A stretch of 64,000 nt of DNA from Butyrivibrio sp. (GTDB taxonomy: Bacteria; Bacillota; Clostridia; Lachnospirales; Lachnospiraceae): contig SVFZ01000053.1 in assembly GCA_015056585.1 (NCBI GenBank), positions 21,304-85,303 of the forward strand, given 5' to 3'. Below are positions 1 through 64,000 of this stretch, piece after piece. How positions within the stretch are numbered: the first letter of the stretch is position 1; each line of letters starts with the position of its first letter. The notes beneath the pieces are model-generated. The model was not told the DNA's origin. It saw nothing but the letters and a program-made list of their open reading frames with translations, and searched no databases. The position numbers were made by a program, and so were the translations under genes.

Positions 1-1104
1 TATGAACTTGTGGACACTTACGACTACAGGAAGATGATCTGTGTTTCACGAGATGGGGATGGCTCTACTAATCAGAATGATATCAGTGGACTATATGATA
101 TCAAGTGGGGATATGGTAGCTATAAGGATGGCGATAATGTTAATGAACTCTCTGACTTTCAGCTTGATTCCAAGCTTATCGGCGGAGAGCTTCAGGGGCT
201 TCTCGCCATGAGAGACGGAAATAATGCCCAGTATTTCCACGGAAAAGATACTGATGTAAAGGTAAAAGCAGACGGAACAGTAGAGGTAACGGTTCAGGTT
301 GAAGCTTCATATCTTAAGGATATGGCAAAAGCCACAATTCCTGAGCAGGGAAGGATACACATCGGAGCAAAAGACTATAAGTATGACAGTTTTACATATG
401 ACGGCGATTCAACATATACCTTTACAATGGATGCAAGTATAAAGAGCATTCCTGATAACTACAAGAACGTATCAATCGGATACTCCAATAACTATCAGGG
501 TATTCCTTATTATATGGCACAGATGAATGAGTGGCTTCGCCAGTTTGCGGACTCTGCTAACCAGATCATGGTTGCCGGCTACACTTCAGACTCCCTGGAG
601 GGGGTTAATCTTCTGACAGGATCAATGGCTACTAATTCTGCTGCGCAGTATAGCTACGAGCAGCTGACAACTCTTTCACAGAACAAAGGTTACTATGTGC
701 TGACAGGCGGAAACTTCTCTGTAAATGATGTACTTTTGGATAATTCAGACAGACTTGCCACAAAAGCTGATGTAACAGAAGGCGAAGCTGAATTTGAGAA
801 CCTCAAAAAGCTAAAAGAGATGTTTGATAAAAAGAAGATTTTCAGAGGAGCAACTTCAGGTGAGTTCCTGACAAAAGTTCTTGCGGATATCTCTTTAAAC
901 AAGGCAAACTCTCAGACATTGGAAGATACATATACATCACTTCAGAATACCATCAAGAATCAGAGACTTTCCGATGCCGGTGTTGATGAAGACGAAGAAG
1001 CTTCGAATCTTGTAAAGTTCCAGAATACATACACTCTTTCATCCAAGATGATCCAGACACTTACCGAGATTTATGACAGGCTTATTCTTGAGACGGGCGT
1101 ATAA
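1..1104 (+). CDS. flgK: Flagellar hook-associated protein 1 (FlgK), C-terminal part, truncated by window start
   Basis: ORF open from the window edge; C-terminal SLNKANSQTLEDTYTSLQNTIKNQRLSDAGVDEDEEASNLVKFQNTYTLSSKMIQTLTEIYDRLI is FlgK-like; flgL follows. Confidence 0.9.
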   Translation, partial: YELVDTYDYRKMICVSRDGDGSTNQNDISGLYDIKWGYGSYKDGDNVNELSDFQLDSKLIGGELQGLLAMRDGNNAQYFHGKDTDVKVKADGTVEVTVQVEASYLKDMAKATIPEQGRIHIGAKDYKYDSFTYDGDSTYTFTMDASIKSIPDNYKNVSIGYSNNYQGIPYYMAQMNEWLRQFADSANQIMVAGYTSDSLEGVNLLTGSMATNSAAQYSYEQLTTLSQNKGYYVLTGGNFSVNDVLLDNSDRLATKADVTEGEAEFENLKKLKEMFDKKKIFRGATSGEFLTKVLADISLNKANSQTLEDTYTSLQNTIKNQRLSDAGVDEDEEASNLVKFQNTYTLSSKMIQTLTEIYDRLILETGV

Positions 1105-1185
1105 AAGTGAGATAGAAAATCTTCGATTTTCGTAATCGATCTTTGTCCCGCAAGTGAAATGAGAGCAGGACTTCCTTATCAGCAC

Positions 1186-1212
1186 TAATTTTATTTTGCC
1201 ATTGACCGATAT
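1186..1212 (+). promoter_or_regulatory. Sigma-28 (FliA/SigD)-type promoter upstream of flgL
   Basis: TAAT-N15-ACCGATAT; matches TAAA-N15-GCCGATAT-type motif seen before the flagellins. Confidence 0.55.
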
Positions 1213-1288
1213 ACTTATTGAAAATATTGACTGCATGGATGCTTGATTTTGGACAAAGGACTGTCCCTACGCTATCGGAGGCGAGAGT

Positions 1289-3370
1289 ATGCGCATTACC
1301 AACAAAATCATGCAGAACAATTCTCTTTATAATATCAATAATAATAAAGTCACTGAGGATCAGCTCAATACCATGATGTCTACGGGAAAAAAGCTGACGA
1401 GGCCCTCAGATGACCCGGTAATAGCCATAAGAGCGCTTCGTCTTAGAAGTAATGTCACTCAGCTTTCCCAGTATTATGAAAAAAATGCAAAGGATGCCCA
1501 GAGCTGGCTGGAGGTTACAGCTGATGCTCTTTCTACGATAACAGCAGTTCTTACCGACAGCGTGAAACAGGCCACGAAAGGTGCCAGTAAGGATCTTACA
1601 CTGGACGATCTGGAAACAATCGTAACTCAGATGGATGCGCTGGCTAATGAGTATTATTCAACAGGAAATGTTGATTATGCCGGAAGATACGTTTTTACCG
1701 GATACAGAACGGATACGTCTCTTACTTTTGATAAGACTACAACGGCTTTATATTCTGATATTAATGACGAGTTTAATGCTGAAAATATCGGAAGTGCCAG
1801 CAGGGTGCTGAATAAATATAAACTGGATTCCACAACTATTCTTGAAAGTGGAACTGATGCGGTTTACGAGCATGACATAGTTGAAAGAACTGTCGGAAGA
1901 CTCAGACTTTCCTATGACAACCTCAATTATGTGAGCGGGGACGGAAACACAGCACAGCTTAAGTTCAGAGAGGAACTGGTGCAGCCTGCTACAAGCACAG
2001 TGGACCAGACCTGCAAGACCATTGATCTCACCTACAAGGATTCTGCGGGAGTTACCAGAACTGCCACGATTCCCATTGATGAAAATGAGAATTTCAAGGT
2101 GACCAATAATGGCGTTACCTATCAGGCCTACACATCAATTGATGGGAACTACAGAGTTTCGGTAACAGATGCAGCAACCGGAAATTCAAAAGCGATGTTC
2201 TCCATCAGCCCGGCAGGTATTCTTGAGAGCTTTACTGGTGATGTGGATTCGGCCATCACTTCTCTAGAGACCAGGCAGGTGGCAACAGTAACTTATACTG
2301 ATGACAGCAGATATAGTGTCAGTCTTCCTCTTTTACCGGCTATCGGGCAGACCTATGAAATCACGCTGGACAAAGAGGGATATACAGCAACCATCAACAG
2401 TGACGGAACCTACACCATAAAGAACAATAACAGTGTGGTTAACGCCGATGGTTCTTTTACCAATACAGTGGTCAATGTGACGGCCAATGGAAGCGTAAAT
2501 TCCTCATATAATGAAACTACGTTTACATTTGATCAGGATACAAATGACAATATTATCTATTCTACAAGCACAGAGGAAGAGATAGACAAGTATTATGAAG
2601 CTCTTTACACCGGCGAGAAGCTCTGCGTTTTAAATGCAGCTACCGGCGAGATCCTCCTGGGAAAAGAACTGGAGCAGAAGCTGTCAACACTTCCTAACCT
2701 GATAAATGCCAGATCCATAGATGCGGTATATGATAAAAAAGAATGGGTAAGCGGAGATATAAAGCCTGAAAATCTCTTTAACTGCGTGTACACCAATGAC
2801 AGTGGCCAGGATATCCTTTATAACAGAGGAAATGCTCCACATGACATTGCCTACGATGTGGGATATTCTCAGTCAGTGGTGGTAAACACAACGGCGCAGG
2901 AGGTTTTCACTACCAGCGTTAAAAGGGATGTGAGTGACCTTAAGGCTACTTTAAATGAGCTTAAGCAGATTGACGGAACACTTAAGACTTTAAAGAGTAA
3001 ACTTACCGGAGTTTCAGACCCTGCTATGCAGGAGAAAATCGGAAGCGAGATTGATGCAGCTCAGAAGGCTTATAACTACTTAAGAGAAAAGATGCAGAAA
3101 GAATTTGAGCACAAGATCACCTCGAATCAGAAATCGCTGGATGTAGCCAATATCGCTGTTACCAATAACGGAACAAGGGCAAAGAGGCTGGATCTTGTAA
3201 ATCAGAGACTTATGAATCAGACTACTACCTTTAAGACACTGCAGTCTGACAACGAGGATATCGATCTTGCTGAGACCGCAACACAGCTGACAACAGCGCA
3301 GGTTACCTACGAGGCAAGCCTCATGGCGACAGGAAAGATCAGCCAGAGCAGTTTGATGAACTTTATATGA
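1289..3370 (+). CDS. flgL: Flagellar hook-associated protein 3 (FlgL), enlarged
   Basis: N-term MRITNKIMQNNSLYNINNNK and C-term TTAQVTYEASLMATGKISQSSLMNFI typical of FlgL; 693 aa with long central insert. Confidence 0.92.
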   Translation: MRITNKIMQNNSLYNINNNKVTEDQLNTMMSTGKKLTRPSDDPVIAIRALRLRSNVTQLSQYYEKNAKDAQSWLEVTADALSTITAVLTDSVKQATKGASKDLTLDDLETIVTQMDALANEYYSTGNVDYAGRYVFTGYRTDTSLTFDKTTTALYSDINDEFNAENIGSASRVLNKYKLDSTTILESGTDAVYEHDIVERTVGRLRLSYDNLNYVSGDGNTAQLKFREELVQPATSTVDQTCKTIDLTYKDSAGVTRTATIPIDENENFKVTNNGVTYQAYTSIDGNYRVSVTDAATGNSKAMFSISPAGILESFTGDVDSAITSLETRQVATVTYTDDSRYSVSLPLLPAIGQTYEITLDKEGYTATINSDGTYTIKNNNSVVNADGSFTNTVVNVTANGSVNSSYNETTFTFDQDTNDNIIYSTSTEEEIDKYYEALYTGEKLCVLNAATGEILLGKELEQKLSTLPNLINARSIDAVYDKKEWVSGDIKPENLFNCVYTNDSGQDILYNRGNAPHDIAYDVGYSQSVVVNTTAQEVFTTSVKRDVSDLKATLNELKQIDGTLKTLKSKLTGVSDPAMQEKIGSEIDAAQKAYNYLREKMQKEFEHKITSNQKSLDVANIAVTNNGTRAKRLDLVNQRLMNQTTTFKTLQSDNEDIDLAETATQLTTAQVTYEASLMATGKISQSSLMNFI

Positions 3371-3496
3371 TATAGGGATTCAAGCTCAACCAGAAGCAAT
3401 CCGTATATCATTAATATTTTTGTGGTAAATCCACGTTTTTGCGTTTATAATTAATTACAGTAATGGGTATCATTTAATGACTATGGAGGTTAAGAC

Positions 3497-3955
3497 ATGA
3501 AATTAGCAACCAGAATCTTTGGCGAAGTTGAGATTGATGATAGCAAGATAATTTCTTTTCCAAATGGTATAATCGGATTCCCTGATCTTAAGAAATTCAT
3601 CCTTATGTTTGATGAAGAGAAGGGCACAGATACTATCAAATGGCTTCAGTCAATCGATGAGCCAAGCTTTGCAATGCCTGTAATGGATCCTTTAATTGTT
3701 TGCCCAGATTACAAGCCGGAAGTTGACAGAACTACAGTAGATACTATTGGGGAGCTTTCAAACGACGATCTGCTGGTTCTTGTTACGGTTACGGTTCCTC
3801 ATGACCTTAAACAGATGACGGTTAACCTCATGGGACCATTCATTATCAATGTAAAAGAGTGCAAAGCTGTGCAGACTATTGTTGATAATGACGAGTATCC
3901 TGTAAAATTCCCTATCTACGAGATTTTACAGAAGAACAAAGAAGCACAGCAATAA
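3497..3955 (+). CDS. fliW: Flagellar assembly factor FliW
   Basis: FGEVEIDDSKIISFPNGIIGFPDLKKFIL; followed by csrA. Confidence 0.96.
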   Translation: MKLATRIFGEVEIDDSKIISFPNGIIGFPDLKKFILMFDEEKGTDTIKWLQSIDEPSFAMPVMDPLIVCPDYKPEVDRTTVDTIGELSNDDLLVLVTVTVPHDLKQMTVNLMGPFIINVKECKAVQTIVDNDEYPVKFPIYEILQKNKEAQQ

Positions 3956-3994
3956 CATCAAACTTATTACTAGATAACCACGGAGGGAGAAAAA

Positions 3995-4219
3995 ATGTTA
4001 GCACTTTCTAGAAAAAAGAACGAGGCAATAATCATCAACAACAATATTGAGATTACTGTTCTGGATATCAGGGGTGACCAGATCAAGCTTGGAATAGCAG
4101 CTCCAAAGGAAATTCCAATCTACAGAAAAGAAGTTTATATCCAAATCCAGAATGAGAATAAACAGGCCACTGAGGCAACGGACGTTTCAGGAATTGAGGA
4201 ACTGAAAAAGCTGCTTTGA
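3995..4219 (+). CDS. csrA: Carbon storage regulator CsrA
   Basis: MLALSRKKNEAIIINNNIEITVLDIRGDQIKLGIAAPKEIPIYRKEVY; RBS GGAGG upstream. Confidence 0.97.
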   Translation: MLALSRKKNEAIIINNNIEITVLDIRGDQIKLGIAAPKEIPIYRKEVYIQIQNENKQATEATDVSGIEELKKLL

Positions 4220-4258
4220 TTTATTGATTTTAATTTTTTTAAATATATGCGTAATTGT

Positions 4259-4297
4259 ATCAACCTTATGTAGTTTTTACGTAAGGTTGATATTTTT
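4259..4297 (+). terminator. Rho-independent terminator after csrA
   Basis: ATCAACCTTA...TAAGGTTGAT followed by ATTTTTT. Confidence 0.85.
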
Positions 4298-4398
4298 TCG
4301 AGCAAAATTATTGTATATTTATGACAAATGACATGATCATTCTGCTGTGTTAAGATTTATGTACAGGCGGGGACCTCTCATTTTTATGGAGGAAAAAT

Positions 4399-4821
4399 AT
4401 GTTGTCAAAAGAAGATTTAAACGCTATAAAAGCTATAGTTCAGGAAAGTATTAAAGGAGTCGAAGGAAAAGTCGACAATCTTGAAGGAAGGTTTGATAAT
4501 CTTGAAGGAAGATTTGATAATCTTGAAGGAAGGTTTGATAGCCTTGAAGAAAAAGTCGACAATCTTGAAGGACGAATGGATCGATTTGAGACCAGATTGG
4601 ATCATGTCGAAAATGATCTTAAAGTTATCAAGGTCGATCTGCTTGAGAACAATGTCATTTGAAGACTTGATACTATCGAGCAGTGTTATCTAGATACTTC
4701 AAAACGCTATTTGGAGAAAACTGAGAAATATGAAGCTGCCATAACTGATATAGAAGTTATGAAAATTGCGATTATGAAGAATTCAGAAGATATAAGAGAG
4801 TTACAACTGAAACAGGCATAA
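4399..4821 (+). pseudogene. Heptad-repeat coiled-coil protein interrupted by an in-frame TGA at 4660-4662
   Basis: ORF ...LLENNVI* continues in frame after the TGA as RLDTIEQCYLDTSKRYLEKTEKYEAAITDIEVMKIAIMKNSEDIRELQLKQA* to TAA at 4819-4821. Confidence 0.75.
4477..4581 (+). repeat. 21-bp tandem repeat array (about 5 units) encoding NLEGRFD heptads
   Basis: Units AATCTTGAAGGAAGGTTTGAT / AATCTTGAAGGAAGATTTGAT etc., contiguous 21-bp period. Confidence 0.9.
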
Positions 4822-4855
4822 TTCTTTTGTATTATTCCAAACACAACATAACTGA

Positions 4856-4895
4856 TAAGCCGGTACGTTGAAATGCGTACCGGCTTACTTTTTCT
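4856..4895 (+). terminator. Rho-independent terminator
   Basis: TAAGCCGGTACG TTGAAATG CGTACCGGCTTA CTTTTTC, 12-bp stem. Confidence 0.88.
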
Positions 4896-4962
4896 TCAGA
4901 AATACATATCTTTTTTTATGTTATAATATTTACGTAATATCATTCAAACTTGTGAGGGACAA

Positions 4963-6186
4963 ATGAGAATACTCTTTTACGATTGGGACGAATTTAATGG
5001 TGCTGATTGCAGGGATGCGATGAAGAAGCTTGGGCATGAGGTGGAAACCTTCAGGCTCAACATGAAGGGGTATGACCTTACGCCTGAAATGGACGAAGCA
5101 ATCAGGGAGAAAGTTCTGCGAACATGTAGTGGTGAGGAAAATGAGCACAACGGATCAAGTTGCAGTTCTGAAAAACGATACTACGACCTTCTTTTTAGCT
5201 TCGACTATTTTCCAAATATATCAGAGGCCTGTCAGAAATATGGAATGCCATACGTGTCATGGGTATTTGACTGCCCTCATCATACACTTGATTCCCACAC
5301 AATAAACAATGAAGTAAACCGAGTATACCTATTTGATCGCAAGCTCTTTATGAATATGGTAAAAAAGGGTGTGAAAACGGTCAGATATTCGCCTCTTGGA
5401 GTGAATGAAAAGAGGCTTTCTGAGTTATGCAGGAATCTGGATGCTGAAACCGATGGAAATATCGTTTACGAGCATGATGTGTGCTTTCTTGGCAGCTTAT
5501 ATGACAATGAGTACAATTTCTATGATCAGGTAAAATATCTGCCTCCATACCTTAAGGGCTATATAGATGCTGTGATAAAGGCTCAGGAGAGAATTTTCGG
5601 GGCGGATCTTTTTACAGAGGCTTCTATTATCAGTAAAGAGCATATCAAAGAGCTGAGGGATTATATAAAATTTGAAGATACAGGGAAATATGATATTGAT
5701 TATGACAGTGTAATGCTGGAGATTCTTCGCAAAAAAGTTACTGTCAATGAGAGACATGAGATCCTTCGACAGATGGGAAAAAGATTTGACACTGTCCTCT
5801 ACACAGGCCCCGGAGCAAAGCCGATCGAGGGAGTATGTAACCTTGGCGTTGCCGATTATATGACGAAGATGCCGCGGGTTTTCCACAGAAGTAAGATCAA
5901 TCTCAATATAACCCTTCGATCTATTTTGTCGGGAGTACCCTTAAGAGTACTTGATGTGCTGGCAGCAGGTGGATTCCTTATAACCAATTATCAGGAAGAA
6001 ATAGCAGAGTACTTTGTGGATGGTGAAGATCTGGCAATTGCCTATACGCCGGAAGATATGATAAGACTAACACAATACTACCTTGAACATGAAGAGGAAA
6101 GAAAGCATATTGCGATGAATGGGCAGAGGAAGGTAATGGAGATGTTCTCCTATACCAAGTTATTGCCGAATATCCTAAGAATATAA
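4963..6186 (+). CDS. DUF3880/CgeB-like glycosyltransferase
   Basis: FSFDYFPNISEACQKYGMPYVSWVFDCPHHTLDSHTINNEVNRVYLFDRK (DUF3880-like) plus C-terminal NITLRSILSGVPLRVLDVLAAGGFLITNYQEEIAEYF (Glyco_trans_1_2-like). Confidence 0.85.
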   Translation: MRILFYDWDEFNGADCRDAMKKLGHEVETFRLNMKGYDLTPEMDEAIREKVLRTCSGEENEHNGSSCSSEKRYYDLLFSFDYFPNISEACQKYGMPYVSWVFDCPHHTLDSHTINNEVNRVYLFDRKLFMNMVKKGVKTVRYSPLGVNEKRLSELCRNLDAETDGNIVYEHDVCFLGSLYDNEYNFYDQVKYLPPYLKGYIDAVIKAQERIFGADLFTEASIISKEHIKELRDYIKFEDTGKYDIDYDSVMLEILRKKVTVNERHEILRQMGKRFDTVLYTGPGAKPIEGVCNLGVADYMTKMPRVFHRSKINLNITLRSILSGVPLRVLDVLAAGGFLITNYQEEIAEYFVDGEDLAIAYTPEDMIRLTQYYLEHEEERKHIAMNGQRKVMEMFSYTKLLPNILRI

Positions 6187-6244
6187 CTCTTATGAAAAAC
6201 TCTTAAAAACTACAGAGATTTGTTAATTAGAACAGATGATTGCA

Positions 6245-6281
6245 AAAATCCTAAAATTTTTATTAATTTTAGGATTTTTTC
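6245..6281 (+). terminator. Rho-independent terminator
   Basis: AAAATCCTAAAAT...ATTTTAGGATTTTTT. Confidence 0.8.
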
Positions 6282-6292
6282 TTTTAAAGGCA

Positions 6293-6319
6293 TAAAGAAA
6301 AAAAGACTAATACCGATAT
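6293..6319 (+). promoter_or_regulatory. Sigma-28-type promoter for the flaG-fliD-fliS unit
   Basis: TAAA-N15-ACCGATAT upstream of flaG. Confidence 0.65.
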
Positions 6320-6413
6320 AAAGGATAAGTAAATCTGTCAAACTTTATTGTATTTACATGCAACTAACATATAGTAAGGAGTTTTCCTGATTCTGACATG
6401 GAGGTATAGGATT

Positions 6414-6893
6414 ATGGGAATCGAGGCAATTAATGGCTTTAGTCCGCTGATCCAGCAGACTCAGCCGCAGGTAAGAACACAGGTACAGGAGCAGAGCCAG
6501 TCTCAGTCAGAGATAGCTAATGCGGAGGCCACAGGCGCCACTCAGAATATTGAACTCAAAGTCGAGGCTACTGACAACTCAGCAGGCTCTAGAAATGACG
6601 GCCAGACCGGTCCACAGGCTTATACTCAGGCCCAGAACCATATCGCAGAAACAGAGGAGAAGATCCAGGCTGATAATGCGAAGGTTCATAAGGCTATCAC
6701 AGAGATGACAAAAAAAATGAGCTCCAATGCTGAAGCTGTGTTTGGAATTCACGAAAAAACCAACAGAGTTACCATTAAGATGGTGGACAAAGAGACTAAA
6801 AAGGTCATAAAGGAATTTCCACCGGATGAAACGCTTGATATGATCGCCAAGGTATGGGAAATTGCCGGCATAATGGTAGATGAAAAGCGTTAA
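6414..6893 (+). CDS. flaG: Flagellar protein FlaG
   Basis: C-term TNRVTIKMVDKETKKVIKEFPPDETLDMIAKVWEIAGIMVDEKR; directly before fliD. Confidence 0.88.
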   Translation: MGIEAINGFSPLIQQTQPQVRTQVQEQSQSQSEIANAEATGATQNIELKVEATDNSAGSRNDGQTGPQAYTQAQNHIAETEEKIQADNAKVHKAITEMTKKMSSNAEAVFGIHEKTNRVTIKMVDKETKKVIKEFPPDETLDMIAKVWEIAGIMVDEKR

Positions 6894-6957
6894 GGTAGCT
6901 AGCAAAGCAAACGGAAATGGATTTCCATGCAATATGCTCAGGGATTGAGAAAGGAGA

Positions 6958-8475
6958 ATGCTTATGCCTATCAGAATTACTGGAATGAATTCGGGCCTTG
7001 ATACTGAGAGCATCATAACTGCGCTTACCAGTAGCAAGCAGACAAAACTGGATACTGCCAAGGGCGACCAGAAAAAACTCACCTGGAAACAGGATAAGTG
7101 GAAAGAACTTAATAAAAAGGTCGTTTCTTTCTATAATGGCACTCTTGCCAACATGAGATTTTCATCGGCATATACAAAGAAAACCACGACAACTTCTAAC
7201 GATAAAGCTGTAAGTGTTATAACCGGCGATAAGGCAATGAATACTACGCAGAAGCTGAGTATTACCAGTCTTGCCAGTTCAGCATATATGACCGGTGGCA
7301 AAATGTCATCAAGCGGAGATATCACCGGCTCTACTACTGTGGATCAGCTTACCGGATTTTCAGCAGGTCCGCTCACTATTTCACTTGGTGATCCTGAAGA
7401 TGCTGAAAATCTCAAGACTTACACTGTTGATGTGGAAAGCTCTGACACAATACAAGGTGTTATAGATAAGTTAAAAGAAAAAGTTGGAGACAAGATCAAT
7501 TTCAACTTTGATGAAAAGAACGGAAGGATATTCGCTTCTGCCAAGGAGTCTGGCGCTGAGAATACATTCAGAATTTCAGGAAGCGCAGCTGATGCATTGG
7601 GACTTTCTGAAGCAAAAGCAAAATATCTTGATGGATCAAGTGCTTCCATTACTTTAAATGGTGAGACCTATACCAGCAATAGCAACACCTTTGAAATCAA
7701 TGGTCTTACGATTACAGCCAATGAAGTAGCTGATAATATAACACTTACCACCAAACAGGATACCAGTGGTATTTATGACAACATCAAGAACCTGATTAAA
7801 GAGTATAACGACCTCATGAAGGAATTCGCAACACTGTATAATGCGGATGCTGCGACCAAATATAAGATGCTCACTGACGAACAGAAGGATGCAATGAGTG
7901 AGAAAGAGGTCGAAGAGTGGGAAAATAAGATAAAGTCAGGGCTCATGAGTAAAGATGAGACTATTGGCAATCTTCGTACCGCGCTGAGAACAATTGCAGG
8001 TAATTCATTTGAAATATCCCTTAAAGACGGGACAAAGGCAAGCTATTCATTAGCATCTTTTGGAATTTCAACAGGCAGTTATTTCTCAACAGAAGAGAAT
8101 GAAAGAGATGCACTTCATATAGACGGAGATCCGGATGATACAACTACCAGCGGAAATACAGATCTTTTAAAAGCTATGATCTCATCTGATCCGGATGCTG
8201 TTATGAATTTCTTTACTGAGTTTTCAAGAAATATGTACAGTAAGCTGTCAGATCTTATGAAGGGAACAGAGTACAGCAGTTCTTTCACAATCTACGAAGA
8301 TAAGCTTATGGCATCTCAGTATAGTGCATATAATACAAAGATATCTGATGCGCAGTCAGCACTGGAAGCAGCTCAGGACAAACTTTACAAGAAGTTCTCC
8401 AAGATGGAAACTGCATTATCCAAGATCAACAGCTCCAGTGGATCTTTATCCAGTTTCTTTGGCGGCGGCAGTTGA
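6958..8475 (+). CDS. fliD: Flagellar filament cap FliD (likely start at 6958 or 6964)
   Basis: MPIRITGMNSGLDTESIITALTSSKQTKLD..., C-terminal coiled coil; followed by fliS. Confidence 0.95.
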   Translation: MLMPIRITGMNSGLDTESIITALTSSKQTKLDTAKGDQKKLTWKQDKWKELNKKVVSFYNGTLANMRFSSAYTKKTTTTSNDKAVSVITGDKAMNTTQKLSITSLASSAYMTGGKMSSSGDITGSTTVDQLTGFSAGPLTISLGDPEDAENLKTYTVDVESSDTIQGVIDKLKEKVGDKINFNFDEKNGRIFASAKESGAENTFRISGSAADALGLSEAKAKYLDGSSASITLNGETYTSNSNTFEINGLTITANEVADNITLTTKQDTSGIYDNIKNLIKEYNDLMKEFATLYNADAATKYKMLTDEQKDAMSEKEVEEWENKIKSGLMSKDETIGNLRTALRTIAGNSFEISLKDGTKASYSLASFGISTGSYFSTEENERDALHIDGDPDDTTTSGNTDLLKAMISSDPDAVMNFFTEFSRNMYSKLSDLMKGTEYSSSFTIYEDKLMASQYSAYNTKISDAQSALEAAQDKLYKKFSKMETALSKINSSSGSLSSFFGGGS

Positions 8476-8522
8476 TTATTAAATTGAAGTACTAAATCAT
8501 AATAACGGAATAATGAGGGAGA

Positions 8523-8930
8523 TTGATTATGCCAGTACTTACAACTCAGCAACAGGCTTATGCTCAGTACAAAAACAATAAGGTGATGACTGCATCGGGG
8601 CCGGAACTTACACTTATGCTCTATGACGGGGCTATTAAATTCCTTAATATAGCTGATTTTGCAATCGAAAAAAATGATATTCAGAAAGCGCATACAAATA
8701 TCGTCAAGACAGAGAAGATAATCGATTATCTCCGCAATACTCTTGATATGAAGTATCCTGTTGCTCAGGACTTCGAAAACATGTATTCTTATATTGCAAG
8801 AAGGCTTGTTGAAGCCAACATTGGAAAAGACAGAGAAATAATAGCTGAAGTAAACAAGCACATGCATGCAATACGAGATAACTGGATAGAAGTTATGAAA
8901 GCAAATCACCTTTATGTTAAGGATGCTTAA
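8523..8930 (+). CDS. fliS: Flagellar export chaperone FliS
   Basis: QAYAQYKNNKVMTASGPELTLMLYDGAIKFLNIA. Confidence 0.96.
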   Translation: MIMPVLTTQQQAYAQYKNNKVMTASGPELTLMLYDGAIKFLNIADFAIEKNDIQKAHTNIVKTEKIIDYLRNTLDMKYPVAQDFENMYSYIARRLVEANIGKDREIIAEVNKHMHAIRDNWIEVMKANHLYVKDA

Positions 8931-8939
8931 GGAGGCAAA

Positions 8940-9419
8940 ATGATTTCAGCCAGCTTGGATATGCTCGAAGAAAGTCTTGTAAAGAAAATCGAGATCATGA
9001 AAAAGATCGAGAATGAGAATGCAAGGCAAAAAGAGATTCTTTTAAATTCAGAAGATGTGAATCTGGAAGCTTTCGATAAAACTCTGGATATAAAAGGAGA
9101 GTATATCGATGAACTTGAAAAGCTGGATGACGGTTTCCAAAGCTTGTTTGACAGGGTAAAACAGGAAGTTGGAGATAACAAGAAGACTTATGCAGATCAG
9201 ATAAAAAGGATGCAGGAACTGATACATGAGATCATGGACAGGAGCGCATCGATAGAAGCTGCAGAACATAGAAATAAGAAGCTTGCCGAGAACTATTTCA
9301 GCTCAGAGCGTGAAAAGATGGCCACCGGCAAAAGAAGTTCGGCAGCAGCTTTCAATTATTATACAACTATGAACAATTTCAAAGATATTCCTCCGCAATT
9401 TCTTGATACAAAGAATTGA
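8940..9419 (+). CDS. FlgN/FliT-like flagellar chaperone-type coiled-coil protein
   Basis: Position after fliS, about 160-aa helical protein; weak sequence signature. Confidence 0.55.
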   Translation: MISASLDMLEESLVKKIEIMKKIENENARQKEILLNSEDVNLEAFDKTLDIKGEYIDELEKLDDGFQSLFDRVKQEVGDNKKTYADQIKRMQELIHEIMDRSASIEAAEHRNKKLAENYFSSEREKMATGKRSSAAAFNYYTTMNNFKDIPPQFLDTKN

Positions 9420-9435
9420 GTATAAATTATTAGAG

Positions 9436-9463
9436 CCTGGTCCATTATGGACCAGGTTTTTTA
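9436..9463 (+). terminator. Rho-independent terminator after the fliD/fliS unit
   Basis: CCTGGTCC ATTAT GGACCAGG TTTTTTAT. Confidence 0.92.
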
Positions 9464-9589
9464 TATGCGTTAAACGCACGAAAAATCCCTTTATCGGCAG
9501 ATGTATTCAAAAACTTAATAGCAAACCCGGAACTTTTGCAAAAAAATTTCCAATTGTAGAAAAAATATGAAAAAATTATTCTAAAGGGG

Positions 9590-9616
9590 TTAAGGTTGTA
9601 AAAATCCTGCCGATAT
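9590..9616 (+). promoter_or_regulatory. Sigma-28-type promoter of flagellin 1
   Basis: TTAA-N15-GCCGATAT. Confidence 0.75.
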
Positions 9617-9730
9617 CATTAGTGAAAAAACAAACATAAGCAGCCATGGAAGGGACTCCGCAAGGCTTGCACAATTTTTTAAGATGGAAAGGCAGCAGGG
9701 AAGCGGGCCCCGTTCATGGAGGATTATAAT

Positions 9731-10603
9731 ATGGTAGTTCAACACAACGTCACCGCAATGAACTCAAACAGACAGCTTGGCATTACAACTAATGTCCAGG
9801 CTAAATCCAGTGAGAAACTTTCTTCCGGTTACAGAATCAACAGAGCAGCTGATGATGCAGCAGGTCTTGCGATTTCCGAGAAGATGAGACGTCAGGTAAG
9901 AGGTCTTACACAGGCTTCAGCCAATGCACAGGATGGTATCTCTGTAGTACAGACAGCAGAAGGTGCTCTTAATGAAGTTCATGATATGCTTCAGAGAATG
10001 AATGAACTGGCTGTGAAGGCTGCCAACGACACTCTCACATCTGATGACAGAAGCTACATTCAGTCAGAGGTAAATGCCCTTTCAGATGAGATTACACGTA
10101 CTGCTACATCTACAGAGTTTAATAATCAGCATCTGCTGGATGGAACATTTACCGGTAAGCAGCTTCAGGTTGGATCTGAGAAGGATCCTGAAAACCAGAT
10201 TGAAGTTTCAATCATGAAGCTGTCAGCAACAAGCATCGGTGTTGGTGCGGTAAGAAAGAAAGCAAATGAGACAGATGCACCTACCGGTACAGGCACAGAC
10301 CAGATCAGTGTAATGACACACTCACTTGCAAAAACAGCTATCGACGCTATCAAGAATGCACTTGTATCCATTTCAGAGCAGAGATCTGACCTTGGTGCTA
10401 TCCAGAACAGACTTGAGCATACGATTAAGAACCTGGATAATGTAGTAGAGAATACACAGGCAGCTGAATCGCAGATTCGTGATACAGATATGGCTGAGGA
10501 GATGGTTAGATATTCTAATAACAATATCCTCGCTCAGGCAGGCCAGTCAATGCTGGCTCAGGCAAACCAGACAAACCAGGGTGTTCTTTCACTTCTTCAG
10601 TAA
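9731..10603 (+). CDS. Flagellin 1
   Basis: MVVQHNVTAMNSNRQLGITTNVQAKSSEKLSSGYRINRAADDAAGLAISEKMR; C-term NILAQAGQSMLAQANQTNQGVLSLLQ. Start at 9731 because the ATG at 9716 overlaps the SD GGAGG. Confidence 0.97.
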   Translation: MVVQHNVTAMNSNRQLGITTNVQAKSSEKLSSGYRINRAADDAAGLAISEKMRRQVRGLTQASANAQDGISVVQTAEGALNEVHDMLQRMNELAVKAANDTLTSDDRSYIQSEVNALSDEITRTATSTEFNNQHLLDGTFTGKQLQVGSEKDPENQIEVSIMKLSATSIGVGAVRKKANETDAPTGTGTDQISVMTHSLAKTAIDAIKNALVSISEQRSDLGAIQNRLEHTIKNLDNVVENTQAAESQIRDTDMAEEMVRYSNNNILAQAGQSMLAQANQTNQGVLSLLQ

Positions 10604-10627
10604 CAGATATAATAAACAACTATTTGC

Positions 10628-10661
10628 AGGAGCTTCTCTTGAGAGGAGCTCCTTATTTTTT
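10628..10661 (+). terminator. Rho-independent terminator after flagellin 1
   Basis: AGGAGCTTCTC TTGA GAGGAGCTCCT TATTTTTT. Confidence 0.88.
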
Positions 10662-10685
10662 ATATTTAATTTATAATTTTAGGGC

Positions 10686-10712
10686 TAAAGTTTTTAGATT
10701 TATAGACGATAA
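10686..10712 (+). promoter_or_regulatory. Sigma-28-type promoter of flagellin 2
   Basis: TAAA-N15-GACGATAA. Confidence 0.65.
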
Positions 10713-10782
10713 TAATTGTGTAAAGAACAAGAGATGATTTTTAGGCCAGCACTAAAAATATCTCAGAAAACAAAGTAAACGA

Positions 10783-10798
10783 GCTGCAGGGAAGCAGC
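10783..10798 (+). promoter_or_regulatory. Candidate CsrA-binding hairpin in the flagellin 2 leader
   Basis: GCTGC-AGGGAA-GCAGC, perfect 5-bp stem with GGA in a hexaloop, about 20 nt before the SD AAGGAGG. Confidence 0.5.
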
Positions 10799-10823
10799 CG
10801 TATTTATCAAGGAGGATAAAATT

Positions 10824-11648
10824 ATGGTAGTACAACACAACATTACAGCGATGAATTCTAACAGACAGCTTGGTATCACAACTGGTATTCAGGCAAAGTC
10901 AAGTGAGAAACTGTCATCTGGTTACAAGATCAACAGAGCAGCAGATGATGCAGCAGGTCTTGCAATTTCTGAAAAGATGAGACGTCAGGTAAGAGGTCTT
11001 ACACAGGCTTCTGCTAACGCTCAGGATGGTATCTCTGTAGTACAGACAGCTGAAGGTGCTCTTAACGAAGTTCATGAGATGCTTCAGAGAATGAACGAGC
11101 TGGCTACAAAGGCAGCTAACGACACATTGCAGTCAACAGATCGTGCGTACATCCAGCAGGAGCTTAATGCTCTTTCAACTGAGATTGATCGTACACAGGC
11201 TGCTACAGAGTTCAATAACCAGAAGCTTCTTGATGGTAACTTCACAGAGAAGAAACTTCAGGTTGGATCAGAAACAGCATCTGAGAACCAGATTGAGATC
11301 AGCATCAGCCAGATGAGCGCTTCTAAGATCGGTGTAGCAGTATCTAAGATCAATGTTAGTACTCATGACAAAGCTAAGGATGCAATGGATAACATTAAGA
11401 GCGCTCTTCAGAGTGTATCTGAGCAGAGATCTAATCTCGGTGCTATTCAGAACAGACTTGAGCACACAATCAAGAACCTGGATAACGTAGTAGAGAATAC
11501 ACAGGCAGCTGAATCACTTATTCGTGATACAGATATGGCTACCGAGATGGTTAAGTATTCTAACAATAACATCCTTGCACAGGCTGGACAGTCAATGCTG
11601 GCACAGGCTAACCAGACAAATCAGGGTGTTCTTTCACTTCTCGGTTAA
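10824..11648 (+). CDS. Flagellin 2
   Basis: MVVQHNITAMNSNRQLGITTGIQAKSSEKLSSGYKINRAADDAAGLAISEKMR...QTNQGVLSLLG. Confidence 0.97.
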   Translation: MVVQHNITAMNSNRQLGITTGIQAKSSEKLSSGYKINRAADDAAGLAISEKMRRQVRGLTQASANAQDGISVVQTAEGALNEVHEMLQRMNELATKAANDTLQSTDRAYIQQELNALSTEIDRTQAATEFNNQKLLDGNFTEKKLQVGSETASENQIEISISQMSASKIGVAVSKINVSTHDKAKDAMDNIKSALQSVSEQRSNLGAIQNRLEHTIKNLDNVVENTQAAESLIRDTDMATEMVKYSNNNILAQAGQSMLAQANQTNQGVLSLLG

Positions 11649-11700
11649 TACTATTAAAGCAATTGTTAAAAAACGTCTGTTGAAAACATTGCAACTACCT

Positions 11701-11735
11701 AAAGAGGTTCCGGCACTGCCGGGACCTCTTTTCTT
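11701..11735 (+). terminator. Rho-independent terminator after flagellin 2
   Basis: AAAGAGGTTCCGGC...GCCGGGACCTCTTTTCTT. Confidence 0.88.
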
Positions 11736-11798
11736 GCGGGTTTAGGGCAATTCTTTTATAATTATATTGTTAACGAAATTGCGCAAAGGTATATCTGT

Positions 11799-13610
11799 AT
11801 GAATGAAAAGAAAGTATGCTTTATTTCCTGCATAAATAACGCGGAGCAGGAAAGCAGAATGATAAAGAATATAGGCATTCTTAGTGTTCCTGAAGACTAT
11901 GAAATTGAATTTATAGGTGTGACGGAAGTAAAATCAGTCTGCGCCGGTTTTAATGAAGCAATGGAGTCGAGTGATGCGAAATACAAAATTTATTTATTGC
12001 CGGATGTTGAGATTCGTAATATAAATCTGGTGGTTGATATCCTGAAATTGTTCAAACAAATGAATGTAGGCATCATTGGAACTATGGGCGTCTGTGCTAT
12101 GCCTTCAGACATGATACTTCAACATGGAATTCTTTACGGACCTGAGAGTAATGAAACAATAGCTGTTACAGAAGATTACATGGAAGTGCTTGCTGTAACA
12201 GGGGATTTGATGGCTACCCAATATAATATCAGGTGGGATGAAGAAAACTGTGAAGATGATTATTTGTACAGTGTGTTTCAATGCGCTAAGTATAGAGACA
12301 GAGGGTACAAGGTTATAGTCCCGAGACAGGTCGATGGAGCATGGATATCTGATTCCGGCATAGCAAAGTACAGTTATAAAAATGATAAAACAGAGAAGAG
12401 CAGGAAATATGCTGTAGATAATCTTGCGCGGTTTTTTGGTGTCAGGGGTGGAAAACGATACGGAATATTGTATTTTGAGGAGATAGCAGCAGAAGAACTA
12501 ATATGGCCCATGGTTCAAGGTGGATATGATTTCGAAATTATAGAGCTTGGAATATCGGTTTTTAGCAAAGAAGAAGTAGATAGATGCAGGCTTGTGGAGT
12601 ATATACGCGAACATCATTTGGATTATATCATTTCAATAAACTTTTCACCGCTTGTATCATCAGCCTGTGAACTATGCGAAATAAAGTATGTTTCCTGGGT
12701 TTATGACTGTCCGTTACAAACATTATACAACGAGCAGGTCATGAATTCCTGTAATTATATATTCTCTTTTGATAAAGTACAGGTAATCAAGACAAGAGAA
12801 AATGGAGCGAAGCATGTCTACTATCAGCCTCTTGCAACGAATGCCCTAAGGTCCGAATCAATAGAAATAACAAGTGATGAATTTCGAAAGTTTTCTTGTG
12901 ATTTATCTTTTATTGGAAGCTTGTATCAGGATGAAGTCTACAAACAGATTGAGGAACGGCTGGGGAATGAGGCCCGCAAAGACTATAGAAATGTTATAGA
13001 TAATGCATTTGGAAAGTGGGATGGAAAAGATAGGATATATCATGTTCTTTCAGAAAGTACACTTAGTGAAATAAAGAATATTGATATATCGGACGCACTT
13101 GTTGAATCCAATATGAGCGCAGATGATTTTTATGTTGGCAGACTAATTGGACGGGCATTGGCTTATGAAGAGAGAACAAAGATGCTGGAAATACTGGCAT
13201 GCTACGGGATAAGATTATATACAGGAAATAGTAATATCAAGATCGATGGAGTTGATGTCAGACCAAGCCTTGATTATCAGACGCAGCTTCCGATAGCTTA
13301 TAGGCTGTCTCGCATAAATATAGGAATTACTCTACATACAATTACTTCGGGAATACCTCAGAGAGTATTTGATATTCTTGGAGCCGGAGGTTTTTTACTT
13401 ACAAACTATCAACCGGAAATTCCGGAGTTGTTTAAGGTTGGAACCGAGATAGAGGTTTACAAAGACTTTGATGAGATGAAGGAAAAAGTTGATTACTACC
13501 TGTCTCATGAAGATCAGCGGGCAAAAATAGCGGCTAACGGTCATAGAAAAGTAAAAGAATACTATAACTATGACCGAAGTCTAAAGGAAATGTTTGCGAA
13601 AATTATCTGA
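11799..13610 (+). CDS. Two-domain glycosyltransferase: StrF-like GT2 N-terminus plus DUF3880/GT1-like C-terminus
   Basis: N-term CFISCINNAEQESRMIKNI...YEIEFIGVTEVKSVCAGFNEAMESSDAKYKIYLLPDVEI; C-term ISINFSPLVSSACELCEIKYVSWVYDCPLQTLYNEQVMNSCNYIFSFDK. Confidence 0.8.
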   Translation: MNEKKVCFISCINNAEQESRMIKNIGILSVPEDYEIEFIGVTEVKSVCAGFNEAMESSDAKYKIYLLPDVEIRNINLVVDILKLFKQMNVGIIGTMGVCAMPSDMILQHGILYGPESNETIAVTEDYMEVLAVTGDLMATQYNIRWDEENCEDDYLYSVFQCAKYRDRGYKVIVPRQVDGAWISDSGIAKYSYKNDKTEKSRKYAVDNLARFFGVRGGKRYGILYFEEIAAEELIWPMVQGGYDFEIIELGISVFSKEEVDRCRLVEYIREHHLDYIISINFSPLVSSACELCEIKYVSWVYDCPLQTLYNEQVMNSCNYIFSFDKVQVIKTRENGAKHVYYQPLATNALRSESIEITSDEFRKFSCDLSFIGSLYQDEVYKQIEERLGNEARKDYRNVIDNAFGKWDGKDRIYHVLSESTLSEIKNIDISDALVESNMSADDFYVGRLIGRALAYEERTKMLEILACYGIRLYTGNSNIKIDGVDVRPSLDYQTQLPIAYRLSRINIGITLHTITSGIPQRVFDILGAGGFLLTNYQPEIPELFKVGTEIEVYKDFDEMKEKVDYYLSHEDQRAKIAANGHRKVKEYYNYDRSLKEMFAKII

Positions 13611-13618
13611 CTAAAAAG

Positions 13619-14797
13619 CTATCTGAAAACACGGGATATTATTTTTGACACTGCGACAGGATAAGTATAACTGTCGCAGATTTTTTTGTATCCTTCGGTA
13701 AGAATGCTGAGTCTTTCGCTTTCATGCGTTAAAAAGAAACCAGCCAGGTCACTCATCTCGTCAAAATTATGATATACAACAATTTCTTTTCCTATATCAA
13801 ATAACTCTTCAATTTCCGGCTGATAATTGGTAAGTATAAAACCTCCGGATCCGATTATATCGAAGACTCTTAGTGGGAGGCCTGAGAAAATGCTATGTAG
13901 TGAAGACGACAAATTAATTTTGGAAAGGTAATATGCTTTAGGCAACGTGCCCTGATATGATAGCCAGGGATAATAGCTAACTCCCTGAATCTTGTCGTTA
14001 TCCGATACATTAGCACCGTACCATCTTGGGTTAAGGTGAGATATTTTTTCCATCATTAGCCTTCGCTCGGTATATGCTACTGCACGTGCTATTATTACTT
14101 CCTCAAAATATAATCTGTTGGGGAGATTAAGCTTTTCGCCGGGATCTTCCGCAGATAGTCTCGACATTGCATAAATTAACTCATCGGAAAGTATATTATG
14201 AATATGATCTCTCCCATCCCATTTTCCGATCATTCCGTATGCAGCACTATCAAGTTCATCCTGAAAATCAGGCGTAAGGTTATTTCGATAAAAAGAATAG
14301 CGACCATCCACGTATGGCATCCCTACAAAAGAAATATCGCATGAGTATTCTTTCTCGTCATTTTCGCTAATTATAGTCTGCCCAAGTCTTGAGATATTTG
14401 CGGCAAGGGGGAGATAATAAAGATTAGGAAGTGCTCGTTCTTTGCAGACATTTAGCAGGTATTTATCAAAAATAAAAAAATAGTTTGTGGTATTATAGGC
14501 ACTATCATTGTACAGAGATTGCAGCGGACAGTCATATATCCAAGAAGCATAAGGGATTGAAAGATCTCTGCAGGCAATAGATATAGTGGGAGAAAAATTC
14601 ATAGAAAACACAATATCAGCAGGATTGGCTGAGACGTATTTCTTAATGGAGTCAACGCAAGATTCGTCATTGTCTAAAGTGCTACAGTCGATATCAAAAC
14701 AGTCGCAGTCGTGTCCTGACTCCATAATGCCCCATATTATGTCTTCCATAACAATGTCTTTGCATCTAACAAGTAAGCATCTTTTTTTATTCATCAA
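13619..14797 (-). CDS. DUF3880/CgeB-like glycosyltransferase
   Basis: FSMNFSPTISIACRDLSIPYASWIYDCPLQSLYNDSAYNTTNYFFIFDKYL; paralogous to 4963, 11799 and 14911 products. Confidence 0.83.
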   Translation of the reverse strand: MMNKKRCLLVRCKDIVMEDIIWGIMESGHDCDCFDIDCSTLDNDESCVDSIKKYVSANPADIVFSMNFSPTISIACRDLSIPYASWIYDCPLQSLYNDSAYNTTNYFFIFDKYLLNVCKERALPNLYYLPLAANISRLGQTIISENDEKEYSCDISFVGMPYVDGRYSFYRNNLTPDFQDELDSAAYGMIGKWDGRDHIHNILSDELIYAMSRLSAEDPGEKLNLPNRLYFEEVIIARAVAYTERRLMMEKISHLNPRWYGANVSDNDKIQGVSYYPWLSYQGTLPKAYYLSKINLSSSLHSIFSGLPLRVFDIIGSGGFILTNYQPEIEELFDIGKEIVVYHNFDEMSDLAGFFLTHESERLSILTEGYKKICDSYTYPVAVSKIISRVFR

Positions 14798-14910
14798 TTT
14801 ATCTCCATGGGATAAGAAAATACTCTACTAAATAAGTATACACTATAATGTGTTACAATAATATTGTAGAAACGTTAATTGGCACAGATGTTAAGCTAAG
14901 GATAATACAG

Positions 14911-16089
14911 ATGAAAGTTCTTTTTTTGGATTGGAACAGTTATGGGAACAAGGATATCATAGATGCCTTTAAAGAACTTGGAAATGGTAATGGCTATGAG
15001 ATTGAGATGTATCCCTATGACAACCATATAGAAAGAGATGATGCAAAGTTTGCCAATAAATTTAAGGAGGATTTATCGGCGAAAAATCCGGATTACGTTA
15101 TGTCTTTCAACTTTTTTCCAATTATATCCAAAACCTGTAATGAGACCGGTATTAAATATATTTCATGGGTATATGACAGCCCGGCTCTAAATCTTTTTTC
15201 GTATACACTTATAAATCCATGTAACTATGTGTTTGTTTTTGATTCACAGATGTATGAGATATTCGCGTCCCAGGGAATAAAGACTGTTTTTTACCTCCCT
15301 ATGGCGGCTGCAGTCGGAAGATATGATCTTTTTGAAAAAAGTGAAGACTTAAGGAGAAAATGGGGCGGAACAATTTCTTTTGTGGGAAATCTCTATACAG
15401 AAAGTCACAATTATTATGATCAGATAGAAAATGAGCTATCCGATTATGCAAGAGGATACTTAAATGGACTGATGAAAGCTCAGATGGGAATATATGGTAT
15501 TGATTTGGTGGAAAAATCATTACCGGGAAGTGTTATGAAGGAGATGGTTGATGCATTAGGAGCAAAACCAAACTATGATGGGGTAGAGACATATGAGTAT
15601 CTTTACTCAAATTATGTAATAAACAGGAAGATAACAGCTGTGGAACGCTCGCAGTTTTTAACCATGATAGGGGAAAAATATGAGGTAAATCTTTATACAG
15701 GAGATAAGAACTTCAAGGCTAAGGGCATTAATAACAGAGGGAAAGTGGAATACTATTCTGAAATGCCATACGTTTTCAAAAACAGCGATATAAATCTGAA
15801 TATAACTTTAAGAAGCATACAAAGGGGAATGCCACTTAGGTGCATAGATATCATGGGCTGTGAAGGATTTCTTTTAACAAACTATCAGGAAGACTTTATG
15901 AGGTTTTTTAGTCCGGGTGAAGATTACGTATTTTATGATAGCAGACAGGATCTTATGGATAAGATTGAATACTATTTGCTGCATGAAGATGAAAGGCAGG
16001 CAATTGCTCAAAGAGGGTATGAAAAAATAAAGGCAGGACATACCTACAGGCATAGGCTGGAAGAGATATTTGACATTGTGAGGTCATGA
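14911..16089 (+). CDS. DUF3880/CgeB-like glycosyltransferase
   Basis: MKVLFLDWNSYGNKDIIDAFKELG...MSFNFFPIISKTCNETGIKYISWVYDSPALNLFSYTLINPCNYVFVFDSQ. Confidence 0.83.
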   Translation: MKVLFLDWNSYGNKDIIDAFKELGNGNGYEIEMYPYDNHIERDDAKFANKFKEDLSAKNPDYVMSFNFFPIISKTCNETGIKYISWVYDSPALNLFSYTLINPCNYVFVFDSQMYEIFASQGIKTVFYLPMAAAVGRYDLFEKSEDLRRKWGGTISFVGNLYTESHNYYDQIENELSDYARGYLNGLMKAQMGIYGIDLVEKSLPGSVMKEMVDALGAKPNYDGVETYEYLYSNYVINRKITAVERSQFLTMIGEKYEVNLYTGDKNFKAKGINNRGKVEYYSEMPYVFKNSDINLNITLRSIQRGMPLRCIDIMGCEGFLLTNYQEDFMRFFSPGEDYVFYDSRQDLMDKIEYYLLHEDERQAIAQRGYEKIKAGHTYRHRLEEIFDIVRS

Positions 16090-18140
16090 GTATGGACGAG
16101 ATTTGCTTTGATACATTGGTAGTGATAACCCCTAAGGATGTTACCAGACTTTTGAAACTCTATCCAAGATTAGTGGATTGCATTTCTTATGGCAGAATAT
16201 GCTTCATCGGAGCGAAGGAAGTTGGAGATATAGTTTGTAATGATGAGAATATCGGGAGCAGAGTTTCCTTCGTTGAAGAAAACAGTTTAATCCCATTTTC
16301 TGAAGTACATGAGTGTATCAGCAAAAAAATGGAAGGTATTCTCGCCGGAAGACAATTGCCAAGAGGCGTTACCGGATGGTACTATCAGCAATTTCTGAAG
16401 ATGCAATATGCAAAGGACTGTAAAGACGAATACTACATGGTGTGGGACGGGGATACAATTCCATGCAAAAAGATAAGCATGTTTCAGGAAGAGTCCGGGA
16501 AACCATACCTTGATATGAAACATGAGTATCATGCCGAATATTTTGAGACTCTAGGGAAAATATTGCCGGGCTTTAGAAAAGTGATTGAGCGGTCTTTTAT
16601 CTCCGAGCATATGTTGATAAAAGTTGAAATCATGAGGAGTCTTATCGCTGAGATTGAGAATAATTCTTCAATAGAAGGAAATACTTTCTGGGAAAAGATA
16701 ATAAATGTCATTCCGGCGGAAAAGATACAAGATTCCTCTTTTAGTGAATTTGAGACATATGGTACATATACTGCCATCCGATTTCAGGATGTGTATAAAC
16801 TCAGAGAATGGCATTCTTTCAGGCAAGGGGGAACTTTTTTTGATATCAATACTATTTCTGAAAGGGATTTTAACTGGCTATCCAAAGACTTTGATGCCAT
16901 TTCTTTTGAAAAGGGACACACTGTAAGGGAAGATAATGCCAATCTCTTTGACAATCCATACTATCAGGAAAAATTGACACCAAAACAGATGCTTCAGGCT
17001 GCCCAGATGGAATACAAAGACGGGTATAAGGAGGTTTGGGCTGATGACAAGAATATTGAAACTGCTAACGTGTCTGCGGGTGGATTTTGTGAAAAAGATA
17101 ATGAAAAAAGCGATGCAGAGAAGGGTAATAAGACAAGGCAGCTTTTACTGGGAATAAGATCTATGCTTGATGAGAATGGTGCATTTCTCGATGAACTTCC
17201 TGTTAGCGATATTATTTCATGTATATATATTGAGCTTTACGGATTAAGACAACTTTACGGGAAATGTCATTTTTCGGAGTTGGATGATAAGCTCATGCGC
17301 TATTCGGAACTTCTTTCGGCTTCAAAAGATACCGGGGATTTGCAGCAAGCAGCAGAGATTATTGATCATCTGATTGATTTCCAGAATTCACTTCCGGATG
17401 CAGAGTCAGCTCAGACGTTCATAGAGAATGCCAATTATAATAAGGCTCTCTTGCTGCATAGGGAGAAGAAAACAGTGCTGGTCATAGGAGATTCCCATGT
17501 GAATTTCTTTAGCGGTAACGAGGAACTTTCATTTATTCCAATAGGGAATGATGTAAACACTTGCGAGCAGATCAACGGACTTCCTATCACAGTCCTGCAT
17601 CTGGGGCCATCACTTGCCTACAACAGTAACAGGTATGGGACGAGCACAAGGTTTAGGGAAAAGCTTGATTGGTTAATGGAAGAGTTTATACAGCAAGGTG
17701 ACAGGATAATCTGTGTACTGGGCGAAATCGATATGAGGGCACATGTGCTCAGACAGGCTGAAATACAGAACAAGACTTATCAGGAGATTGTAGATAAGAT
17801 AGCGGACAATTATAGTGTTTTTTTGCTGTGGCTTAAAAACCTTGGATATGATGTGTACTGCTACGGACCAATAGCATCCCAAAAGGACAGTGCTCCCAAT
17901 ACTCCGGAGCATCCAAGAGTTGGCAGTGAGAGGGACAGAAATAGAGCAACCGAGTATTTTACTGAACGAATGGTGGAATTTTGTCAGGATAACGGCATAG
18001 ATTTCTTTTCTCTTTTTGATGAGATGATCACTAAAGACTATGAAACAAAGGAAGAATTTTTGTCCGGGGATAGATTTCATCTGGGACAGTATGCGGCAAA
18101 GTCTCTGGAGCAGATGCTTTCTCAGCTTGGGCTGATTTAA
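16086..18140 (+). CDS. Fusion: DUF6492-like glycosyltransferase domain plus C-terminal SGNH/GDSL-like hydrolase domain
   Basis: N-term TGWYYQQFLKMQYAKDCKDEYYMVWDGDTIP; C-term VLVIGDSHVNFF ... GDRFHLGQYAAKSLEQM. Start overlaps upstream stop. Confidence 0.7.
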   Translation: MSMDEICFDTLVVITPKDVTRLLKLYPRLVDCISYGRICFIGAKEVGDIVCNDENIGSRVSFVEENSLIPFSEVHECISKKMEGILAGRQLPRGVTGWYYQQFLKMQYAKDCKDEYYMVWDGDTIPCKKISMFQEESGKPYLDMKHEYHAEYFETLGKILPGFRKVIERSFISEHMLIKVEIMRSLIAEIENNSSIEGNTFWEKIINVIPAEKIQDSSFSEFETYGTYTAIRFQDVYKLREWHSFRQGGTFFDINTISERDFNWLSKDFDAISFEKGHTVREDNANLFDNPYYQEKLTPKQMLQAAQMEYKDGYKEVWADDKNIETANVSAGGFCEKDNEKSDAEKGNKTRQLLLGIRSMLDENGAFLDELPVSDIISCIYIELYGLRQLYGKCHFSELDDKLMRYSELLSASKDTGDLQQAAEIIDHLIDFQNSLPDAESAQTFIENANYNKALLLHREKKTVLVIGDSHVNFFSGNEELSFIPIGNDVNTCEQINGLPITVLHLGPSLAYNSNRYGTSTRFREKLDWLMEEFIQQGDRIICVLGEIDMRAHVLRQAEIQNKTYQEIVDKIADNYSVFLLWLKNLGYDVYCYGPIASQKDSAPNTPEHPRVGSERDRNRATEYFTERMVEFCQDNGIDFFSLFDEMITKDYETKEEFLSGDRFHLGQYAAKSLEQMLSQLGLI

Positions 18141-18156
18141 AGGATTGGTAAATGAT

Positions 18157-19167
18157 ATGAAAAAAGTGAGTGTAATAGTACCGGCATATAATGCCCATGA
18201 TACGCTGGCAAGGTGCCTGGGAAGCCTAGTGCATCAGACATTGGAGAATATAGAGATAATTGTGGTTAATGATGCCTCCAAGGATGATACCTGGGAAATA
18301 ATGAAGCGGTGTGAATCCCAGTTTCCAGATAAAGTAACAATAATAAACTCCGGTATTAATTCAGGCCCCGGAGGAGCGAGAAATATAGGAATTGATGCTT
18401 CGACAGGTGAATATATAGGATTGGTAGATGCAGATGATTATGTTGCTGCAACCATGTATGAAAAACTATATGAGCAGGCAGAGAAAAACAAAACAGATAT
18501 TGCAGATTGCGGGTTTTACAGAGAATCCAATGATAAGGCTCTTTTAACTGTAAGTGATGATCTTGAAGGGGAACTCGATGATTATAAACGGTCAAAGCTT
18601 ATTTGCAGTGGGGGATATCTGGTAACAAAGATATTTAAAAGAGAACTGTTTAATGATCCTCAAATCAGGATGCAGAGAAATATGACGGCATTGGAGGACT
18701 TTGAAATACTGATATATATGTATCTTAGGGCGAAGAGCATATCTGCAGTGAAAGAAGTTTTGTATAATTACTGCGATACTGCCGGGTCAAGCACTAAGAT
18801 GACAGATTTGGACATATATTATGACTCTGTTTATAGGGCTATGAAAGGAACTTACGAAACATGCCATGCTATGCCCACATATGAAGGCTCCCAAAGGGCA
18901 GTGGAGTATATGCTTGTTAATATATACTCTTATGGTATTAATCGCTGCTTGCACGATCAGATAGCTATGCTGGGGCCTGGAATGAAGAATGTGGGCAAGT
19001 ACTTTGAAAAAATCAGTGTTCATGAAAGAGAACTGATAAAGAATCTGGTTATGCTAAGGCATGAAGTCATACACATAGATTATGATGAGAATCCGGAGAT
19101 TATTAAACGAATCGCACCTCTTGACTTGAAAATCATTAAAAGGTGCGATGAGTTGTTTGTGTGTTGA
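18157..19167 (+). CDS. GT2 family glycosyltransferase
   Basis: MKKVSVIVPAYNAHDTLARCLGSLVHQTLENIEIIVVNDASKDDTW...GLVDADDYV. Confidence 0.93.
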   Translation: MKKVSVIVPAYNAHDTLARCLGSLVHQTLENIEIIVVNDASKDDTWEIMKRCESQFPDKVTIINSGINSGPGGARNIGIDASTGEYIGLVDADDYVAATMYEKLYEQAEKNKTDIADCGFYRESNDKALLTVSDDLEGELDDYKRSKLICSGGYLVTKIFKRELFNDPQIRMQRNMTALEDFEILIYMYLRAKSISAVKEVLYNYCDTAGSSTKMTDLDIYYDSVYRAMKGTYETCHAMPTYEGSQRAVEYMLVNIYSYGINRCLHDQIAMLGPGMKNVGKYFEKISVHERELIKNLVMLRHEVIHIDYDENPEIIKRIAPLDLKIIKRCDELFVC

Positions 19168-19171
19168 ATTA

Positions 19172-21067
19172 TCAGTGAACTTTCACGGCCCGGAACCAGG
19201 GATTATCAAAAATAAGGAGATCGCACAGATCGAATTCGTAGTTGTTTTTCCAGCATGAATAACAAAAACTCATTTGATCTCGGTGATGGTTGTAGGTAAG
19301 AAGTTCTGCCCACCAGTCATCCATGACTTTCTTCAGAATGGGATCATGATGACTTCTGACAAGAAATCCGGCTTCTGTTATAAAAGTTTCGTTTTTAAAT
19401 CCATCACATCTGTACCTCGTAATTTGTTTATCAAGTTCTTCTCTTGTTGCCTTTTTGTTTTCAACGATTGCATTTGCTTCCTGGTCTATAGTTGACCAGC
19501 AATGGTGAGCACAACATATCATGCTTTTATCTTTTTGGTATAGGTGGATGAAACTCGAAAGTTCACGCTTAATCTGGATACTGCCATCAACATAAATGGA
19601 CCAGTCGTAGTCAGGGAAAAAATCAAATGGGTGCATCTTGGTGTAACGGTTAAGTAATGGAGCACTAAACCCGTGGGGATTATCAATGACGCGGATATCC
19701 CAGGAACCGTGATAATCCTTTGGCTGTGAGTCAGTAAGAAGCACATAGTCAAGGTTTTTGTCAATTTCCAATGGCTCCGGGATTTCGTCATATCCACCGG
19801 TTATGGACATATATACCACTCCTTTTCCTTCAAACCATGGTGAATCTTTTTTGTATTTTTCGTGATAAATATCCCGGACATGCCTGTAATAGGAGATGAT
19901 TTCAGCTGCATTTTCTAGCTGAGAGTTCAAAACTTCGCAGTTTCTTTTTAGGGCAGTATTTTCTTTTACAATAGAAGCAACTTTTGAGTGGCTGTCTTTT
20001 ATAACTTCTGTCAGCTTTTGCATAAAGTCGAGTAATACTTCATCACCTAAGAGATGTTCCATGCTTCTTCTACAGCTCATAGGAGTTATGGGAGGAAACT
20101 GGTTATTTTTTATCATATCTAAGACTTTTATAAAGAACTGTTCATCATTAAATGGAATGATAAAGCCGTTTTCACCAGGACGTATTTTTTCCAATGGTCC
20201 CTCTGTAGGCGTAGTTATGACAAACATACCACAAAGCAGGGCTTCAACAATAACAAGAGAGGATGATTCTGTGTCAGAAGTAAGAACAAGAGCTTTGCAG
20301 TCTGTAAGCACTTCCCAGGGGTTATCCAGCCATCCATGGAAGGTGACTCTGTCAGATATTTTTAGGGATTTACAGTATTCTTTTAAGGTGTCCATGCTAC
20401 TCCCATCAGGATCTCCGTCACCAACAAGCTCAAGAGTCCAGTCAGGGCCTGCTTTGCTTAATGAAGATAGAAGGAAGGGTATATTTTTTTCAGGAGCTAA
20501 TCTTCCGACAAAGGCCAGTTTAAAGGAGTCTCTGTTTTCTGAATATACGAGTTTGCTTTTGTCTATGGGATTTGTAATTGTATATACTTTCGAACCTTCA
20601 ATATGATGTCTGATTTTCTCTGCTATTTTTTTATTAATAGCAAAGTGGGCGTCAGCAAGAGACAGCTCTTCATAACCGCCCAAACCCATCTTTATGTAAG
20701 TTTCTATTGTACTGTGGAGCCAGGATACTATAGGTACCAGCAGACCTGTTTTTGCCACGGCCGCTTTAGCGGTGGGTACTAGCTTGGGCCATCCGGTGGC
20801 AAGTATAATATCCGGGACACCGTTTTGATCAAGAAATTCAGAATATTTATTCGATAAATATTCGAAGTTGTTGTTCCATTGCTCTTTATTTACATCTATA
20901 AGAGCATGAAATTCCAAATTTTCGTCAGTCCAAAATTTTCCAATCCACAAAAGATTTATAATTCGAACATGGAATCCACTTGAATCTAAATACTTTGCAG
21001 TTGTATTTATAACATTTTCTACTCCGCCTCTAAAACCTACGGCTACTAAAATATCAACTGTTGGCAT
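19172..21067 (-). CDS. Fusion: GT4 glycosyltransferase plus C-terminal DUF616 (TOD1/MUCI70-like) glycosyltransferase-like domain
   Basis: GT4: LAFVGRLAPEKNIPFLLSSLSKAGPDWTLELVGDG...TEGPLEKIRPGENGFIIP; C-term KGVVYMSITGGYDEIPEPLEIDKNLDYVLLTDS...DYDWSIYVDGSIQIK. Confidence 0.8.
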   Translation of the reverse strand: MPTVDILVAVGFRGGVENVINTTAKYLDSSGFHVRIINLLWIGKFWTDENLEFHALIDVNKEQWNNNFEYLSNKYSEFLDQNGVPDIILATGWPKLVPTAKAAVAKTGLLVPIVSWLHSTIETYIKMGLGGYEELSLADAHFAINKKIAEKIRHHIEGSKVYTITNPIDKSKLVYSENRDSFKLAFVGRLAPEKNIPFLLSSLSKAGPDWTLELVGDGDPDGSSMDTLKEYCKSLKISDRVTFHGWLDNPWEVLTDCKALVLTSDTESSSLVIVEALLCGMFVITTPTEGPLEKIRPGENGFIIPFNDEQFFIKVLDMIKNNQFPPITPMSCRRSMEHLLGDEVLLDFMQKLTEVIKDSHSKVASIVKENTALKRNCEVLNSQLENAAEIISYYRHVRDIYHEKYKKDSPWFEGKGVVYMSITGGYDEIPEPLEIDKNLDYVLLTDSQPKDYHGSWDIRVIDNPHGFSAPLLNRYTKMHPFDFFPDYDWSIYVDGSIQIKRELSSFIHLYQKDKSMICCAHHCWSTIDQEANAIVENKKATREELDKQITRYRCDGFKNETFITEAGFLVRSHHDPILKKVMDDWWAELLTYNHHRDQMSFCYSCWKNNYEFDLCDLLIFDNPWFRAVKVH

Positions 21068-21080
21068 AGTTCACCTCGTT

Positions 21081-22109
21081 TTATATGCAATTGCGCTCTT
21101 CAATGAAAAACTGATTAAGCTCTGCCTGGTCATGGAACTTCCTGTCTATGCTTTTCAGCGCTTCTATTCCACTTTGAGGAAGCATTTCAATATAAGGGTT
21201 TGCCCGCCAGTTCCGGCAAAAGTTTGTGCAAACCTTCTGCATAAATTCAAAGTATTCCAAAGAAATGAAGGCATCTTTGTAAGTGCCTGCGTAACTGATA
21301 GTCTCAAGATAGAAACTCCATAAAAAGTAGAGTTCTATAACATCTTTGTATTCTTCGTAGGTCTGTCCTCTGGACATGCAATATTCAAGAAGCATTAACT
21401 GTACTTTGGGGTGATCAGTCAGCTTTTTTCCGAGTTCTGAAGTAATCATGGATCCGGCTCTGAAATAATAGTGGTATAGATCAGCGTTCAGCTTATATAC
21501 TCTTTTGGCATAAAGAAATAATGGATAAATGAATAAAGGTTCTTCGTACTTGGCTCGGGCCGGGAATTTTGAACCGGTTTTACTAATCAGTTCTTTTTTG
21601 ATGAACTTATTGGTACAGCCATAAGTTACAAGACTTGAGTTTAAAAAGGGAATACGATCTTCTTTGGTTTCTATGGTGAAGAGACGATTCTCTGTAGAAT
21701 CTTGGCTGGATCTTTTTTGATCTCCCGATATGTAAAGATGATTGTATTGAATAATATCTGTATCATTTTTCTCTGCAATCTCAAATAATTGTTTTAAGGC
21801 ATCGTTATCAAGCACATCATCTGCATCAAAAAATTGTATATACTTGCCGGTGGCATACTGAAGGCCAATATTTCGTGCCTCTCCGGGGCCGGAATTTTCA
21901 CTGAGATCAATGACCATTACTGAATCTGGAGCGCTTTTTTCTATGGAATGTAGCTTTTCCGATGTTTTTCCGTTATCTGTGGAGCAATCATTGACAAAGA
22001 TACATTCTATGTTTCCTAAACCGATAGTCTGGGATGTAAGTGAATTCCAGCATCTGTCCAGGAAGCTCTCCACGTTATAGCAGGGAATTATTACGCTGAC
22101 TTTTTTCAT
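21081..22109 (-). CDS. GT2 family glycosyltransferase
   Basis: MKKVSVIIPCYNVESFLDRCWNSLTSQTIGLGNIECIFVNDCSTDNG...QFFDADDVLD; ORF extends to 22175 but the internal ATG is more likely. Confidence 0.92.
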   Translation of the reverse strand: MKKVSVIIPCYNVESFLDRCWNSLTSQTIGLGNIECIFVNDCSTDNGKTSEKLHSIEKSAPDSVMVIDLSENSGPGEARNIGLQYATGKYIQFFDADDVLDNDALKQLFEIAEKNDTDIIQYNHLYISGDQKRSSQDSTENRLFTIETKEDRIPFLNSSLVTYGCTNKFIKKELISKTGSKFPARAKYEEPLFIYPLFLYAKRVYKLNADLYHYYFRAGSMITSELGKKLTDHPKVQLMLLEYCMSRGQTYEEYKDVIELYFLWSFYLETISYAGTYKDAFISLEYFEFMQKVCTNFCRNWRANPYIEMLPQSGIEALKSIDRKFHDQAELNQFFIEERNCI

Positions 22110-22258
22110 ATAAGTCCTTCTTTTGCTTTCTATAGCCATACGATATAAGCCAAAAAGTAAGATATCTATGTACATATTTTAACACATTAATCATCATAAT
22201 TTGGTAGAATATAAGAAGAAAGAAACCTGCTCGAAATTCTTAAGGAGTCGCTAAAAAA

Positions 22259-23182
22259 GTGAAGCTGCAAATACCAAAAGACTTTTTTGAAAAGGAGATC
22301 CGCCTTGATCATGAGATATCAGAGAAGTTCAAGCATGCCTGGGCAATTCAGTTGACAGTGCTGGATCAGGTGCTGGAGATTGCGGCACGGCACAAGATTC
22401 CGGTATGGCTGGATTACGGGTCATTGTTGGGAGCTGTAAGGCACAAGGGCTATGTGCCCTGGGACGACGACATAGATATCTGCGCAATGAGACCTGATTA
22501 TATGCGACTTCTTTTTTTATTGGAAAAAGAGCTGCCGGAATATTGCAGGGTACGAAGCCTCTATACAACGAAAGGATATGAGCAGCCCAAGGCCTTTATC
22601 GCCTGCAGGGACATCATAGATATAGGCCTATCCGAAGAAGAGAGAAAAATAACAGAAATTTATTACGGATGCCCATATTGCACGGGATTGGACTTTTACC
22701 CTCTGGACTACGCAGTAAAGGATGAGAAGCAGTGGGCATTAATAAAACAGATTTATATTGCTGTCTATGATCTTGCTATTGGCATGGACCACTATGTCCG
22801 GACCGGGGAGTTTGAAGGGCTCCTTTCGCAGGTAGAGGATATACTTAATGTTTCTATTGAAAGAGATGAACATATTAAGCAGAGTCTTTTGAAGCTTATG
22901 GACAGTGTTGCCATGATGACAACCGAGGAAGAGGCGGGATATTGCCTGTGGTACCCTGATGCTTCCATGAGAAGCAATGATATGAGAAGGCCATTATCTT
23001 CCTATGATGAGACTATAGAAACAGGCTTTGAAATGCTAAAAGCGCCAATTCCCATTGGATATGATGAGGTGCTCTCAAGGTGTTATGGCAAGGATTACAT
23101 GACACCTCGGAAAGCGCTGCCTAACCATGGATATCCATTTTTTGAAGGGCAAGAGGAGATAATTTCCGGATATAACAAGTAA
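22259..23182 (+). CDS. LicD family protein
   Basis: VWLDYGSLLGAVRHKGYVPWDDDIDICAMRPDY; GTG start. Confidence 0.93.
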   Translation: MKLQIPKDFFEKEIRLDHEISEKFKHAWAIQLTVLDQVLEIAARHKIPVWLDYGSLLGAVRHKGYVPWDDDIDICAMRPDYMRLLFLLEKELPEYCRVRSLYTTKGYEQPKAFIACRDIIDIGLSEEERKITEIYYGCPYCTGLDFYPLDYAVKDEKQWALIKQIYIAVYDLAIGMDHYVRTGEFEGLLSQVEDILNVSIERDEHIKQSLLKLMDSVAMMTTEEEAGYCLWYPDASMRSNDMRRPLSSYDETIETGFEMLKAPIPIGYDEVLSRCYGKDYMTPRKALPNHGYPFFEGQEEIISGYNK

Positions 23183-23321
23183 ATCATTAAAACAAACGGC
23201 CTGAATGAAGCTGCATTGCTATTATGAACCTTAATATTGTGATAAAATATATGTAAATACGTAGATTCTTTTTATGAGCTTTAAGCCTATGCAAATCCAT
23301 GCGATACCGGGAGATTACAGT

Positions 23322-24041
23322 ATGGAAAAGAAATTCAAATTAACTGCATCGATGATGTGTGCAGACTTTGGGAATCTTGAGAAAGAAGTCCGAGCTCTGG
23401 AAAATGCCGGGGTTGATTCATTTCATATTGATATCATGGATGGTCGGTATGTGGACAACTTTGCCATGTCTTTATACGATATGGTTGCAATTGCCAGACT
23501 GACAAAGCTTCCTCTGGATGTACATCTTATGATTGAACATCCAAGACATAACATTGATCTTTTTCTACGAGAATTAAGACGTGGCGATACTGTTTATATT
23601 CATCCGGAAGCGGAATACCATCCGTCTGCAACTCTTCAGAAAATCATTAATGCCGGAATGCACCCGGGTATTGCCATAAATCCCGGAACCAGCGTAGGGA
23701 CGATCAGAGAAATGCTAAGGATCGTTGATCATGTTCTTGTAATGGCGGTAAACCCCGGAAATGCCAGCCAGATGTTCTTACCTTATGTCGGGGAAAAACT
23801 GGCACAGCTTATAGAACTTCGAAAGCTAATGGGATTCAATCTTTACTGGGACGGAGCCTGTGGCAAAGAGCGTATGCTGGAATATGCGCCACGTGGTATA
23901 GATGGATTTGTGCTGGGAACAACTCTTTTGTTCGGACATAAGACGCCATATAAGGAGATCATTGAATCGGTCAGAGAGCTGAACTTTGATTATCTTGACA
24001 GGGAAAAAGAGTGTAATGACGGGCACAAAGAAAATTGCTAG
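23322..24041 (+). CDS. Ribulose-phosphate 3-epimerase family protein
   Basis: LTASMMCADFGNLEKEVRALENAGVDSFHIDIMDGRYVDNFAMS...DVHLMIEHP; start at 23322 with GGGAG upstream. Confidence 0.88.
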   Translation: MEKKFKLTASMMCADFGNLEKEVRALENAGVDSFHIDIMDGRYVDNFAMSLYDMVAIARLTKLPLDVHLMIEHPRHNIDLFLRELRRGDTVYIHPEAEYHPSATLQKIINAGMHPGIAINPGTSVGTIREMLRIVDHVLVMAVNPGNASQMFLPYVGEKLAQLIELRKLMGFNLYWDGACGKERMLEYAPRGIDGFVLGTTLLFGHKTPYKEIIESVRELNFDYLDREKECNDGHKENC

Positions 24042-24050
24042 GATGAAGGC

Positions 24051-26084
24051 ATGACATATGGTGATGGCAAAGCAGAACTGAATAATTTAGAGTTTTCACC
24101 TGAATTCTTTTATGACGAAGTAAGAGAGGGCTTTTTTGTTACTACGATGATGAAAAGGTACTGGGCATCGCAGCTTAAAGTTCTCTCTATTATTGCGCGC
24201 ATTTGTGATAAATATGGTCTTAAGTGGTATGCGGATTACGGAACGCTTCTTGGGGCTGTGCGGCACGGCGGTTATGTCCCATGGGATGACGATCTGGATA
24301 TATGCATGCTCAGAGATGACTGGGAGAAGTTTTTTGAAGTAGCACAAAAAGAAGTCCCTGCCGGATACAAGCTTCTGACAATTAAAGGAGAAATTGAATA
24401 CAACGAAGTGATCGGACGTGTCTGTAACACCGACGTTATTGATTATGGGAAAGAACATCTTGATGAGTTTTATGGCTGTCCGTATACGACGGGAATTGAT
24501 ATTTTTCCATTGGATGGGATATACAATGATTCTGAAAAAGAGAAAGACAGAAACAGGAGAGCAAAAAAAGCTCTGAATGAGCTTAATGAATATACAAATA
24601 GTGGAAACAGAACTGATCCTGCTAAATTAAAGAAACTTGTAAAGAAAGTTGAAAGCATATATTCGGAATGTCCGGTCAGTGAGGCAGAAAACCTGGCACT
24701 TATGCCGTTTTTTATTACCGAGAACAATCATATTTTTCCCAAGAGATTGTTTGAATATACAATCAAGCTTCCTTTTGAGAATACCTGCATAAACGTTTCT
24801 GCGAGATATGATGAAATGCTTTCAATTGAATACGGGGACTACCTTAGAGTATTTAAAGGCGGCGGAATTCACGATTATCCGGTTTTTTGCAGTCAGGAGA
24901 AGATCCTTAAAGATAAACTGGGGAAAAATCCGTTCAGGTATTCGCTGAATATGAATGAACTTCTGGGTTCTGTGTCAAGATATGTAACCAGAACGATGAA
25001 GCAGATGCAAGGTGAAAACTACGCTCCAAAGAAGAAAAAGGTTGTTTTTCTCCCCTGCAAAGCGGACTGGTGGGACAGCATGGAACCCTTGTGGAAAAAG
25101 TATTCTGAAGATGAATCCATGGAAGTTCATGTGATACCTGTCTTTTATTATGACTCTGATCATAGTGGCTGTATAGGCGAGAAACATGATGAGAGAGATC
25201 TTTTCCCTGATTATCTGAATGTTGAAGCATGCGAAAAATATGATTTTGAAGGCAACCATCCGGACATAATTGTTATTCAGGTGCCATATGACGGCTATAG
25301 TACAGCTATGACTGTCCATGAATTTTTTTACTCATCAAATCTTTTGCGATTCACAGATGAGCTTATTTACATACCGTGTTTTGATATGGATCCTCCGGAA
25401 GAAGAGAATGACAAGGCTGCAACGGCAATTTCTGTATTTATCGAGCAGGAGGGAGTCGTAAATGCGGACAGGGTTGTGCTTAAAAGCGAGGAGATGCGTA
25501 CGTTCTACATAAATAAGCTGGTGAAGCTAAGCAGTGAGGATACAAGGCAGTACTGGGAGCAGAAGATTGTTGTTTTGGAATCGGACGACAATAAAGAGGG
25601 GGATAATAAAGAGTGCGATAGTATAGAAAAAACAGAGGCTGTAGTAATCGATAAGAAAGCCGAGGATTATGGCAAAAGGAGGCTTGCCGGGGCTGAAGAC
25701 GAGAGTGCAGGAGCCAGGAAACTGATCATATATTACGTTGGAATAAGTTCGCTTTTGAAATATGGAGAAGATGCTCTTGAGAAGATAGAGGAGAGCTTTG
25801 ATATTTTTGAAGATGCTGCAGGAAAAATAGATGTTGTATTTGTGCCCGGGGAGCAGGTGCTTGAAAGCCTTAAGGACATTGATCCCAAGCTGTGGGCCAA
25901 ATTTGAAGAGCTCACCAATGGGATTTCCAATAGAAAAAATATTGTTTATGATCCTGAGCAGAAAGCTCTTTTGACAATGGATAACTGGTCTGCTTATTAC
26001 GGCGATGCAGGGCCTTATGTGAGAAAATGCGTCCTTAAGAAGATTCCGGTGATGATCCAGAACTACGAGATTCGGAAAAATTGA
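24051..26084 (+). CDS. LicD family protein fused to a domain like the N-terminal region of CDP-glycerol glycerophosphotransferases
   Basis: LicD: WYADYGTLLGAVRHGGYVPWDDDLDICML; C-term KKKVVFLPCKADWWDSMEPLWKKYSED...PDIIVIQVPYDGYSTAMTVHEFFYSSNLLRFTDELIYIP...AYYGDAGPYVRKCVLKKIPVMIQNYEI. Confidence 0.82.
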   Translation: MTYGDGKAELNNLEFSPEFFYDEVREGFFVTTMMKRYWASQLKVLSIIARICDKYGLKWYADYGTLLGAVRHGGYVPWDDDLDICMLRDDWEKFFEVAQKEVPAGYKLLTIKGEIEYNEVIGRVCNTDVIDYGKEHLDEFYGCPYTTGIDIFPLDGIYNDSEKEKDRNRRAKKALNELNEYTNSGNRTDPAKLKKLVKKVESIYSECPVSEAENLALMPFFITENNHIFPKRLFEYTIKLPFENTCINVSARYDEMLSIEYGDYLRVFKGGGIHDYPVFCSQEKILKDKLGKNPFRYSLNMNELLGSVSRYVTRTMKQMQGENYAPKKKKVVFLPCKADWWDSMEPLWKKYSEDESMEVHVIPVFYYDSDHSGCIGEKHDERDLFPDYLNVEACEKYDFEGNHPDIIVIQVPYDGYSTAMTVHEFFYSSNLLRFTDELIYIPCFDMDPPEEENDKAATAISVFIEQEGVVNADRVVLKSEEMRTFYINKLVKLSSEDTRQYWEQKIVVLESDDNKEGDNKECDSIEKTEAVVIDKKAEDYGKRRLAGAEDESAGARKLIIYYVGISSLLKYGEDALEKIEESFDIFEDAAGKIDVVFVPGEQVLESLKDIDPKLWAKFEELTNGISNRKNIVYDPEQKALLTMDNWSAYYGDAGPYVRKCVLKKIPVMIQNYEIRKN

Positions 26085-26149
26085 AAATTTGAATTTACAA
26101 GGGTAATTATTTTAAATACGTACAACATCTGAAAATGGAAATTGGTTTA

Positions 26150-28189
26150 TTACAGATCAAGCTCGTAATTAGCTATCATTACGGGCTTTTTTTGCGCGAC
26201 AAATACAGGTACTAATGGGCATGAACTGCCGTAAAAGGCATCGAAGCCGGAAACAAAAACTTCGATGTCTTTTTTATCAAAGGAAACTATAGTAATGCCT
26301 TCTTTGTTAGCCATAGTGAGAACTCTTTTGTAAAATTCAGAAGTGAGTTCGCCTTCATGCATGATATCGGATGACCTGACTGACATGGCCTGGTTGTTCG
26401 GGCTTGGATAAAGGCAAATTGATACCTCGATTTTACCGGAATTATCCTTTAGTATGGCGATTCTGTTTTTTATTGCCTCCTCAAAGTTTTTAGTATGCTC
26501 AGCATATTCATAGGTGCTGATGCAGTAAAGAAGCTTTTTGAGGTTGCCTTGGTGCGCTTTCAAAGGGTATAGATCAGGTATCACGCAAATGCGCTTTTCC
26601 CATACAAGGCGGGTACTTTCATCACCGGTAAAAGAGGTGAGGTTATTGATATAGTGCGTGCGTAAAGTTTCAGAATGCAGATAAATTCTGTCTGCGAGTA
26701 TAACAGCAGGCATGGACACGTAAAAGTCCATAACCTTTTGATCGGGAATATCTTCGTTGGTAAAATCAGCCACCGGACCTATTGGGATGTAAACAAGCTC
26801 TTTTGTATAAAAGATCAGATTTTCAGCATAGTAATAGGGCGGGATGGTGAGATATGGATTTTCAGCATCATAGGGATCCTGAATATAGATGGTATCCGGC
26901 ATCTGCTGTTCGAGATCATAGTCTTCCCAGCTGATGACTGGTAGATTATCCGGATATTCACTAAGACGCACGCAGACATCTATCTCGTCATCACTTAAAC
27001 TTACCTGACCGAGGCAGTTTTTTGGCATGAGAGGAAGAGGTACCACTACAACTTCTGCGTTAGGATCTGACATTTCTTTGTCATAAGCGGCTTTAAAGCC
27101 TTTCCACTCTGCCGGACCTATGGGAAGGAATAAAACCTTTCTTTTTTGAGTTTGGGCGGCAGTTGTAGAAAGGTTTTCGAAACTGTTTTTTACAGTGCCA
27201 GCAGAAGTTTGATTTAAGTCGAAGGAAAAGCCACGGTCGATATTAAGAAGGGAGTCATCAAAAGAGAACCTTGGAAGAGCCATACCAGTAGACCTTTCAA
27301 AGTTTTTACGCTGTCCTTCAAAAGAAGGATAATCATGGCCTGCAACGCCTTTTTTTATATAATTATATTCGCCGTAGCGTGAGGAAAGGACTTTGTTATA
27401 GTGGGATGGAACCGGAATCAGAGTATCTTCAAATGGAAGATATTCGACGCTTTCATAGTACTCCTTTGGCTCTCCGGGATTTCCTTTCAGTCCCCAGGGA
27501 AAAATCTGGCAAAGTCTGTCGGACTGCTCTTTTGGGACACGCGCCATTTGTTTTTCTGCGAGACGATAAAGAGAAACAGCCAGGTCATGACTGTCTGATC
27601 TGTCTATAAACTTATAGGAATATTTCTTTTCCAGTTTGTCTAAATTGGTATTTAATGCAGTTGCACCAGCGGTGCTGTTTATAACGCTTTCAGCAACAGC
27701 GAGAATAAACATGATTTCATCGCAGCGTTCTTTTTCCTGAGAAGGATCTTTGTACAGATAATCTTTTACAAAAATATCAACTCCCGTTAGCCAGGGATAA
27801 TTATAGTGCCGGTTAAGATAGGATTCGTCGAAGTTTATGCGGGTGCTGCTTACTACTCTTGATAAAAAGAGCCAGTGTCCTTCATGGCGTTCGTAATCGT
27901 GAATACAAAAATCAGGCGGGAGCTCATGGTCAGCAACCTGGCGGAATTTAATGTAGTTGTCTCTTGTCATGCAGATATCAAGGTCATCATCCCAAGGCAC
28001 AAAACCACCATGCCTGACTGCACCCAAAAAACTGCCCCAATCTGCAAAGTAAGTGATATCATGTTTCTTGCAGATTCGGTCAATTTCAGAAAGAACGTCC
28101 AAAGCACATGCCCAGGACTGTTTGACTGCAGTTGGAATGTAGAATCCGTTTCTGATTTCGTCGCGGAAAAAATCGATGCTATGATTCAT
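26150..28189 (-). CDS. LicD family protein with the same C-terminal fusion (paralog of 24051 gene)
   Basis: YFADWGSFLGAVRHGGFVPWDDDLDICMTRDNY; C-term RKVLFLPIGPAEWKGFKAAYDKEMSD...IYIQDPYDAENPYLTIPPYYYAENLIFYTKELVYIP...AFYGSSCPLVPVFVAQKKPVMIANYEL. Confidence 0.83.
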   Translation of the reverse strand: MNHSIDFFRDEIRNGFYIPTAVKQSWACALDVLSEIDRICKKHDITYFADWGSFLGAVRHGGFVPWDDDLDICMTRDNYIKFRQVADHELPPDFCIHDYERHEGHWLFLSRVVSSTRINFDESYLNRHYNYPWLTGVDIFVKDYLYKDPSQEKERCDEIMFILAVAESVINSTAGATALNTNLDKLEKKYSYKFIDRSDSHDLAVSLYRLAEKQMARVPKEQSDRLCQIFPWGLKGNPGEPKEYYESVEYLPFEDTLIPVPSHYNKVLSSRYGEYNYIKKGVAGHDYPSFEGQRKNFERSTGMALPRFSFDDSLLNIDRGFSFDLNQTSAGTVKNSFENLSTTAAQTQKRKVLFLPIGPAEWKGFKAAYDKEMSDPNAEVVVVPLPLMPKNCLGQVSLSDDEIDVCVRLSEYPDNLPVISWEDYDLEQQMPDTIYIQDPYDAENPYLTIPPYYYAENLIFYTKELVYIPIGPVADFTNEDIPDQKVMDFYVSMPAVILADRIYLHSETLRTHYINNLTSFTGDESTRLVWEKRICVIPDLYPLKAHQGNLKKLLYCISTYEYAEHTKNFEEAIKNRIAILKDNSGKIEVSICLYPSPNNQAMSVRSSDIMHEGELTSEFYKRVLTMANKEGITIVSFDKKDIEVFVSGFDAFYGSSCPLVPVFVAQKKPVMIANYELDL
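26161..26193 (+). terminator. Plus-strand terminator-like hairpin overlapping the 3' end of the convergent 26150 gene
   Basis: GCTCGTAAT TAGCTATC ATTACGGGC TTTTTTT. Confidence 0.65.
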
Positions 28190-28611
28190 GTTTTTTAGAC
28201 CAATTGATTCTCTAATCCGGTTCTGATATGAGTGTTATTTCGTATACTAATCATAACACAAAAAAGCACAGTCTTTAAACTTGTTCAATTTCAACTGACG
28301 AAATTACATCAAATTCTTAAGAAAAACGGAAGATCTACAGAAATTCTTATGAATTTGTTCGATTGCGCGTTCGATTGTAGCTGTGATATATTTCTATTCG
28401 CAGCCTGAATTCTACCGGGCTACATATCTGTTTTATTCTAGGATTTATCCATTTGGCAGTCTCGCCGGGAATTCCAAGCATAACAGGAAGGAAATTGAAA
28501 AAGGATAATAGAGAGGAGTATGTACAAGAATAATATTAGAATTATGAAAGAGTAGGTTTTTTCGCGCTTGCAGCAATATAGGCAAAAAAATATAATAAAA
28601 GGAGAGAAGTT

Positions 28612-29577
28612 TTGAGTAATAAGAATACTGTATCGCATGACTATATGTCCGATAATCGGCATTTCGCTGATGCGATAAACTACTTCATTTATGATGGTAG
28701 ACAAGTTATTCGGCCGGAAGATCTTGTCGAAGAAAATGTAATAGAAGAAATAATCATAAAGAATTTTAATGATCTGGTTACCTCACAGAAGATTAGAGAT
28801 ATTGTCAAGAGAGCAACCATTAAAAGTAATGGTCACGTTACATTTGCTATACTAGGAATTGAAAACCAATCTGAAATTCATTATGCTATGCCTGTAAGAA
28901 ATATGGTTTATGATTCGTTTAACTATGCGTCGCAGGTGGCAAAAAGAGCAAAAGAACTTAGAGTAGGAAAGGAAAAACTAAGAGCTGCCGAGTTTCTTTC
29001 AGGTTTTGGAAGAAATGACAAATTAAATCCGGTTATAACTATAGTAATAAACTGGAGTGATAAAAGGTGGGATGGCCCTATACGACTGACAGACATGATG
29101 CCTGATATGGAGCCAGAGCTAGCTAATGTTATCGCAGATTATGGAATTAATCTTATAGATCCCCATAATATATCAAGCTTTGAAAAATTTCATACAATGC
29201 TTGGAGATGTTCTGGAGTTCATTAAGCGACAAGATGAGGAAGACTATCTTAGAAATATGGTAAGAGAAAAAGACGGAAAATGGATATTAGATATTGATTC
29301 AGTGTGCGCTATTAATACTTTTACCGGAGCAAATATACCAATAGGAAATCAAGAGGAGGGCGAAGTGGATATGTGCAGAGCTACAGCATCGTTAGTTGAA
29401 GAAGGAATAGAAAAAGGGATGGAAAAAGGAATAGAGAAAGGGACAGATACTGTCAACAGACTTAATTTAATATTGATTGATGCAGGCAGGATGGATGATC
29501 TTGCCAAAGCAGCAAAGGATCCTGAGTATCAGAAAAAACTAATCAAAGAGTTACTTCCAGACAAAGCAGATGAATAA
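28612..29577 (+). CDS. Rpn/PD-(D/E)XK nuclease family putative transposase-like protein
   Basis: NKNTVSHDYMSDNRHFADAINYFIYDGRQVIRPEDLVEEN plus C-terminal VDMCRATASLVEEGIEKGMEKGIEKG; TTG start after AAAGGAG. Confidence 0.72.
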   Translation: MSNKNTVSHDYMSDNRHFADAINYFIYDGRQVIRPEDLVEENVIEEIIIKNFNDLVTSQKIRDIVKRATIKSNGHVTFAILGIENQSEIHYAMPVRNMVYDSFNYASQVAKRAKELRVGKEKLRAAEFLSGFGRNDKLNPVITIVINWSDKRWDGPIRLTDMMPDMEPELANVIADYGINLIDPHNISSFEKFHTMLGDVLEFIKRQDEEDYLRNMVREKDGKWILDIDSVCAINTFTGANIPIGNQEEGEVDMCRATASLVEEGIEKGMEKGIEKGTDTVNRLNLILIDAGRMDDLAKAAKDPEYQKKLIKELLPDKADE

Positions 29578-29590
29578 TTGAAATAATGTT

Positions 29591-29619
29591 TAGGCTCACT
29601 TAGGTGAGTCTATTTTTTT
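29591..29619 (+). terminator. Rho-independent terminator
   Basis: TAGGCTCAC TTAG GTGAGTCTA TTTTTTT. Confidence 0.85.
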
Positions 29620-29661
29620 ACCCATTTATATGTTTTTCTTCTTAGAATGATTGTCTGAAAA

Positions 29662-29689
29662 TAAAGTATAAGGTCCTTATCGCCGATAT
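29662..29689 (+). promoter_or_regulatory. Sigma-28-type promoter of flagellin 3
   Basis: TAAA-N16-GCCGATAT, about 45 nt before the ATG. Confidence 0.72.
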
Positions 29690-29734
29690 AGAAAATGATA
29701 GAGTATAGTCTCACACTTGAAACAGGTACTAAGT

Positions 29735-30913
29735 ATGGTAATACAACATAACTTGTTTGCTATGAATGCAAATCGAATGCACAACATAATTGCCAAGGAC
29801 AAAGCCCGCATTTCTGAAAAATTATCTTCCGGATATAAGGTAAACCGTGCGGCTGATGATACTGCAGGTCTTGCAATATCCGAAAAAATGAGAAAACAGA
29901 TCCGTGGTCTTAATCAGGCGTCTTTAAACGCACAGGATGGTATTTCATGTGTGCAGTCAGCTGAAGGTGCACTTAATGAAGTACATGAGATGTTGCAGCG
30001 GATGAATGAGTTATGTGTAAAAGCAGCCAATGATACAAATGATGTTACAGATCGCGAGTATATCCAAAGCGAAATAGATGCACTCGTAGAAGAAATAGAT
30101 CGGGTTGGAGCGACCACGACTTTTAACGAAATAAAGCTTTTAAACGGAGAAAGGCAAGACCATATTACAGCGCTAACTCCGACACTCGATTACGCAGGCA
30201 TTCAGAATCAGTTGCTTGTACAGGCAACTGAGGATAGTTTGGCATATTTCTCGGTTAAACCTCTGAACGAGGGGGATATATTGACCAAAACTGAAGGTTC
30301 TGAAACTGTTTTTTATAAGGTAAACGGTTCAGATGTAGATGCTGATGGAACAGCAGAGCATCCATATTCAATTGAGAAAAAAGAAGTCTATAAACATATA
30401 TGTGAAAGAATCCTCGATGCCAATGTCATTCAGACGGGGCATGTAAGCGTCTCATATGCTATAGGCGGACCGGATGAGGGAAAGTTCAATATAGAGTTTA
30501 AAGCTCCGCTGAGTATCAAGCTACAGATTGGATCAGAAGTCGAGGATGAAAACCAGATGACTATCATTATCAATCCGATAAATAGTTCATCATTGGGAGT
30601 CCATAACGTTAATGTCACCGGCGCGACAAATGATGGAGCATTAACAGGAATGGATTTGGTCAAAAGAGCTATAGAAAAAAACTCAAGAGAAAGATCAAAC
30701 CTTGGAGCATATCAGAACAGGTTAGAGCACACAATTAAAAATCTGGATAATGTTGCTGAAAATACTCAGGCTGCAGAATCCAAGCTCAGAGATACAGACA
30801 TGGCGCAAATGATATCTGAGATGGCTAAAAAAGATATCCTTATGCAGGCCGGACAAATGATTTTATCACAGGCAAACAAAAGTAAAGAGGCAGTGGTTCA
30901 ATTGCTTCAGTAA
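29735..30913 (+). CDS. Flagellin 3, divergent, with central insert
   Basis: MVIQHNLFAMNANRMHNIIAKDKARISEKLSSGYKVNRAADDTAGLAISEKMRKQIRGLNQ...QAGQMILSQANKSKEAVVQLLQ; extra segment about 30151-30519. Confidence 0.94.
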   Translation: MVIQHNLFAMNANRMHNIIAKDKARISEKLSSGYKVNRAADDTAGLAISEKMRKQIRGLNQASLNAQDGISCVQSAEGALNEVHEMLQRMNELCVKAANDTNDVTDREYIQSEIDALVEEIDRVGATTTFNEIKLLNGERQDHITALTPTLDYAGIQNQLLVQATEDSLAYFSVKPLNEGDILTKTEGSETVFYKVNGSDVDADGTAEHPYSIEKKEVYKHICERILDANVIQTGHVSVSYAIGGPDEGKFNIEFKAPLSIKLQIGSEVEDENQMTIIINPINSSSLGVHNVNVTGATNDGALTGMDLVKRAIEKNSRERSNLGAYQNRLEHTIKNLDNVAENTQAAESKLRDTDMAQMISEMAKKDILMQAGQMILSQANKSKEAVVQLLQ

Positions 30914-31048
30914 TTTAAAAGATAAGATTATATAACCAAAATCAAGTTTATAAAATCTTTATACAAGGTAGAAAAAACAAGCTAAAAACGGCCCTAATGC
31001 CAGGAAAATTGGGACTTTTAGATTTAATAAAAACTTAAAAAACATCTA

Positions 31049-31075
31049 TAAGGTTCTGTGATAAAATGCCGATAT
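31049..31075 (+). promoter_or_regulatory. Sigma-28-like promoter upstream of the 31322-32987 unit
   Basis: TAAG-N15-GCCGATAT; exact -10 octamer as at flagellins 1 and 3. Confidence 0.5.
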
Positions 31076-31321
31076 AACAACTGAACACTAAAGTTTATAA
31101 GTGATGATGTCGATACAGATATCAAGCGGTAGATAAGTAAAAGATATGAATTTTTGTTTTATCTGAATATGGTCTAAATTGAAACAACAATTCAATGATT
31201 TTATAGTTATTTAATAGATAATTTGGTTTTCTTTTGGTACAATACATCTAGCTAAAGAAAATTTTCGTGGAATACTGATATCTAAGAACGGTGAATGAAA
31301 GTATTTTGGAGGTTGTAACTA

Positions 31322-31873
31322 ATGAGTTCAGAACAAAAGGCAGACTCTCCTAAAAGCGTCAAGGCCGTGATAGTTGCTGGAATCGCAGTAATCATCATCC
31401 TTCTGATTGTTGTGATTGTCTTGTTGCTTACAAGGGGAGGCAAAGAAGGAAAGGAGGAACCAAAGGAAGAAGCCAGACGAAATGTTCTAGTGACTGAAGA
31501 AAATGTCGAAGAGGTGGCTGATGATTTTTTTAATGAAGAATATACACCTCCGGGATACTTCAGTGCGACAATGAGCAATGTTTGGCACTTTTCTACCGGA
31601 GATGCAGTATCGGAAGATGCATATGTTGCAGATGACAGTTCGAATTCAAATGATATTTATTTTGACATTTTTTTAGCAGAAGATGAGGATGAGAACAATC
31701 CGATATATCAGTCTCCTGTCATCCCGTTAGGAGGTGAGCTGAAAAACATCAAATTAGATAAAGAACTTAAAGCTGGTACCTATGATTGTATTATGATTTA
31801 TCATCTTGTGGATGAAGAGCAGAAGACACTGGATACCATAAGAGTTGGACTCACTATAATAGTTGGGCCATAA
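31322..31873 (+). CDS. Single-pass membrane protein with extracellular beta-rich domain
   Basis: N-terminal TM AVIVAGIAVIIILLIVVIVLLLTRGGKEGK; C-term PIYQSPVIPLGGELKNIKLDKELKAGTYDCIMIYHLVDEEQKTLDTIRVGLTIIV. Confidence 0.7.
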   Translation: MSSEQKADSPKSVKAVIVAGIAVIIILLIVVIVLLLTRGGKEGKEEPKEEARRNVLVTEENVEEVADDFFNEEYTPPGYFSATMSNVWHFSTGDAVSEDAYVADDSSNSNDIYFDIFLAEDEDENNPIYQSPVIPLGGELKNIKLDKELKAGTYDCIMIYHLVDEEQKTLDTIRVGLTIIVGP

Positions 31874-31934
31874 TTAAAGTAACTGCCATGACATGAGGTC
31901 ATGGAAAATATACATAATCAAGGAGGATATTTTT

Positions 31935-32987
31935 ATGAGTTTCAAAAAAATCACAGCATTCTTTTTAGCAACAACAATGGTACTTGGAAGCACATTTACC
32001 GCATTTGCAGCTGATACAGATCCAACTGGAAGCGGAAGTGGTGAGGGTGCCGGTACTAGTGAGGGTACAGTAAATACGACCGTCACAAAGGTAATTGTTC
32101 CAACAGATTCAACAGTATCCAGTGCTTTAGCATTTAGGATTGACCCTCAGCGGCTTATTCAGGAAACAGAGGCAGCTGCATATAGTGGGTACACATTCCC
32201 TGACGCAGAGGATGATACTGGTGTTTATTTCCTTACAGGTGATAAAACATACTCAAATGAAAGTAGTACATTCTACTTCGTAAACAAAGGATCAAAAGAT
32301 GTTACATTTACACTAACAGCTAAAGTTGTTGCAAATGCTGCTGCAACAGATATAACACTCGGATCAAAGGCAGATGCAACAGCGGCTTCACCTACAGCTG
32401 CTAAACTATATCTTGGAGCATCCTTTGGCGGAGATGCTGTTCAGCTTGCTACAGATACAGCTGGAAAGAAAGCTGTTCTGGCAGGTGTACCGGGAAACTT
32501 TAGCTATACATGGGACGAAGAGAACGGTTATCAGTATGTTGCAGTTGGTAATACCTGGAAGGCAGTTCCTGTTAAGTTCGAAGGTGCTGTAACTAAATAT
32601 GCTATTGAAGATACTGCAACGGTTCCAAAGCTTAGCCTTGCATGGGCATGGGCAGCAAAGGGAGAAAGCGATACTGATGATGCTGCTGTCACAGTAAGTG
32701 ATTATACTGAAGGCCCATCTGCTACTCCTGCATCAATGAGCGTAAATGCTAAGTCAGCAGCCATTAGTGGACTTGGTGATGGCGTAAGAATTAAATCTGC
32801 TCAAGTTGTAAAAGCTGATAACACAACTATAGCATTGACAGCAACTACTCAGTATACTTTCACAAACAATACATTTGCTATTGTTAGTGGAAAAGAAGTA
32901 CTGCTAGATAACACTAAGTATCAGAAATTTGTTCTGACATTTACAGATGATTCTGTTGTTAACATTCCAATTGTTGCTGGAGAGTAA
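31935..32987 (+). CDS. Secreted surface protein (signal peptide), family shared with the 52806 product
   Basis: Signal peptide MSFKKITAFFLATTMVLGSTFTAFAA after AGGAGG; motif FRIDPQRLIQETEAAAYSG; W-rich C-term LSLAWAWAAKG. Confidence 0.7.
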   Translation: MSFKKITAFFLATTMVLGSTFTAFAADTDPTGSGSGEGAGTSEGTVNTTVTKVIVPTDSTVSSALAFRIDPQRLIQETEAAAYSGYTFPDAEDDTGVYFLTGDKTYSNESSTFYFVNKGSKDVTFTLTAKVVANAAATDITLGSKADATAASPTAAKLYLGASFGGDAVQLATDTAGKKAVLAGVPGNFSYTWDEENGYQYVAVGNTWKAVPVKFEGAVTKYAIEDTATVPKLSLAWAWAAKGESDTDDAAVTVSDYTEGPSATPASMSVNAKSAAISGLGDGVRIKSAQVVKADNTTIALTATTQYTFTNNTFAIVSGKEVLLDNTKYQKFVLTFTDDSVVNIPIVAGE

Positions 32988-33037
32988 GTGAGATTTGTTT
33001 GGCAAACGGACAAAAGTAAATTGAATTAGTTATTATG

Positions 33038-33091
33038 CGCACCTGCGATTTGAAAGAAGTTATGTTCTTTTCATTTTGCGGGTGCGTTTTT
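33038..33091 (+). terminator. Rho-independent terminator after surface protein gene
   Basis: CGCACCTGCGATTTGAAAGAA...TTCTTTTCATTTTGCGGGTGCG TTTTT. Confidence 0.8.
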
Positions 33092-33108
33092 GCATTGAGA
33101 GGATGAAT

Positions 33109-34152
33109 ATGAAAGAAAAGAAACTTACAACTTATGATGTACTACATGTGGGGGATAGCTTCTACTATGTTTGTAATGAATTTAATTTGTTGATCAAATT
33201 CACTGGAAAGGGAGAGCATAAAATTATCGGGGTTATTCCTGAAGAGTCTTTGGATGCAAAAGCCCTGATTTCGCAGATGATGCTCATCAATGAAAGAATA
33301 ATACTAATACCGCTAAATGCCAAAAACATTTGGATTTATCAAATAAATAATCAAAAATGGCATTGCATTAGAATTGAAAATGAGAGCTGTGAATACAAGT
33401 TTATGAAGGCAATCCAGGAAGCTAATAAATTATATTTTTTCCCTAGTAGATATAAGAAAATGATAGTTCTCGATGTTTTGACAGATGAAGTAAGATATAT
33501 AGAAATTGCAGATAAATCACAAGGAATATGTAATAGTACATTTTTTAGATCGGACATAGTGGTAAAAGACAAGATGGTATATGCGGCGTATTGCGGAGGT
33601 GACTATATCTTCGAATTTAATTTGCTTGATGAGACCTATGAATGGAAAAAAGTGGGAACTGATGTTCAAGGATATTGCGGAATTGCATGGGATAGTGAGA
33701 AATTCTGGTTATTGTCTAAAATGAATGAGAAGAAAGTGTTTACTTGGGATGGAAAAGCTAGTGTTGGCACAGTAGAAATTGCTACAAGTGATAGAGGGAG
33801 AAACCGAGGCATTACAGTAATAAGCGGTGAAATCATTGTTTTAAGGGACAATGAGTCTATTACTATGAATTTAAACGCTAATAAAGATAGTTGCGACAGG
33901 GCGCCGGCGTATTTCTTTTGTAAAAAAAATGCTAATACGACTTCTTTTTTGCGATATAATAGTGAATATACATGGATTCAAAATGATGCTGAGCATAGAA
34001 TCAATTTAACGTTGTCGGATAAGATGATAAACAACTATTTCAGTGGAAAGATGGATATTAAAGAGAGTTATTTCTTTTCTCACAATGAAGTAGTCACTGA
34101 GAATGAATTATTTAGGATTTCAGATTTCGTTAAGGTATTATCTAGCCAGTAA
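33109..34152 (+). CDS. Hypothetical protein, possible beta-propeller
   Basis: Repeating short beta segments (FYYVCNEFNLLIKF, KLYFFPSRYKKMIVLDVLTDEVRYIEI, KMVYAAYCGGDYIFEFNLLDETYEWKKV, FWLLSKMNEKKVFTWDG). Confidence 0.45.
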   Translation: MKEKKLTTYDVLHVGDSFYYVCNEFNLLIKFTGKGEHKIIGVIPEESLDAKALISQMMLINERIILIPLNAKNIWIYQINNQKWHCIRIENESCEYKFMKAIQEANKLYFFPSRYKKMIVLDVLTDEVRYIEIADKSQGICNSTFFRSDIVVKDKMVYAAYCGGDYIFEFNLLDETYEWKKVGTDVQGYCGIAWDSEKFWLLSKMNEKKVFTWDGKASVGTVEIATSDRGRNRGITVISGEIIVLRDNESITMNLNANKDSCDRAPAYFFCKKNANTTSFLRYNSEYTWIQNDAEHRINLTLSDKMINNYFSGKMDIKESYFFSHNEVVTENELFRISDFVKVLSSQ

Positions 34153-34168
34153 CTATGACGGAGATGGG

Positions 34169-35449
34169 ATGAATCAAAGCTTTTTGGAACAAACCAACAT
34201 ATCAGTGGCTTACGCCGGGTTCTACAAAGATAACAATTTGCTTTTACAATCTTCATCCGGTGGAGTAGCTACAGAACTATCATCAGCTATCCTTAATGAT
34301 GGAGGTATTGTTTATGGCGCCATATATGCTGATGACTACTATTCATGTCATTACATGCGAGTGACAAGGCAGGCTGATTTGGATAGATTAAAGGGGAGCA
34401 AATATGTATATGTAGAAAAGAAAGTTATATATGAGAACGAATTTATATCGGTTTTTGAGGCAGTGCAAAAAGATATTGAGAATAGTAAGAAGGTATTATT
34501 TATAGGTCTTAGCTGTGATGTTGCAGCTTTGATGAAATGGTTTGAGGGTAAAAATATTAACCCTGAAAGTTTATACACAATTGAGCTTTTATGTGACGGT
34601 GTGACCTGTGAATGCGTGCATCAGGACTATATAAAGAAGCTTGAAACAGTTCATAATTCAAAGGTTGTATCTTTTACAGTAAGAAATAAGAGAGATGGTT
34701 GGACCCCATTATATATCATGGCAGAGTTTGATAACGGCGAGACTCATGTGGTTCCGTTTTATAATTCTGTTTATGGATATGCTTTTTTACATTACAAGAA
34801 AAAAGCATGCTACGGTTGCCAGTTTAAACAGAAGAACAGGTTTGCAGACCTGACGATTGGGGACTTTTGGGGATGCGAAGAAGGTATGAAGGAGTATAAT
34901 CGAAATGGTGTTTCGATTATATATGTTCAAACAGAAAAAGGTCAGGAAATGTTGGAATCAATCAAAAATGATTCCTTTGTTATTATGGAAACAGATGCAG
35001 AATTTGCACTGCGACACAGTCCAAGATACTTCAATGCACATTCCTTTAATAAAAATTGGGAAGAATTAGATAATGATATTAGTGCAATTGGTTTGCACCA
35101 GGCGGTGAGAAAACGCATGGTTTGCAACCCGTCTGAAAGGGCTGCTTGGAATCCGAATATGAATATCATATTATGGGGAACCGGCAACTGTTTTCACAAA
35201 CTGGCTCCGGTTGTGATTGAAAATTCTAATGTAATGTTCGCAGTTGACACCGATCCGCAAAAATGGGGAAGTCTGACTGAATATGGAATTCTTTGCAAAT
35301 CGCCGGAAGAAATATTAAAACTAGATAATGTATTTGTGATAATAATGATTGAGAATGCTTCAATAGTATGTCAGGTTATTCAAACAATACTTGATATGAA
35401 TGTCAGGTATTTCGACCAGGTTAATAATTGGATTTACAACAACGTATAG
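34169..35449 (+). CDS. Coenzyme F420 hydrogenase/dehydrogenase beta-subunit-like protein with C-terminal Rossmann-like module
   Basis: LLLQSSSGGVATELSSAILNDGGIVYGAIY...LKGSKYVYVEK; KKACYGCQFKQKNRFADLTIGDFWG; C-term MNIILWGTGNCFHKLAPVV. Confidence 0.8.
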   Translation: MNQSFLEQTNISVAYAGFYKDNNLLLQSSSGGVATELSSAILNDGGIVYGAIYADDYYSCHYMRVTRQADLDRLKGSKYVYVEKKVIYENEFISVFEAVQKDIENSKKVLFIGLSCDVAALMKWFEGKNINPESLYTIELLCDGVTCECVHQDYIKKLETVHNSKVVSFTVRNKRDGWTPLYIMAEFDNGETHVVPFYNSVYGYAFLHYKKKACYGCQFKQKNRFADLTIGDFWGCEEGMKEYNRNGVSIIYVQTEKGQEMLESIKNDSFVIMETDAEFALRHSPRYFNAHSFNKNWEELDNDISAIGLHQAVRKRMVCNPSERAAWNPNMNIILWGTGNCFHKLAPVVIENSNVMFAVDTDPQKWGSLTEYGILCKSPEEILKLDNVFVIIMIENASIVCQVIQTILDMNVRYFDQVNNWIYNNV

Positions 35450-35461
35450 ATTGGAGCAAAA

Positions 35462-36577
35462 ATGAAAATTGTTATTACTAATAATTCAATAATGTATAAC
35501 AGAGGCTCTGAGGCAGTTATAATGAGCGTTACCAAGATCTGCAGGTTTTGGTATCCTGATGCAGAAATTGTGGTAGTTAATGGAGAATATGGAGAAGTAT
35601 TAAAGGAGGTGCCTGATTCAAGTAGAGTAGTTCCTAAATACGATGCTATAGGTGAACTGACTTTTTTTATTGAAGAGATCAAAAATGCGGATGTGATTTT
35701 GATTACCGGGGCAGATAACTATGATTATGGGCTGACTAATCAACATATGATTTCTGTTAATGACGTTGTATTTAATTATTCAGATGCGAGAACTATTCTA
35801 TATGATTTATCATTAAATGATAAGCATATGAATGAAACGATATTTCATGATATTAATCGATTTTCGCTACTCACCGTAAGAGAATCCATTACAGAGGGCG
35901 TATTAAAGAAATGGTTTGCAAATAGTAAAGTGCTGAGATTTCCGGATCCGGCATTTATTCTCCCAGCAGAGCCCTGCAACTTACCATATGGTTTCATGGA
36001 GAGTAATACTATAGGGATAAACATCAGCAATCTTATCATGGGGAAAACAGTTGGTGCACCTCAAGAAATAGTGCTCGCAAATTATAAGGAATTGATTGAT
36101 TTCATACTTAGAGAAACGAAGTATGATGTTATGATACTGCAGCATGTTCTAAATAATGGATTCGACCTAGATGCAGCAAAATTACTGTATAAGAGTTATG
36201 CAGATGAAAAACGTGTATATATTCAGCAATCAGAACTTTTATCTGCTACTCAATTGAAATATATTATTTCGAAGTTGAACATGTTGGTAACCGCACGAAC
36301 TCATGCTTCAATTGCGGCATATTCTTCCAGCGTTCCTACATTGGTTGTGGGGTATTCTGTAAAGGCTTTGGGTATTGCAAAAGATCTTTTTGGGGAGAGT
36401 GAAAAGTATGTTTGTCAGGTTAGGGAACTTTCAGGGAATAAAGATATTTTAAAAAAGTTTATATATATATGGGAAAATCAGGAGCAGATCCGAGATCATC
36501 TGAAAAAAGTTATACCCTCATATAAGAAGAGTGCACTTGATTTTGGAAAGGCTTTGATGGGGGAATCATTTAGGTGA
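35462..36577 (+). CDS. Polysaccharide pyruvyl transferase family protein
   Basis: NRGSEAVIMSVTKICRFWYPDAEIVV...ITGADNYDYG...LVTARTHASIAAYSSSVPTLVVGYSVKALGIAKDLFG. Confidence 0.85.
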   Translation: MKIVITNNSIMYNRGSEAVIMSVTKICRFWYPDAEIVVVNGEYGEVLKEVPDSSRVVPKYDAIGELTFFIEEIKNADVILITGADNYDYGLTNQHMISVNDVVFNYSDARTILYDLSLNDKHMNETIFHDINRFSLLTVRESITEGVLKKWFANSKVLRFPDPAFILPAEPCNLPYGFMESNTIGINISNLIMGKTVGAPQEIVLANYKELIDFILRETKYDVMILQHVLNNGFDLDAAKLLYKSYADEKRVYIQQSELLSATQLKYIISKLNMLVTARTHASIAAYSSSVPTLVVGYSVKALGIAKDLFGESEKYVCQVRELSGNKDILKKFIYIWENQEQIRDHLKKVIPSYKKSALDFGKALMGESFR

Positions 36578-37632
36578 AAAGAAAAATAGGCATTGTAACA
36601 TTCCATTATGTTGATAATTATGGTGCAGTTTTGCAGACATGGGCGCTGAAAAAGTATCTAAATTCAATGCCGGATGTTCATGCAGAAATAATAAACTATG
36701 TGCCTGAAAATTATCAGATATTCCCTTATGAACGGACACATGAAGGGATTGAAATGATGCAAAAGAAAAGGTTAAAATATGAGACGTTTCTGCAGCAGGA
36801 AGAACTAGTTACAAAGCCAATGCAACATAGCTTGACCGGTAAGGAATATGATTATTATATTGTTGGCTCGGATCAAGTTTGGAATCTTGAATTTAGGGAA
36901 AATGTTAGTAATGAATATCTGTTCCCTAATTTGGATAGGGACGCTAAAAGAATTTCTTACGCTGCAAGCATTGGAAAAAAAATCTCCCCTAGTGAAGTAG
37001 ATCTTTTTCGGCAGTATTTAAATAAGTTCTCAGCGATTTCAGTTCGCGAACAATCAAGCGTGCAGGAGTTGGATGCGCTCGGCATCAAAGGAGTAGATAC
37101 TGTGGTTGATCCCACCCTCCTTCTGGATGCAGAAGATTACGAGACGCTGATAAAAGAGCCGGATAACAAGCCGAGTGACTTTTTGTTCTTCTTTACTTAT
37201 CCAATGGGAGATGAGGTAAGAAAATATATACCGTTTGTTAACAATCTTGCAAGGGAAAATGGTCTTTCAATTATCCATTCCTTGGTTGGATCCCCGAGCA
37301 CCCTGTTTTCCAATAATGTCGGATGTATGATGTATGAAGGTATCGGAGAGTTCCTTTGGTATATTAGAAATGCCAGAGCTATTGTCACTATGTCTTATCA
37401 CGGAGTGATTTTGGGACGACTTTTTGGAAAACCAACTTATGTAATTCATAGAGAACACGGCTGGGGAAGACTTGAGCAATTGGATAGAATAATAGATTTA
37501 AACGATTCAATCATAAAAAACGACTGGCCGATGAAAAAGTGGAGCATAAGTGATTCCAGTAAGGATCTTGGAAATCTCACGGAGTGGAGGACCAGGAGCA
37601 GGAGCTTTTTGAAAAGCGCGTTGGAAGGGTGA
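36574..37632 (+). CDS. Polysaccharide pyruvyl transferase family protein
   Basis: KIGIVTFHYVDNYGAVLQTWALKKYL...YYIVGSDQVWNLEF...FGKPTYVIHREHGWGRLEQL; GTG start overlapping upstream stop. Confidence 0.93.
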   Translation: MKRKIGIVTFHYVDNYGAVLQTWALKKYLNSMPDVHAEIINYVPENYQIFPYERTHEGIEMMQKKRLKYETFLQQEELVTKPMQHSLTGKEYDYYIVGSDQVWNLEFRENVSNEYLFPNLDRDAKRISYAASIGKKISPSEVDLFRQYLNKFSAISVREQSSVQELDALGIKGVDTVVDPTLLLDAEDYETLIKEPDNKPSDFLFFFTYPMGDEVRKYIPFVNNLARENGLSIIHSLVGSPSTLFSNNVGCMMYEGIGEFLWYIRNARAIVTMSYHGVILGRLFGKPTYVIHREHGWGRLEQLDRIIDLNDSIIKNDWPMKKWSISDSSKDLGNLTEWRTRSRSFLKSALEG

Positions 37633-37635
37633 TTT

Positions 37636-38106
37636 TTGAGCGTGGAAAGCCTAGAGAAAGGTATGTTCCCGAAAGTATGTAGGGATACAGACTATGTCAA
37701 TCAAAAAAGTATAAGGTGTGAATTGTATTATCCAATATTGAAGAAATGCTTGGAAAATGTCCAGATGGGCAAAAGTACAGCGGATTTTTTCATAAGTATG
37801 GGAGTTTCACGAGTGGGTCTTTATGCTGTGAATGAGTTTATGGATTATATCCTTAGGGATGGAAACATTAGTAAACTCAAGAATCTTTTAATCTATGACT
37901 TACACTATGAAAAGTATCATGGGCTCTATTATGGGAGGAGCGTTTTACCAGCAAATCAGGTGATACATGACTATAAAGAATCTAATATTGAAAAAGTAGT
38001 TATATGCAATCTTGTTTTCGCTGATGATATATACAGATATCTTAATGGTAAGGGGATACGTGCTGAAGATATTATGACCATTGATACACTTATTTATGGG
38101 ATGTGA
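37636..38106 (+). CDS. Hypothetical protein, possible stand-alone Rossmann-like module
   Basis: VSRVGLYAVNEFMDYILRD...VIHDYKESNIEKVVICNLVFADDIYRYLNGKGIRAEDIMTIDTLI. Confidence 0.4.
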   Translation: MSVESLEKGMFPKVCRDTDYVNQKSIRCELYYPILKKCLENVQMGKSTADFFISMGVSRVGLYAVNEFMDYILRDGNISKLKNLLIYDLHYEKYHGLYYGRSVLPANQVIHDYKESNIEKVVICNLVFADDIYRYLNGKGIRAEDIMTIDTLIYGM

Positions 38107-38131
38107 TTGAACTGTTACAGGGGGATTACTC

Positions 38132-39502
38132 TTGAAAGTTGGCGTATTTGGCTTTGGAGAAATATATAGAAGATATGCGTCTTTGCTACCTAAAGAACAG
38201 TCAGTGGTTGTAGTCATTGATAATGGTGTTGTAGGTCATAGGGAAATGGTTGACGGTATAGCACATATCAATCCGAGAGAAGTTTTTTTATATGATATTG
38301 ACTTAGTCATTTTGATGAGCGATTCTGCTACGGAAATGCGTGAGCAACTTGAAGGGATGGGCTATGATATGTCCAAAGTAATCCATTACAGGGACTACTT
38401 TGGAGGATTGGAGCAGAAACGGGAGATGTATCTTGCAAATGAATCTGAAGTGCAAGATAAAAAGTCTTTACTTATCATTTCAAATGCATTGGGATTTCAT
38501 GGGGCTCCTGTGACAGTACTTGGCATGGTTAAATGTGCTAGGGAAATGGAATATCGAGTAAGCGTTGTAGCTTCTTCCGGGGATCAAGCTTTTATTGACG
38601 AACTTAATTTGGCAGGGGCAAGTGTTATTATACAACCATGGATTGAACATGCTTCATGGGATAATCTTAAATGGACTAACGAATATGATGATATAATAGT
38701 CAATTCGCTTCCGGTGATAATCTGTGCCCTGACGATTTCTATGCATAGAAGAACAATCGTATGGTTGCATGAAAGTCCGGATACATATATATCTTTACGT
38801 TTTTGGTGGGATAATATTCAGCGTGGCATAGAAGTTGGTGACATTGGCTTGTATGCAGTAAGTCGCAGAGCAACAGAAAACTTTAGACGTTTTTTCAATT
38901 ATAGTAAAGACATTACTATTCTTTTACCATATGTCAATGAATGGAACAATAAAGGAAAACCTGCAAAAACTGATGTTGTGATTTTCGCTGTTATTGGATC
39001 GATAATAGAGCAAAAGGGACAACGTATTCTTTTAGAAGCTATTCATTCACTATCAATAAAACAGAATATAAAGTTTGTATTTATTGGAAAAGAAAATGAT
39101 TCGCTTAACTCAAAGCGCATTGTAGACAACATTTCTAATGAAAGCTGCTGTGAATATGTAGGAGAGATGACAAGAGAAGAGATGAGCAATCTATATCAAG
39201 ATATAGATGTTGTTATAGTGCCATCTTTGGAGGAGACGCTTTCACTTGCGGCGGTTGAGGCTATGATGATGGAAAAAGTCTGTATAGTGTCGGATCATTG
39301 CGGGATAGCAGAATATATCACGAACGGCGAGAATGGTTTTGTATTTCCACTTAATGAAAATAAAGCGTTGGTTAAGGCTATAGAATGGTGCGTAGCCAAT
39401 AAAGAAAAATTTATGGAAATAGGCAAGCGTGCAAGAATGACTTACGAAGACAACTTTTCCTTGAAGGTTTTTAGAGATTCATTTAAGGAGATTTTAGAAT
39501 GA
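38132..39502 (+). CDS. GT4 glycosyltransferase with N-terminal Rossmann-like module
   Basis: N-term MKVGVFGFGEIYRRYASLL; C-term FAVIGSIIEQKGQRILLEAI...VVIVPSLEETLSLAAVEAMMMEKVCIVSDHCGIAEYITNGENGFVFP. Confidence 0.88.
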   Translation: MKVGVFGFGEIYRRYASLLPKEQSVVVVIDNGVVGHREMVDGIAHINPREVFLYDIDLVILMSDSATEMREQLEGMGYDMSKVIHYRDYFGGLEQKREMYLANESEVQDKKSLLIISNALGFHGAPVTVLGMVKCAREMEYRVSVVASSGDQAFIDELNLAGASVIIQPWIEHASWDNLKWTNEYDDIIVNSLPVIICALTISMHRRTIVWLHESPDTYISLRFWWDNIQRGIEVGDIGLYAVSRRATENFRRFFNYSKDITILLPYVNEWNNKGKPAKTDVVIFAVIGSIIEQKGQRILLEAIHSLSIKQNIKFVFIGKENDSLNSKRIVDNISNESCCEYVGEMTREEMSNLYQDIDVVIVPSLEETLSLAAVEAMMMEKVCIVSDHCGIAEYITNGENGFVFPLNENKALVKAIEWCVANKEKFMEIGKRARMTYEDNFSLKVFRDSFKEILE

Positions 39503-39530
39503 TTATGTGCTAGAGAGGGTAATATCAGTA

Positions 39531-40769
39531 ATGAAGAATCTTTATGACATACGAAATGAAAAGAATCTTGTTTACGTTCTTCCTGCCGACAAACAACTGA
39601 GTGACTTGTCTATGGATAAATCGCTGCGGGTCAAAGTGATCGTACACTTGCATTATCTAGATACAGTCTCATTATGGGCTGGTTACCTTGATAATGTTCC
39701 GGATTCTATCAAGGTGTGTGTTTATTCATCAGACGATCAGGTCTTAGAGAGAGCTCAAGAGCTAGTTCATCGAAAGAACATCGTTTTTTCTAAAAAAGAA
39801 AACAGAGGTCGTGACGTAAGTACCTTGCTTGTAGCTGCTCGAAAGGAAATAGAAAATTCAGATTATTTTTGCTTTGTTCATGACAAAAAAGAAAAGCATG
39901 CCTTTTCAATGCTGGATATAAGTCATTGGATCTCTGGAATGTGGGAAAACCTTCTTGCATCTGAGTGCTATATCAAAAATATAATCAATCTTTTTTATCA
40001 AAATGAAGACATCGGATTGATGACTACTCCTGAGCCCTTGGGTGATTATGTAGATATTTGGATTCGTGGAACGTGGTATAAAAACTATGAAATGACTAAG
40101 AATCTAGCGCATGATCTAGATCTAAAAGCGGATATCGATGCTGATAAACAAGTTGTTGGGTGTGGAACATCTTTTTGGGCAAAAACGGATGCGCTCAGGA
40201 AACTAATATGTCATAAATGGAAATATGAAGACTTTCCAGAAGAACCTATGGAACATGACGGCACTTTTGGACATGCAGTTGAGCGAATATTGGGATATGT
40301 CTCCCAGGATGCAGGATATGATGTGGCTACTATAATGACTGACCATTATATTTCTGAGTATTACCCCAAATATCAGGAATATGCGCAGAAAATGTTTGCG
40401 CTGCTCGAAAGAAAAAATGAAAATCTTGATGCGTTTCGGATAATTCACCACGATGAGATAATATCTAAGGTCTTAAAATTTGTTCAACAGAATGGTTACT
40501 GTTACATATATGGTGCTGGAGCTTATGGCAAAGAAATTTTTGCAATGTTAACGGAACATAATTTTATGCCAAAGGGCTTTGTTGTCAGTGATGGATATAG
40601 GGAAGAAAAGACTTATATGGGATTACCTGTATATGAACTGTCAGAAGTCAGAAAAATGGGCTGTAATGAACCTATTATAGTTGCTATGTATTATAGTAAA
40701 CAAAGTGTGATAGAAATGACTCTTAAAAGTAAGGAGATGACCAACTATATATTTCCTTTCAAAGTGTAG
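39531..40769 (+). CDS. RgpF-like (rhamnan synthesis F) protein with C-terminal Rossmann-like module
   Basis: VKVIVHLHYLDTVSLWAGYLDNVPDSIKVCVYS...ENRGRDVSTLLVA...YFCFVHDKKEKH; C-term YCYIYGAGAYGKEIFAML. Confidence 0.85.
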   Translation: MKNLYDIRNEKNLVYVLPADKQLSDLSMDKSLRVKVIVHLHYLDTVSLWAGYLDNVPDSIKVCVYSSDDQVLERAQELVHRKNIVFSKKENRGRDVSTLLVAARKEIENSDYFCFVHDKKEKHAFSMLDISHWISGMWENLLASECYIKNIINLFYQNEDIGLMTTPEPLGDYVDIWIRGTWYKNYEMTKNLAHDLDLKADIDADKQVVGCGTSFWAKTDALRKLICHKWKYEDFPEEPMEHDGTFGHAVERILGYVSQDAGYDVATIMTDHYISEYYPKYQEYAQKMFALLERKNENLDAFRIIHHDEIISKVLKFVQQNGYCYIYGAGAYGKEIFAMLTEHNFMPKGFVVSDGYREEKTYMGLPVYELSEVRKMGCNEPIIVAMYYSKQSVIEMTLKSKEMTNYIFPFKV

Positions 40770-40777
40770 GACTGAAG

Positions 40778-42715
40778 ATGGTTATGTACAGCTTTGATGT
40801 TTATGATACACTAATTACAAGATCTGTTGAAGAGCCGAGAGACATATTTCGGCTTATGTATGATGCAATAAAAGAAAATGATGATTATCAGAAACTACGC
40901 CGTGTTATTCGGAGTGACTTTCCGGAAATTCGGGTGGCATCTGAGAAGAAAGCGGTAATAAAAAAGGGAGCAGAGGTTCTGTTAGATGATATTTATGAGG
41001 AACTGAATGTCTTCTACTTTTTAGAAAAAGACGAATTGGATAAGCTTAAGAAGCTGGAAATGCTGACAGAGTTCGAAAATAGCTCTGGTATTTCTGAGAA
41101 TGTTGAACTAATTGAGTGGTTGCGAAAGGATGGCGAAAGGATAGTTCTGATCTCGGATATGTACATGCCGGTTTCTTTTTTTATAGAGCTGTTTGAGAAG
41201 CATGCTCCGACACTAGTCGACATTCCTTTATATATATCTGGTGTTGTGGGAGTATCCAAAAAGGATGGACTTCTTTTTTCTTATGTACATGATAAAGAAA
41301 ATGTATCCTACCAGGATTGGACACATATTGGGGACAATATAGTTTCTGACTTCAATGTTCCTAGGCTATATGGAATAAAAACGGAATTGTTTGTTCCGTG
41401 TAGTGTAAATAGAATGAGAAATTTTGATGAGAGTTCCGAACAAAACCAGATGGTAGACAACAATGAGGATATAAGACTGCGCTCAGAGGAATATCAATTG
41501 GGATTTAACTATGTTGGGGCGGTTTTATTTGGATATGTGAACTGGATCATTAACGTGGCTTTACAGCTTGATATCAGGGAGCTTTTTTTTATAGCCAGAG
41601 ACGGTTATGTATTAAAGAAAATCGCGGACATTATCATTAGGAATAAAAATATTGATATCAGTACCCATTATCTATATGGCTCAAGAATTGCATGGAATCC
41701 TCAAAAGGATAGTGATACTGAAGCTTTATTGGCATATCTTAGGCAGGAACTTGGTCGGACAAATGGTTCATTTGCATTTGTTGATGCCAAGGGCACTGGA
41801 CAATCCGTTGACAATCTGGCAAGGCTCTTAGGGACTACAATCAATGTGTTCTATTATGCGATATTAGAGGCTGTTGCAGATAAGAAGATAAATACTTTCG
41901 TTTATGAAGCTGAGGGAGGCCTTATTGAAAACTTTTGTAGGGCTCCGCATGGCATGACTTCCGGTTATATAAGGAATGGAGATAGAATTGAGCCTGTAAT
42001 TGAACAAGATTCATTGTCGCCATCGATAATGGAAAGAATCATGGATTGTAATCAGGGAGTGGAGGATTACACCAGAGTGATCCTTAATAAATGTACCGAT
42101 AATCTGCCGCTGTTCGGTATTTCAGAGTCTATTATGAAAAAATGTGTTTCCAATCCAGGACGAGAGTTGGCGAGACTGATTGGTGACATTCCACATGACG
42201 ATAATAATAATGAGAATCTGTATGCTCCATATTTAAACAAAAAAGAGATTTATAGGATAGAATTTGAGCGGACAACAGAACCTTTAGAAAAATATTATAA
42301 GGGGTGTAATCTGCAGTATTCCTATAAACGTCTTTCTGAAGAAGAATTAAAATGGGTATCAGATTGCAAAAAGAAATATCTTCAAAGGGAGGTACCTAAA
42401 AAGGACAAGGACGCAATGCGCATAGTCATATACGCCTTTGGCATATATGGTCAGGAATTATATCATAGAACGTTGCATAATGCGGGGATTTATGTTGCTG
42501 CAGTTGTTGACAAGAATCATCAGAAATATCAGAACATCGATATTAAAGTAGAGGGGTTGAATGTGCTCTATGAGATTGAATATGAGTATGTTGTGATTGC
42601 GCTTTTGAGTAAAAGTCAGACACTGACAGTTAATAAGATGCTTGTCAGTGCAGGAATTGATAAAGACAAGATTATTGGTTACAAGGATTTTTTGAATCAT
42701 TACTGGGAAAAATAA
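40778..42715 (+). CDS. HAD-type hydrolase-like protein with C-terminal Rossmann-like module
   Basis: YSFDVYDTLITRSVEEPRDIFRLM; GERIVLISDMYMP; DWTHIGDNIVSDFNVPRLYGIKT; C-term MRIVIYAFGIYGQELYHRTL. Confidence 0.83.
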   Translation: MVMYSFDVYDTLITRSVEEPRDIFRLMYDAIKENDDYQKLRRVIRSDFPEIRVASEKKAVIKKGAEVLLDDIYEELNVFYFLEKDELDKLKKLEMLTEFENSSGISENVELIEWLRKDGERIVLISDMYMPVSFFIELFEKHAPTLVDIPLYISGVVGVSKKDGLLFSYVHDKENVSYQDWTHIGDNIVSDFNVPRLYGIKTELFVPCSVNRMRNFDESSEQNQMVDNNEDIRLRSEEYQLGFNYVGAVLFGYVNWIINVALQLDIRELFFIARDGYVLKKIADIIIRNKNIDISTHYLYGSRIAWNPQKDSDTEALLAYLRQELGRTNGSFAFVDAKGTGQSVDNLARLLGTTINVFYYAILEAVADKKINTFVYEAEGGLIENFCRAPHGMTSGYIRNGDRIEPVIEQDSLSPSIMERIMDCNQGVEDYTRVILNKCTDNLPLFGISESIMKKCVSNPGRELARLIGDIPHDDNNNENLYAPYLNKKEIYRIEFERTTEPLEKYYKGCNLQYSYKRLSEEELKWVSDCKKKYLQREVPKKDKDAMRIVIYAFGIYGQELYHRTLHNAGIYVAAVVDKNHQKYQNIDIKVEGLNVLYEIEYEYVVIALLSKSQTLTVNKMLVSAGIDKDKIIGYKDFLNHYWEK

Positions 42716-42736
42716 AAATTCTGTAAAGGTGAAAAT

Positions 42737-43888
42737 ATGGTATCAGTTATTGTTCCAATCTTCAATGCAGAACAAAGTTTGGAAAAATGTTTGACCAGTA
42801 TCCAAGGTCAGACATTGAACGATTTAGAAATAATATGTGTGAATGATGGTTCCACCGATGGAAGCCTTGATATTATTAGAGAATATGCTGTCCGGGATAA
42901 TAGGGTGGTCATTGTTGATAAAGAGAATGGTGGGCTTGTTTCAGCTAGGAAGGCAGGACTTGCAAAGGCTTCGGGAGATTATGTTGCTTTTGTAGATAGT
43001 GATGATTGGATTGAACCTGAAATGTATGAAGAATTACTGCAGATTGCAAAGGAATATGAATGTGATGTGGTGTGCGGTGGATACTTTTTTGAAGGAGATT
43101 ACATCAGTAAGCATGTGGATTCGGTTGGATCGGGGTTGTATAAAGATGAAGGAATAAAAACTATCAGAGAACTGTCCATTATGAATTTGAAAGACCGTGG
43201 AGTGGGCATAGGTGGATCTCTTTGCACCAAACTATTTTCATGTAAGGTAATAAAAAAAGCTTATGAGTCGGTGTTTGAAAATCTGACTATTGCTGAAGAT
43301 AAGGTCACTACTCTTTTTACTATGCTAAATGCACAAAGCGTCTACGTTGTTGATAAAGCATATTATCATTATGTGAAGAATATGGGGTCCATGGTCAATT
43401 CTGGTGATATGGACTATCTTATGCATATCCAACATGTTTGGGAACATTTCAGAAAAGCATATGAACATCCTGGTTTTACGGAACAAATGCGTATTCAAGC
43501 GGAAGTTTATCTGACGGACATCCTCTACAAAGGCATAAATGGAAGAATGGGGTTTTTATGTAAAAATATGCTTTGGGTAGATCCATATTGGTTAAAAGAG
43601 ATACCGGATGGGACACATGTTTTGTTATACGGTTTTGGGGATTTTTTGGAAACTTATAAAAGACAGCTTCAACATTACCATAATTTAGAATGTGAGGGGT
43701 GCGTTTCAATGCCTGAAAAGGCCAAAGAAGCAGAATTTGACTACTTAGTTGTTGCAATAAAGAATAAAGCAAAGGCGGATGAAGAAACAGATAAACTTGT
43801 GGCAGCAGGAATTAGCGCTGAAAAGATACTATGGTTCCCACAGGATGAAGTATACTGGAAATTTATAGAAGCGAACGGCTGGATATGA
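42737..43888 (+). CDS. GT2 glycosyltransferase with C-terminal Rossmann-like module
   Basis: MVSVIVPIFNAEQSLEKCLTSIQGQTLNDLEIICVNDGSTDGS...VAFVDSDDWIE; C-term HVLLYGFGDFLETYKRQL. Confidence 0.93.
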   Translation: MVSVIVPIFNAEQSLEKCLTSIQGQTLNDLEIICVNDGSTDGSLDIIREYAVRDNRVVIVDKENGGLVSARKAGLAKASGDYVAFVDSDDWIEPEMYEELLQIAKEYECDVVCGGYFFEGDYISKHVDSVGSGLYKDEGIKTIRELSIMNLKDRGVGIGGSLCTKLFSCKVIKKAYESVFENLTIAEDKVTTLFTMLNAQSVYVVDKAYYHYVKNMGSMVNSGDMDYLMHIQHVWEHFRKAYEHPGFTEQMRIQAEVYLTDILYKGINGRMGFLCKNMLWVDPYWLKEIPDGTHVLLYGFGDFLETYKRQLQHYHNLECEGCVSMPEKAKEAEFDYLVVAIKNKAKADEETDKLVAAGISAEKILWFPQDEVYWKFIEANGWI

Positions 43889-43889
43889 G

Positions 43890-45452
43890 ATGAAGCTACT
43901 AAACCTTGATGAAGTAAATGAGTTGACCGGAGATATTATTGTCTTTGGTTTTTCTGAGAAACACCTGCTTGAGTTCTTTAAAGCAGGTCGTTTTGATGTA
44001 AATGTTTTAGGAATAATAGAGGAAAACCAAAGGCATCAGGGAATCAAGACTGTCTGTGGAAGGAAAATAAATGTTGTATCCCCGGATGACGCGGCTTCTT
44101 TATATGAGGATGACTGCAAGTTCCTTATAATGAACGATTACTATGAAGAGGCATACATAACAGTTGTTCAGCATGTAGTATATAAACTCTTGGGAAAAGA
44201 GGATGTAATAATTTATTACTTCTTGGATAAAGAATCAAGGATATACCATGATTATTGCAGGAAATATGAAAATACACCGCTTGATGATGTGATTGTTTTT
44301 CGGAGTGGCCCACATGCGTCACAGTATGTTAGGGGGATGGATTATTCGGACAATGCGAGAGCTCTTTTTGAATATATGCTAAAAGCGGGGCTTAATAAGA
44401 AGTACAGGCTTATCTGGCTTGTTAAGAAGCCGGAAGATTTTGTAGAAATAGAAGAAGCAAATGCGAACGTGAAGTTTATCTCTTTTGACTGGAGTGTCAG
44501 TGAAGATGCTGAGAAAAGAGATGAGTATTATCGCGCAATTTGTCTGGCAAAGTATATTTTTATGACTGATGCATATGGGTTTTGCCGTTATGCGAGAAAA
44601 GATCAGGTCCGTGTACAATTGTGGCATGGATGCGGTTTTAAGACCAGAACCACATTTTCACGTTGTGAGCATAGATATGAGTACAATATAGTAATTAGCG
44701 AAATTTATAAGAAGATTCATCAGGAAATTTATGGGCTTAGACCGGATCAGGTACTGATTACGGGGTATCCTAAGGTGGATTATCTTTTTCATCCGGCAGA
44801 AGAATGGCTTGATAAGCTCGCCATTCCCAGGGCAAAGAAGTATATCTTTTGGCTTCCAACATTTAGGGCTCCTTTGAATCAGCTTAATGAACTTACAGAG
44901 AAGGGACCTGAAGGTGAGACCGGATTGCCTATTGTAGGAAAAGTAAAAGAACTGCAGTGCTTAAATCAGCTCTTTGAAGAACATGATGCGGTGATGGTTA
45001 TTAAACTTCACCCATTCCAGAATAAAGAAGGGATCCACATGGGAAATGATTTAAAGCAAAACATAGTTCTTTTGACCAATGATGATCTTGTTGATGCAGG
45101 ATTAGAAATTAATCAGATATTAGGACACGCGGATGCACTTATCAGCGATTACTCGTCTGCGGCTGTTGACTATCTCGTCTTAGACAGGCCGGAAGCCTTC
45201 ACTTTAGATGATGTAGAAGTATATGAAAAGAGTAGAGGCTTTGTATTTGATCCAATAAAAAAATGGCTTCCCGGAAAAGAATTGTATAATTTCGATGATT
45301 TTTATCAATATGTCGAGGATGTTCTTAATGGTTTCGAGGAATGCGCTGAAAAGAGACACCTGCTTAGTGGAAAAATGCAAAAGTGGGCCAATGATTGCAA
45401 CAGTGAAAGAGTTTGCAGCGCACTTGGGATAGGAAACAGTAGCGATTGTTGA
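43890..45452 (+). CDS. CDP-glycerol glycerophosphotransferase (TagF-like) with N-terminal Rossmann-like module
   Basis: RVQLWHGCGFKTRT...VLITGYPKVDYLF...KKYIFWLPTFRAP...VMVIKLHPFQNK...HADALISDYSSAAVDYLVLDRPEAFTLDD; N-term GDIIVFGFSEKHLLEFFKAG. Confidence 0.9.
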   Translation: MKLLNLDEVNELTGDIIVFGFSEKHLLEFFKAGRFDVNVLGIIEENQRHQGIKTVCGRKINVVSPDDAASLYEDDCKFLIMNDYYEEAYITVVQHVVYKLLGKEDVIIYYFLDKESRIYHDYCRKYENTPLDDVIVFRSGPHASQYVRGMDYSDNARALFEYMLKAGLNKKYRLIWLVKKPEDFVEIEEANANVKFISFDWSVSEDAEKRDEYYRAICLAKYIFMTDAYGFCRYARKDQVRVQLWHGCGFKTRTTFSRCEHRYEYNIVISEIYKKIHQEIYGLRPDQVLITGYPKVDYLFHPAEEWLDKLAIPRAKKYIFWLPTFRAPLNQLNELTEKGPEGETGLPIVGKVKELQCLNQLFEEHDAVMVIKLHPFQNKEGIHMGNDLKQNIVLLTNDDLVDAGLEINQILGHADALISDYSSAAVDYLVLDRPEAFTLDDVEVYEKSRGFVFDPIKKWLPGKELYNFDDFYQYVEDVLNGFEECAEKRHLLSGKMQKWANDCNSERVCSALGIGNSSDC

Positions 45453-45741
45453 TTGTTTATGCTTGTGAAGCGATGACGGTGATGAAGGCTAAAATCATTG
45501 CGATACCGAGAATAAATATATTTGAATGGGCACATTGAACATCTAATCCTTAGCAGATGTTATGCATAAAAAAGCGAGCTTTCAAATAATATATCGTACC
45601 TTGTCAATTTAATACCCTATATCGGCTTGAAACAAAAAGTTGCTCAGTATAGATTAAGTGGTTATAATGAAGATGAATCAAGAAAAATGACTCTTGACTA
45701 TTGTGTTCAACATTTCGATATATATTATAAGGTGACAACAA

Positions 45742-45921
45742 ATGAATGAAGAGAAAGATATGTTTCTTTATTTTGAAGATGATTCTCATGGCAGTTCAGA
45801 AGATTATATGAAAATGTCACCCGAGGAACTGGAGCGAAGCATCAATAATTTGTACCGAGAAATGAAAGACCATCCTCAAAAGAAAGCTCCGGTAAAAAGT
45901 ATAGTTAAGTTTATGATATAA
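45742..45921 (+). CDS. Small hypothetical acidic protein (59 aa)
   Basis: MNEEKDMFLYFEDDSHGSSEDYMKMSPEELERSINNLYREMKDHPQKKAPVKSIVKFMI, read directly; not in supplied ORF track. Confidence 0.4.
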   Translation: MNEEKDMFLYFEDDSHGSSEDYMKMSPEELERSINNLYREMKDHPQKKAPVKSIVKFMI

Positions 45922-46148
45922 AAATAGGAAACTCCTGATGCAAACTATGAAAAATGCATTAGGAGTTTTATTATTTTTGTGTTTATATGCCTGAAAGCAT
46001 GGATGAGGATAACATCGAGAAACTATCATGGGATATAGCTGACGAATTATTTTATAAGCTCTTTATATGGGCTCAGGAAAATAGAAAATACCAAACATAA
46101 GCTGCTGTAATAATGCTGCAAAAATAAGAAAATTTTGCATGAAGCAAA

Positions 46149-46601
46149 CAGAGTAGGGCTAATTCAATAGAGAAATATGATATCAGACGAGATTTTCTTG
46201 TAGGAACAAATACAGATAATCCTAGATATGATATACTGACTGCAGTAATAATCAATATCAGCGGAAAGCATGATACTGAAGGAACACAGAATGAACTAAT
46301 ACGTATCCTGACGGATCTTTTTGACGAGAGACTAGACGGAGTAGAAAAGGTAAATAAACTAAAGGATGATTACGGTCTTAAGCTGACCAGAGAAGTGGAA
46401 AGCGAGGTGACGGAGATGTGTAGCTATGCAACTGCAATGGAGAATAAAGGAATAGAGAAAGGAATAGAGAAAGGGCTTAAGGCCCTAGTTCTTAGCTTGA
46501 AGAATTATGTAAGTGACTTTGACTCGTTATACGCTGCTGTAACCAAGAATGAAGAATACCGCAATGTGTCCAGAGACGAAGTGATGAAGTATTACAAGTA
46601 G
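46149..46601 (+). pseudogene. C-terminal remnant of an Rpn/PD-(D/E)XK putative transposase-type gene
   Basis: In-frame reading upstream of ORF 46395 gives RANSIEKYDIRRDFLVGTNTDNPRYDILTAVIINISGKHDTEGTQNELIRILTDLFDERLDGVEKVNKLKDDYGLKLTREVESEVTEMCSYATAMENKGIEKGIEKG with no catalytic N-terminus. Confidence 0.6.
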
Positions 46602-46619
46602 AATTAAAACAGTGGTGTC

Positions 46620-46961
46620 ATGACAATAAGAGACAAAATTTTCGATAAACTTGAAGAACTGAATATGACTCAGAAAGCTTTTTCTGAGAAGACAGGAATT
46701 GCAGAGAGCACAATAAGTGATTGGAAAAAAAAGAAGACCAATCCTACTGCGGATAAGATAATGGTAATTTGTAAGGTATTAGATGTTAATCCTGAATGGT
46801 TGCTGTCAGATATTGAGCCGCAAGGGGAACGTGGAAATCCCAGGGATTGGTATGCTATACAGGCAAATACTGACAGTGGAAAGCTAATAACAGCATTCAA
46901 TTCTATGAACAAGGCACAGCAGTCTAGGCTATTAGGGTATGCAGAAGCCTTAAAAAAATAA
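46620..46961 (+). CDS. XRE-family HTH transcriptional regulator
   Basis: MTIRDKIFDKLEELNMTQKAFSEKTGIAESTISDWKKKKTNPTADKIMVICKVLDVNPEWLLS. Confidence 0.92.
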   Translation: MTIRDKIFDKLEELNMTQKAFSEKTGIAESTISDWKKKKTNPTADKIMVICKVLDVNPEWLLSDIEPQGERGNPRDWYAIQANTDSGKLITAFNSMNKAQQSRLLGYAEALKK

Positions 46962-47111
46962 TGTAAATGTGCAGTATATGTGTATCCGAGAAGAAAAAAG
47001 AGTGAAGGATGCTTTTAATATGTTTTGTGCTGCTTTTTTCTTTTCTCCATAAATTATTATGGATTTCCGACCGATAAATAATTTCATAGAATTGAGCAGG
47101 TTTTATTACTT

Positions 47112-48692
47112 CTAAACCCGCTCAATTTTGCATGTGTGGATTTTGCTTTTTTCGTCATAATTTATGCCGACAAGAACTATTTCTCCGCTATAATCCTTTA
47201 GTACGGAGGGATAGTTCTTTTTCTTTATCTGACCAATAGCAGCTTCTTCTGTTTTATTCCACTTAAGCTCAACTATCATCGCCGGAAGAGGCGACTTCTG
47301 CTTTGGAATAAATACAACATCAGCTATGCCTCGCCCTGACGGCATTTCTTCAACCTTGAGGTATTGATCTATGCATACAACATAAGCAAATTTGATCACA
47401 TATCTAAGAGCCTGTTCGTCATTATAAAATGTAGGGGCGTATGAAGACTCCCTAATAGCTTGAATTCCACTTGCTACAGCATTTTCATCACCTGACAGTG
47501 TGCTCTTTAACAACTCATCCGATTTCTGAATCAGTTCATATAATTTAGTATTCTCTGAGTTCTTTAGCAGATTATTGAATTCTGTTTCAACTTCTTTATT
47601 TGGGATGCGAACAGTTTTTTTCTTATTGTCGTAAGCAAGATATCCCAGATGAATCATTAGTGTAATAACATCATCTTTAGACTTGAAGGATTCTACATCA
47701 TTTTCAAAACTATCTACGCTGACTTCCAAGTGTTCTCCGGTAATAAGGCGTAAAACATCGTCCTGCAGACCATCATAATTAAGATTGATGTATGTTGATA
47801 GTGATTCTGCCGCAGAAGTCTTTTGCCAGTAAGACTCAAAACTATCCATTTTCAGAGCGGTCATTACTGAGTATGGATTGTAAATGGACTCAGCTTTTGA
47901 GAAAGAATAGCCATCGTACCATTCCTTCATGGAGTTGAAGTTGTTGCCGTGTTTATTGCATAGTTCTACAACTTCATTTTCTGTGAACCCTGTATACTTT
48001 GCGTAATTGCCGGGGTTAAGAATAGTATATTCCTGAAAATCCGAAATTGCTGATTCGGTTCCGTCTTTTTTTATAGGCAGAATACCTGTCATATAAGCAG
48101 CGGCAACGGCTTTGGGAGTGAAATTACCATTTTTAAACCAGGATCTTAACAAATTTAAATATGTAATTTGAGTATTTTCATCATCTTTTGCTTCTCTAAT
48201 AATGGCATCCCATTCATCTATAATGAAAATGAACTTTTTACCGGTATTTTCAGAGTATTTAATCAGACAGGAAGTTAATTCTTCTACTGATTCCAGAGAA
48301 GGAAAAGAATCAAGCAATTCTTTTTTGATGGACTCAATTATATAGCTGACAATTCCGCTTAGGTCCATCCGGTTTTGATTAAAGTATGAAATAAATCCGG
48401 TTATATCAAGGTATATTACATTGTATTTATTCAGATGCTGGTCAAAGCTATCATCACTGTATATTTCCAAATTTTTAAAAAGACTGTTCGAATCGCAGGT
48501 ACAGTCATAATAGGCACATAGCATCTTGGCAGCAAAGGACTTGCCAAAGCGCCTTGGTCGGCTAATGCATGTCAACTTGTCAGTTGTGCCAATTGTCTTG
48601 TTAATAAGGCTGATCAATCCGGTTTTATCAACGTATTCAGATTTAATGATTTCTTCAAAACCGGAATTTCCGGGATTTAAGTAATTACCCAT
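47112..48692 (-). CDS. AAA-ATPase-like protein with C-terminal PD-(D/E)XK nuclease domain
   Basis: MGNYLNPGNSGFEEIIKSEYVDKTGLISLINKTIGTTDKLTCISRPRRFGKSFAAKMLCAYYD; C-term RGIADVVFIPKQKSPLPAMIVELKWNKTEEAAIGQIKKKNY. Start at 48692 rather than 48854. Confidence 0.88.
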   Translation of the reverse strand: MGNYLNPGNSGFEEIIKSEYVDKTGLISLINKTIGTTDKLTCISRPRRFGKSFAAKMLCAYYDCTCDSNSLFKNLEIYSDDSFDQHLNKYNVIYLDITGFISYFNQNRMDLSGIVSYIIESIKKELLDSFPSLESVEELTSCLIKYSENTGKKFIFIIDEWDAIIREAKDDENTQITYLNLLRSWFKNGNFTPKAVAAAYMTGILPIKKDGTESAISDFQEYTILNPGNYAKYTGFTENEVVELCNKHGNNFNSMKEWYDGYSFSKAESIYNPYSVMTALKMDSFESYWQKTSAAESLSTYINLNYDGLQDDVLRLITGEHLEVSVDSFENDVESFKSKDDVITLMIHLGYLAYDNKKKTVRIPNKEVETEFNNLLKNSENTKLYELIQKSDELLKSTLSGDENAVASGIQAIRESSYAPTFYNDEQALRYVIKFAYVVCIDQYLKVEEMPSGRGIADVVFIPKQKSPLPAMIVELKWNKTEEAAIGQIKKKNYPSVLKDYSGEIVLVGINYDEKSKIHTCKIERV

Positions 48693-48796
48693 ATATGCCT
48701 CCAACAATTGCATTAATATAGAATTATTATACTGAAAATGGCTCTGTACCGCAATTGTAGCGTTAACTCCAATTGCAGATAGCATGCTATAATGAA

Positions 48797-48928
48797 ATGG
48801 TAAACAGGGATAAAAAGGCGAGAAGTGCCTATCAAGACTTGAGACCATCAACAAGTATTTTAGATGAAATATACATTTTGGATATCATGAGAGGAGGGGT
48901 GTCCGATGATCAGTTGCGCATACGATGA
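48797..48928 (+). pseudogene. Possible C-terminal remnant of a toxin-like (DUF3990-type) gene upstream of the XRE gene
   Basis: 43-codon ORF MVNRDKKARSAYQDLRPSTSILDEIYILDIMRGGVSDDQLRIR overlapping the start of the XRE gene; reads like a truncated C-terminus. Confidence 0.35.
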
Positions 48929-49547
48929 GATGTATCTGCCGCTGGCGCAGCGTGTTATGGGTGACATGTATGATTTTGCGGTTAATACCGTGGGTATGAC
49001 ACTTGCTTCTTTTCATGAGATGTTTATTATGAGCGGAATGAGCCATCAGATAGAGATTGGGAATCCAACATACGTAGCCGGGAAAAACGGATGTGAAGTG
49101 ACGCGGGAAGTCATTCACACCTGTTCGGATATATCGGTGGAAACAGAAGATATTATGTACGTGGATAAATCCCGTGAATACTGGATCGGATGGGCGCTTG
49201 CGTATTATCAGTGGATTTCAGGAAAGAGCTTTGAGGCGATAGATGAGTGTGTCAAGATAGATAAAATGTATGGCATGTATGATACGCTTCATGAAGCAGA
49301 TATTTCTTTATTTGTGGAGATAATGGATGATAAATTTAAAGACTACAGTGACGAATGCAGGTTAAAGCGACTGAGGATGTATGCGGGTTTGTCGCAGAGA
49401 GCACTGGCAGAGAAAGCAGGAGTTCCGCTAAGGCAGATTCAGCTCTTTGAGCAGGGCCGGAGAGATATCAACAAGACGCAAGGAGCGACGTTATATCAAC
49501 TTTCCAATGCGCTGGGGTGTTCCATGGAGAGGTTATTATCGAAGTAA
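48906..49547 (+). CDS. XRE-family protein with N-terminal DUF3791-like/antitoxin-type region
   Basis: C-term LKRLRMYAGLSQRALAEKAGVPLRQIQLFEQGRRDINKTQGATLYQLSNALGCSMERLL. Confidence 0.75.
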   Translation: MISCAYDEMYLPLAQRVMGDMYDFAVNTVGMTLASFHEMFIMSGMSHQIEIGNPTYVAGKNGCEVTREVIHTCSDISVETEDIMYVDKSREYWIGWALAYYQWISGKSFEAIDECVKIDKMYGMYDTLHEADISLFVEIMDDKFKDYSDECRLKRLRMYAGLSQRALAEKAGVPLRQIQLFEQGRRDINKTQGATLYQLSNALGCSMERLLSK

Positions 49548-49584
49548 TGGTTTACCTCCTAATTTGATCAAAGCAATGACATTT

Positions 49585-51324
49585 TTACCGGAGTGATAGC
49601 AATGACAGTACATCAGTAAAAGCCCTGTAATACTTAAAGTGCGACTGGTTCCATTGCACTTTTTTGCCAACTGAAGAGATTATAAGGATGCACTCTCTTT
49701 TATCCTTGTCGTAAAATCTTATGATGATCAGGGAGAATACTTCTCTTTTGGTCAGGAAATCCTTGATATTACGAGCGTGTGGTGGAAGCATTTCGAGATG
49801 ATTTATAACCACGAAATTACCGAGAGAAAAGTATTTGTCTCTGGCGTCGCTGTTTAGATTGCTAAGCACGAAATCTATGGCTGTCTGATCCTTTATGACC
49901 CTGTCTCCGGCGGAATATCTGTGTATGGAAGGCGAGCCTACGTAGAGATTCACATTTTGCAGCGCAAAAGCTTCGGCGAAATCATTGATGTATTCTTCAA
50001 CAGTGCTGTCCTTATCATGGAGAGCCATGTCAAATAATTTCACGATAACATCCCCGTAAGAGAAATCTCTGTCGCTTATCTTTTTGGAAGTCTGATGCGA
50101 AAGGATTATATCTTCAAGCGTTCCATGCTTTTCCAGTGTATAGATGACATAACGGTTTCTCCCCTTTTCTTTGGCCAGATACAGGCAGTGATCGGCAATC
50201 GTAAAAAGATCGTCGTAGTTATCTGCATCTTTTGAAAAAACAGATGCGCCTATAGACACTGAGAGCGGAGAGTCTTTTTCTTTTCCCTTATCGGGAAATG
50301 TGGCACTTACCTTGTTCTTGATTCCTCTGATTATGGAGCGCAGTTGTTCCTCGGACTGAATATTGTAGAGGACAACAAAGAATTCGTCACCGCCAAAGCG
50401 GCCGGCGATACCGTTTTTGCCTACTTCTCCCGATATTATATCCGCAACCTTCTTTATGACGTCATCTCCGAACTGATGACCGTAAGTATCATTTATGTTT
50501 TTAAAGAAATCCACATCTATGATGACCAGCGCTGTCCCTTCAAGGCGTCTGTCATCTATTCGCTCTCTGGCAATCTTTATAATGTCAGTTTTGTCCACAA
50601 GCCCGGTGAGTGAGTCGTGTCTTATGCTGTTAGGTTTTAGGGAATCCCCATTTCTCCTTAGCTGTATGTGTCCGACTACGCCTTCGGTGTCTTTATCATA
50701 AAAGACAAAGGACTCTACCAATGCAGTGTGGGTTACAGTGGTGTCGTTGTTTAAGATATTACCTTCCACTATGGTTCCGCTTCTTCCAACACCTGACCTG
50801 ATCTGGGCTATAAAACTTTTTATCGCAGTCTTTTTATCTTCATTATCGGCCTTTGCCAGTAACATTTCTTCAAAATCAGCAAGGGAATAATCCCCATTTT
50901 CAAATTCGGCAAGTTCGGTATTATAAACTGTTATGATGTCAAGAGCGGGAGAGTATTCAAAAAATACATCTTCATATAGTCCAAGCTGTGCATTTGCTGC
51001 GCTTATTGCCTTCATCAGACCGGAATGGGCATTAAGCAGGTCTTTTGCGTTTACCACGGTGAGCCGGATCAGCTTGTCATTGCATCTTTGTGCTTTGACA
51101 TAGCAATAATACATGGTATCCGGAGACAGAATCTTGCTGGGGTACCAATTGCCGTCACAGTTTTTAATATTATTCTGATAGATATCTATGTCCTCGACAG
51201 CAATTAGTTCGTTCATGGGCCTTGTGACGAAGCCGGCAAGCGCATCATAAACGTGAGCATCTGCGGATATTATTTTCTGATCGCTCTTGGATATGATTAT
51301 TTCATAAAAACTGACATCTTTCAT
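49585..51324 (-). CDS. GGDEF-domain diguanylate cyclase with N-terminal sensory-like region
   Basis: DSLTGLVDKTDIIKIAR...DVDFFKNINDTYGHQFGDDVIKKVADII...GRFGGDEFFVVLYN...SIGASVFSKDADNYDDLFTIADHCLYLAKEKGRNRY. Confidence 0.94.
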   Translation of the reverse strand: MKDVSFYEIIISKSDQKIISADAHVYDALAGFVTRPMNELIAVEDIDIYQNNIKNCDGNWYPSKILSPDTMYYCYVKAQRCNDKLIRLTVVNAKDLLNAHSGLMKAISAANAQLGLYEDVFFEYSPALDIITVYNTELAEFENGDYSLADFEEMLLAKADNEDKKTAIKSFIAQIRSGVGRSGTIVEGNILNNDTTVTHTALVESFVFYDKDTEGVVGHIQLRRNGDSLKPNSIRHDSLTGLVDKTDIIKIARERIDDRRLEGTALVIIDVDFFKNINDTYGHQFGDDVIKKVADIISGEVGKNGIAGRFGGDEFFVVLYNIQSEEQLRSIIRGIKNKVSATFPDKGKEKDSPLSVSIGASVFSKDADNYDDLFTIADHCLYLAKEKGRNRYVIYTLEKHGTLEDIILSHQTSKKISDRDFSYGDVIVKLFDMALHDKDSTVEEYINDFAEAFALQNVNLYVGSPSIHRYSAGDRVIKDQTAIDFVLSNLNSDARDKYFSLGNFVVINHLEMLPPHARNIKDFLTKREVFSLIIIRFYDKDKRECILIISSVGKKVQWNQSHFKYYRAFTDVLSLLSLR

Positions 51325-51426
51325 GAATTGACCTCTTAAAAAATGCACTGAGATAAATTGTAAAATGAAATGCGTATATTATTAATCCTTGAACATAATG
51401 TCCAAGAATGCATAAGCAGCTCAAGG

Positions 51427-52545
51427 TCAGAGTTTCACCATAATCTTTACATATTCTTCGGATTTCCTTCGCATAATATCAAGACCCTTATCCAAATCTT
51501 CAAGAGAAAATCTGTGGGTGATAAGGTCAGCAGGGGAAAAATGGGGCTGCGAAGATTTGGGATTATTTTTCCAGGCATCAAGACGCGAAAGAACGTAGCG
51601 CCAGTCATCTTCCGGACCATAATATGAAGAATTCCAGGTTCCAAGGAGAGTCAGTTGATTTCTTAATATTTTCCAATAACTGTCTTTGGACAGTTCCATG
51701 TCAGAAGCAGGGTTTCCCACCAGCATTACTGTTCCAAGTGGCGCAGTGCACTTAACAGCCTGTTCATAGCTTTCACTTCGGCCTATACATTCAAAGTAGC
51801 AGTCGGCGCCATGGCCTTTTGTTTTTTCGTATATAAAGCTTACGGGATCTCCATAGCGGACATCGCAGAAGCAGTCTTCGTCATACCCCATCTGAAGGAG
51901 CTTTTGCTTCTGTATATCTTTATTTCCGATACATAACACATTATTAAAGCCTGCATCCTTTAGGAAAAGAGCCATCAAAAGCCCAATGGTTCCAAGCCCG
52001 CACACTACGATAGCGGAATCTGTGCTTATATAAGGATAAGAAGATGCCGGAGAACATGATGATTCCGGACCAAGAGATACGCCAAGTGCTCTTCTCATGG
52101 CGTGGACAGCCACAGCCATAGGCTCAAACATCGCAGCTTCTTCGTCAGATACACTGTCAGGCAGAGGTAAAAGATTCCACAAAGGTGCGCAGACGTATTC
52201 GGCAAATCCGCCGTCACGGCGCGATCCGAGATAGTTGTAGTTTTCGCACATTTCATAGTGGGAAGTAAGGCACTGAGCGCACTTCATGCAGGGAATCAGA
52301 GGAAAGATGCCGACTCTTTTGCCAATCAGATCTGTATTGTCGCTGCACTCCTCTACACATCCGGTAAATTCATGTCCGGGAATAAGAGGCATATTGTGAG
52401 CGCCGGTCTTGAAAATTCGCGGAATATCAGAGCCGCAGATGCCGCAGGCCGTGACCTTTATCAGGGCTTCGCCGGGCTTTGGTGAAGGCCTGCCGGTCTT
52501 TGTCAGTTTCAGATTTCCAATTCCATATAAAATCTGGGCTCTCAT
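51427..52545 (-). CDS. Zinc-dependent alcohol dehydrogenase (MDR), polyol-phosphate dehydrogenase type
   Basis: MRAQILYGIGNLKLTKTGRPSPKPGEALIKVTACGICGSDIPRIF...PLIPGHEFTGCVEE; start at 52545 with GGAGG. Confidence 0.88.
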   Translation of the reverse strand: MRAQILYGIGNLKLTKTGRPSPKPGEALIKVTACGICGSDIPRIFKTGAHNMPLIPGHEFTGCVEECSDNTDLIGKRVGIFPLIPCMKCAQCLTSHYEMCENYNYLGSRRDGGFAEYVCAPLWNLLPLPDSVSDEEAAMFEPMAVAVHAMRRALGVSLGPESSCSPASSYPYISTDSAIVVCGLGTIGLLMALFLKDAGFNNVLCIGNKDIQKQKLLQMGYDEDCFCDVRYGDPVSFIYEKTKGHGADCYFECIGRSESYEQAVKCTAPLGTVMLVGNPASDMELSKDSYWKILRNQLTLLGTWNSSYYGPEDDWRYVLSRLDAWKNNPKSSQPHFSPADLITHRFSLEDLDKGLDIMRRKSEEYVKIMVKL

Positions 52546-52714
52546 CTTTGCCTCCGGAATTATGCACAATAAGTGAAGTACAATGTAGATAATAATATTT
52601 TATACTAAATACTGATAATAATTCAATTAAATAGGGAATGTTAGTGCTTTGTGAAAACTATTAAAGCAAATTCCGCTTCCTTTTCTTAAATTTCACTAAA
52701 ACTTTCCTAAACTC

Positions 52715-52741
52715 TAATATTTTTCGGATCTGTGCCGATAT
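52715..52741 (+). promoter_or_regulatory. Sigma-28-like promoter upstream of the 52806 surface protein
   Basis: TAAT-N15-GCCGATAT; same arrangement as upstream of flgL. Confidence 0.55.
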
Positions 52742-52805
52742 AATGTATGTAGACAAAGTGGCTTTTTATAAGCTTTATTTTGGGCTTTTGCCCGGAGGCA
52801 CACGG

Positions 52806-54422
52806 ATGTTAGTAAGAAAATACCAATGGATGGGTGTTATTTCTTTTATTCTTACGCTCTTTCTTTTGACTGATTCCCTGACGGTGCTGGCTACAGAGAC
52901 CGGAACTATAGAAGGGGACGGAAACAGCGAGAAGGTAGAGCAATATATAGTTGATGAAGACGAGATCTGGGCTCAGATAGATAGGGATGAGCTGAGGTCT
53001 TTGATTGATGTTGAGGCACTTAAGGAAACGATCGATGAGGATGCACTTAGGGCTGAAATTGACAAAGCACCGCTCCTTGAAAAGATAAATGACCTAACCC
53101 TTTTGGACAGCATGAATGCTGAGGAGATTCTCAAAGAATATAATTCTTTAAAAGAGTCCGACAAACTGGATGAGCTGATAAAAGACATTGTGGAGTCAGA
53201 TGACTTTGATGAGGACTTTATTAAGAATCACCCGGTTGACGTGCCAAACGTTAAGGTTCCGATCATAAGCGGCGAGAGTCCCCTTGACTATATCGTTGAT
53301 CCGATGGGACTGATATACCAGACCGAAGCAGCAAGATATGGCGGCGGAAATGTTCAGGAAAATGCAACTCTGTTATTTAGAAATCACGAGGGGGATTATC
53401 TTTTCTCCGACACCAGCGATATGCTGAATATCGTAAATAGAGGCAATGTACCTCTTCAGGTTACGATCAGTGCAAAGCTTGAAGGTGCAGATGAGGTCAG
53501 CATGGTGGATTCACGCTCAGAACTTGGAGGGTATGATCCGCAGCTGTTCATGGCTCTTGTGGGAAAAGAGGGAATTATTTCGGTACTTAATGACAGCGGA
53601 ACCTCTGAGATCACTGTGGTTTTGAAGGCTGTTCCTGAGGGTACATACAAATATACACTGAATGAAGAGACGGGAAAATATGAGTCGGAGATTTCTGAAA
53701 AAGCGGACGAATCAACCTTTGATTCTTTCAGCTTTGGAGTTACCGGAGATTGTAATAACGATGCAGACTGGTCTAAAGTTGGCAATCTTCCCAAAATATC
53801 CGTGACCTGGAAGACAGAGCCTGTCCTCACAGATTGGGATAAAGTGAACGAAGAGCTTGAGGAAGCTGATAAGGTCAAGTTTGAAGCCTTTAAAAAGGTG
53901 AAGCTTGCGGCTCTTCGCGATGAAGAACTTGAAAGACTTGTGCAGATACAGCTGGATGAGCTTGTGTCTGAAGAACTTGATAAGCTTATAGATGAAGAAG
54001 TTGAAAGGCTCGCAAAAGAGAAGTTTGAAGAGTTAAAGCAAATGGCTATAACAGAGGCATTTGGCGAAGTGCCTGATGATGAGGATCCTGTTATAGAGGA
54101 TACAAGCGGATCGGACGAGATACTGCTTATAGATGAGACTGAGGTAAAAGAGAAATCGGCTGCCGATACGGAATCTGAAGCTGAAACCGGTAACGGAGAA
54201 ACTAAGTCAATTCCGGAAGAAGGAAAAGCAGAAGAAAACTCAGATGGCGAAGTTCTTGGCGCAAAAAGGGAAGCTGTTGAGTTTTTTAGCTCTGAAAGCG
54301 CAGAACAGAATATTTCCGGCGCTGCAGAGGAGAATATCAGTGATGCCGGGGCAGGAAGCACTGATGAACCCGTGCTGTTCATTAATGAAGAAGACAGTGC
54401 AGGTGAGACGATAATTTTCTGA
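52806..54422 (+). CDS. Secreted surface protein, family shared with 31935 product
   Basis: Signal peptide MLVRKYQWMGVISFILTLFLLTDSLTVLATE after GGAGG; YIVDPMGLIYQTEAARYGGG motif; helical repeats at both ends. Confidence 0.7.
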   Translation: MLVRKYQWMGVISFILTLFLLTDSLTVLATETGTIEGDGNSEKVEQYIVDEDEIWAQIDRDELRSLIDVEALKETIDEDALRAEIDKAPLLEKINDLTLLDSMNAEEILKEYNSLKESDKLDELIKDIVESDDFDEDFIKNHPVDVPNVKVPIISGESPLDYIVDPMGLIYQTEAARYGGGNVQENATLLFRNHEGDYLFSDTSDMLNIVNRGNVPLQVTISAKLEGADEVSMVDSRSELGGYDPQLFMALVGKEGIISVLNDSGTSEITVVLKAVPEGTYKYTLNEETGKYESEISEKADESTFDSFSFGVTGDCNNDADWSKVGNLPKISVTWKTEPVLTDWDKVNEELEEADKVKFEAFKKVKLAALRDEELERLVQIQLDELVSEELDKLIDEEVERLAKEKFEELKQMAITEAFGEVPDDEDPVIEDTSGSDEILLIDETEVKEKSAADTESEAETGNGETKSIPEEGKAEENSDGEVLGAKREAVEFFSSESAEQNISGAAEENISDAGAGSTDEPVLFINEEDSAGETIIF

Positions 54423-54504
54423 GGAAAACCGGAATCGTTGACCGGAAAATGGGCTTGCTGTTCATAATACGAAAAAAAGTAACAATAATTTGGGTGGGGA
54501 ACAA

Positions 54505-55203
54505 ATGAATATAGCGATAATTCTTGCAGGTGGTGTTGGAAGCCGCGTCAAGTCAGATATCCCAAAACAGTTCGTTGAGCTGTCGGGGAAAATGATGATA
54601 ATTCACAGCATGGAGCCCTTCGGGGAGTCGATGTTTGTAAACAATATCCAGATTGTTGCGGATAGTTCCTACAGGGAGATGATTGAGGACGCCTTGACGG
54701 ATGAACCTCTTATATCCGAAAAAGTTCTTGGCTTTTCAGATCCGGGAGAAAACAGGCAGCTTTCAATATATAACGCCCTGAAAGATATTGAGAAAATGGG
54801 CCTTGGAGACATGGTGGATGGTGTTATCATCCATGATGCCGCAAGGCCTTTTGTCATGCGCGAAACTATAGAGGAGTGCCTGCTTTCCCTTGACAAGCAT
54901 GATGGTGCAATGCCTGTGCTCCCGATGAACGACACCGTGTACTTTAGCAGGACCGGAGAAAGAGTGGATGAACTCTTAAACCGTAACACTATTTTTGCGG
55001 GACAGGCGCCGGAAGCCTTCAGGTTTCACAAGTATTTGAAGGCGAATGAAGATCTTTTGCCGGACAAGATCCTTATGATAAAAGGCTCTACGGAACCTGC
55101 AATAATGGCAGGAATGGATGTGGCGATGATTCCCGGAGATCAGAGGAACTTTAAGGTTACTACCGATGTGGATCTGGAGCGGGCCAAAGAGTATTACAGA
55201 TAA
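54505..55203 (+). CDS. IspD/TarI family cytidylyltransferase
   Basis: MNIAIILAGGVGSRVKSDIPKQFVELSGKMMIIHSMEPF...IIHDAARPFV...KVTTDVDLERAKEY. Confidence 0.93.
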   Translation: MNIAIILAGGVGSRVKSDIPKQFVELSGKMMIIHSMEPFGESMFVNNIQIVADSSYREMIEDALTDEPLISEKVLGFSDPGENRQLSIYNALKDIEKMGLGDMVDGVIIHDAARPFVMRETIEECLLSLDKHDGAMPVLPMNDTVYFSRTGERVDELLNRNTIFAGQAPEAFRFHKYLKANEDLLPDKILMIKGSTEPAIMAGMDVAMIPGDQRNFKVTTDVDLERAKEYYR

Positions 55204-55486
55204 ATTTAGCTTATTTTGTTAATTTTTCATAAAATTGACTATATTATTCAACATAATCGTTTTTTATCAGAAAAAATAGCTTATAATAGGAATGTGTGTG
55301 CAACTTTGCAGCTTTTTACCAGTTTATAAAAAATTTATACAAAAATACAAAAAACCTTAATTCATATGATGAATTTTATGATTGAAGAGCGGTTATCATA
55401 TTAATAAATTCAGGAATCTATGCGATCTTGAATGATATGTTCAAGATTGTAGGCTTGATTTATGAATTTATGAAAGGAAGTATAAT

Positions 55487-55729
55487 ATGGCAGCGATGGA
55501 TTTTAACCAGGGGAAAACTCCATATAATAGCCGAAAAAAGGGAACCTTTATTATTAAGGTTGACTATTGCGAGAACGAAACATGGCAGGGGCGTGTGACA
55601 TGGGCTGAGGAAAATAAAACCGAGCACTTCAGGAGTGCTCTTGAGCTGATAAAGCTTATTGATGGTGCTACACACGGACAGATTTCGTTTAAGACCGGCG
55701 ATGACAGGGGACAGGAAGGAACGGCTTAA
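55487..55729 (+). CDS. Small protein with one 'WQG' domain
   Basis: GTFIIKVDYCENETWQGRVTWAEENKTEHFRSALELIKLIDGA; related to both halves of the 59716 protein. Confidence 0.7.
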   Translation: MAAMDFNQGKTPYNSRKKGTFIIKVDYCENETWQGRVTWAEENKTEHFRSALELIKLIDGATHGQISFKTGDDRGQEGTA

Positions 55730-55783
55730 GCTAAATAATTAAAGCTATGTAACTATTAATGATTATTTTCATGGGAGGAGATT

Positions 55784-58700
55784 ATGCTAAGAAAATGTAG
55801 CAGGCTGCTTGCGGCTTTTATGGCAGCTGCCCTCGTAATCACTACCTTTGGTAGTGATTTTTCTAATGCAAGAGCATGGGCGGCAGAGGATGAGGTCGCA
55901 GAAGAGATCCAAAATGAAGGATCCGGTGATGGTATCGTAACAGCTGACTGGGAGAAGGTACCGGAATCAGACGGTGATGGCGCTCAAGGCTCTGAAGAGG
56001 TGGCTCCGGATGGGACTACTGAGAATACTCAAAGCGAAGATGAGCAAAATGGCGGTTCTTCATCTGAAAATACCGATGAGCCGGGGACTGAGACTTTTGC
56101 CGAAAATGGTGAAACCACCAATGGTACAGAAATTGCAGCAGGCACCGAAGGCAGAGGTGCTGCTACAGATGCTGCGTCTGAGGACATAACTTCTGACGAA
56201 ACAGGTGCAGATGCATCTACAGACGCAGTTTCTTTAGAAGCATCAGAGACAGATGCCAAGGAGCTTTCAGAGTCTGCTGATGAGAAGAAAGCTTCGGAAG
56301 AAGAGGAGGCTGAGTACCCCGCCCAGTCTTTTGCCGGTTCTGTTTCAGAAATGAACGTTTCCGTAGAGGCTGAGGAGGGTGCATTTCCAAAAGGAACACA
56401 GATGAAGCTCTCTGCTATTTCCGAAGCGCAGGCTGTTTCAGCTGCTGAGAATGCACTTGATGGCGAGGTTAAGGCAGCTAAAGGTGTAGACATCTCTTTT
56501 GCAGATGCAGAGGGAAAAGAGATTGAGCCAAAAGGCGCAGTCAAAGTATCAATCTCTCTTGCAAATGCTCTTGAGGGTGATAACTTCAGCGTCGTACACC
56601 TTGATGACAGCGGAAATGCAGAAAAGGTGGCAAATGCATCTGAGAGTGGAGCAGACTTTACGGCTGATTCTTTCTCTGTTTACATTGTTGCGGGATCAGG
56701 CGATTCCGGAGCAGACCATGATGATCAAAAAGCAATCGCTACATACAACTTCCATGTAAATGATACTTTGTTTGACACCAGGCTTGTAAAGAAAGGTGAT
56801 GATCTGCCAAATCCCGGAATACCTGCCGTTGATTCCGACAACAACGAAGTTTTCCTCGGATGGTTTGAGAAAAAAGCGGATGGCACTTTTGTTGATGAAC
56901 CTTTTACTTTCGGAACCGTCGGAGACGTAGAAGCCGGCAAAACCTACGATATCTATGCTAAGGTAGAAACTACATATTATCTTACATTTATAGGACTTGA
57001 GGGCGAAATCTTCCATGTTAAAAAAGTAGTTGCAACCAATGACGAGAGTACGATTGTGGATACAAGCGATATAGGAGTCTCTGACGAAAAACGCTATGAG
57101 ACTTCTGAGAATAAGAAATTTATCGGATGGGCACTTACATCAGGTATAACAGTGACATCGAGCAGCGATCCGGCAATTCTCAAAGAAGTGGATGTGGCCA
57201 AAGTTGATACTGTTTATGCAGTTCAGTGCAGTTATGTCTGGATTTCTTTTGACGAGAATGTAGGAAACTCATACAGTGGCGTATCCTATACAATGCCGAT
57301 AATGGCAACTTACGATTCTTCAGCTGTTGAGCCTGCAAAGCCTACAAGACCTCAGTATGATTTCGTCTGCTGGTGTACAGATAAAGAGGGCAACAACCCT
57401 TATGACTGGAGCACTGTGATTGGTTCGACTGCTGAGACCCAGAATGATTTTACTCTTTATGCAAAGTGGAAAGAGGCAGAGGATACAACCTATACGGTTG
57501 TTGTATGGCAGCAGAATCTTGATGGAAGCACATTTGATTATTTCAAGACCTTCACAAATATAGCCGGCAAAACCGGGGCAAAAGTGGACGAAGCCCTTCT
57601 GGCGGATTATTTGGATCTTAATGAAAAGTACAAGGATCTCAAGTACTTTGAATATGACTCATCAAGAAAAGAGTTTGAAGTAGGAAGCACAGAGACAGGC
57701 TCTTTTGTAAAGTATTCTCCAGGTGAAGAAAAACTCAGTGTAAATCAGGATACAATTGTAAATCTTTACTATGTACGTAAAGAGATGACAATCAATTTCT
57801 ATGAGAATGTTGGCGATACAACTCCTGTCAAGACACTTAAAGGCCTCTATGAGCAGCCTATAGATAAAGGTCAGTGGCCTACAGATGAAGTTGTTTGGCA
57901 GTTCTACAAGGACGGCGATGAGAAGCCCTGGGATATGGACTTCATCGAGAGATATATTCTTGATAAGTACACAGACGGAACTGTACTTAATCTGTACAAG
58001 TTCGTAGGTGATGACAAAACAAAGGTTATTTTCCACTTCCTGAAAGAGACCCTTGATGGGGACTACGAAGAGGAAAGAATTATAGTACACACCACCGGTG
58101 AGAACGTAGATAAGGACGGAAATAAGACAGGTAAGAGATACAAGATTGCGGTAGAGAACTATTATCTTGGATTCGAGCCTTCCTTCTACAACACCTCCGG
58201 CGATGCATCTGACAATGAAAACAAGATCAGAGAAGGATCTATCATCGAGGGTGTAACCAGCCACGATGACTCACAGCAGGTTTATCTGTATTTTGACAGA
58301 GTGACAAGGTCTCTGGTATTCCAGGATAGCTATTATGGCAAGACTTCAGATGTGCCGGTGGATGCAGCTTATGCTGACATGTATGAGAACATCCTCTTTG
58401 AGCAGGATCTTAGCAAACCTGAGTATAAGGCAAATACACCTAAGGCTGAGGTGCTTGCGTCAAAAGCCGCATCCCGTCCCGGATACGAGCTGGTAACGGA
58501 TGGAGAGGGAAATATTATCTGGTATATTGATCAGACCGGGCAGACTCCTTATGCGTGGAATGATACAATGCCACTGTACAACAAGGTTCTTTACACTCAC
58601 TGGAAACCTGTTACATGTAATGTTAAGCTTATTGCCAACGGCGGAACAATAAACGGCGACGACGACTTTGATGTTCCTTACGGTGATAAGCTGGATAGAG

Positions 58701-59719
58701 TATCATATAATAATGATGACAAAAATACCGGCAAGGTTTATCGTGACGGATATGAGCTGGTGGGATGGTTTTACGAAAATAGGAGCAATACTCCGTACGA
58801 GTTTGGTGCAATAACAGAAGATATTGTTCTTGTAGCACACTGGAGAAATCCGGGAAAAGTAGTTGTAAAGTATGATGCAGCTCCTCATGGATCAGGAGAG
58901 CCGATTGATAAGTACAGCTACGCTGTAAAGTCTTCTGTTGTGGTTGGAGCACCTCCTACATCTGTTGAAGATAAATACGTATTTATCGGATGGACTATTG
59001 AAAACGATCCAAATGGAATTGTTTATTATCCTGATAACTGTTTCGATATTAAGGATGAGTACATTCAGAATATTGCCGGCACAAATACCATTATTTTAAA
59101 GGCTTTGTATGACACTGTCAGCGGAGATGGCCCTGAGGCTGAATATACAACCATCACTTACCACTCCAACTTTGGAACAGACCTTACGGTTACAGTTGTA
59201 AACGGAGCAGACGGAAAGCTTCGTGTCAATGAGACAGTGACAGCTCTTAGCGAAACTGACTGCGGCTTTAACAGGCCCGGCTACAGATTTGTGGGATGGA
59301 GTAAAAAATCCGGTGAAAACAATTATCCTGTTTTCGTATTGCCGGGTGAAAAGATTGCAGCAGACAATGATGGTACTCCTAACGATGTGTACGCGATCTG
59401 GGAGTTTGTACCGGATACACCTCCGGGACCATCTTCAACACCTCCGACAGACCCGCCTGCACCTCCTACAACTCCAAGTGATCCGGGAACACCGACAGAT
59501 CCGCCGGTGGTTCCACCGACAACTCCTTCTGTAACAGGACAGGCAGTTCTTGGTGAGAGAAGAGCCCTCACCCAGGGAGATGGAAGAGCTGTTCTTGGAG
59601 CAAGAAGGTCAAGAACTGAAGACACCACAGATGTTACAGGAAGAATCGTGGTGATCATCCTTGCAGGAATCGCTGCCGCAGGAATACTTGCGACCTATAG
59701 GAAAAAAGAAGAGGAATGA
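55784..59719 (+). CDS. Large InlB B-repeat (Listeria-Bacteroides repeat) surface protein with C-terminal TM anchor
   Basis: Signal peptide MLRKCSRLLAAFMAAALVITTFG; repeated FVGW/FIGW/YAKW blocks; Pro/Thr-rich linker; C-term VTGRIVVIILAGIAAAGILATYRKKEEE. Confidence 0.88.
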   Translation: MLRKCSRLLAAFMAAALVITTFGSDFSNARAWAAEDEVAEEIQNEGSGDGIVTADWEKVPESDGDGAQGSEEVAPDGTTENTQSEDEQNGGSSSENTDEPGTETFAENGETTNGTEIAAGTEGRGAATDAASEDITSDETGADASTDAVSLEASETDAKELSESADEKKASEEEEAEYPAQSFAGSVSEMNVSVEAEEGAFPKGTQMKLSAISEAQAVSAAENALDGEVKAAKGVDISFADAEGKEIEPKGAVKVSISLANALEGDNFSVVHLDDSGNAEKVANASESGADFTADSFSVYIVAGSGDSGADHDDQKAIATYNFHVNDTLFDTRLVKKGDDLPNPGIPAVDSDNNEVFLGWFEKKADGTFVDEPFTFGTVGDVEAGKTYDIYAKVETTYYLTFIGLEGEIFHVKKVVATNDESTIVDTSDIGVSDEKRYETSENKKFIGWALTSGITVTSSSDPAILKEVDVAKVDTVYAVQCSYVWISFDENVGNSYSGVSYTMPIMATYDSSAVEPAKPTRPQYDFVCWCTDKEGNNPYDWSTVIGSTAETQNDFTLYAKWKEAEDTTYTVVVWQQNLDGSTFDYFKTFTNIAGKTGAKVDEALLADYLDLNEKYKDLKYFEYDSSRKEFEVGSTETGSFVKYSPGEEKLSVNQDTIVNLYYVRKEMTINFYENVGDTTPVKTLKGLYEQPIDKGQWPTDEVVWQFYKDGDEKPWDMDFIERYILDKYTDGTVLNLYKFVGDDKTKVIFHFLKETLDGDYEEERIIVHTTGENVDKDGNKTGKRYKIAVENYYLGFEPSFYNTSGDASDNENKIREGSIIEGVTSHDDSQQVYLYFDRVTRSLVFQDSYYGKTSDVPVDAAYADMYENILFEQDLSKPEYKANTPKAEVLASKAASRPGYELVTDGEGNIIWYIDQTGQTPYAWNDTMPLYNKVLYTHWKPVTCNVKLIANGGTINGDDDFDVPYGDKLDRVSYNNDDKNTGKVYRDGYELVGWFYENRSNTPYEFGAITEDIVLVAHWRNPGKVVVKYDAAPHGSGEPIDKYSYAVKSSVVVGAPPTSVEDKYVFIGWTIENDPNGIVYYPDNCFDIKDEYIQNIAGTNTIILKALYDTVSGDGPEAEYTTITYHSNFGTDLTVTVVNGADGKLRVNETVTALSETDCGFNRPGYRFVGWSKKSGENNYPVFVLPGEKIAADNDGTPNDVYAIWEFVPDTPPGPSSTPPTDPPAPPTTPSDPGTPTDPPVVPPTTPSVTGQAVLGERRALTQGDGRAVLGARRSRTEDTTDVTGRIVVIILAGIAAAGILATYRKKEEE

Positions 59720-60192
59720 AAAGCCGCATGAGCGATAATAAGCAGATGCTTTATGCCAGGAACTTAATGAGTGTATGCATTGACAGCACAGATGGGTGCG
59801 ACTATCAGGGCAGGATCTGGCACCAGTACAGCGACGAGCCCCTTGAGTTCGATGGTTTTTTACAGATGCTGAGCATTATGGAGGGGCTTTTGGATGAGTG
59901 GGATTTCCCACAGAAAGCTCTTTCCACCAGATCGTTTTTCAGGCAGGACAAGTCGGTTTACAAGAGAAATGTAAATCCCGATGAGCTGGTGATAGATCAG
60001 GTCCAGAAGGAGAACGGCGTCAGAAATGTTCAGAACCAGAGAGGCAAAAGAGCTACATTCATAGTTCAGGTTTCATTCAGACAGCGTGCTACCTGGCAGG
60101 GCCATGTGATCCATGCGGAATCTGATAAAAAAGATGACTTTGCTAGTGCAATGCAGTTGTTGAGGATTATGGACGGATATTTGAATTCCTGA
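59716..60192 (+). CDS. Protein with two 'WQG'-type domains
   Basis: LMSVCIDSTDGCDYQGRIWHQYSDEPLEFDGFLQMLSIMEGLLDEW and ATFIVQVSFRQRATWQGHVIHAESDKKDDFASAMQLLRIMDGYL. Confidence 0.65.
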   Translation: MKSRMSDNKQMLYARNLMSVCIDSTDGCDYQGRIWHQYSDEPLEFDGFLQMLSIMEGLLDEWDFPQKALSTRSFFRQDKSVYKRNVNPDELVIDQVQKENGVRNVQNQRGKRATFIVQVSFRQRATWQGHVIHAESDKKDDFASAMQLLRIMDGYLNS

Positions 60193-60220
60193 AACATTAG
60201 ATTACTGAAGAAAAATACAG

Positions 60221-60254
60221 GCCGGGATATCAGAAATGATATCCTGGCTTTTTT
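60221..60254 (+). terminator. Rho-independent terminator
   Basis: GCCGGGATATCA GAAA TGATATCCTGGC TTTTTT. Confidence 0.93.
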
Positions 60255-60385
60255 CAGCATCTTTTTGTTCACTTTAAAGCTATTTTTGAGGTTTTTATTT
60301 ATGCTATGATAGAATTGCGAAAATGAATTCAGGTATGAGCAATTCGCATATTATAGTGTCATATATAGTAAGGAGTGACAAAGGA

Positions 60386-61996
60386 ATGAAATTTGAAATT
60401 ATCGAAGTTTTTAACAGAAGCGTGACTATAGAGCTTGACTCAGAGGCGATTTTTGAGCAGCCCGAGAGCTTTTTTGTATACATAGATGGTAAAAAAGTTC
60501 TTGAAAGCAGACAGAATGTAGTGTCAGTGACAGGTCTTTTGCCTGATACGAAGTATGTGATCGGGGTTGAAAGCTGTGATACAAGCTCAGATAACTGCAG
60601 TGGAGAATCCGGAAAGATTTATGAAAAGGAGTTCACCACAAAGCATGAGTCAGTTCTTCTTGATGTCAGGGCTTTTGGCGCAAAGGGTGATGGCGTAACT
60701 TCTGATACAGCAGCAATCCAGGCTGCAATCTGTGCATGTCCTAAGGATGGAACAGTTTATCTGCCTGAGGGAGTGTACTACTCCACAGCTCTTTTCTTGA
60801 AAAGCGATATGACTTTCTGGCTGGGGGATGGAGCGGTGCTTCTTGGAGATACTGACAGAAATCACTATCCGATCTTGCCGGGAATGACAAGGACAACCGA
60901 TGAGAAGGATGAATATAACCTTTCAAGCTGGGAGGGAAATCCTCTGACCAGCTTTGCTTCGCTTGTTACCGCTATTGACGCCGAGAATCTTGATATTATC
61001 GGCCCGGGAACTATTGACGGTAATGCGCAGAATTCCGATTGGTGGGTAAATCCAAAGGTTAAAAGAGTTGCCTGGAGACCGAATACTCTTTATCTTGCAA
61101 GATGCAGGAATGTGAGAGTGCAGAAGGTTACCGTGCAGAACTCGCCAAGCTGGACTGTACATCCCTATTATTGCGATAACTGCGCATTTCTTAATCTCTT
61201 TATCCATAACCCGTCTGATTCACCAAATACAGACGGACTTGATCCGGAAAGCTGCAAGGATGTGCTGGTGCTTGGAACTGTTATCTCCGTCGGCGATGAC
61301 TGCATGGCCATCAAGAGCGGCAAGTATTATATGAGCCTTATGCACCACAAGGTTACTGAAAATATGATAATCAGGAACTGCAAGTTTGAGCGGGGCCATG
61401 GCAGTGTTACTGTGGGAAGTGAGGCAGCAGGCGGCGTCAGGAACGTCAGAGTTTCTCAGTGCATCTTTGACGGCACCGACAGAGGGCTCAGGATAAAGAC
61501 AAGAAGAGGCCGTGGTGAGAGGTCGATACTTGACGATATTGTGTTTGAAAATATCAGAATGAGCGGAGTTCACATGCCATTTACTGTGAACATGTTCTAC
61601 TTCTGCGATCCTGATGGACACAGCGATTATGTGCAGAATCAAAATCCTGCGCCGGTGGATGAAATGACACCTGTTATCGGATCAATCACCGGTCGCAACA
61701 TCAACTGCAAAGGTGTAAGTGCCTGCATGCTCTGTGCCTTTGGACTTCCGGAAAAGCCCATTGAGAAGCTTGTTTTTGAGAACATTGATGTGGAATTTTT
61801 GCCTGAGAGTGAGCGCGTTCCGGAGCGTCCTGTGATGATGGACAACTTCGATGAAATGAGCGGAAGAGGTGTCTTTGCAAGAAACGTTAAGAAGCTGATC
61901 CTGTCTGATGTTGTTATCAAAGGCAGTGCAGACAAGGAGCCGGAACTTATTGATGTTGAGGAAAAGAAGCTCAGCGGCGTGAGGTACGAGGCGTAA
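60386..61996 (+). CDS. Glycoside hydrolase family 28 (polygalacturonase-type) protein
   Basis: VRAFGAKGDGVTSDTAAIQAAI...NTDGLDPESCKDVLVLGTVISVGDDCMAIKSG...GHGSVTVGSEAAGGVRNV. Confidence 0.92.
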   Translation: MKFEIIEVFNRSVTIELDSEAIFEQPESFFVYIDGKKVLESRQNVVSVTGLLPDTKYVIGVESCDTSSDNCSGESGKIYEKEFTTKHESVLLDVRAFGAKGDGVTSDTAAIQAAICACPKDGTVYLPEGVYYSTALFLKSDMTFWLGDGAVLLGDTDRNHYPILPGMTRTTDEKDEYNLSSWEGNPLTSFASLVTAIDAENLDIIGPGTIDGNAQNSDWWVNPKVKRVAWRPNTLYLARCRNVRVQKVTVQNSPSWTVHPYYCDNCAFLNLFIHNPSDSPNTDGLDPESCKDVLVLGTVISVGDDCMAIKSGKYYMSLMHHKVTENMIIRNCKFERGHGSVTVGSEAAGGVRNVRVSQCIFDGTDRGLRIKTRRGRGERSILDDIVFENIRMSGVHMPFTVNMFYFCDPDGHSDYVQNQNPAPVDEMTPVIGSITGRNINCKGVSACMLCAFGLPEKPIEKLVFENIDVEFLPESERVPERPVMMDNFDEMSGRGVFARNVKKLILSDVVIKGSADKEPELIDVEEKKLSGVRYEA

Positions 61997-62043
61997 TGGC
62001 TTGTTTGGGTCCAAAATGGACCTGGGGACGGAGTTATAGGACC

Positions 62044-62607
62044 ATGAAGAATAAGTTGAAAAGTCTAAATTTCATTCTGGCTGTATTGCTGGTGCTTGTG
62101 CTTGGCACAGGCTGCGGCAGGCAGAAAGCTATCGAGCTTCCGACAAGCGATGAAGCAGTCGTGGCAGTAAGTGAAGCGGCTGCAAGTGAAGCGGCTGCTA
62201 GTCAGTCTGAGACTGGTGGAACTGAGTCCGAAGAGGTGGTAACATCCGTTATTTTTGAGGATGGCACCTATACTTCGAAGGAAGACGTGGCGCGGTACAT
62301 CAGTGAATTTGGGCATCTTCCGCAGAACTTTATCACCAAGAAAGAAGCTCAGGCGCTTGGCTGGCCGGGAGGCTCGCTGGAAAAATATGCGCCGGGCAAG
62401 TGCATTGGAGGAGATCGCTTCGGGAATTATGAAGGTCTTTTGCCTGAGGAAAAGGGACGAAAGTATTACGAGTGCGACATTGATACGCTTGGCAAAGACA
62501 AAAGAGGGGCGAAGCGTATCATCTATTCAAATGACGGACTGATCTTTTACACGGATGATCATTATAAATCATTTACGCAGCTGTACGGATTGGGATTTGA
62601 TGATTAG
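62044..62607 (+). CDS. Barnase-family ribonuclease with lipoprotein signal peptide
   Basis: Lipobox LVLGTGC; YISEFGHLPQNFITKKEAQALGWPGGSLEKYAPGKCIGGDRFGNYEGLLPEEKGRKYYECDIDTLGKDKRGAKRIIYSNDGLIFYTDDHYKSFTQLY. Confidence 0.92.
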   Translation: MKNKLKSLNFILAVLLVLVLGTGCGRQKAIELPTSDEAVVAVSEAAASEAAASQSETGGTESEEVVTSVIFEDGTYTSKEDVARYISEFGHLPQNFITKKEAQALGWPGGSLEKYAPGKCIGGDRFGNYEGLLPEEKGRKYYECDIDTLGKDKRGAKRIIYSNDGLIFYTDDHYKSFTQLYGLGFDD

Positions 62608-62638
62608 ATTTAAAGAAATTCGCGAAATGGAGCATTAC

Positions 62639-62914
62639 ATGGAAAAGGTTTTTTACATAGACTTGTTTGAAGTATATAGCAAAGAGGACCTGCAGGATCT
62701 TTTGGCAAAAGAGTTGCCGCTTCCGGAGTATTACGGCAAGAATCTGGATGCGTTTAATGATGTGCTTACAGAGTTTGGAAGCGAGTGGAACATCATTTTT
62801 TATAATTCAAAGTTTGCGAGATTCCGCCTTGGGAAATATTTTGATGCTCTGGAGAGGCTCTGCAGTGAAGCGTGCGAGGATGTGGAGGGACTGCAGATAC
62901 GTTTTTACCCATGA
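62639..62914 (+). CDS. Barstar-family ribonuclease inhibitor
   Basis: VFYIDLFEVYSKEDLQDLLAKELPLPEYYGKNLDAFNDVLTEF; immediately downstream of barnase. Confidence 0.92.
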   Translation: MEKVFYIDLFEVYSKEDLQDLLAKELPLPEYYGKNLDAFNDVLTEFGSEWNIIFYNSKFARFRLGKYFDALERLCSEACEDVEGLQIRFYP

Positions 62915-62931
62915 AACATTTGGAGGATAAT

Positions 62932-63951
62932 ATGAGATATCCTGAATTTTTAAAAGAGAATGGAACAATCGGTTTTGTGGCGCCTTCCTTTGGATGTGCG
63001 ACAGAGCCCTATATCAGTAGGTTTGACAGCGCTTTAGAGAAGCTCAGGGATAAGGGATTTAAGCTTGAGCTGGGACCAAACTGCAGAGAGTCCAAGGGAA
63101 TCGGTATCAGCAATACGCCAGAGGAGTGTGGCAGGGAGCTGAACTCTTTTTACGAGAGCGCATCAAATGATGTGCTTATGTCCTGTGGTGGCGGAGAGGA
63201 GATGTGTGAAGTTGTTCCGTACATGGATTTTGAGCTGGTAAAAAAGTCTAAACCTAAGTGGTTTATGGGATATTCTGACAACACAAATTTCATCTTTCCA
63301 TCAGTGACAATCGCAGATACTGCAGGGATTTATGCGCCATGCGCCGGAGATTTTGGTATGGAGCCATGGCACAAGTCAGTTCAGGATGCCTATGATCTTT
63401 TGACCGGGAAAAAATTGAAGTTTTCAAATTACGATAAGTGGCAGCTTGAGGATGATGAAAACGCATCTGCCAACGATCCGTATTATGTGACAGAGCCTAC
63501 CGTGATGAAGGCTTTTGGGGACTTTGGGGCCACATTCGAAGGCCGCATAGTTGGCGGATGTCTGGACTGCCTCGTTCATCTTGTGGGCACTCCTTATGAC
63601 AAGGTAAAAGAGTTTAATGCAAGATACAAGGACGATGGGATCATCTGGTTTCTGGAGTCCTGCGATCTGAATGTTTTCGACATAAGGCGTGCGCTTTGGC
63701 AGCTGAAAGCAGCAGGCTGGTTTGAGAATCTTAAAGGCTTCCTCATTGGAAGACCCGGATGTTTCGGTCAGGAATTCATGGGCCTTAATCAGTACAACGC
63801 AGTTACTGATATTCTGGCTGAGTTCAATGTACCAATCTTAATGGATCTGGATATCGGACATCACCCGCCTATGATCCCAATCATTGTGGGATCCTACGCC
63901 GGAGTCTCCTTTGAGGACAACAAGTTTGAAATTGAATATTCCCTCAAATAA
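62932..63951 (+). CDS. S66 family LD-carboxypeptidase-like protein
   Basis: NGTIGFVAPSFGCATEPY...SNDVLMSCGGGEEMCEVVPYMDFELVKKSKPKWFMGYSDNTNF; start at 62932 after GGAGG. Confidence 0.88.
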   Translation: MRYPEFLKENGTIGFVAPSFGCATEPYISRFDSALEKLRDKGFKLELGPNCRESKGIGISNTPEECGRELNSFYESASNDVLMSCGGGEEMCEVVPYMDFELVKKSKPKWFMGYSDNTNFIFPSVTIADTAGIYAPCAGDFGMEPWHKSVQDAYDLLTGKKLKFSNYDKWQLEDDENASANDPYYVTEPTVMKAFGDFGATFEGRIVGGCLDCLVHLVGTPYDKVKEFNARYKDDGIIWFLESCDLNVFDIRRALWQLKAAGWFENLKGFLIGRPGCFGQEFMGLNQYNAVTDILAEFNVPILMDLDIGHHPPMIPIIVGSYAGVSFEDNKFEIEYSLK

Positions 63952-64000
63952 AGGAATTGATTGATCCTAAGACAGTTAATTGATCATAGGATGATTCATA

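Follow-up and report, generated by a model that had tools for sequence, protein, structure and literature searches.

The window, the whole 64-kb stretch of DNA that was analyzed, contains a run of plus-strand genes in which seven proteins carry a copy of one small domain, here called the module. The first gene (34103 to 35446; more likely starting at an ATG at 34169, downstream of 34103) encodes an FrhB/FdhB-like protein with Pfam FrhB_FdhB_N/C matches and a C-terminal module at residues 352 to 437 (module 1, 35156 to 35446), which has a WGTGNCF loop and a VDTD second strand. Two genes of the polysaccharide pyruvyl transferase family follow (35462 to 36574, Pfam E = 1.2e-19; 36574 to 37629, Pfam E = 1.9e-34), neither of which gave a module match. 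The next gene (37636 to 38103) encodes a 156-residue stand-alone module protein, in which an N-terminal helical extension precedes module 2 (37798 to 38103) with its degenerate AVNEFM loop. A GT4 glycosyltransferase (38132 to 39499; Glycos_transf_1, E = 3e-32) has an N-terminal module (module 3, 38132 to 38416) with a GFGEIY loop and a VIDN second strand, and an FGxGxIY form recurs in the consensus of the GT4 N-terminal module class. An RgpF-like glycosyltransferase (39507 to 40766; RgpF, E = 8.8e-60) has a C-terminal module with a complete GAGAYG motif (module 4, 40482 to 40766), and a 645-residue HAD-like protein with weak matches to HAD models in NCBIfam (40778 to 42712) ends in a module with an AFGIYG loop and a VVDKN second strand (module 5, 42404 to 42712). 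A GT2 glycosyltransferase (42737 to 43885; Glycos_transf_2, E = 3.4e-37) bears a C-terminal module with a GFGDFL loop (module 6, 43601 to 43885). The run of module genes is closed by a TagF/TarL-like polyol-phosphate transferase (43890 to 45449; Glyphos_transf, E = 5.5e-54), whose N-terminal module has lost the glycine loop (module 7, 43935 to 44240). The GT2 gene lies immediately 5' of the TagF-like gene, and the same order was seen in many other loci.

Homology of the seven segments was examined with a leave-window-out profile of 132 modules, all from other genomes, which was searched against every open reading frame (ORF) of the window and 2,000 shuffled decoys. The seven named ORFs, exactly, were ranked at the top: RgpF-like (E = 1.6e-16), HAD-like (3.5e-14), GT4 (1.5e-11), FrhB/FdhB-like (2.8e-11), GT2 (1.2e-7), stand-alone (4.4e-4), and TagF-like (7e-4). 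The best decoy reached an E value of 0.038, no further window ORF was detected at an E value of <0.1, and the module was not found in the neighboring genes at 33076, 35462, and 36574. Pairwise comparison by itself joined only four of the seven segments (z scores against 300 shuffles of 10.9 for HAD-GT2, 8.4 for GT4-HAD, and 7.7 for FrhB-GT4), and profiles were required for the rest. A Pfam scan of the whole window proteins matched none of the modules, and a close-relative scan with the HAD protein gave no match. Of the two weakest matches, the protein at 37636 resembled by eye a stand-alone subfamily of other genera, with the same layout and N-terminal extension. The TagF N terminus was missed by a first, smaller profile and was joined with a larger profile and its own relatives: it was bridged to the module through a homologue in locus L108 (E = 3e-15), was aligned to it profile against profile with 93.8% probability (hhalign), and had a predicted AF2 topology consistent with the module. 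The full TagF model, built from seven sequences, was of moderate quality (pLDDT of 70), and nothing but the topology of the N terminus was taken from it. AlphaFold modeling of the HAD copy gave a coherent Rossmann-type domain of ∼90 to 100 residues with a pLDDT of 96.8. These results indicated that the seven segments, each at the protein end where the sequence-only reading had placed it, are homologous and are borne by unrelated enzyme types. Neither outcome that the reading had named as refuting it, unrelated predicted folds or modules integral to known catalytic families whatever the genomic context, was observed.

The same reading had described a GxGxxG-like turn followed in most copies by a V..D/IxxN strand. 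The turn was complete in the RgpF copy only; the loops of the other six (GTGNCF, AFGIYG, GFGEIY, GFGDFL, AVNEFM, and GFSEKH) were degenerate, and in the GT2 copy the region of the second strand was a deletion in the alignment. Across 412 modules, G13 was conserved in 95%, G15 in 87%, [GA]18 in 77%, and the strand-2 aspartate in 82%, and a full GxGxx[GA] motif was present in 61%, compared with one of the seven window copies. The motif was complete in 88% of GT2 modules and in none of 23 TagF modules. Nucleotide binding by every window copy is doubtful because the glycine loop is damaged in six of the seven.

Similar loci marked by the module were present in about one-third of the sampled genomes of the family Lachnospiraceae, where the module was either stand-alone or joined to >15 partner families, including GT2, GT4, GT8, GT11, RgpF, TagF, radical SAM, ATP-grasp, deacetylase, and TIM-barrel isomerase proteins. 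Free copies of the module were encoded by 36 short ORFs in 26 loci; an N-terminal helical extension was noted on free copies in these loci. In the fetched loci, the module-bearing end was constant within the GT2, RgpF, GT4, and TagF classes with few exceptions. Among 56 TagF-anchored loci, 219 of 403 ORFs upstream and 11 of 399 ORFs downstream carried the module (compared by Fisher's test), as against 0 of 119 ORFs in control TagF loci. The genome of the window has two module loci; the four GT2 domains within them all carried a module, in comparison to 0 of 36 elsewhere. We therefore rejected the possibility that the module belongs intrinsically to the GT2 family, as GT2 proteins elsewhere in the same genomes lack it. 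The module is locus specific and, across many genera, marks a single kind of locus; surface-glycan loci containing it typically end in a TagF-like polyol-phosphate transferase. Prevalence beyond the Lachnospiraceae is uncertain because phylum-wide matches included many short ORFs of ∼210 to 250 residues, a length that suggests Rex or NeuD. The shared module was not found described in the full text of an open-access subset of the literature, with searches including PglD, TupA, LicD, and fused Rossmann domains.

The relatedness of the modules was then compared with enzyme family and with locus. On the module tree, enzyme family required 39 changes against a shuffled minimum of 48, and locus required 107 against one of 109. 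The nearest neighbor was on the same enzyme family for 57 modules (18.5 expected) and in the same locus for 16 (6.8 expected; permutation maximum of 18). Module sequence tracked enzyme family more than locus, and the data therefore do not show a locus-specific docking code. Recent copying within a locus was rejected, since the closest relatives of a module were borne by the same enzyme family in other genomes.

The occurrence of one unit on unlike enzymes suggests a shared docking, sensing, or ligand-binding role, as the sequence-only reading had proposed. The module is best described as a mobile Rossmann-type accessory domain in the neighborhood of PglD_N, CAC2185-N, and the CapD/WbaP accessory domain, fused many times and at either end to enzymes encoded by a single class of surface-glycan locus. 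Our best explanation, which we hold tentatively, is that it may serve as a shared nucleotide-sensing and/or dimerization domain, regulatory and oligomerizing, by analogy with the accessory domain of WbaP. That domain (PF13727) is common to WbaP and PglF-type dehydratases and is stabilized in WbaP by UMP, UDP, and UTP, and full-length WbaP is inhibited by UMP with an apparent IC50 of 4.1 μM (PMC10942596). Modules in which the GxGxx[GA] loop and strand-2 aspartate are preserved would bind a nucleotide released or consumed pathway-wide, with UMP, UDP, CMP, or an NDP-sugar as candidates. Contacts between modules would give dimers or mixed complexes, a function that would be the only one left to degenerate copies. 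In that case every step of the assembly line could be held in check or brought into line by one signal, as has been proposed for the WbaP domain. Points for this explanation are the homology, the fold, the conservation of the glycines and aspartate, the >15 partners, the locus specificity, the stand-alone copies, and the WbaP precedent. Clustering of modules by enzyme family more than by locus counts against it, as do the scarcity of the full motif in the window, its absence from the TagF class, and the remoteness of the WbaP domain, which may not be of the same family. The radical SAM, deacetylase, and TIM-barrel isomerase partners also count against it; they are not known to use NDP-sugars, and for them a nucleotide signal is an assumption. 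A broader and more speculative form, which we consider plausible but somewhat improbable, is a general assembly-line tag. Independent fusions would have placed one small nucleotide-fold domain on essentially every enzyme class of a glycan locus, with free copies besides, and through it a single metabolite or contact hub would control or physically organize the whole polymer pathway, with the chemistry differing between species.

Six of the seven window copies have a degenerate glycine loop, so pure docking stays a strong rival, if less probable than the explanation above. The module would be a protein-protein contact domain whose copies bind one another, or the stand-alone protein, to form a multienzyme complex, with the nucleotide fold ancestral and the ligand not needed. 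Retention of the domain despite loop decay, which extends to all TagF copies, would fit such a role, as would partners without a common substrate class, the free copies with their helical extensions, and the finding that the accessory domain of WbaP forms its main dimer contact (PMC10942596). However, docking would have no need of the glycine loop and acidic residue that most modules keep (61% to 95%), and modules of the same locus were only weakly more alike than expected. Local handling of substrate, in which each module would bind whichever nucleotide sugar its enzyme uses, as the N-terminal domain of PglD does in its acetyltransferase, is improbable. The nearest Pfam and NCBIfam neighbors, PglD_N (some similarity in 21 of 45 modules, best E = 1.2e-7) and NeuD (35 of 45), and the glycine loop and strand-2 acid kept by most copies, especially those on GT2, are in its favor, and PglD binds its UDP-sugar near the PglD_N domain. 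Nevertheless, radical SAM, deacetylase, and FrhB-like partners are not known to use NDP-sugars, and GT2 proteins at other sites in the same genomes function with no module. The absence of any shared role, with old fusions inherited vertically along with each enzyme family and the cluster happening to collect such families, would account for the grouping by enzyme family and the constant module end. This reading is already disfavored and has little probability, since the same enzyme class lacks the module outside these loci, >15 unrelated families gained it in one type of locus, and control TagF loci have none. Chance likeness of unrelated Rossmann-like ends, which the four-of-seven pairwise result might have allowed before profile methods were applied, was rejected as extremely improbable by the leave-window-out search against decoys and the coherent AlphaFold model.

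If the shared sensing and contact role is correct, one small signal or contact would coordinate a whole sugar assembly line, and the one-size-fits-all feedback idea for WbaP would be widened from a single enzyme to an entire pathway. The module bears on how cytoplasmic enzymes encoded in a variable glycan locus keep in step and how swapped-in enzymes join an existing line. Its occurrence across glycosyltransferases, polyol-phosphate transferases, radical SAM enzymes, ATP-grasp ligases, and deacetylases encoded in the same loci makes this portable domain a direct experimental handle. It also provides an annotation for many short ORFs and protein termini, N and C, that lack one in gut bacteria.

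Comparison with known domains placed the module among several Rossmann-type families. PglD_N (PF17836), the domain of NeuD/PglD/VioB sugar acetyltransferases, shares its length, its GxGxxG loop, and a strand-2 aspartate followed by K..G, an IPV strand, and a VIIA strand, but its left-handed beta-helix acetyltransferase partner was absent from the window proteins, where the partners are of the GT, TagF, HAD, and FrhB types. No window protein matched PglD_N at an E value of ≤1, and the stand-alone copy of locus L097 scored 21.8 bits, just under the Pfam cutoff of 23.4. By fold, the closest solved relative was 2g6t of Clostridium acetobutylicum, which we take from the names to be CAC2185: it ranked first in Foldseek (E = 1e-3), the fold of its N-terminal domain was matched by the module model with a TM-score of 0.74 on the query and an rmsd of 2.5, and it came second among PDB entries in the sequence search with the module profile (E = 1.5e-7). 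The corresponding family, C2185-like_N (PF22674), to our knowledge has no known function; it matched just 14 of 45 modules and no window protein, and the GT2 module of locus L025 scored 26.9 bits against a cutoff of 27. By its numbering, CAC2185 adjoins the sugar genes CA_C2186 to CA_C2199, which are listed in PMC4000134. The NAD(H)-sensing domain of Rex, a nucleotide sensor, matched by profile (E = 4.4e-7) and by fold, but Rex is a DNA-binding repressor and not a glycan enzyme. By sequence, the closest solved relative was the CapD/PglF-type domain 3nkl (E = 7.4e-10), whose matched part scored above the cutoffs for CoA_binding and PglD_N and aligned with positions 81 to 168 of PF13727 at an E value of 5e-4, below the Pfam cutoff; PF13727 was absent from the 25 families listed for 45 modules. 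The WbaP domain is a remote relative of the module. Like the module, the WbaP/PglF/CapD accessory domain is common to functionally unrelated glycan enzymes, and it is experimentally a dimer contact that binds uridine nucleotides (PMC10942596), but it is joined to a four-helix membrane bundle and to two enzyme classes, whereas the module is found on >15.

The sequence-only reading had proposed that one nucleotide-fold-like module recurs in seven nearby genes of unlike enzyme class. In Smith-Waterman comparisons against shuffles, z scores of 10.9, 8.4 and 7.7 were obtained for the HAD-GT2, GT4-HAD and FrhB-GT4 module pairs, respectively, with weaker links of the HAD module to the RgpF and FrhB modules. 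In the strictest test, a profile of 132 modules, all from other genomes, was searched against every window ORF and 2,000 shuffled proteins. Ranks 1 to 7 were occupied by exactly the seven named ORFs, and no further window ORF was detected at an E value of <0.1, which bore out the proposed recurrence. The N-terminus of the window TagF-like protein was tied to the family through a homologue (locus L108; 3e-15) and aligned with the module at 93.8% probability in a profile-profile comparison. Structure prediction, suggested in the same reading, was in agreement: the HAD copy was modelled by AlphaFold as a nucleotide-binding-type fold (pLDDT, 96.8; order b-a-b-(a)-a-b-a-b-a), and the predicted secondary-structure order of the TagF N-terminus matched that of the module.

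The modules lie in a one-strand gene run (34103-45449; contig C43; draft genome, 3.44 Mb) in the order FrhB-like, two pyruvyl-transferase-family genes, a 156-aa ORF, GT4, RgpF-like, HAD-like, GT2 and TagF-like. Pfam recognised the catalytic domains of the run proteins and detected none of the proposed modules in the window proteins scanned. A 358-aa protein at the cluster start (33076-34149) was of unrecognised type, its weak Pfam matches being probably due to chance. The cluster is flanked by ribulose-phosphate epimerase-like (23274-24038), two LicD (24051-26081 and 26153-28189), zinc alcohol dehydrogenase (51430-52569) and IspD/TarI-like cytidylyltransferase (54490-55200) genes. The TagF-like protein, whose closest named relatives were mostly from Lachnospiraceae, was matched by TarL and TarF models at scores far below the model cut-offs. 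Judged by sequence, these similarities and the flanking genes suggest that the donor is a CDP-polyol (ribitol or similar) and that the polymer contains polyol-phosphate; the flanking set is probably the CDP-polyol pathway supplying the TagF-like enzyme. At locus L116, TagF was likewise followed by epimerase-, dehydrogenase- and cytidylyltransferase-like genes (similarity judged by eye). The C-terminal half of each LicD protein (∼400 aa) had no Pfam match. A flagellin gene (29717-30910) lies ∼3 kb upstream of the cluster, and flagellin-like ORFs were seen near TagF-like genes in L114, L144, L146 and L154; flagellin is a possible glycosylation target.

Twenty 20-kb stretches and the window contained 154 carrier ORFs, and Pfam was run on 105 carriers. 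GT2 accounted for 42, followed by radical SAM (15), FkbM methyltransferase (4), WbsX, RgpF, SPASM, cytidylyltransferase-like and TIM-barrel isomerase-like (3 each), TagF, GT8, pyruvyl transferase and GT9 (2 each), and GT-D and TupA ATP-grasp (1 each); GT4, polysaccharide deacetylase, GT11 and TOD1/MUCI70 carriers were also found. Modules were C-terminal in 79 cases, N-terminal in 45, internal in 9 and on short ORFs in 7. Tandem two-module proteins were present in L010 (295-504 aa; G104:C1) and L087 (1982-3661). Stand-alone ORF 37636 resembled, by eye, small ORFs of other genera, including the N-terminal extension W...GK...YF...GY. This stand-alone family (L088_16179, L092_9344, L093_17168, L101_9480, L139_4045, L139_7309 and 37636) carries an N-terminal extension and, in some members, an apparent membrane segment. 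On a tree of 142 modules, enzyme-family labels required 39 changes (shuffled mean, 51; minimum, 48) and locus labels 107 (mean, 116; minimum, 109). Nearest-neighbour modules shared an enzyme family 57 times (expected, 18.5) and a locus 16 times (expected, 6.8). These results indicated that the fusions, as read from module sequences, are old and have been passed down together with their enzymes, the effect of the locus being weak.

Of 200 genomes of the family, 27 had copies detected by a five-row profile, and a 45-row profile matched 89 of 250 (E ≤ 1e-6), with ≤20 copies per genome; in a phylum-wide sample, 33 of 200 genomes were matched, many on short ORFs that are possibly Rex or NeuD. Fourteen matches in a same-genus genome (G207) fell inside 669-693 kb of a single contig, and all 69 matches in five genomes, which contained 178 GT2 domains, were confined to eight loci. 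The window's genome has a second module cluster (L084; G000:C83:9573-19572), in which three carriers are GT2 and several are of other types. The module was present on 4/4 GT2 domains within the two module loci of this genome versus 0/36 elsewhere, which argues against its being an integral part of the catalytic family.

To survey co-occurrence in other genomes, two motifs from the catalytic part of the TagF-like protein were searched for in GTDB genomes. The 64 loci obtained were thus picked by the catalytic part and not by the module, although some came from training genomes (L126 and L132, apparently G042:C2 and G107:C54). In the 56 loci belonging to the same TagF subfamily, the module was present on 219/403 ORFs upstream of TagF (216 of the 219 on the same strand as TagF) and on only 11/399 downstream, versus 0/119 ORFs in seven loci with other TagF types (Fisher, 1e-67 and 1e-16, to be taken as guides since ORFs of one locus are non-independent). 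Hence, the module run usually ends with TagF, as it does in the window. There, a GT2 with a C-terminal module lies immediately ahead of TagF, whose own module is N-terminal (42737-45449), an order often found in other genera (24/52 loci, with the GT2 recognised by its resemblance to that of the window).

Among 412 modules, an aromatic residue before the glycine loop (96%), G13 (95%), G15 (87%), [GA]18 (77%) and the strand-2 Asp (82%) were kept. The full GxGxx[GA] motif was present in 61% of all copies, in 88% of GT2 copies, in 0% of TagF copies and in 1/7 from the window. Among the comparisons, the WbaP accessory domain is the best studied; it makes a dimer contact and is stabilised by UMP, UDP and UTP; WbaP is inhibited by UMP (apparent IC50, 4.1 μM), and PglF-type dehydratases bear a matching domain (PMC10942596). 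By analogy, we infer that the modules may have a common role in nucleotide sensing and/or oligomerisation. Docking alone is nearly as likely an explanation. With a sensing and/or oligomerisation role, degenerate copies would be contact-only members.

Foldseek with the HAD-copy model placed 2g6t at the top (TM, 0.74), followed by NAD(P)-binding dehydrogenases, Rex and 3nkl, and the solved relatives best matched by the module profile were 3nkl (7.4e-10), 2g6t (1.5e-7) and Rex (4.4e-7). Similarity to NeuD, PglD_N and C2185-like_N was seen in 35, 21 and 14 of 45 modules, respectively. Together, these sequence and model matches indicated that the module belongs, by prediction, to a known nucleotide-binding fold, as a divergent branch, with the window copies falling under the curated cut-offs.
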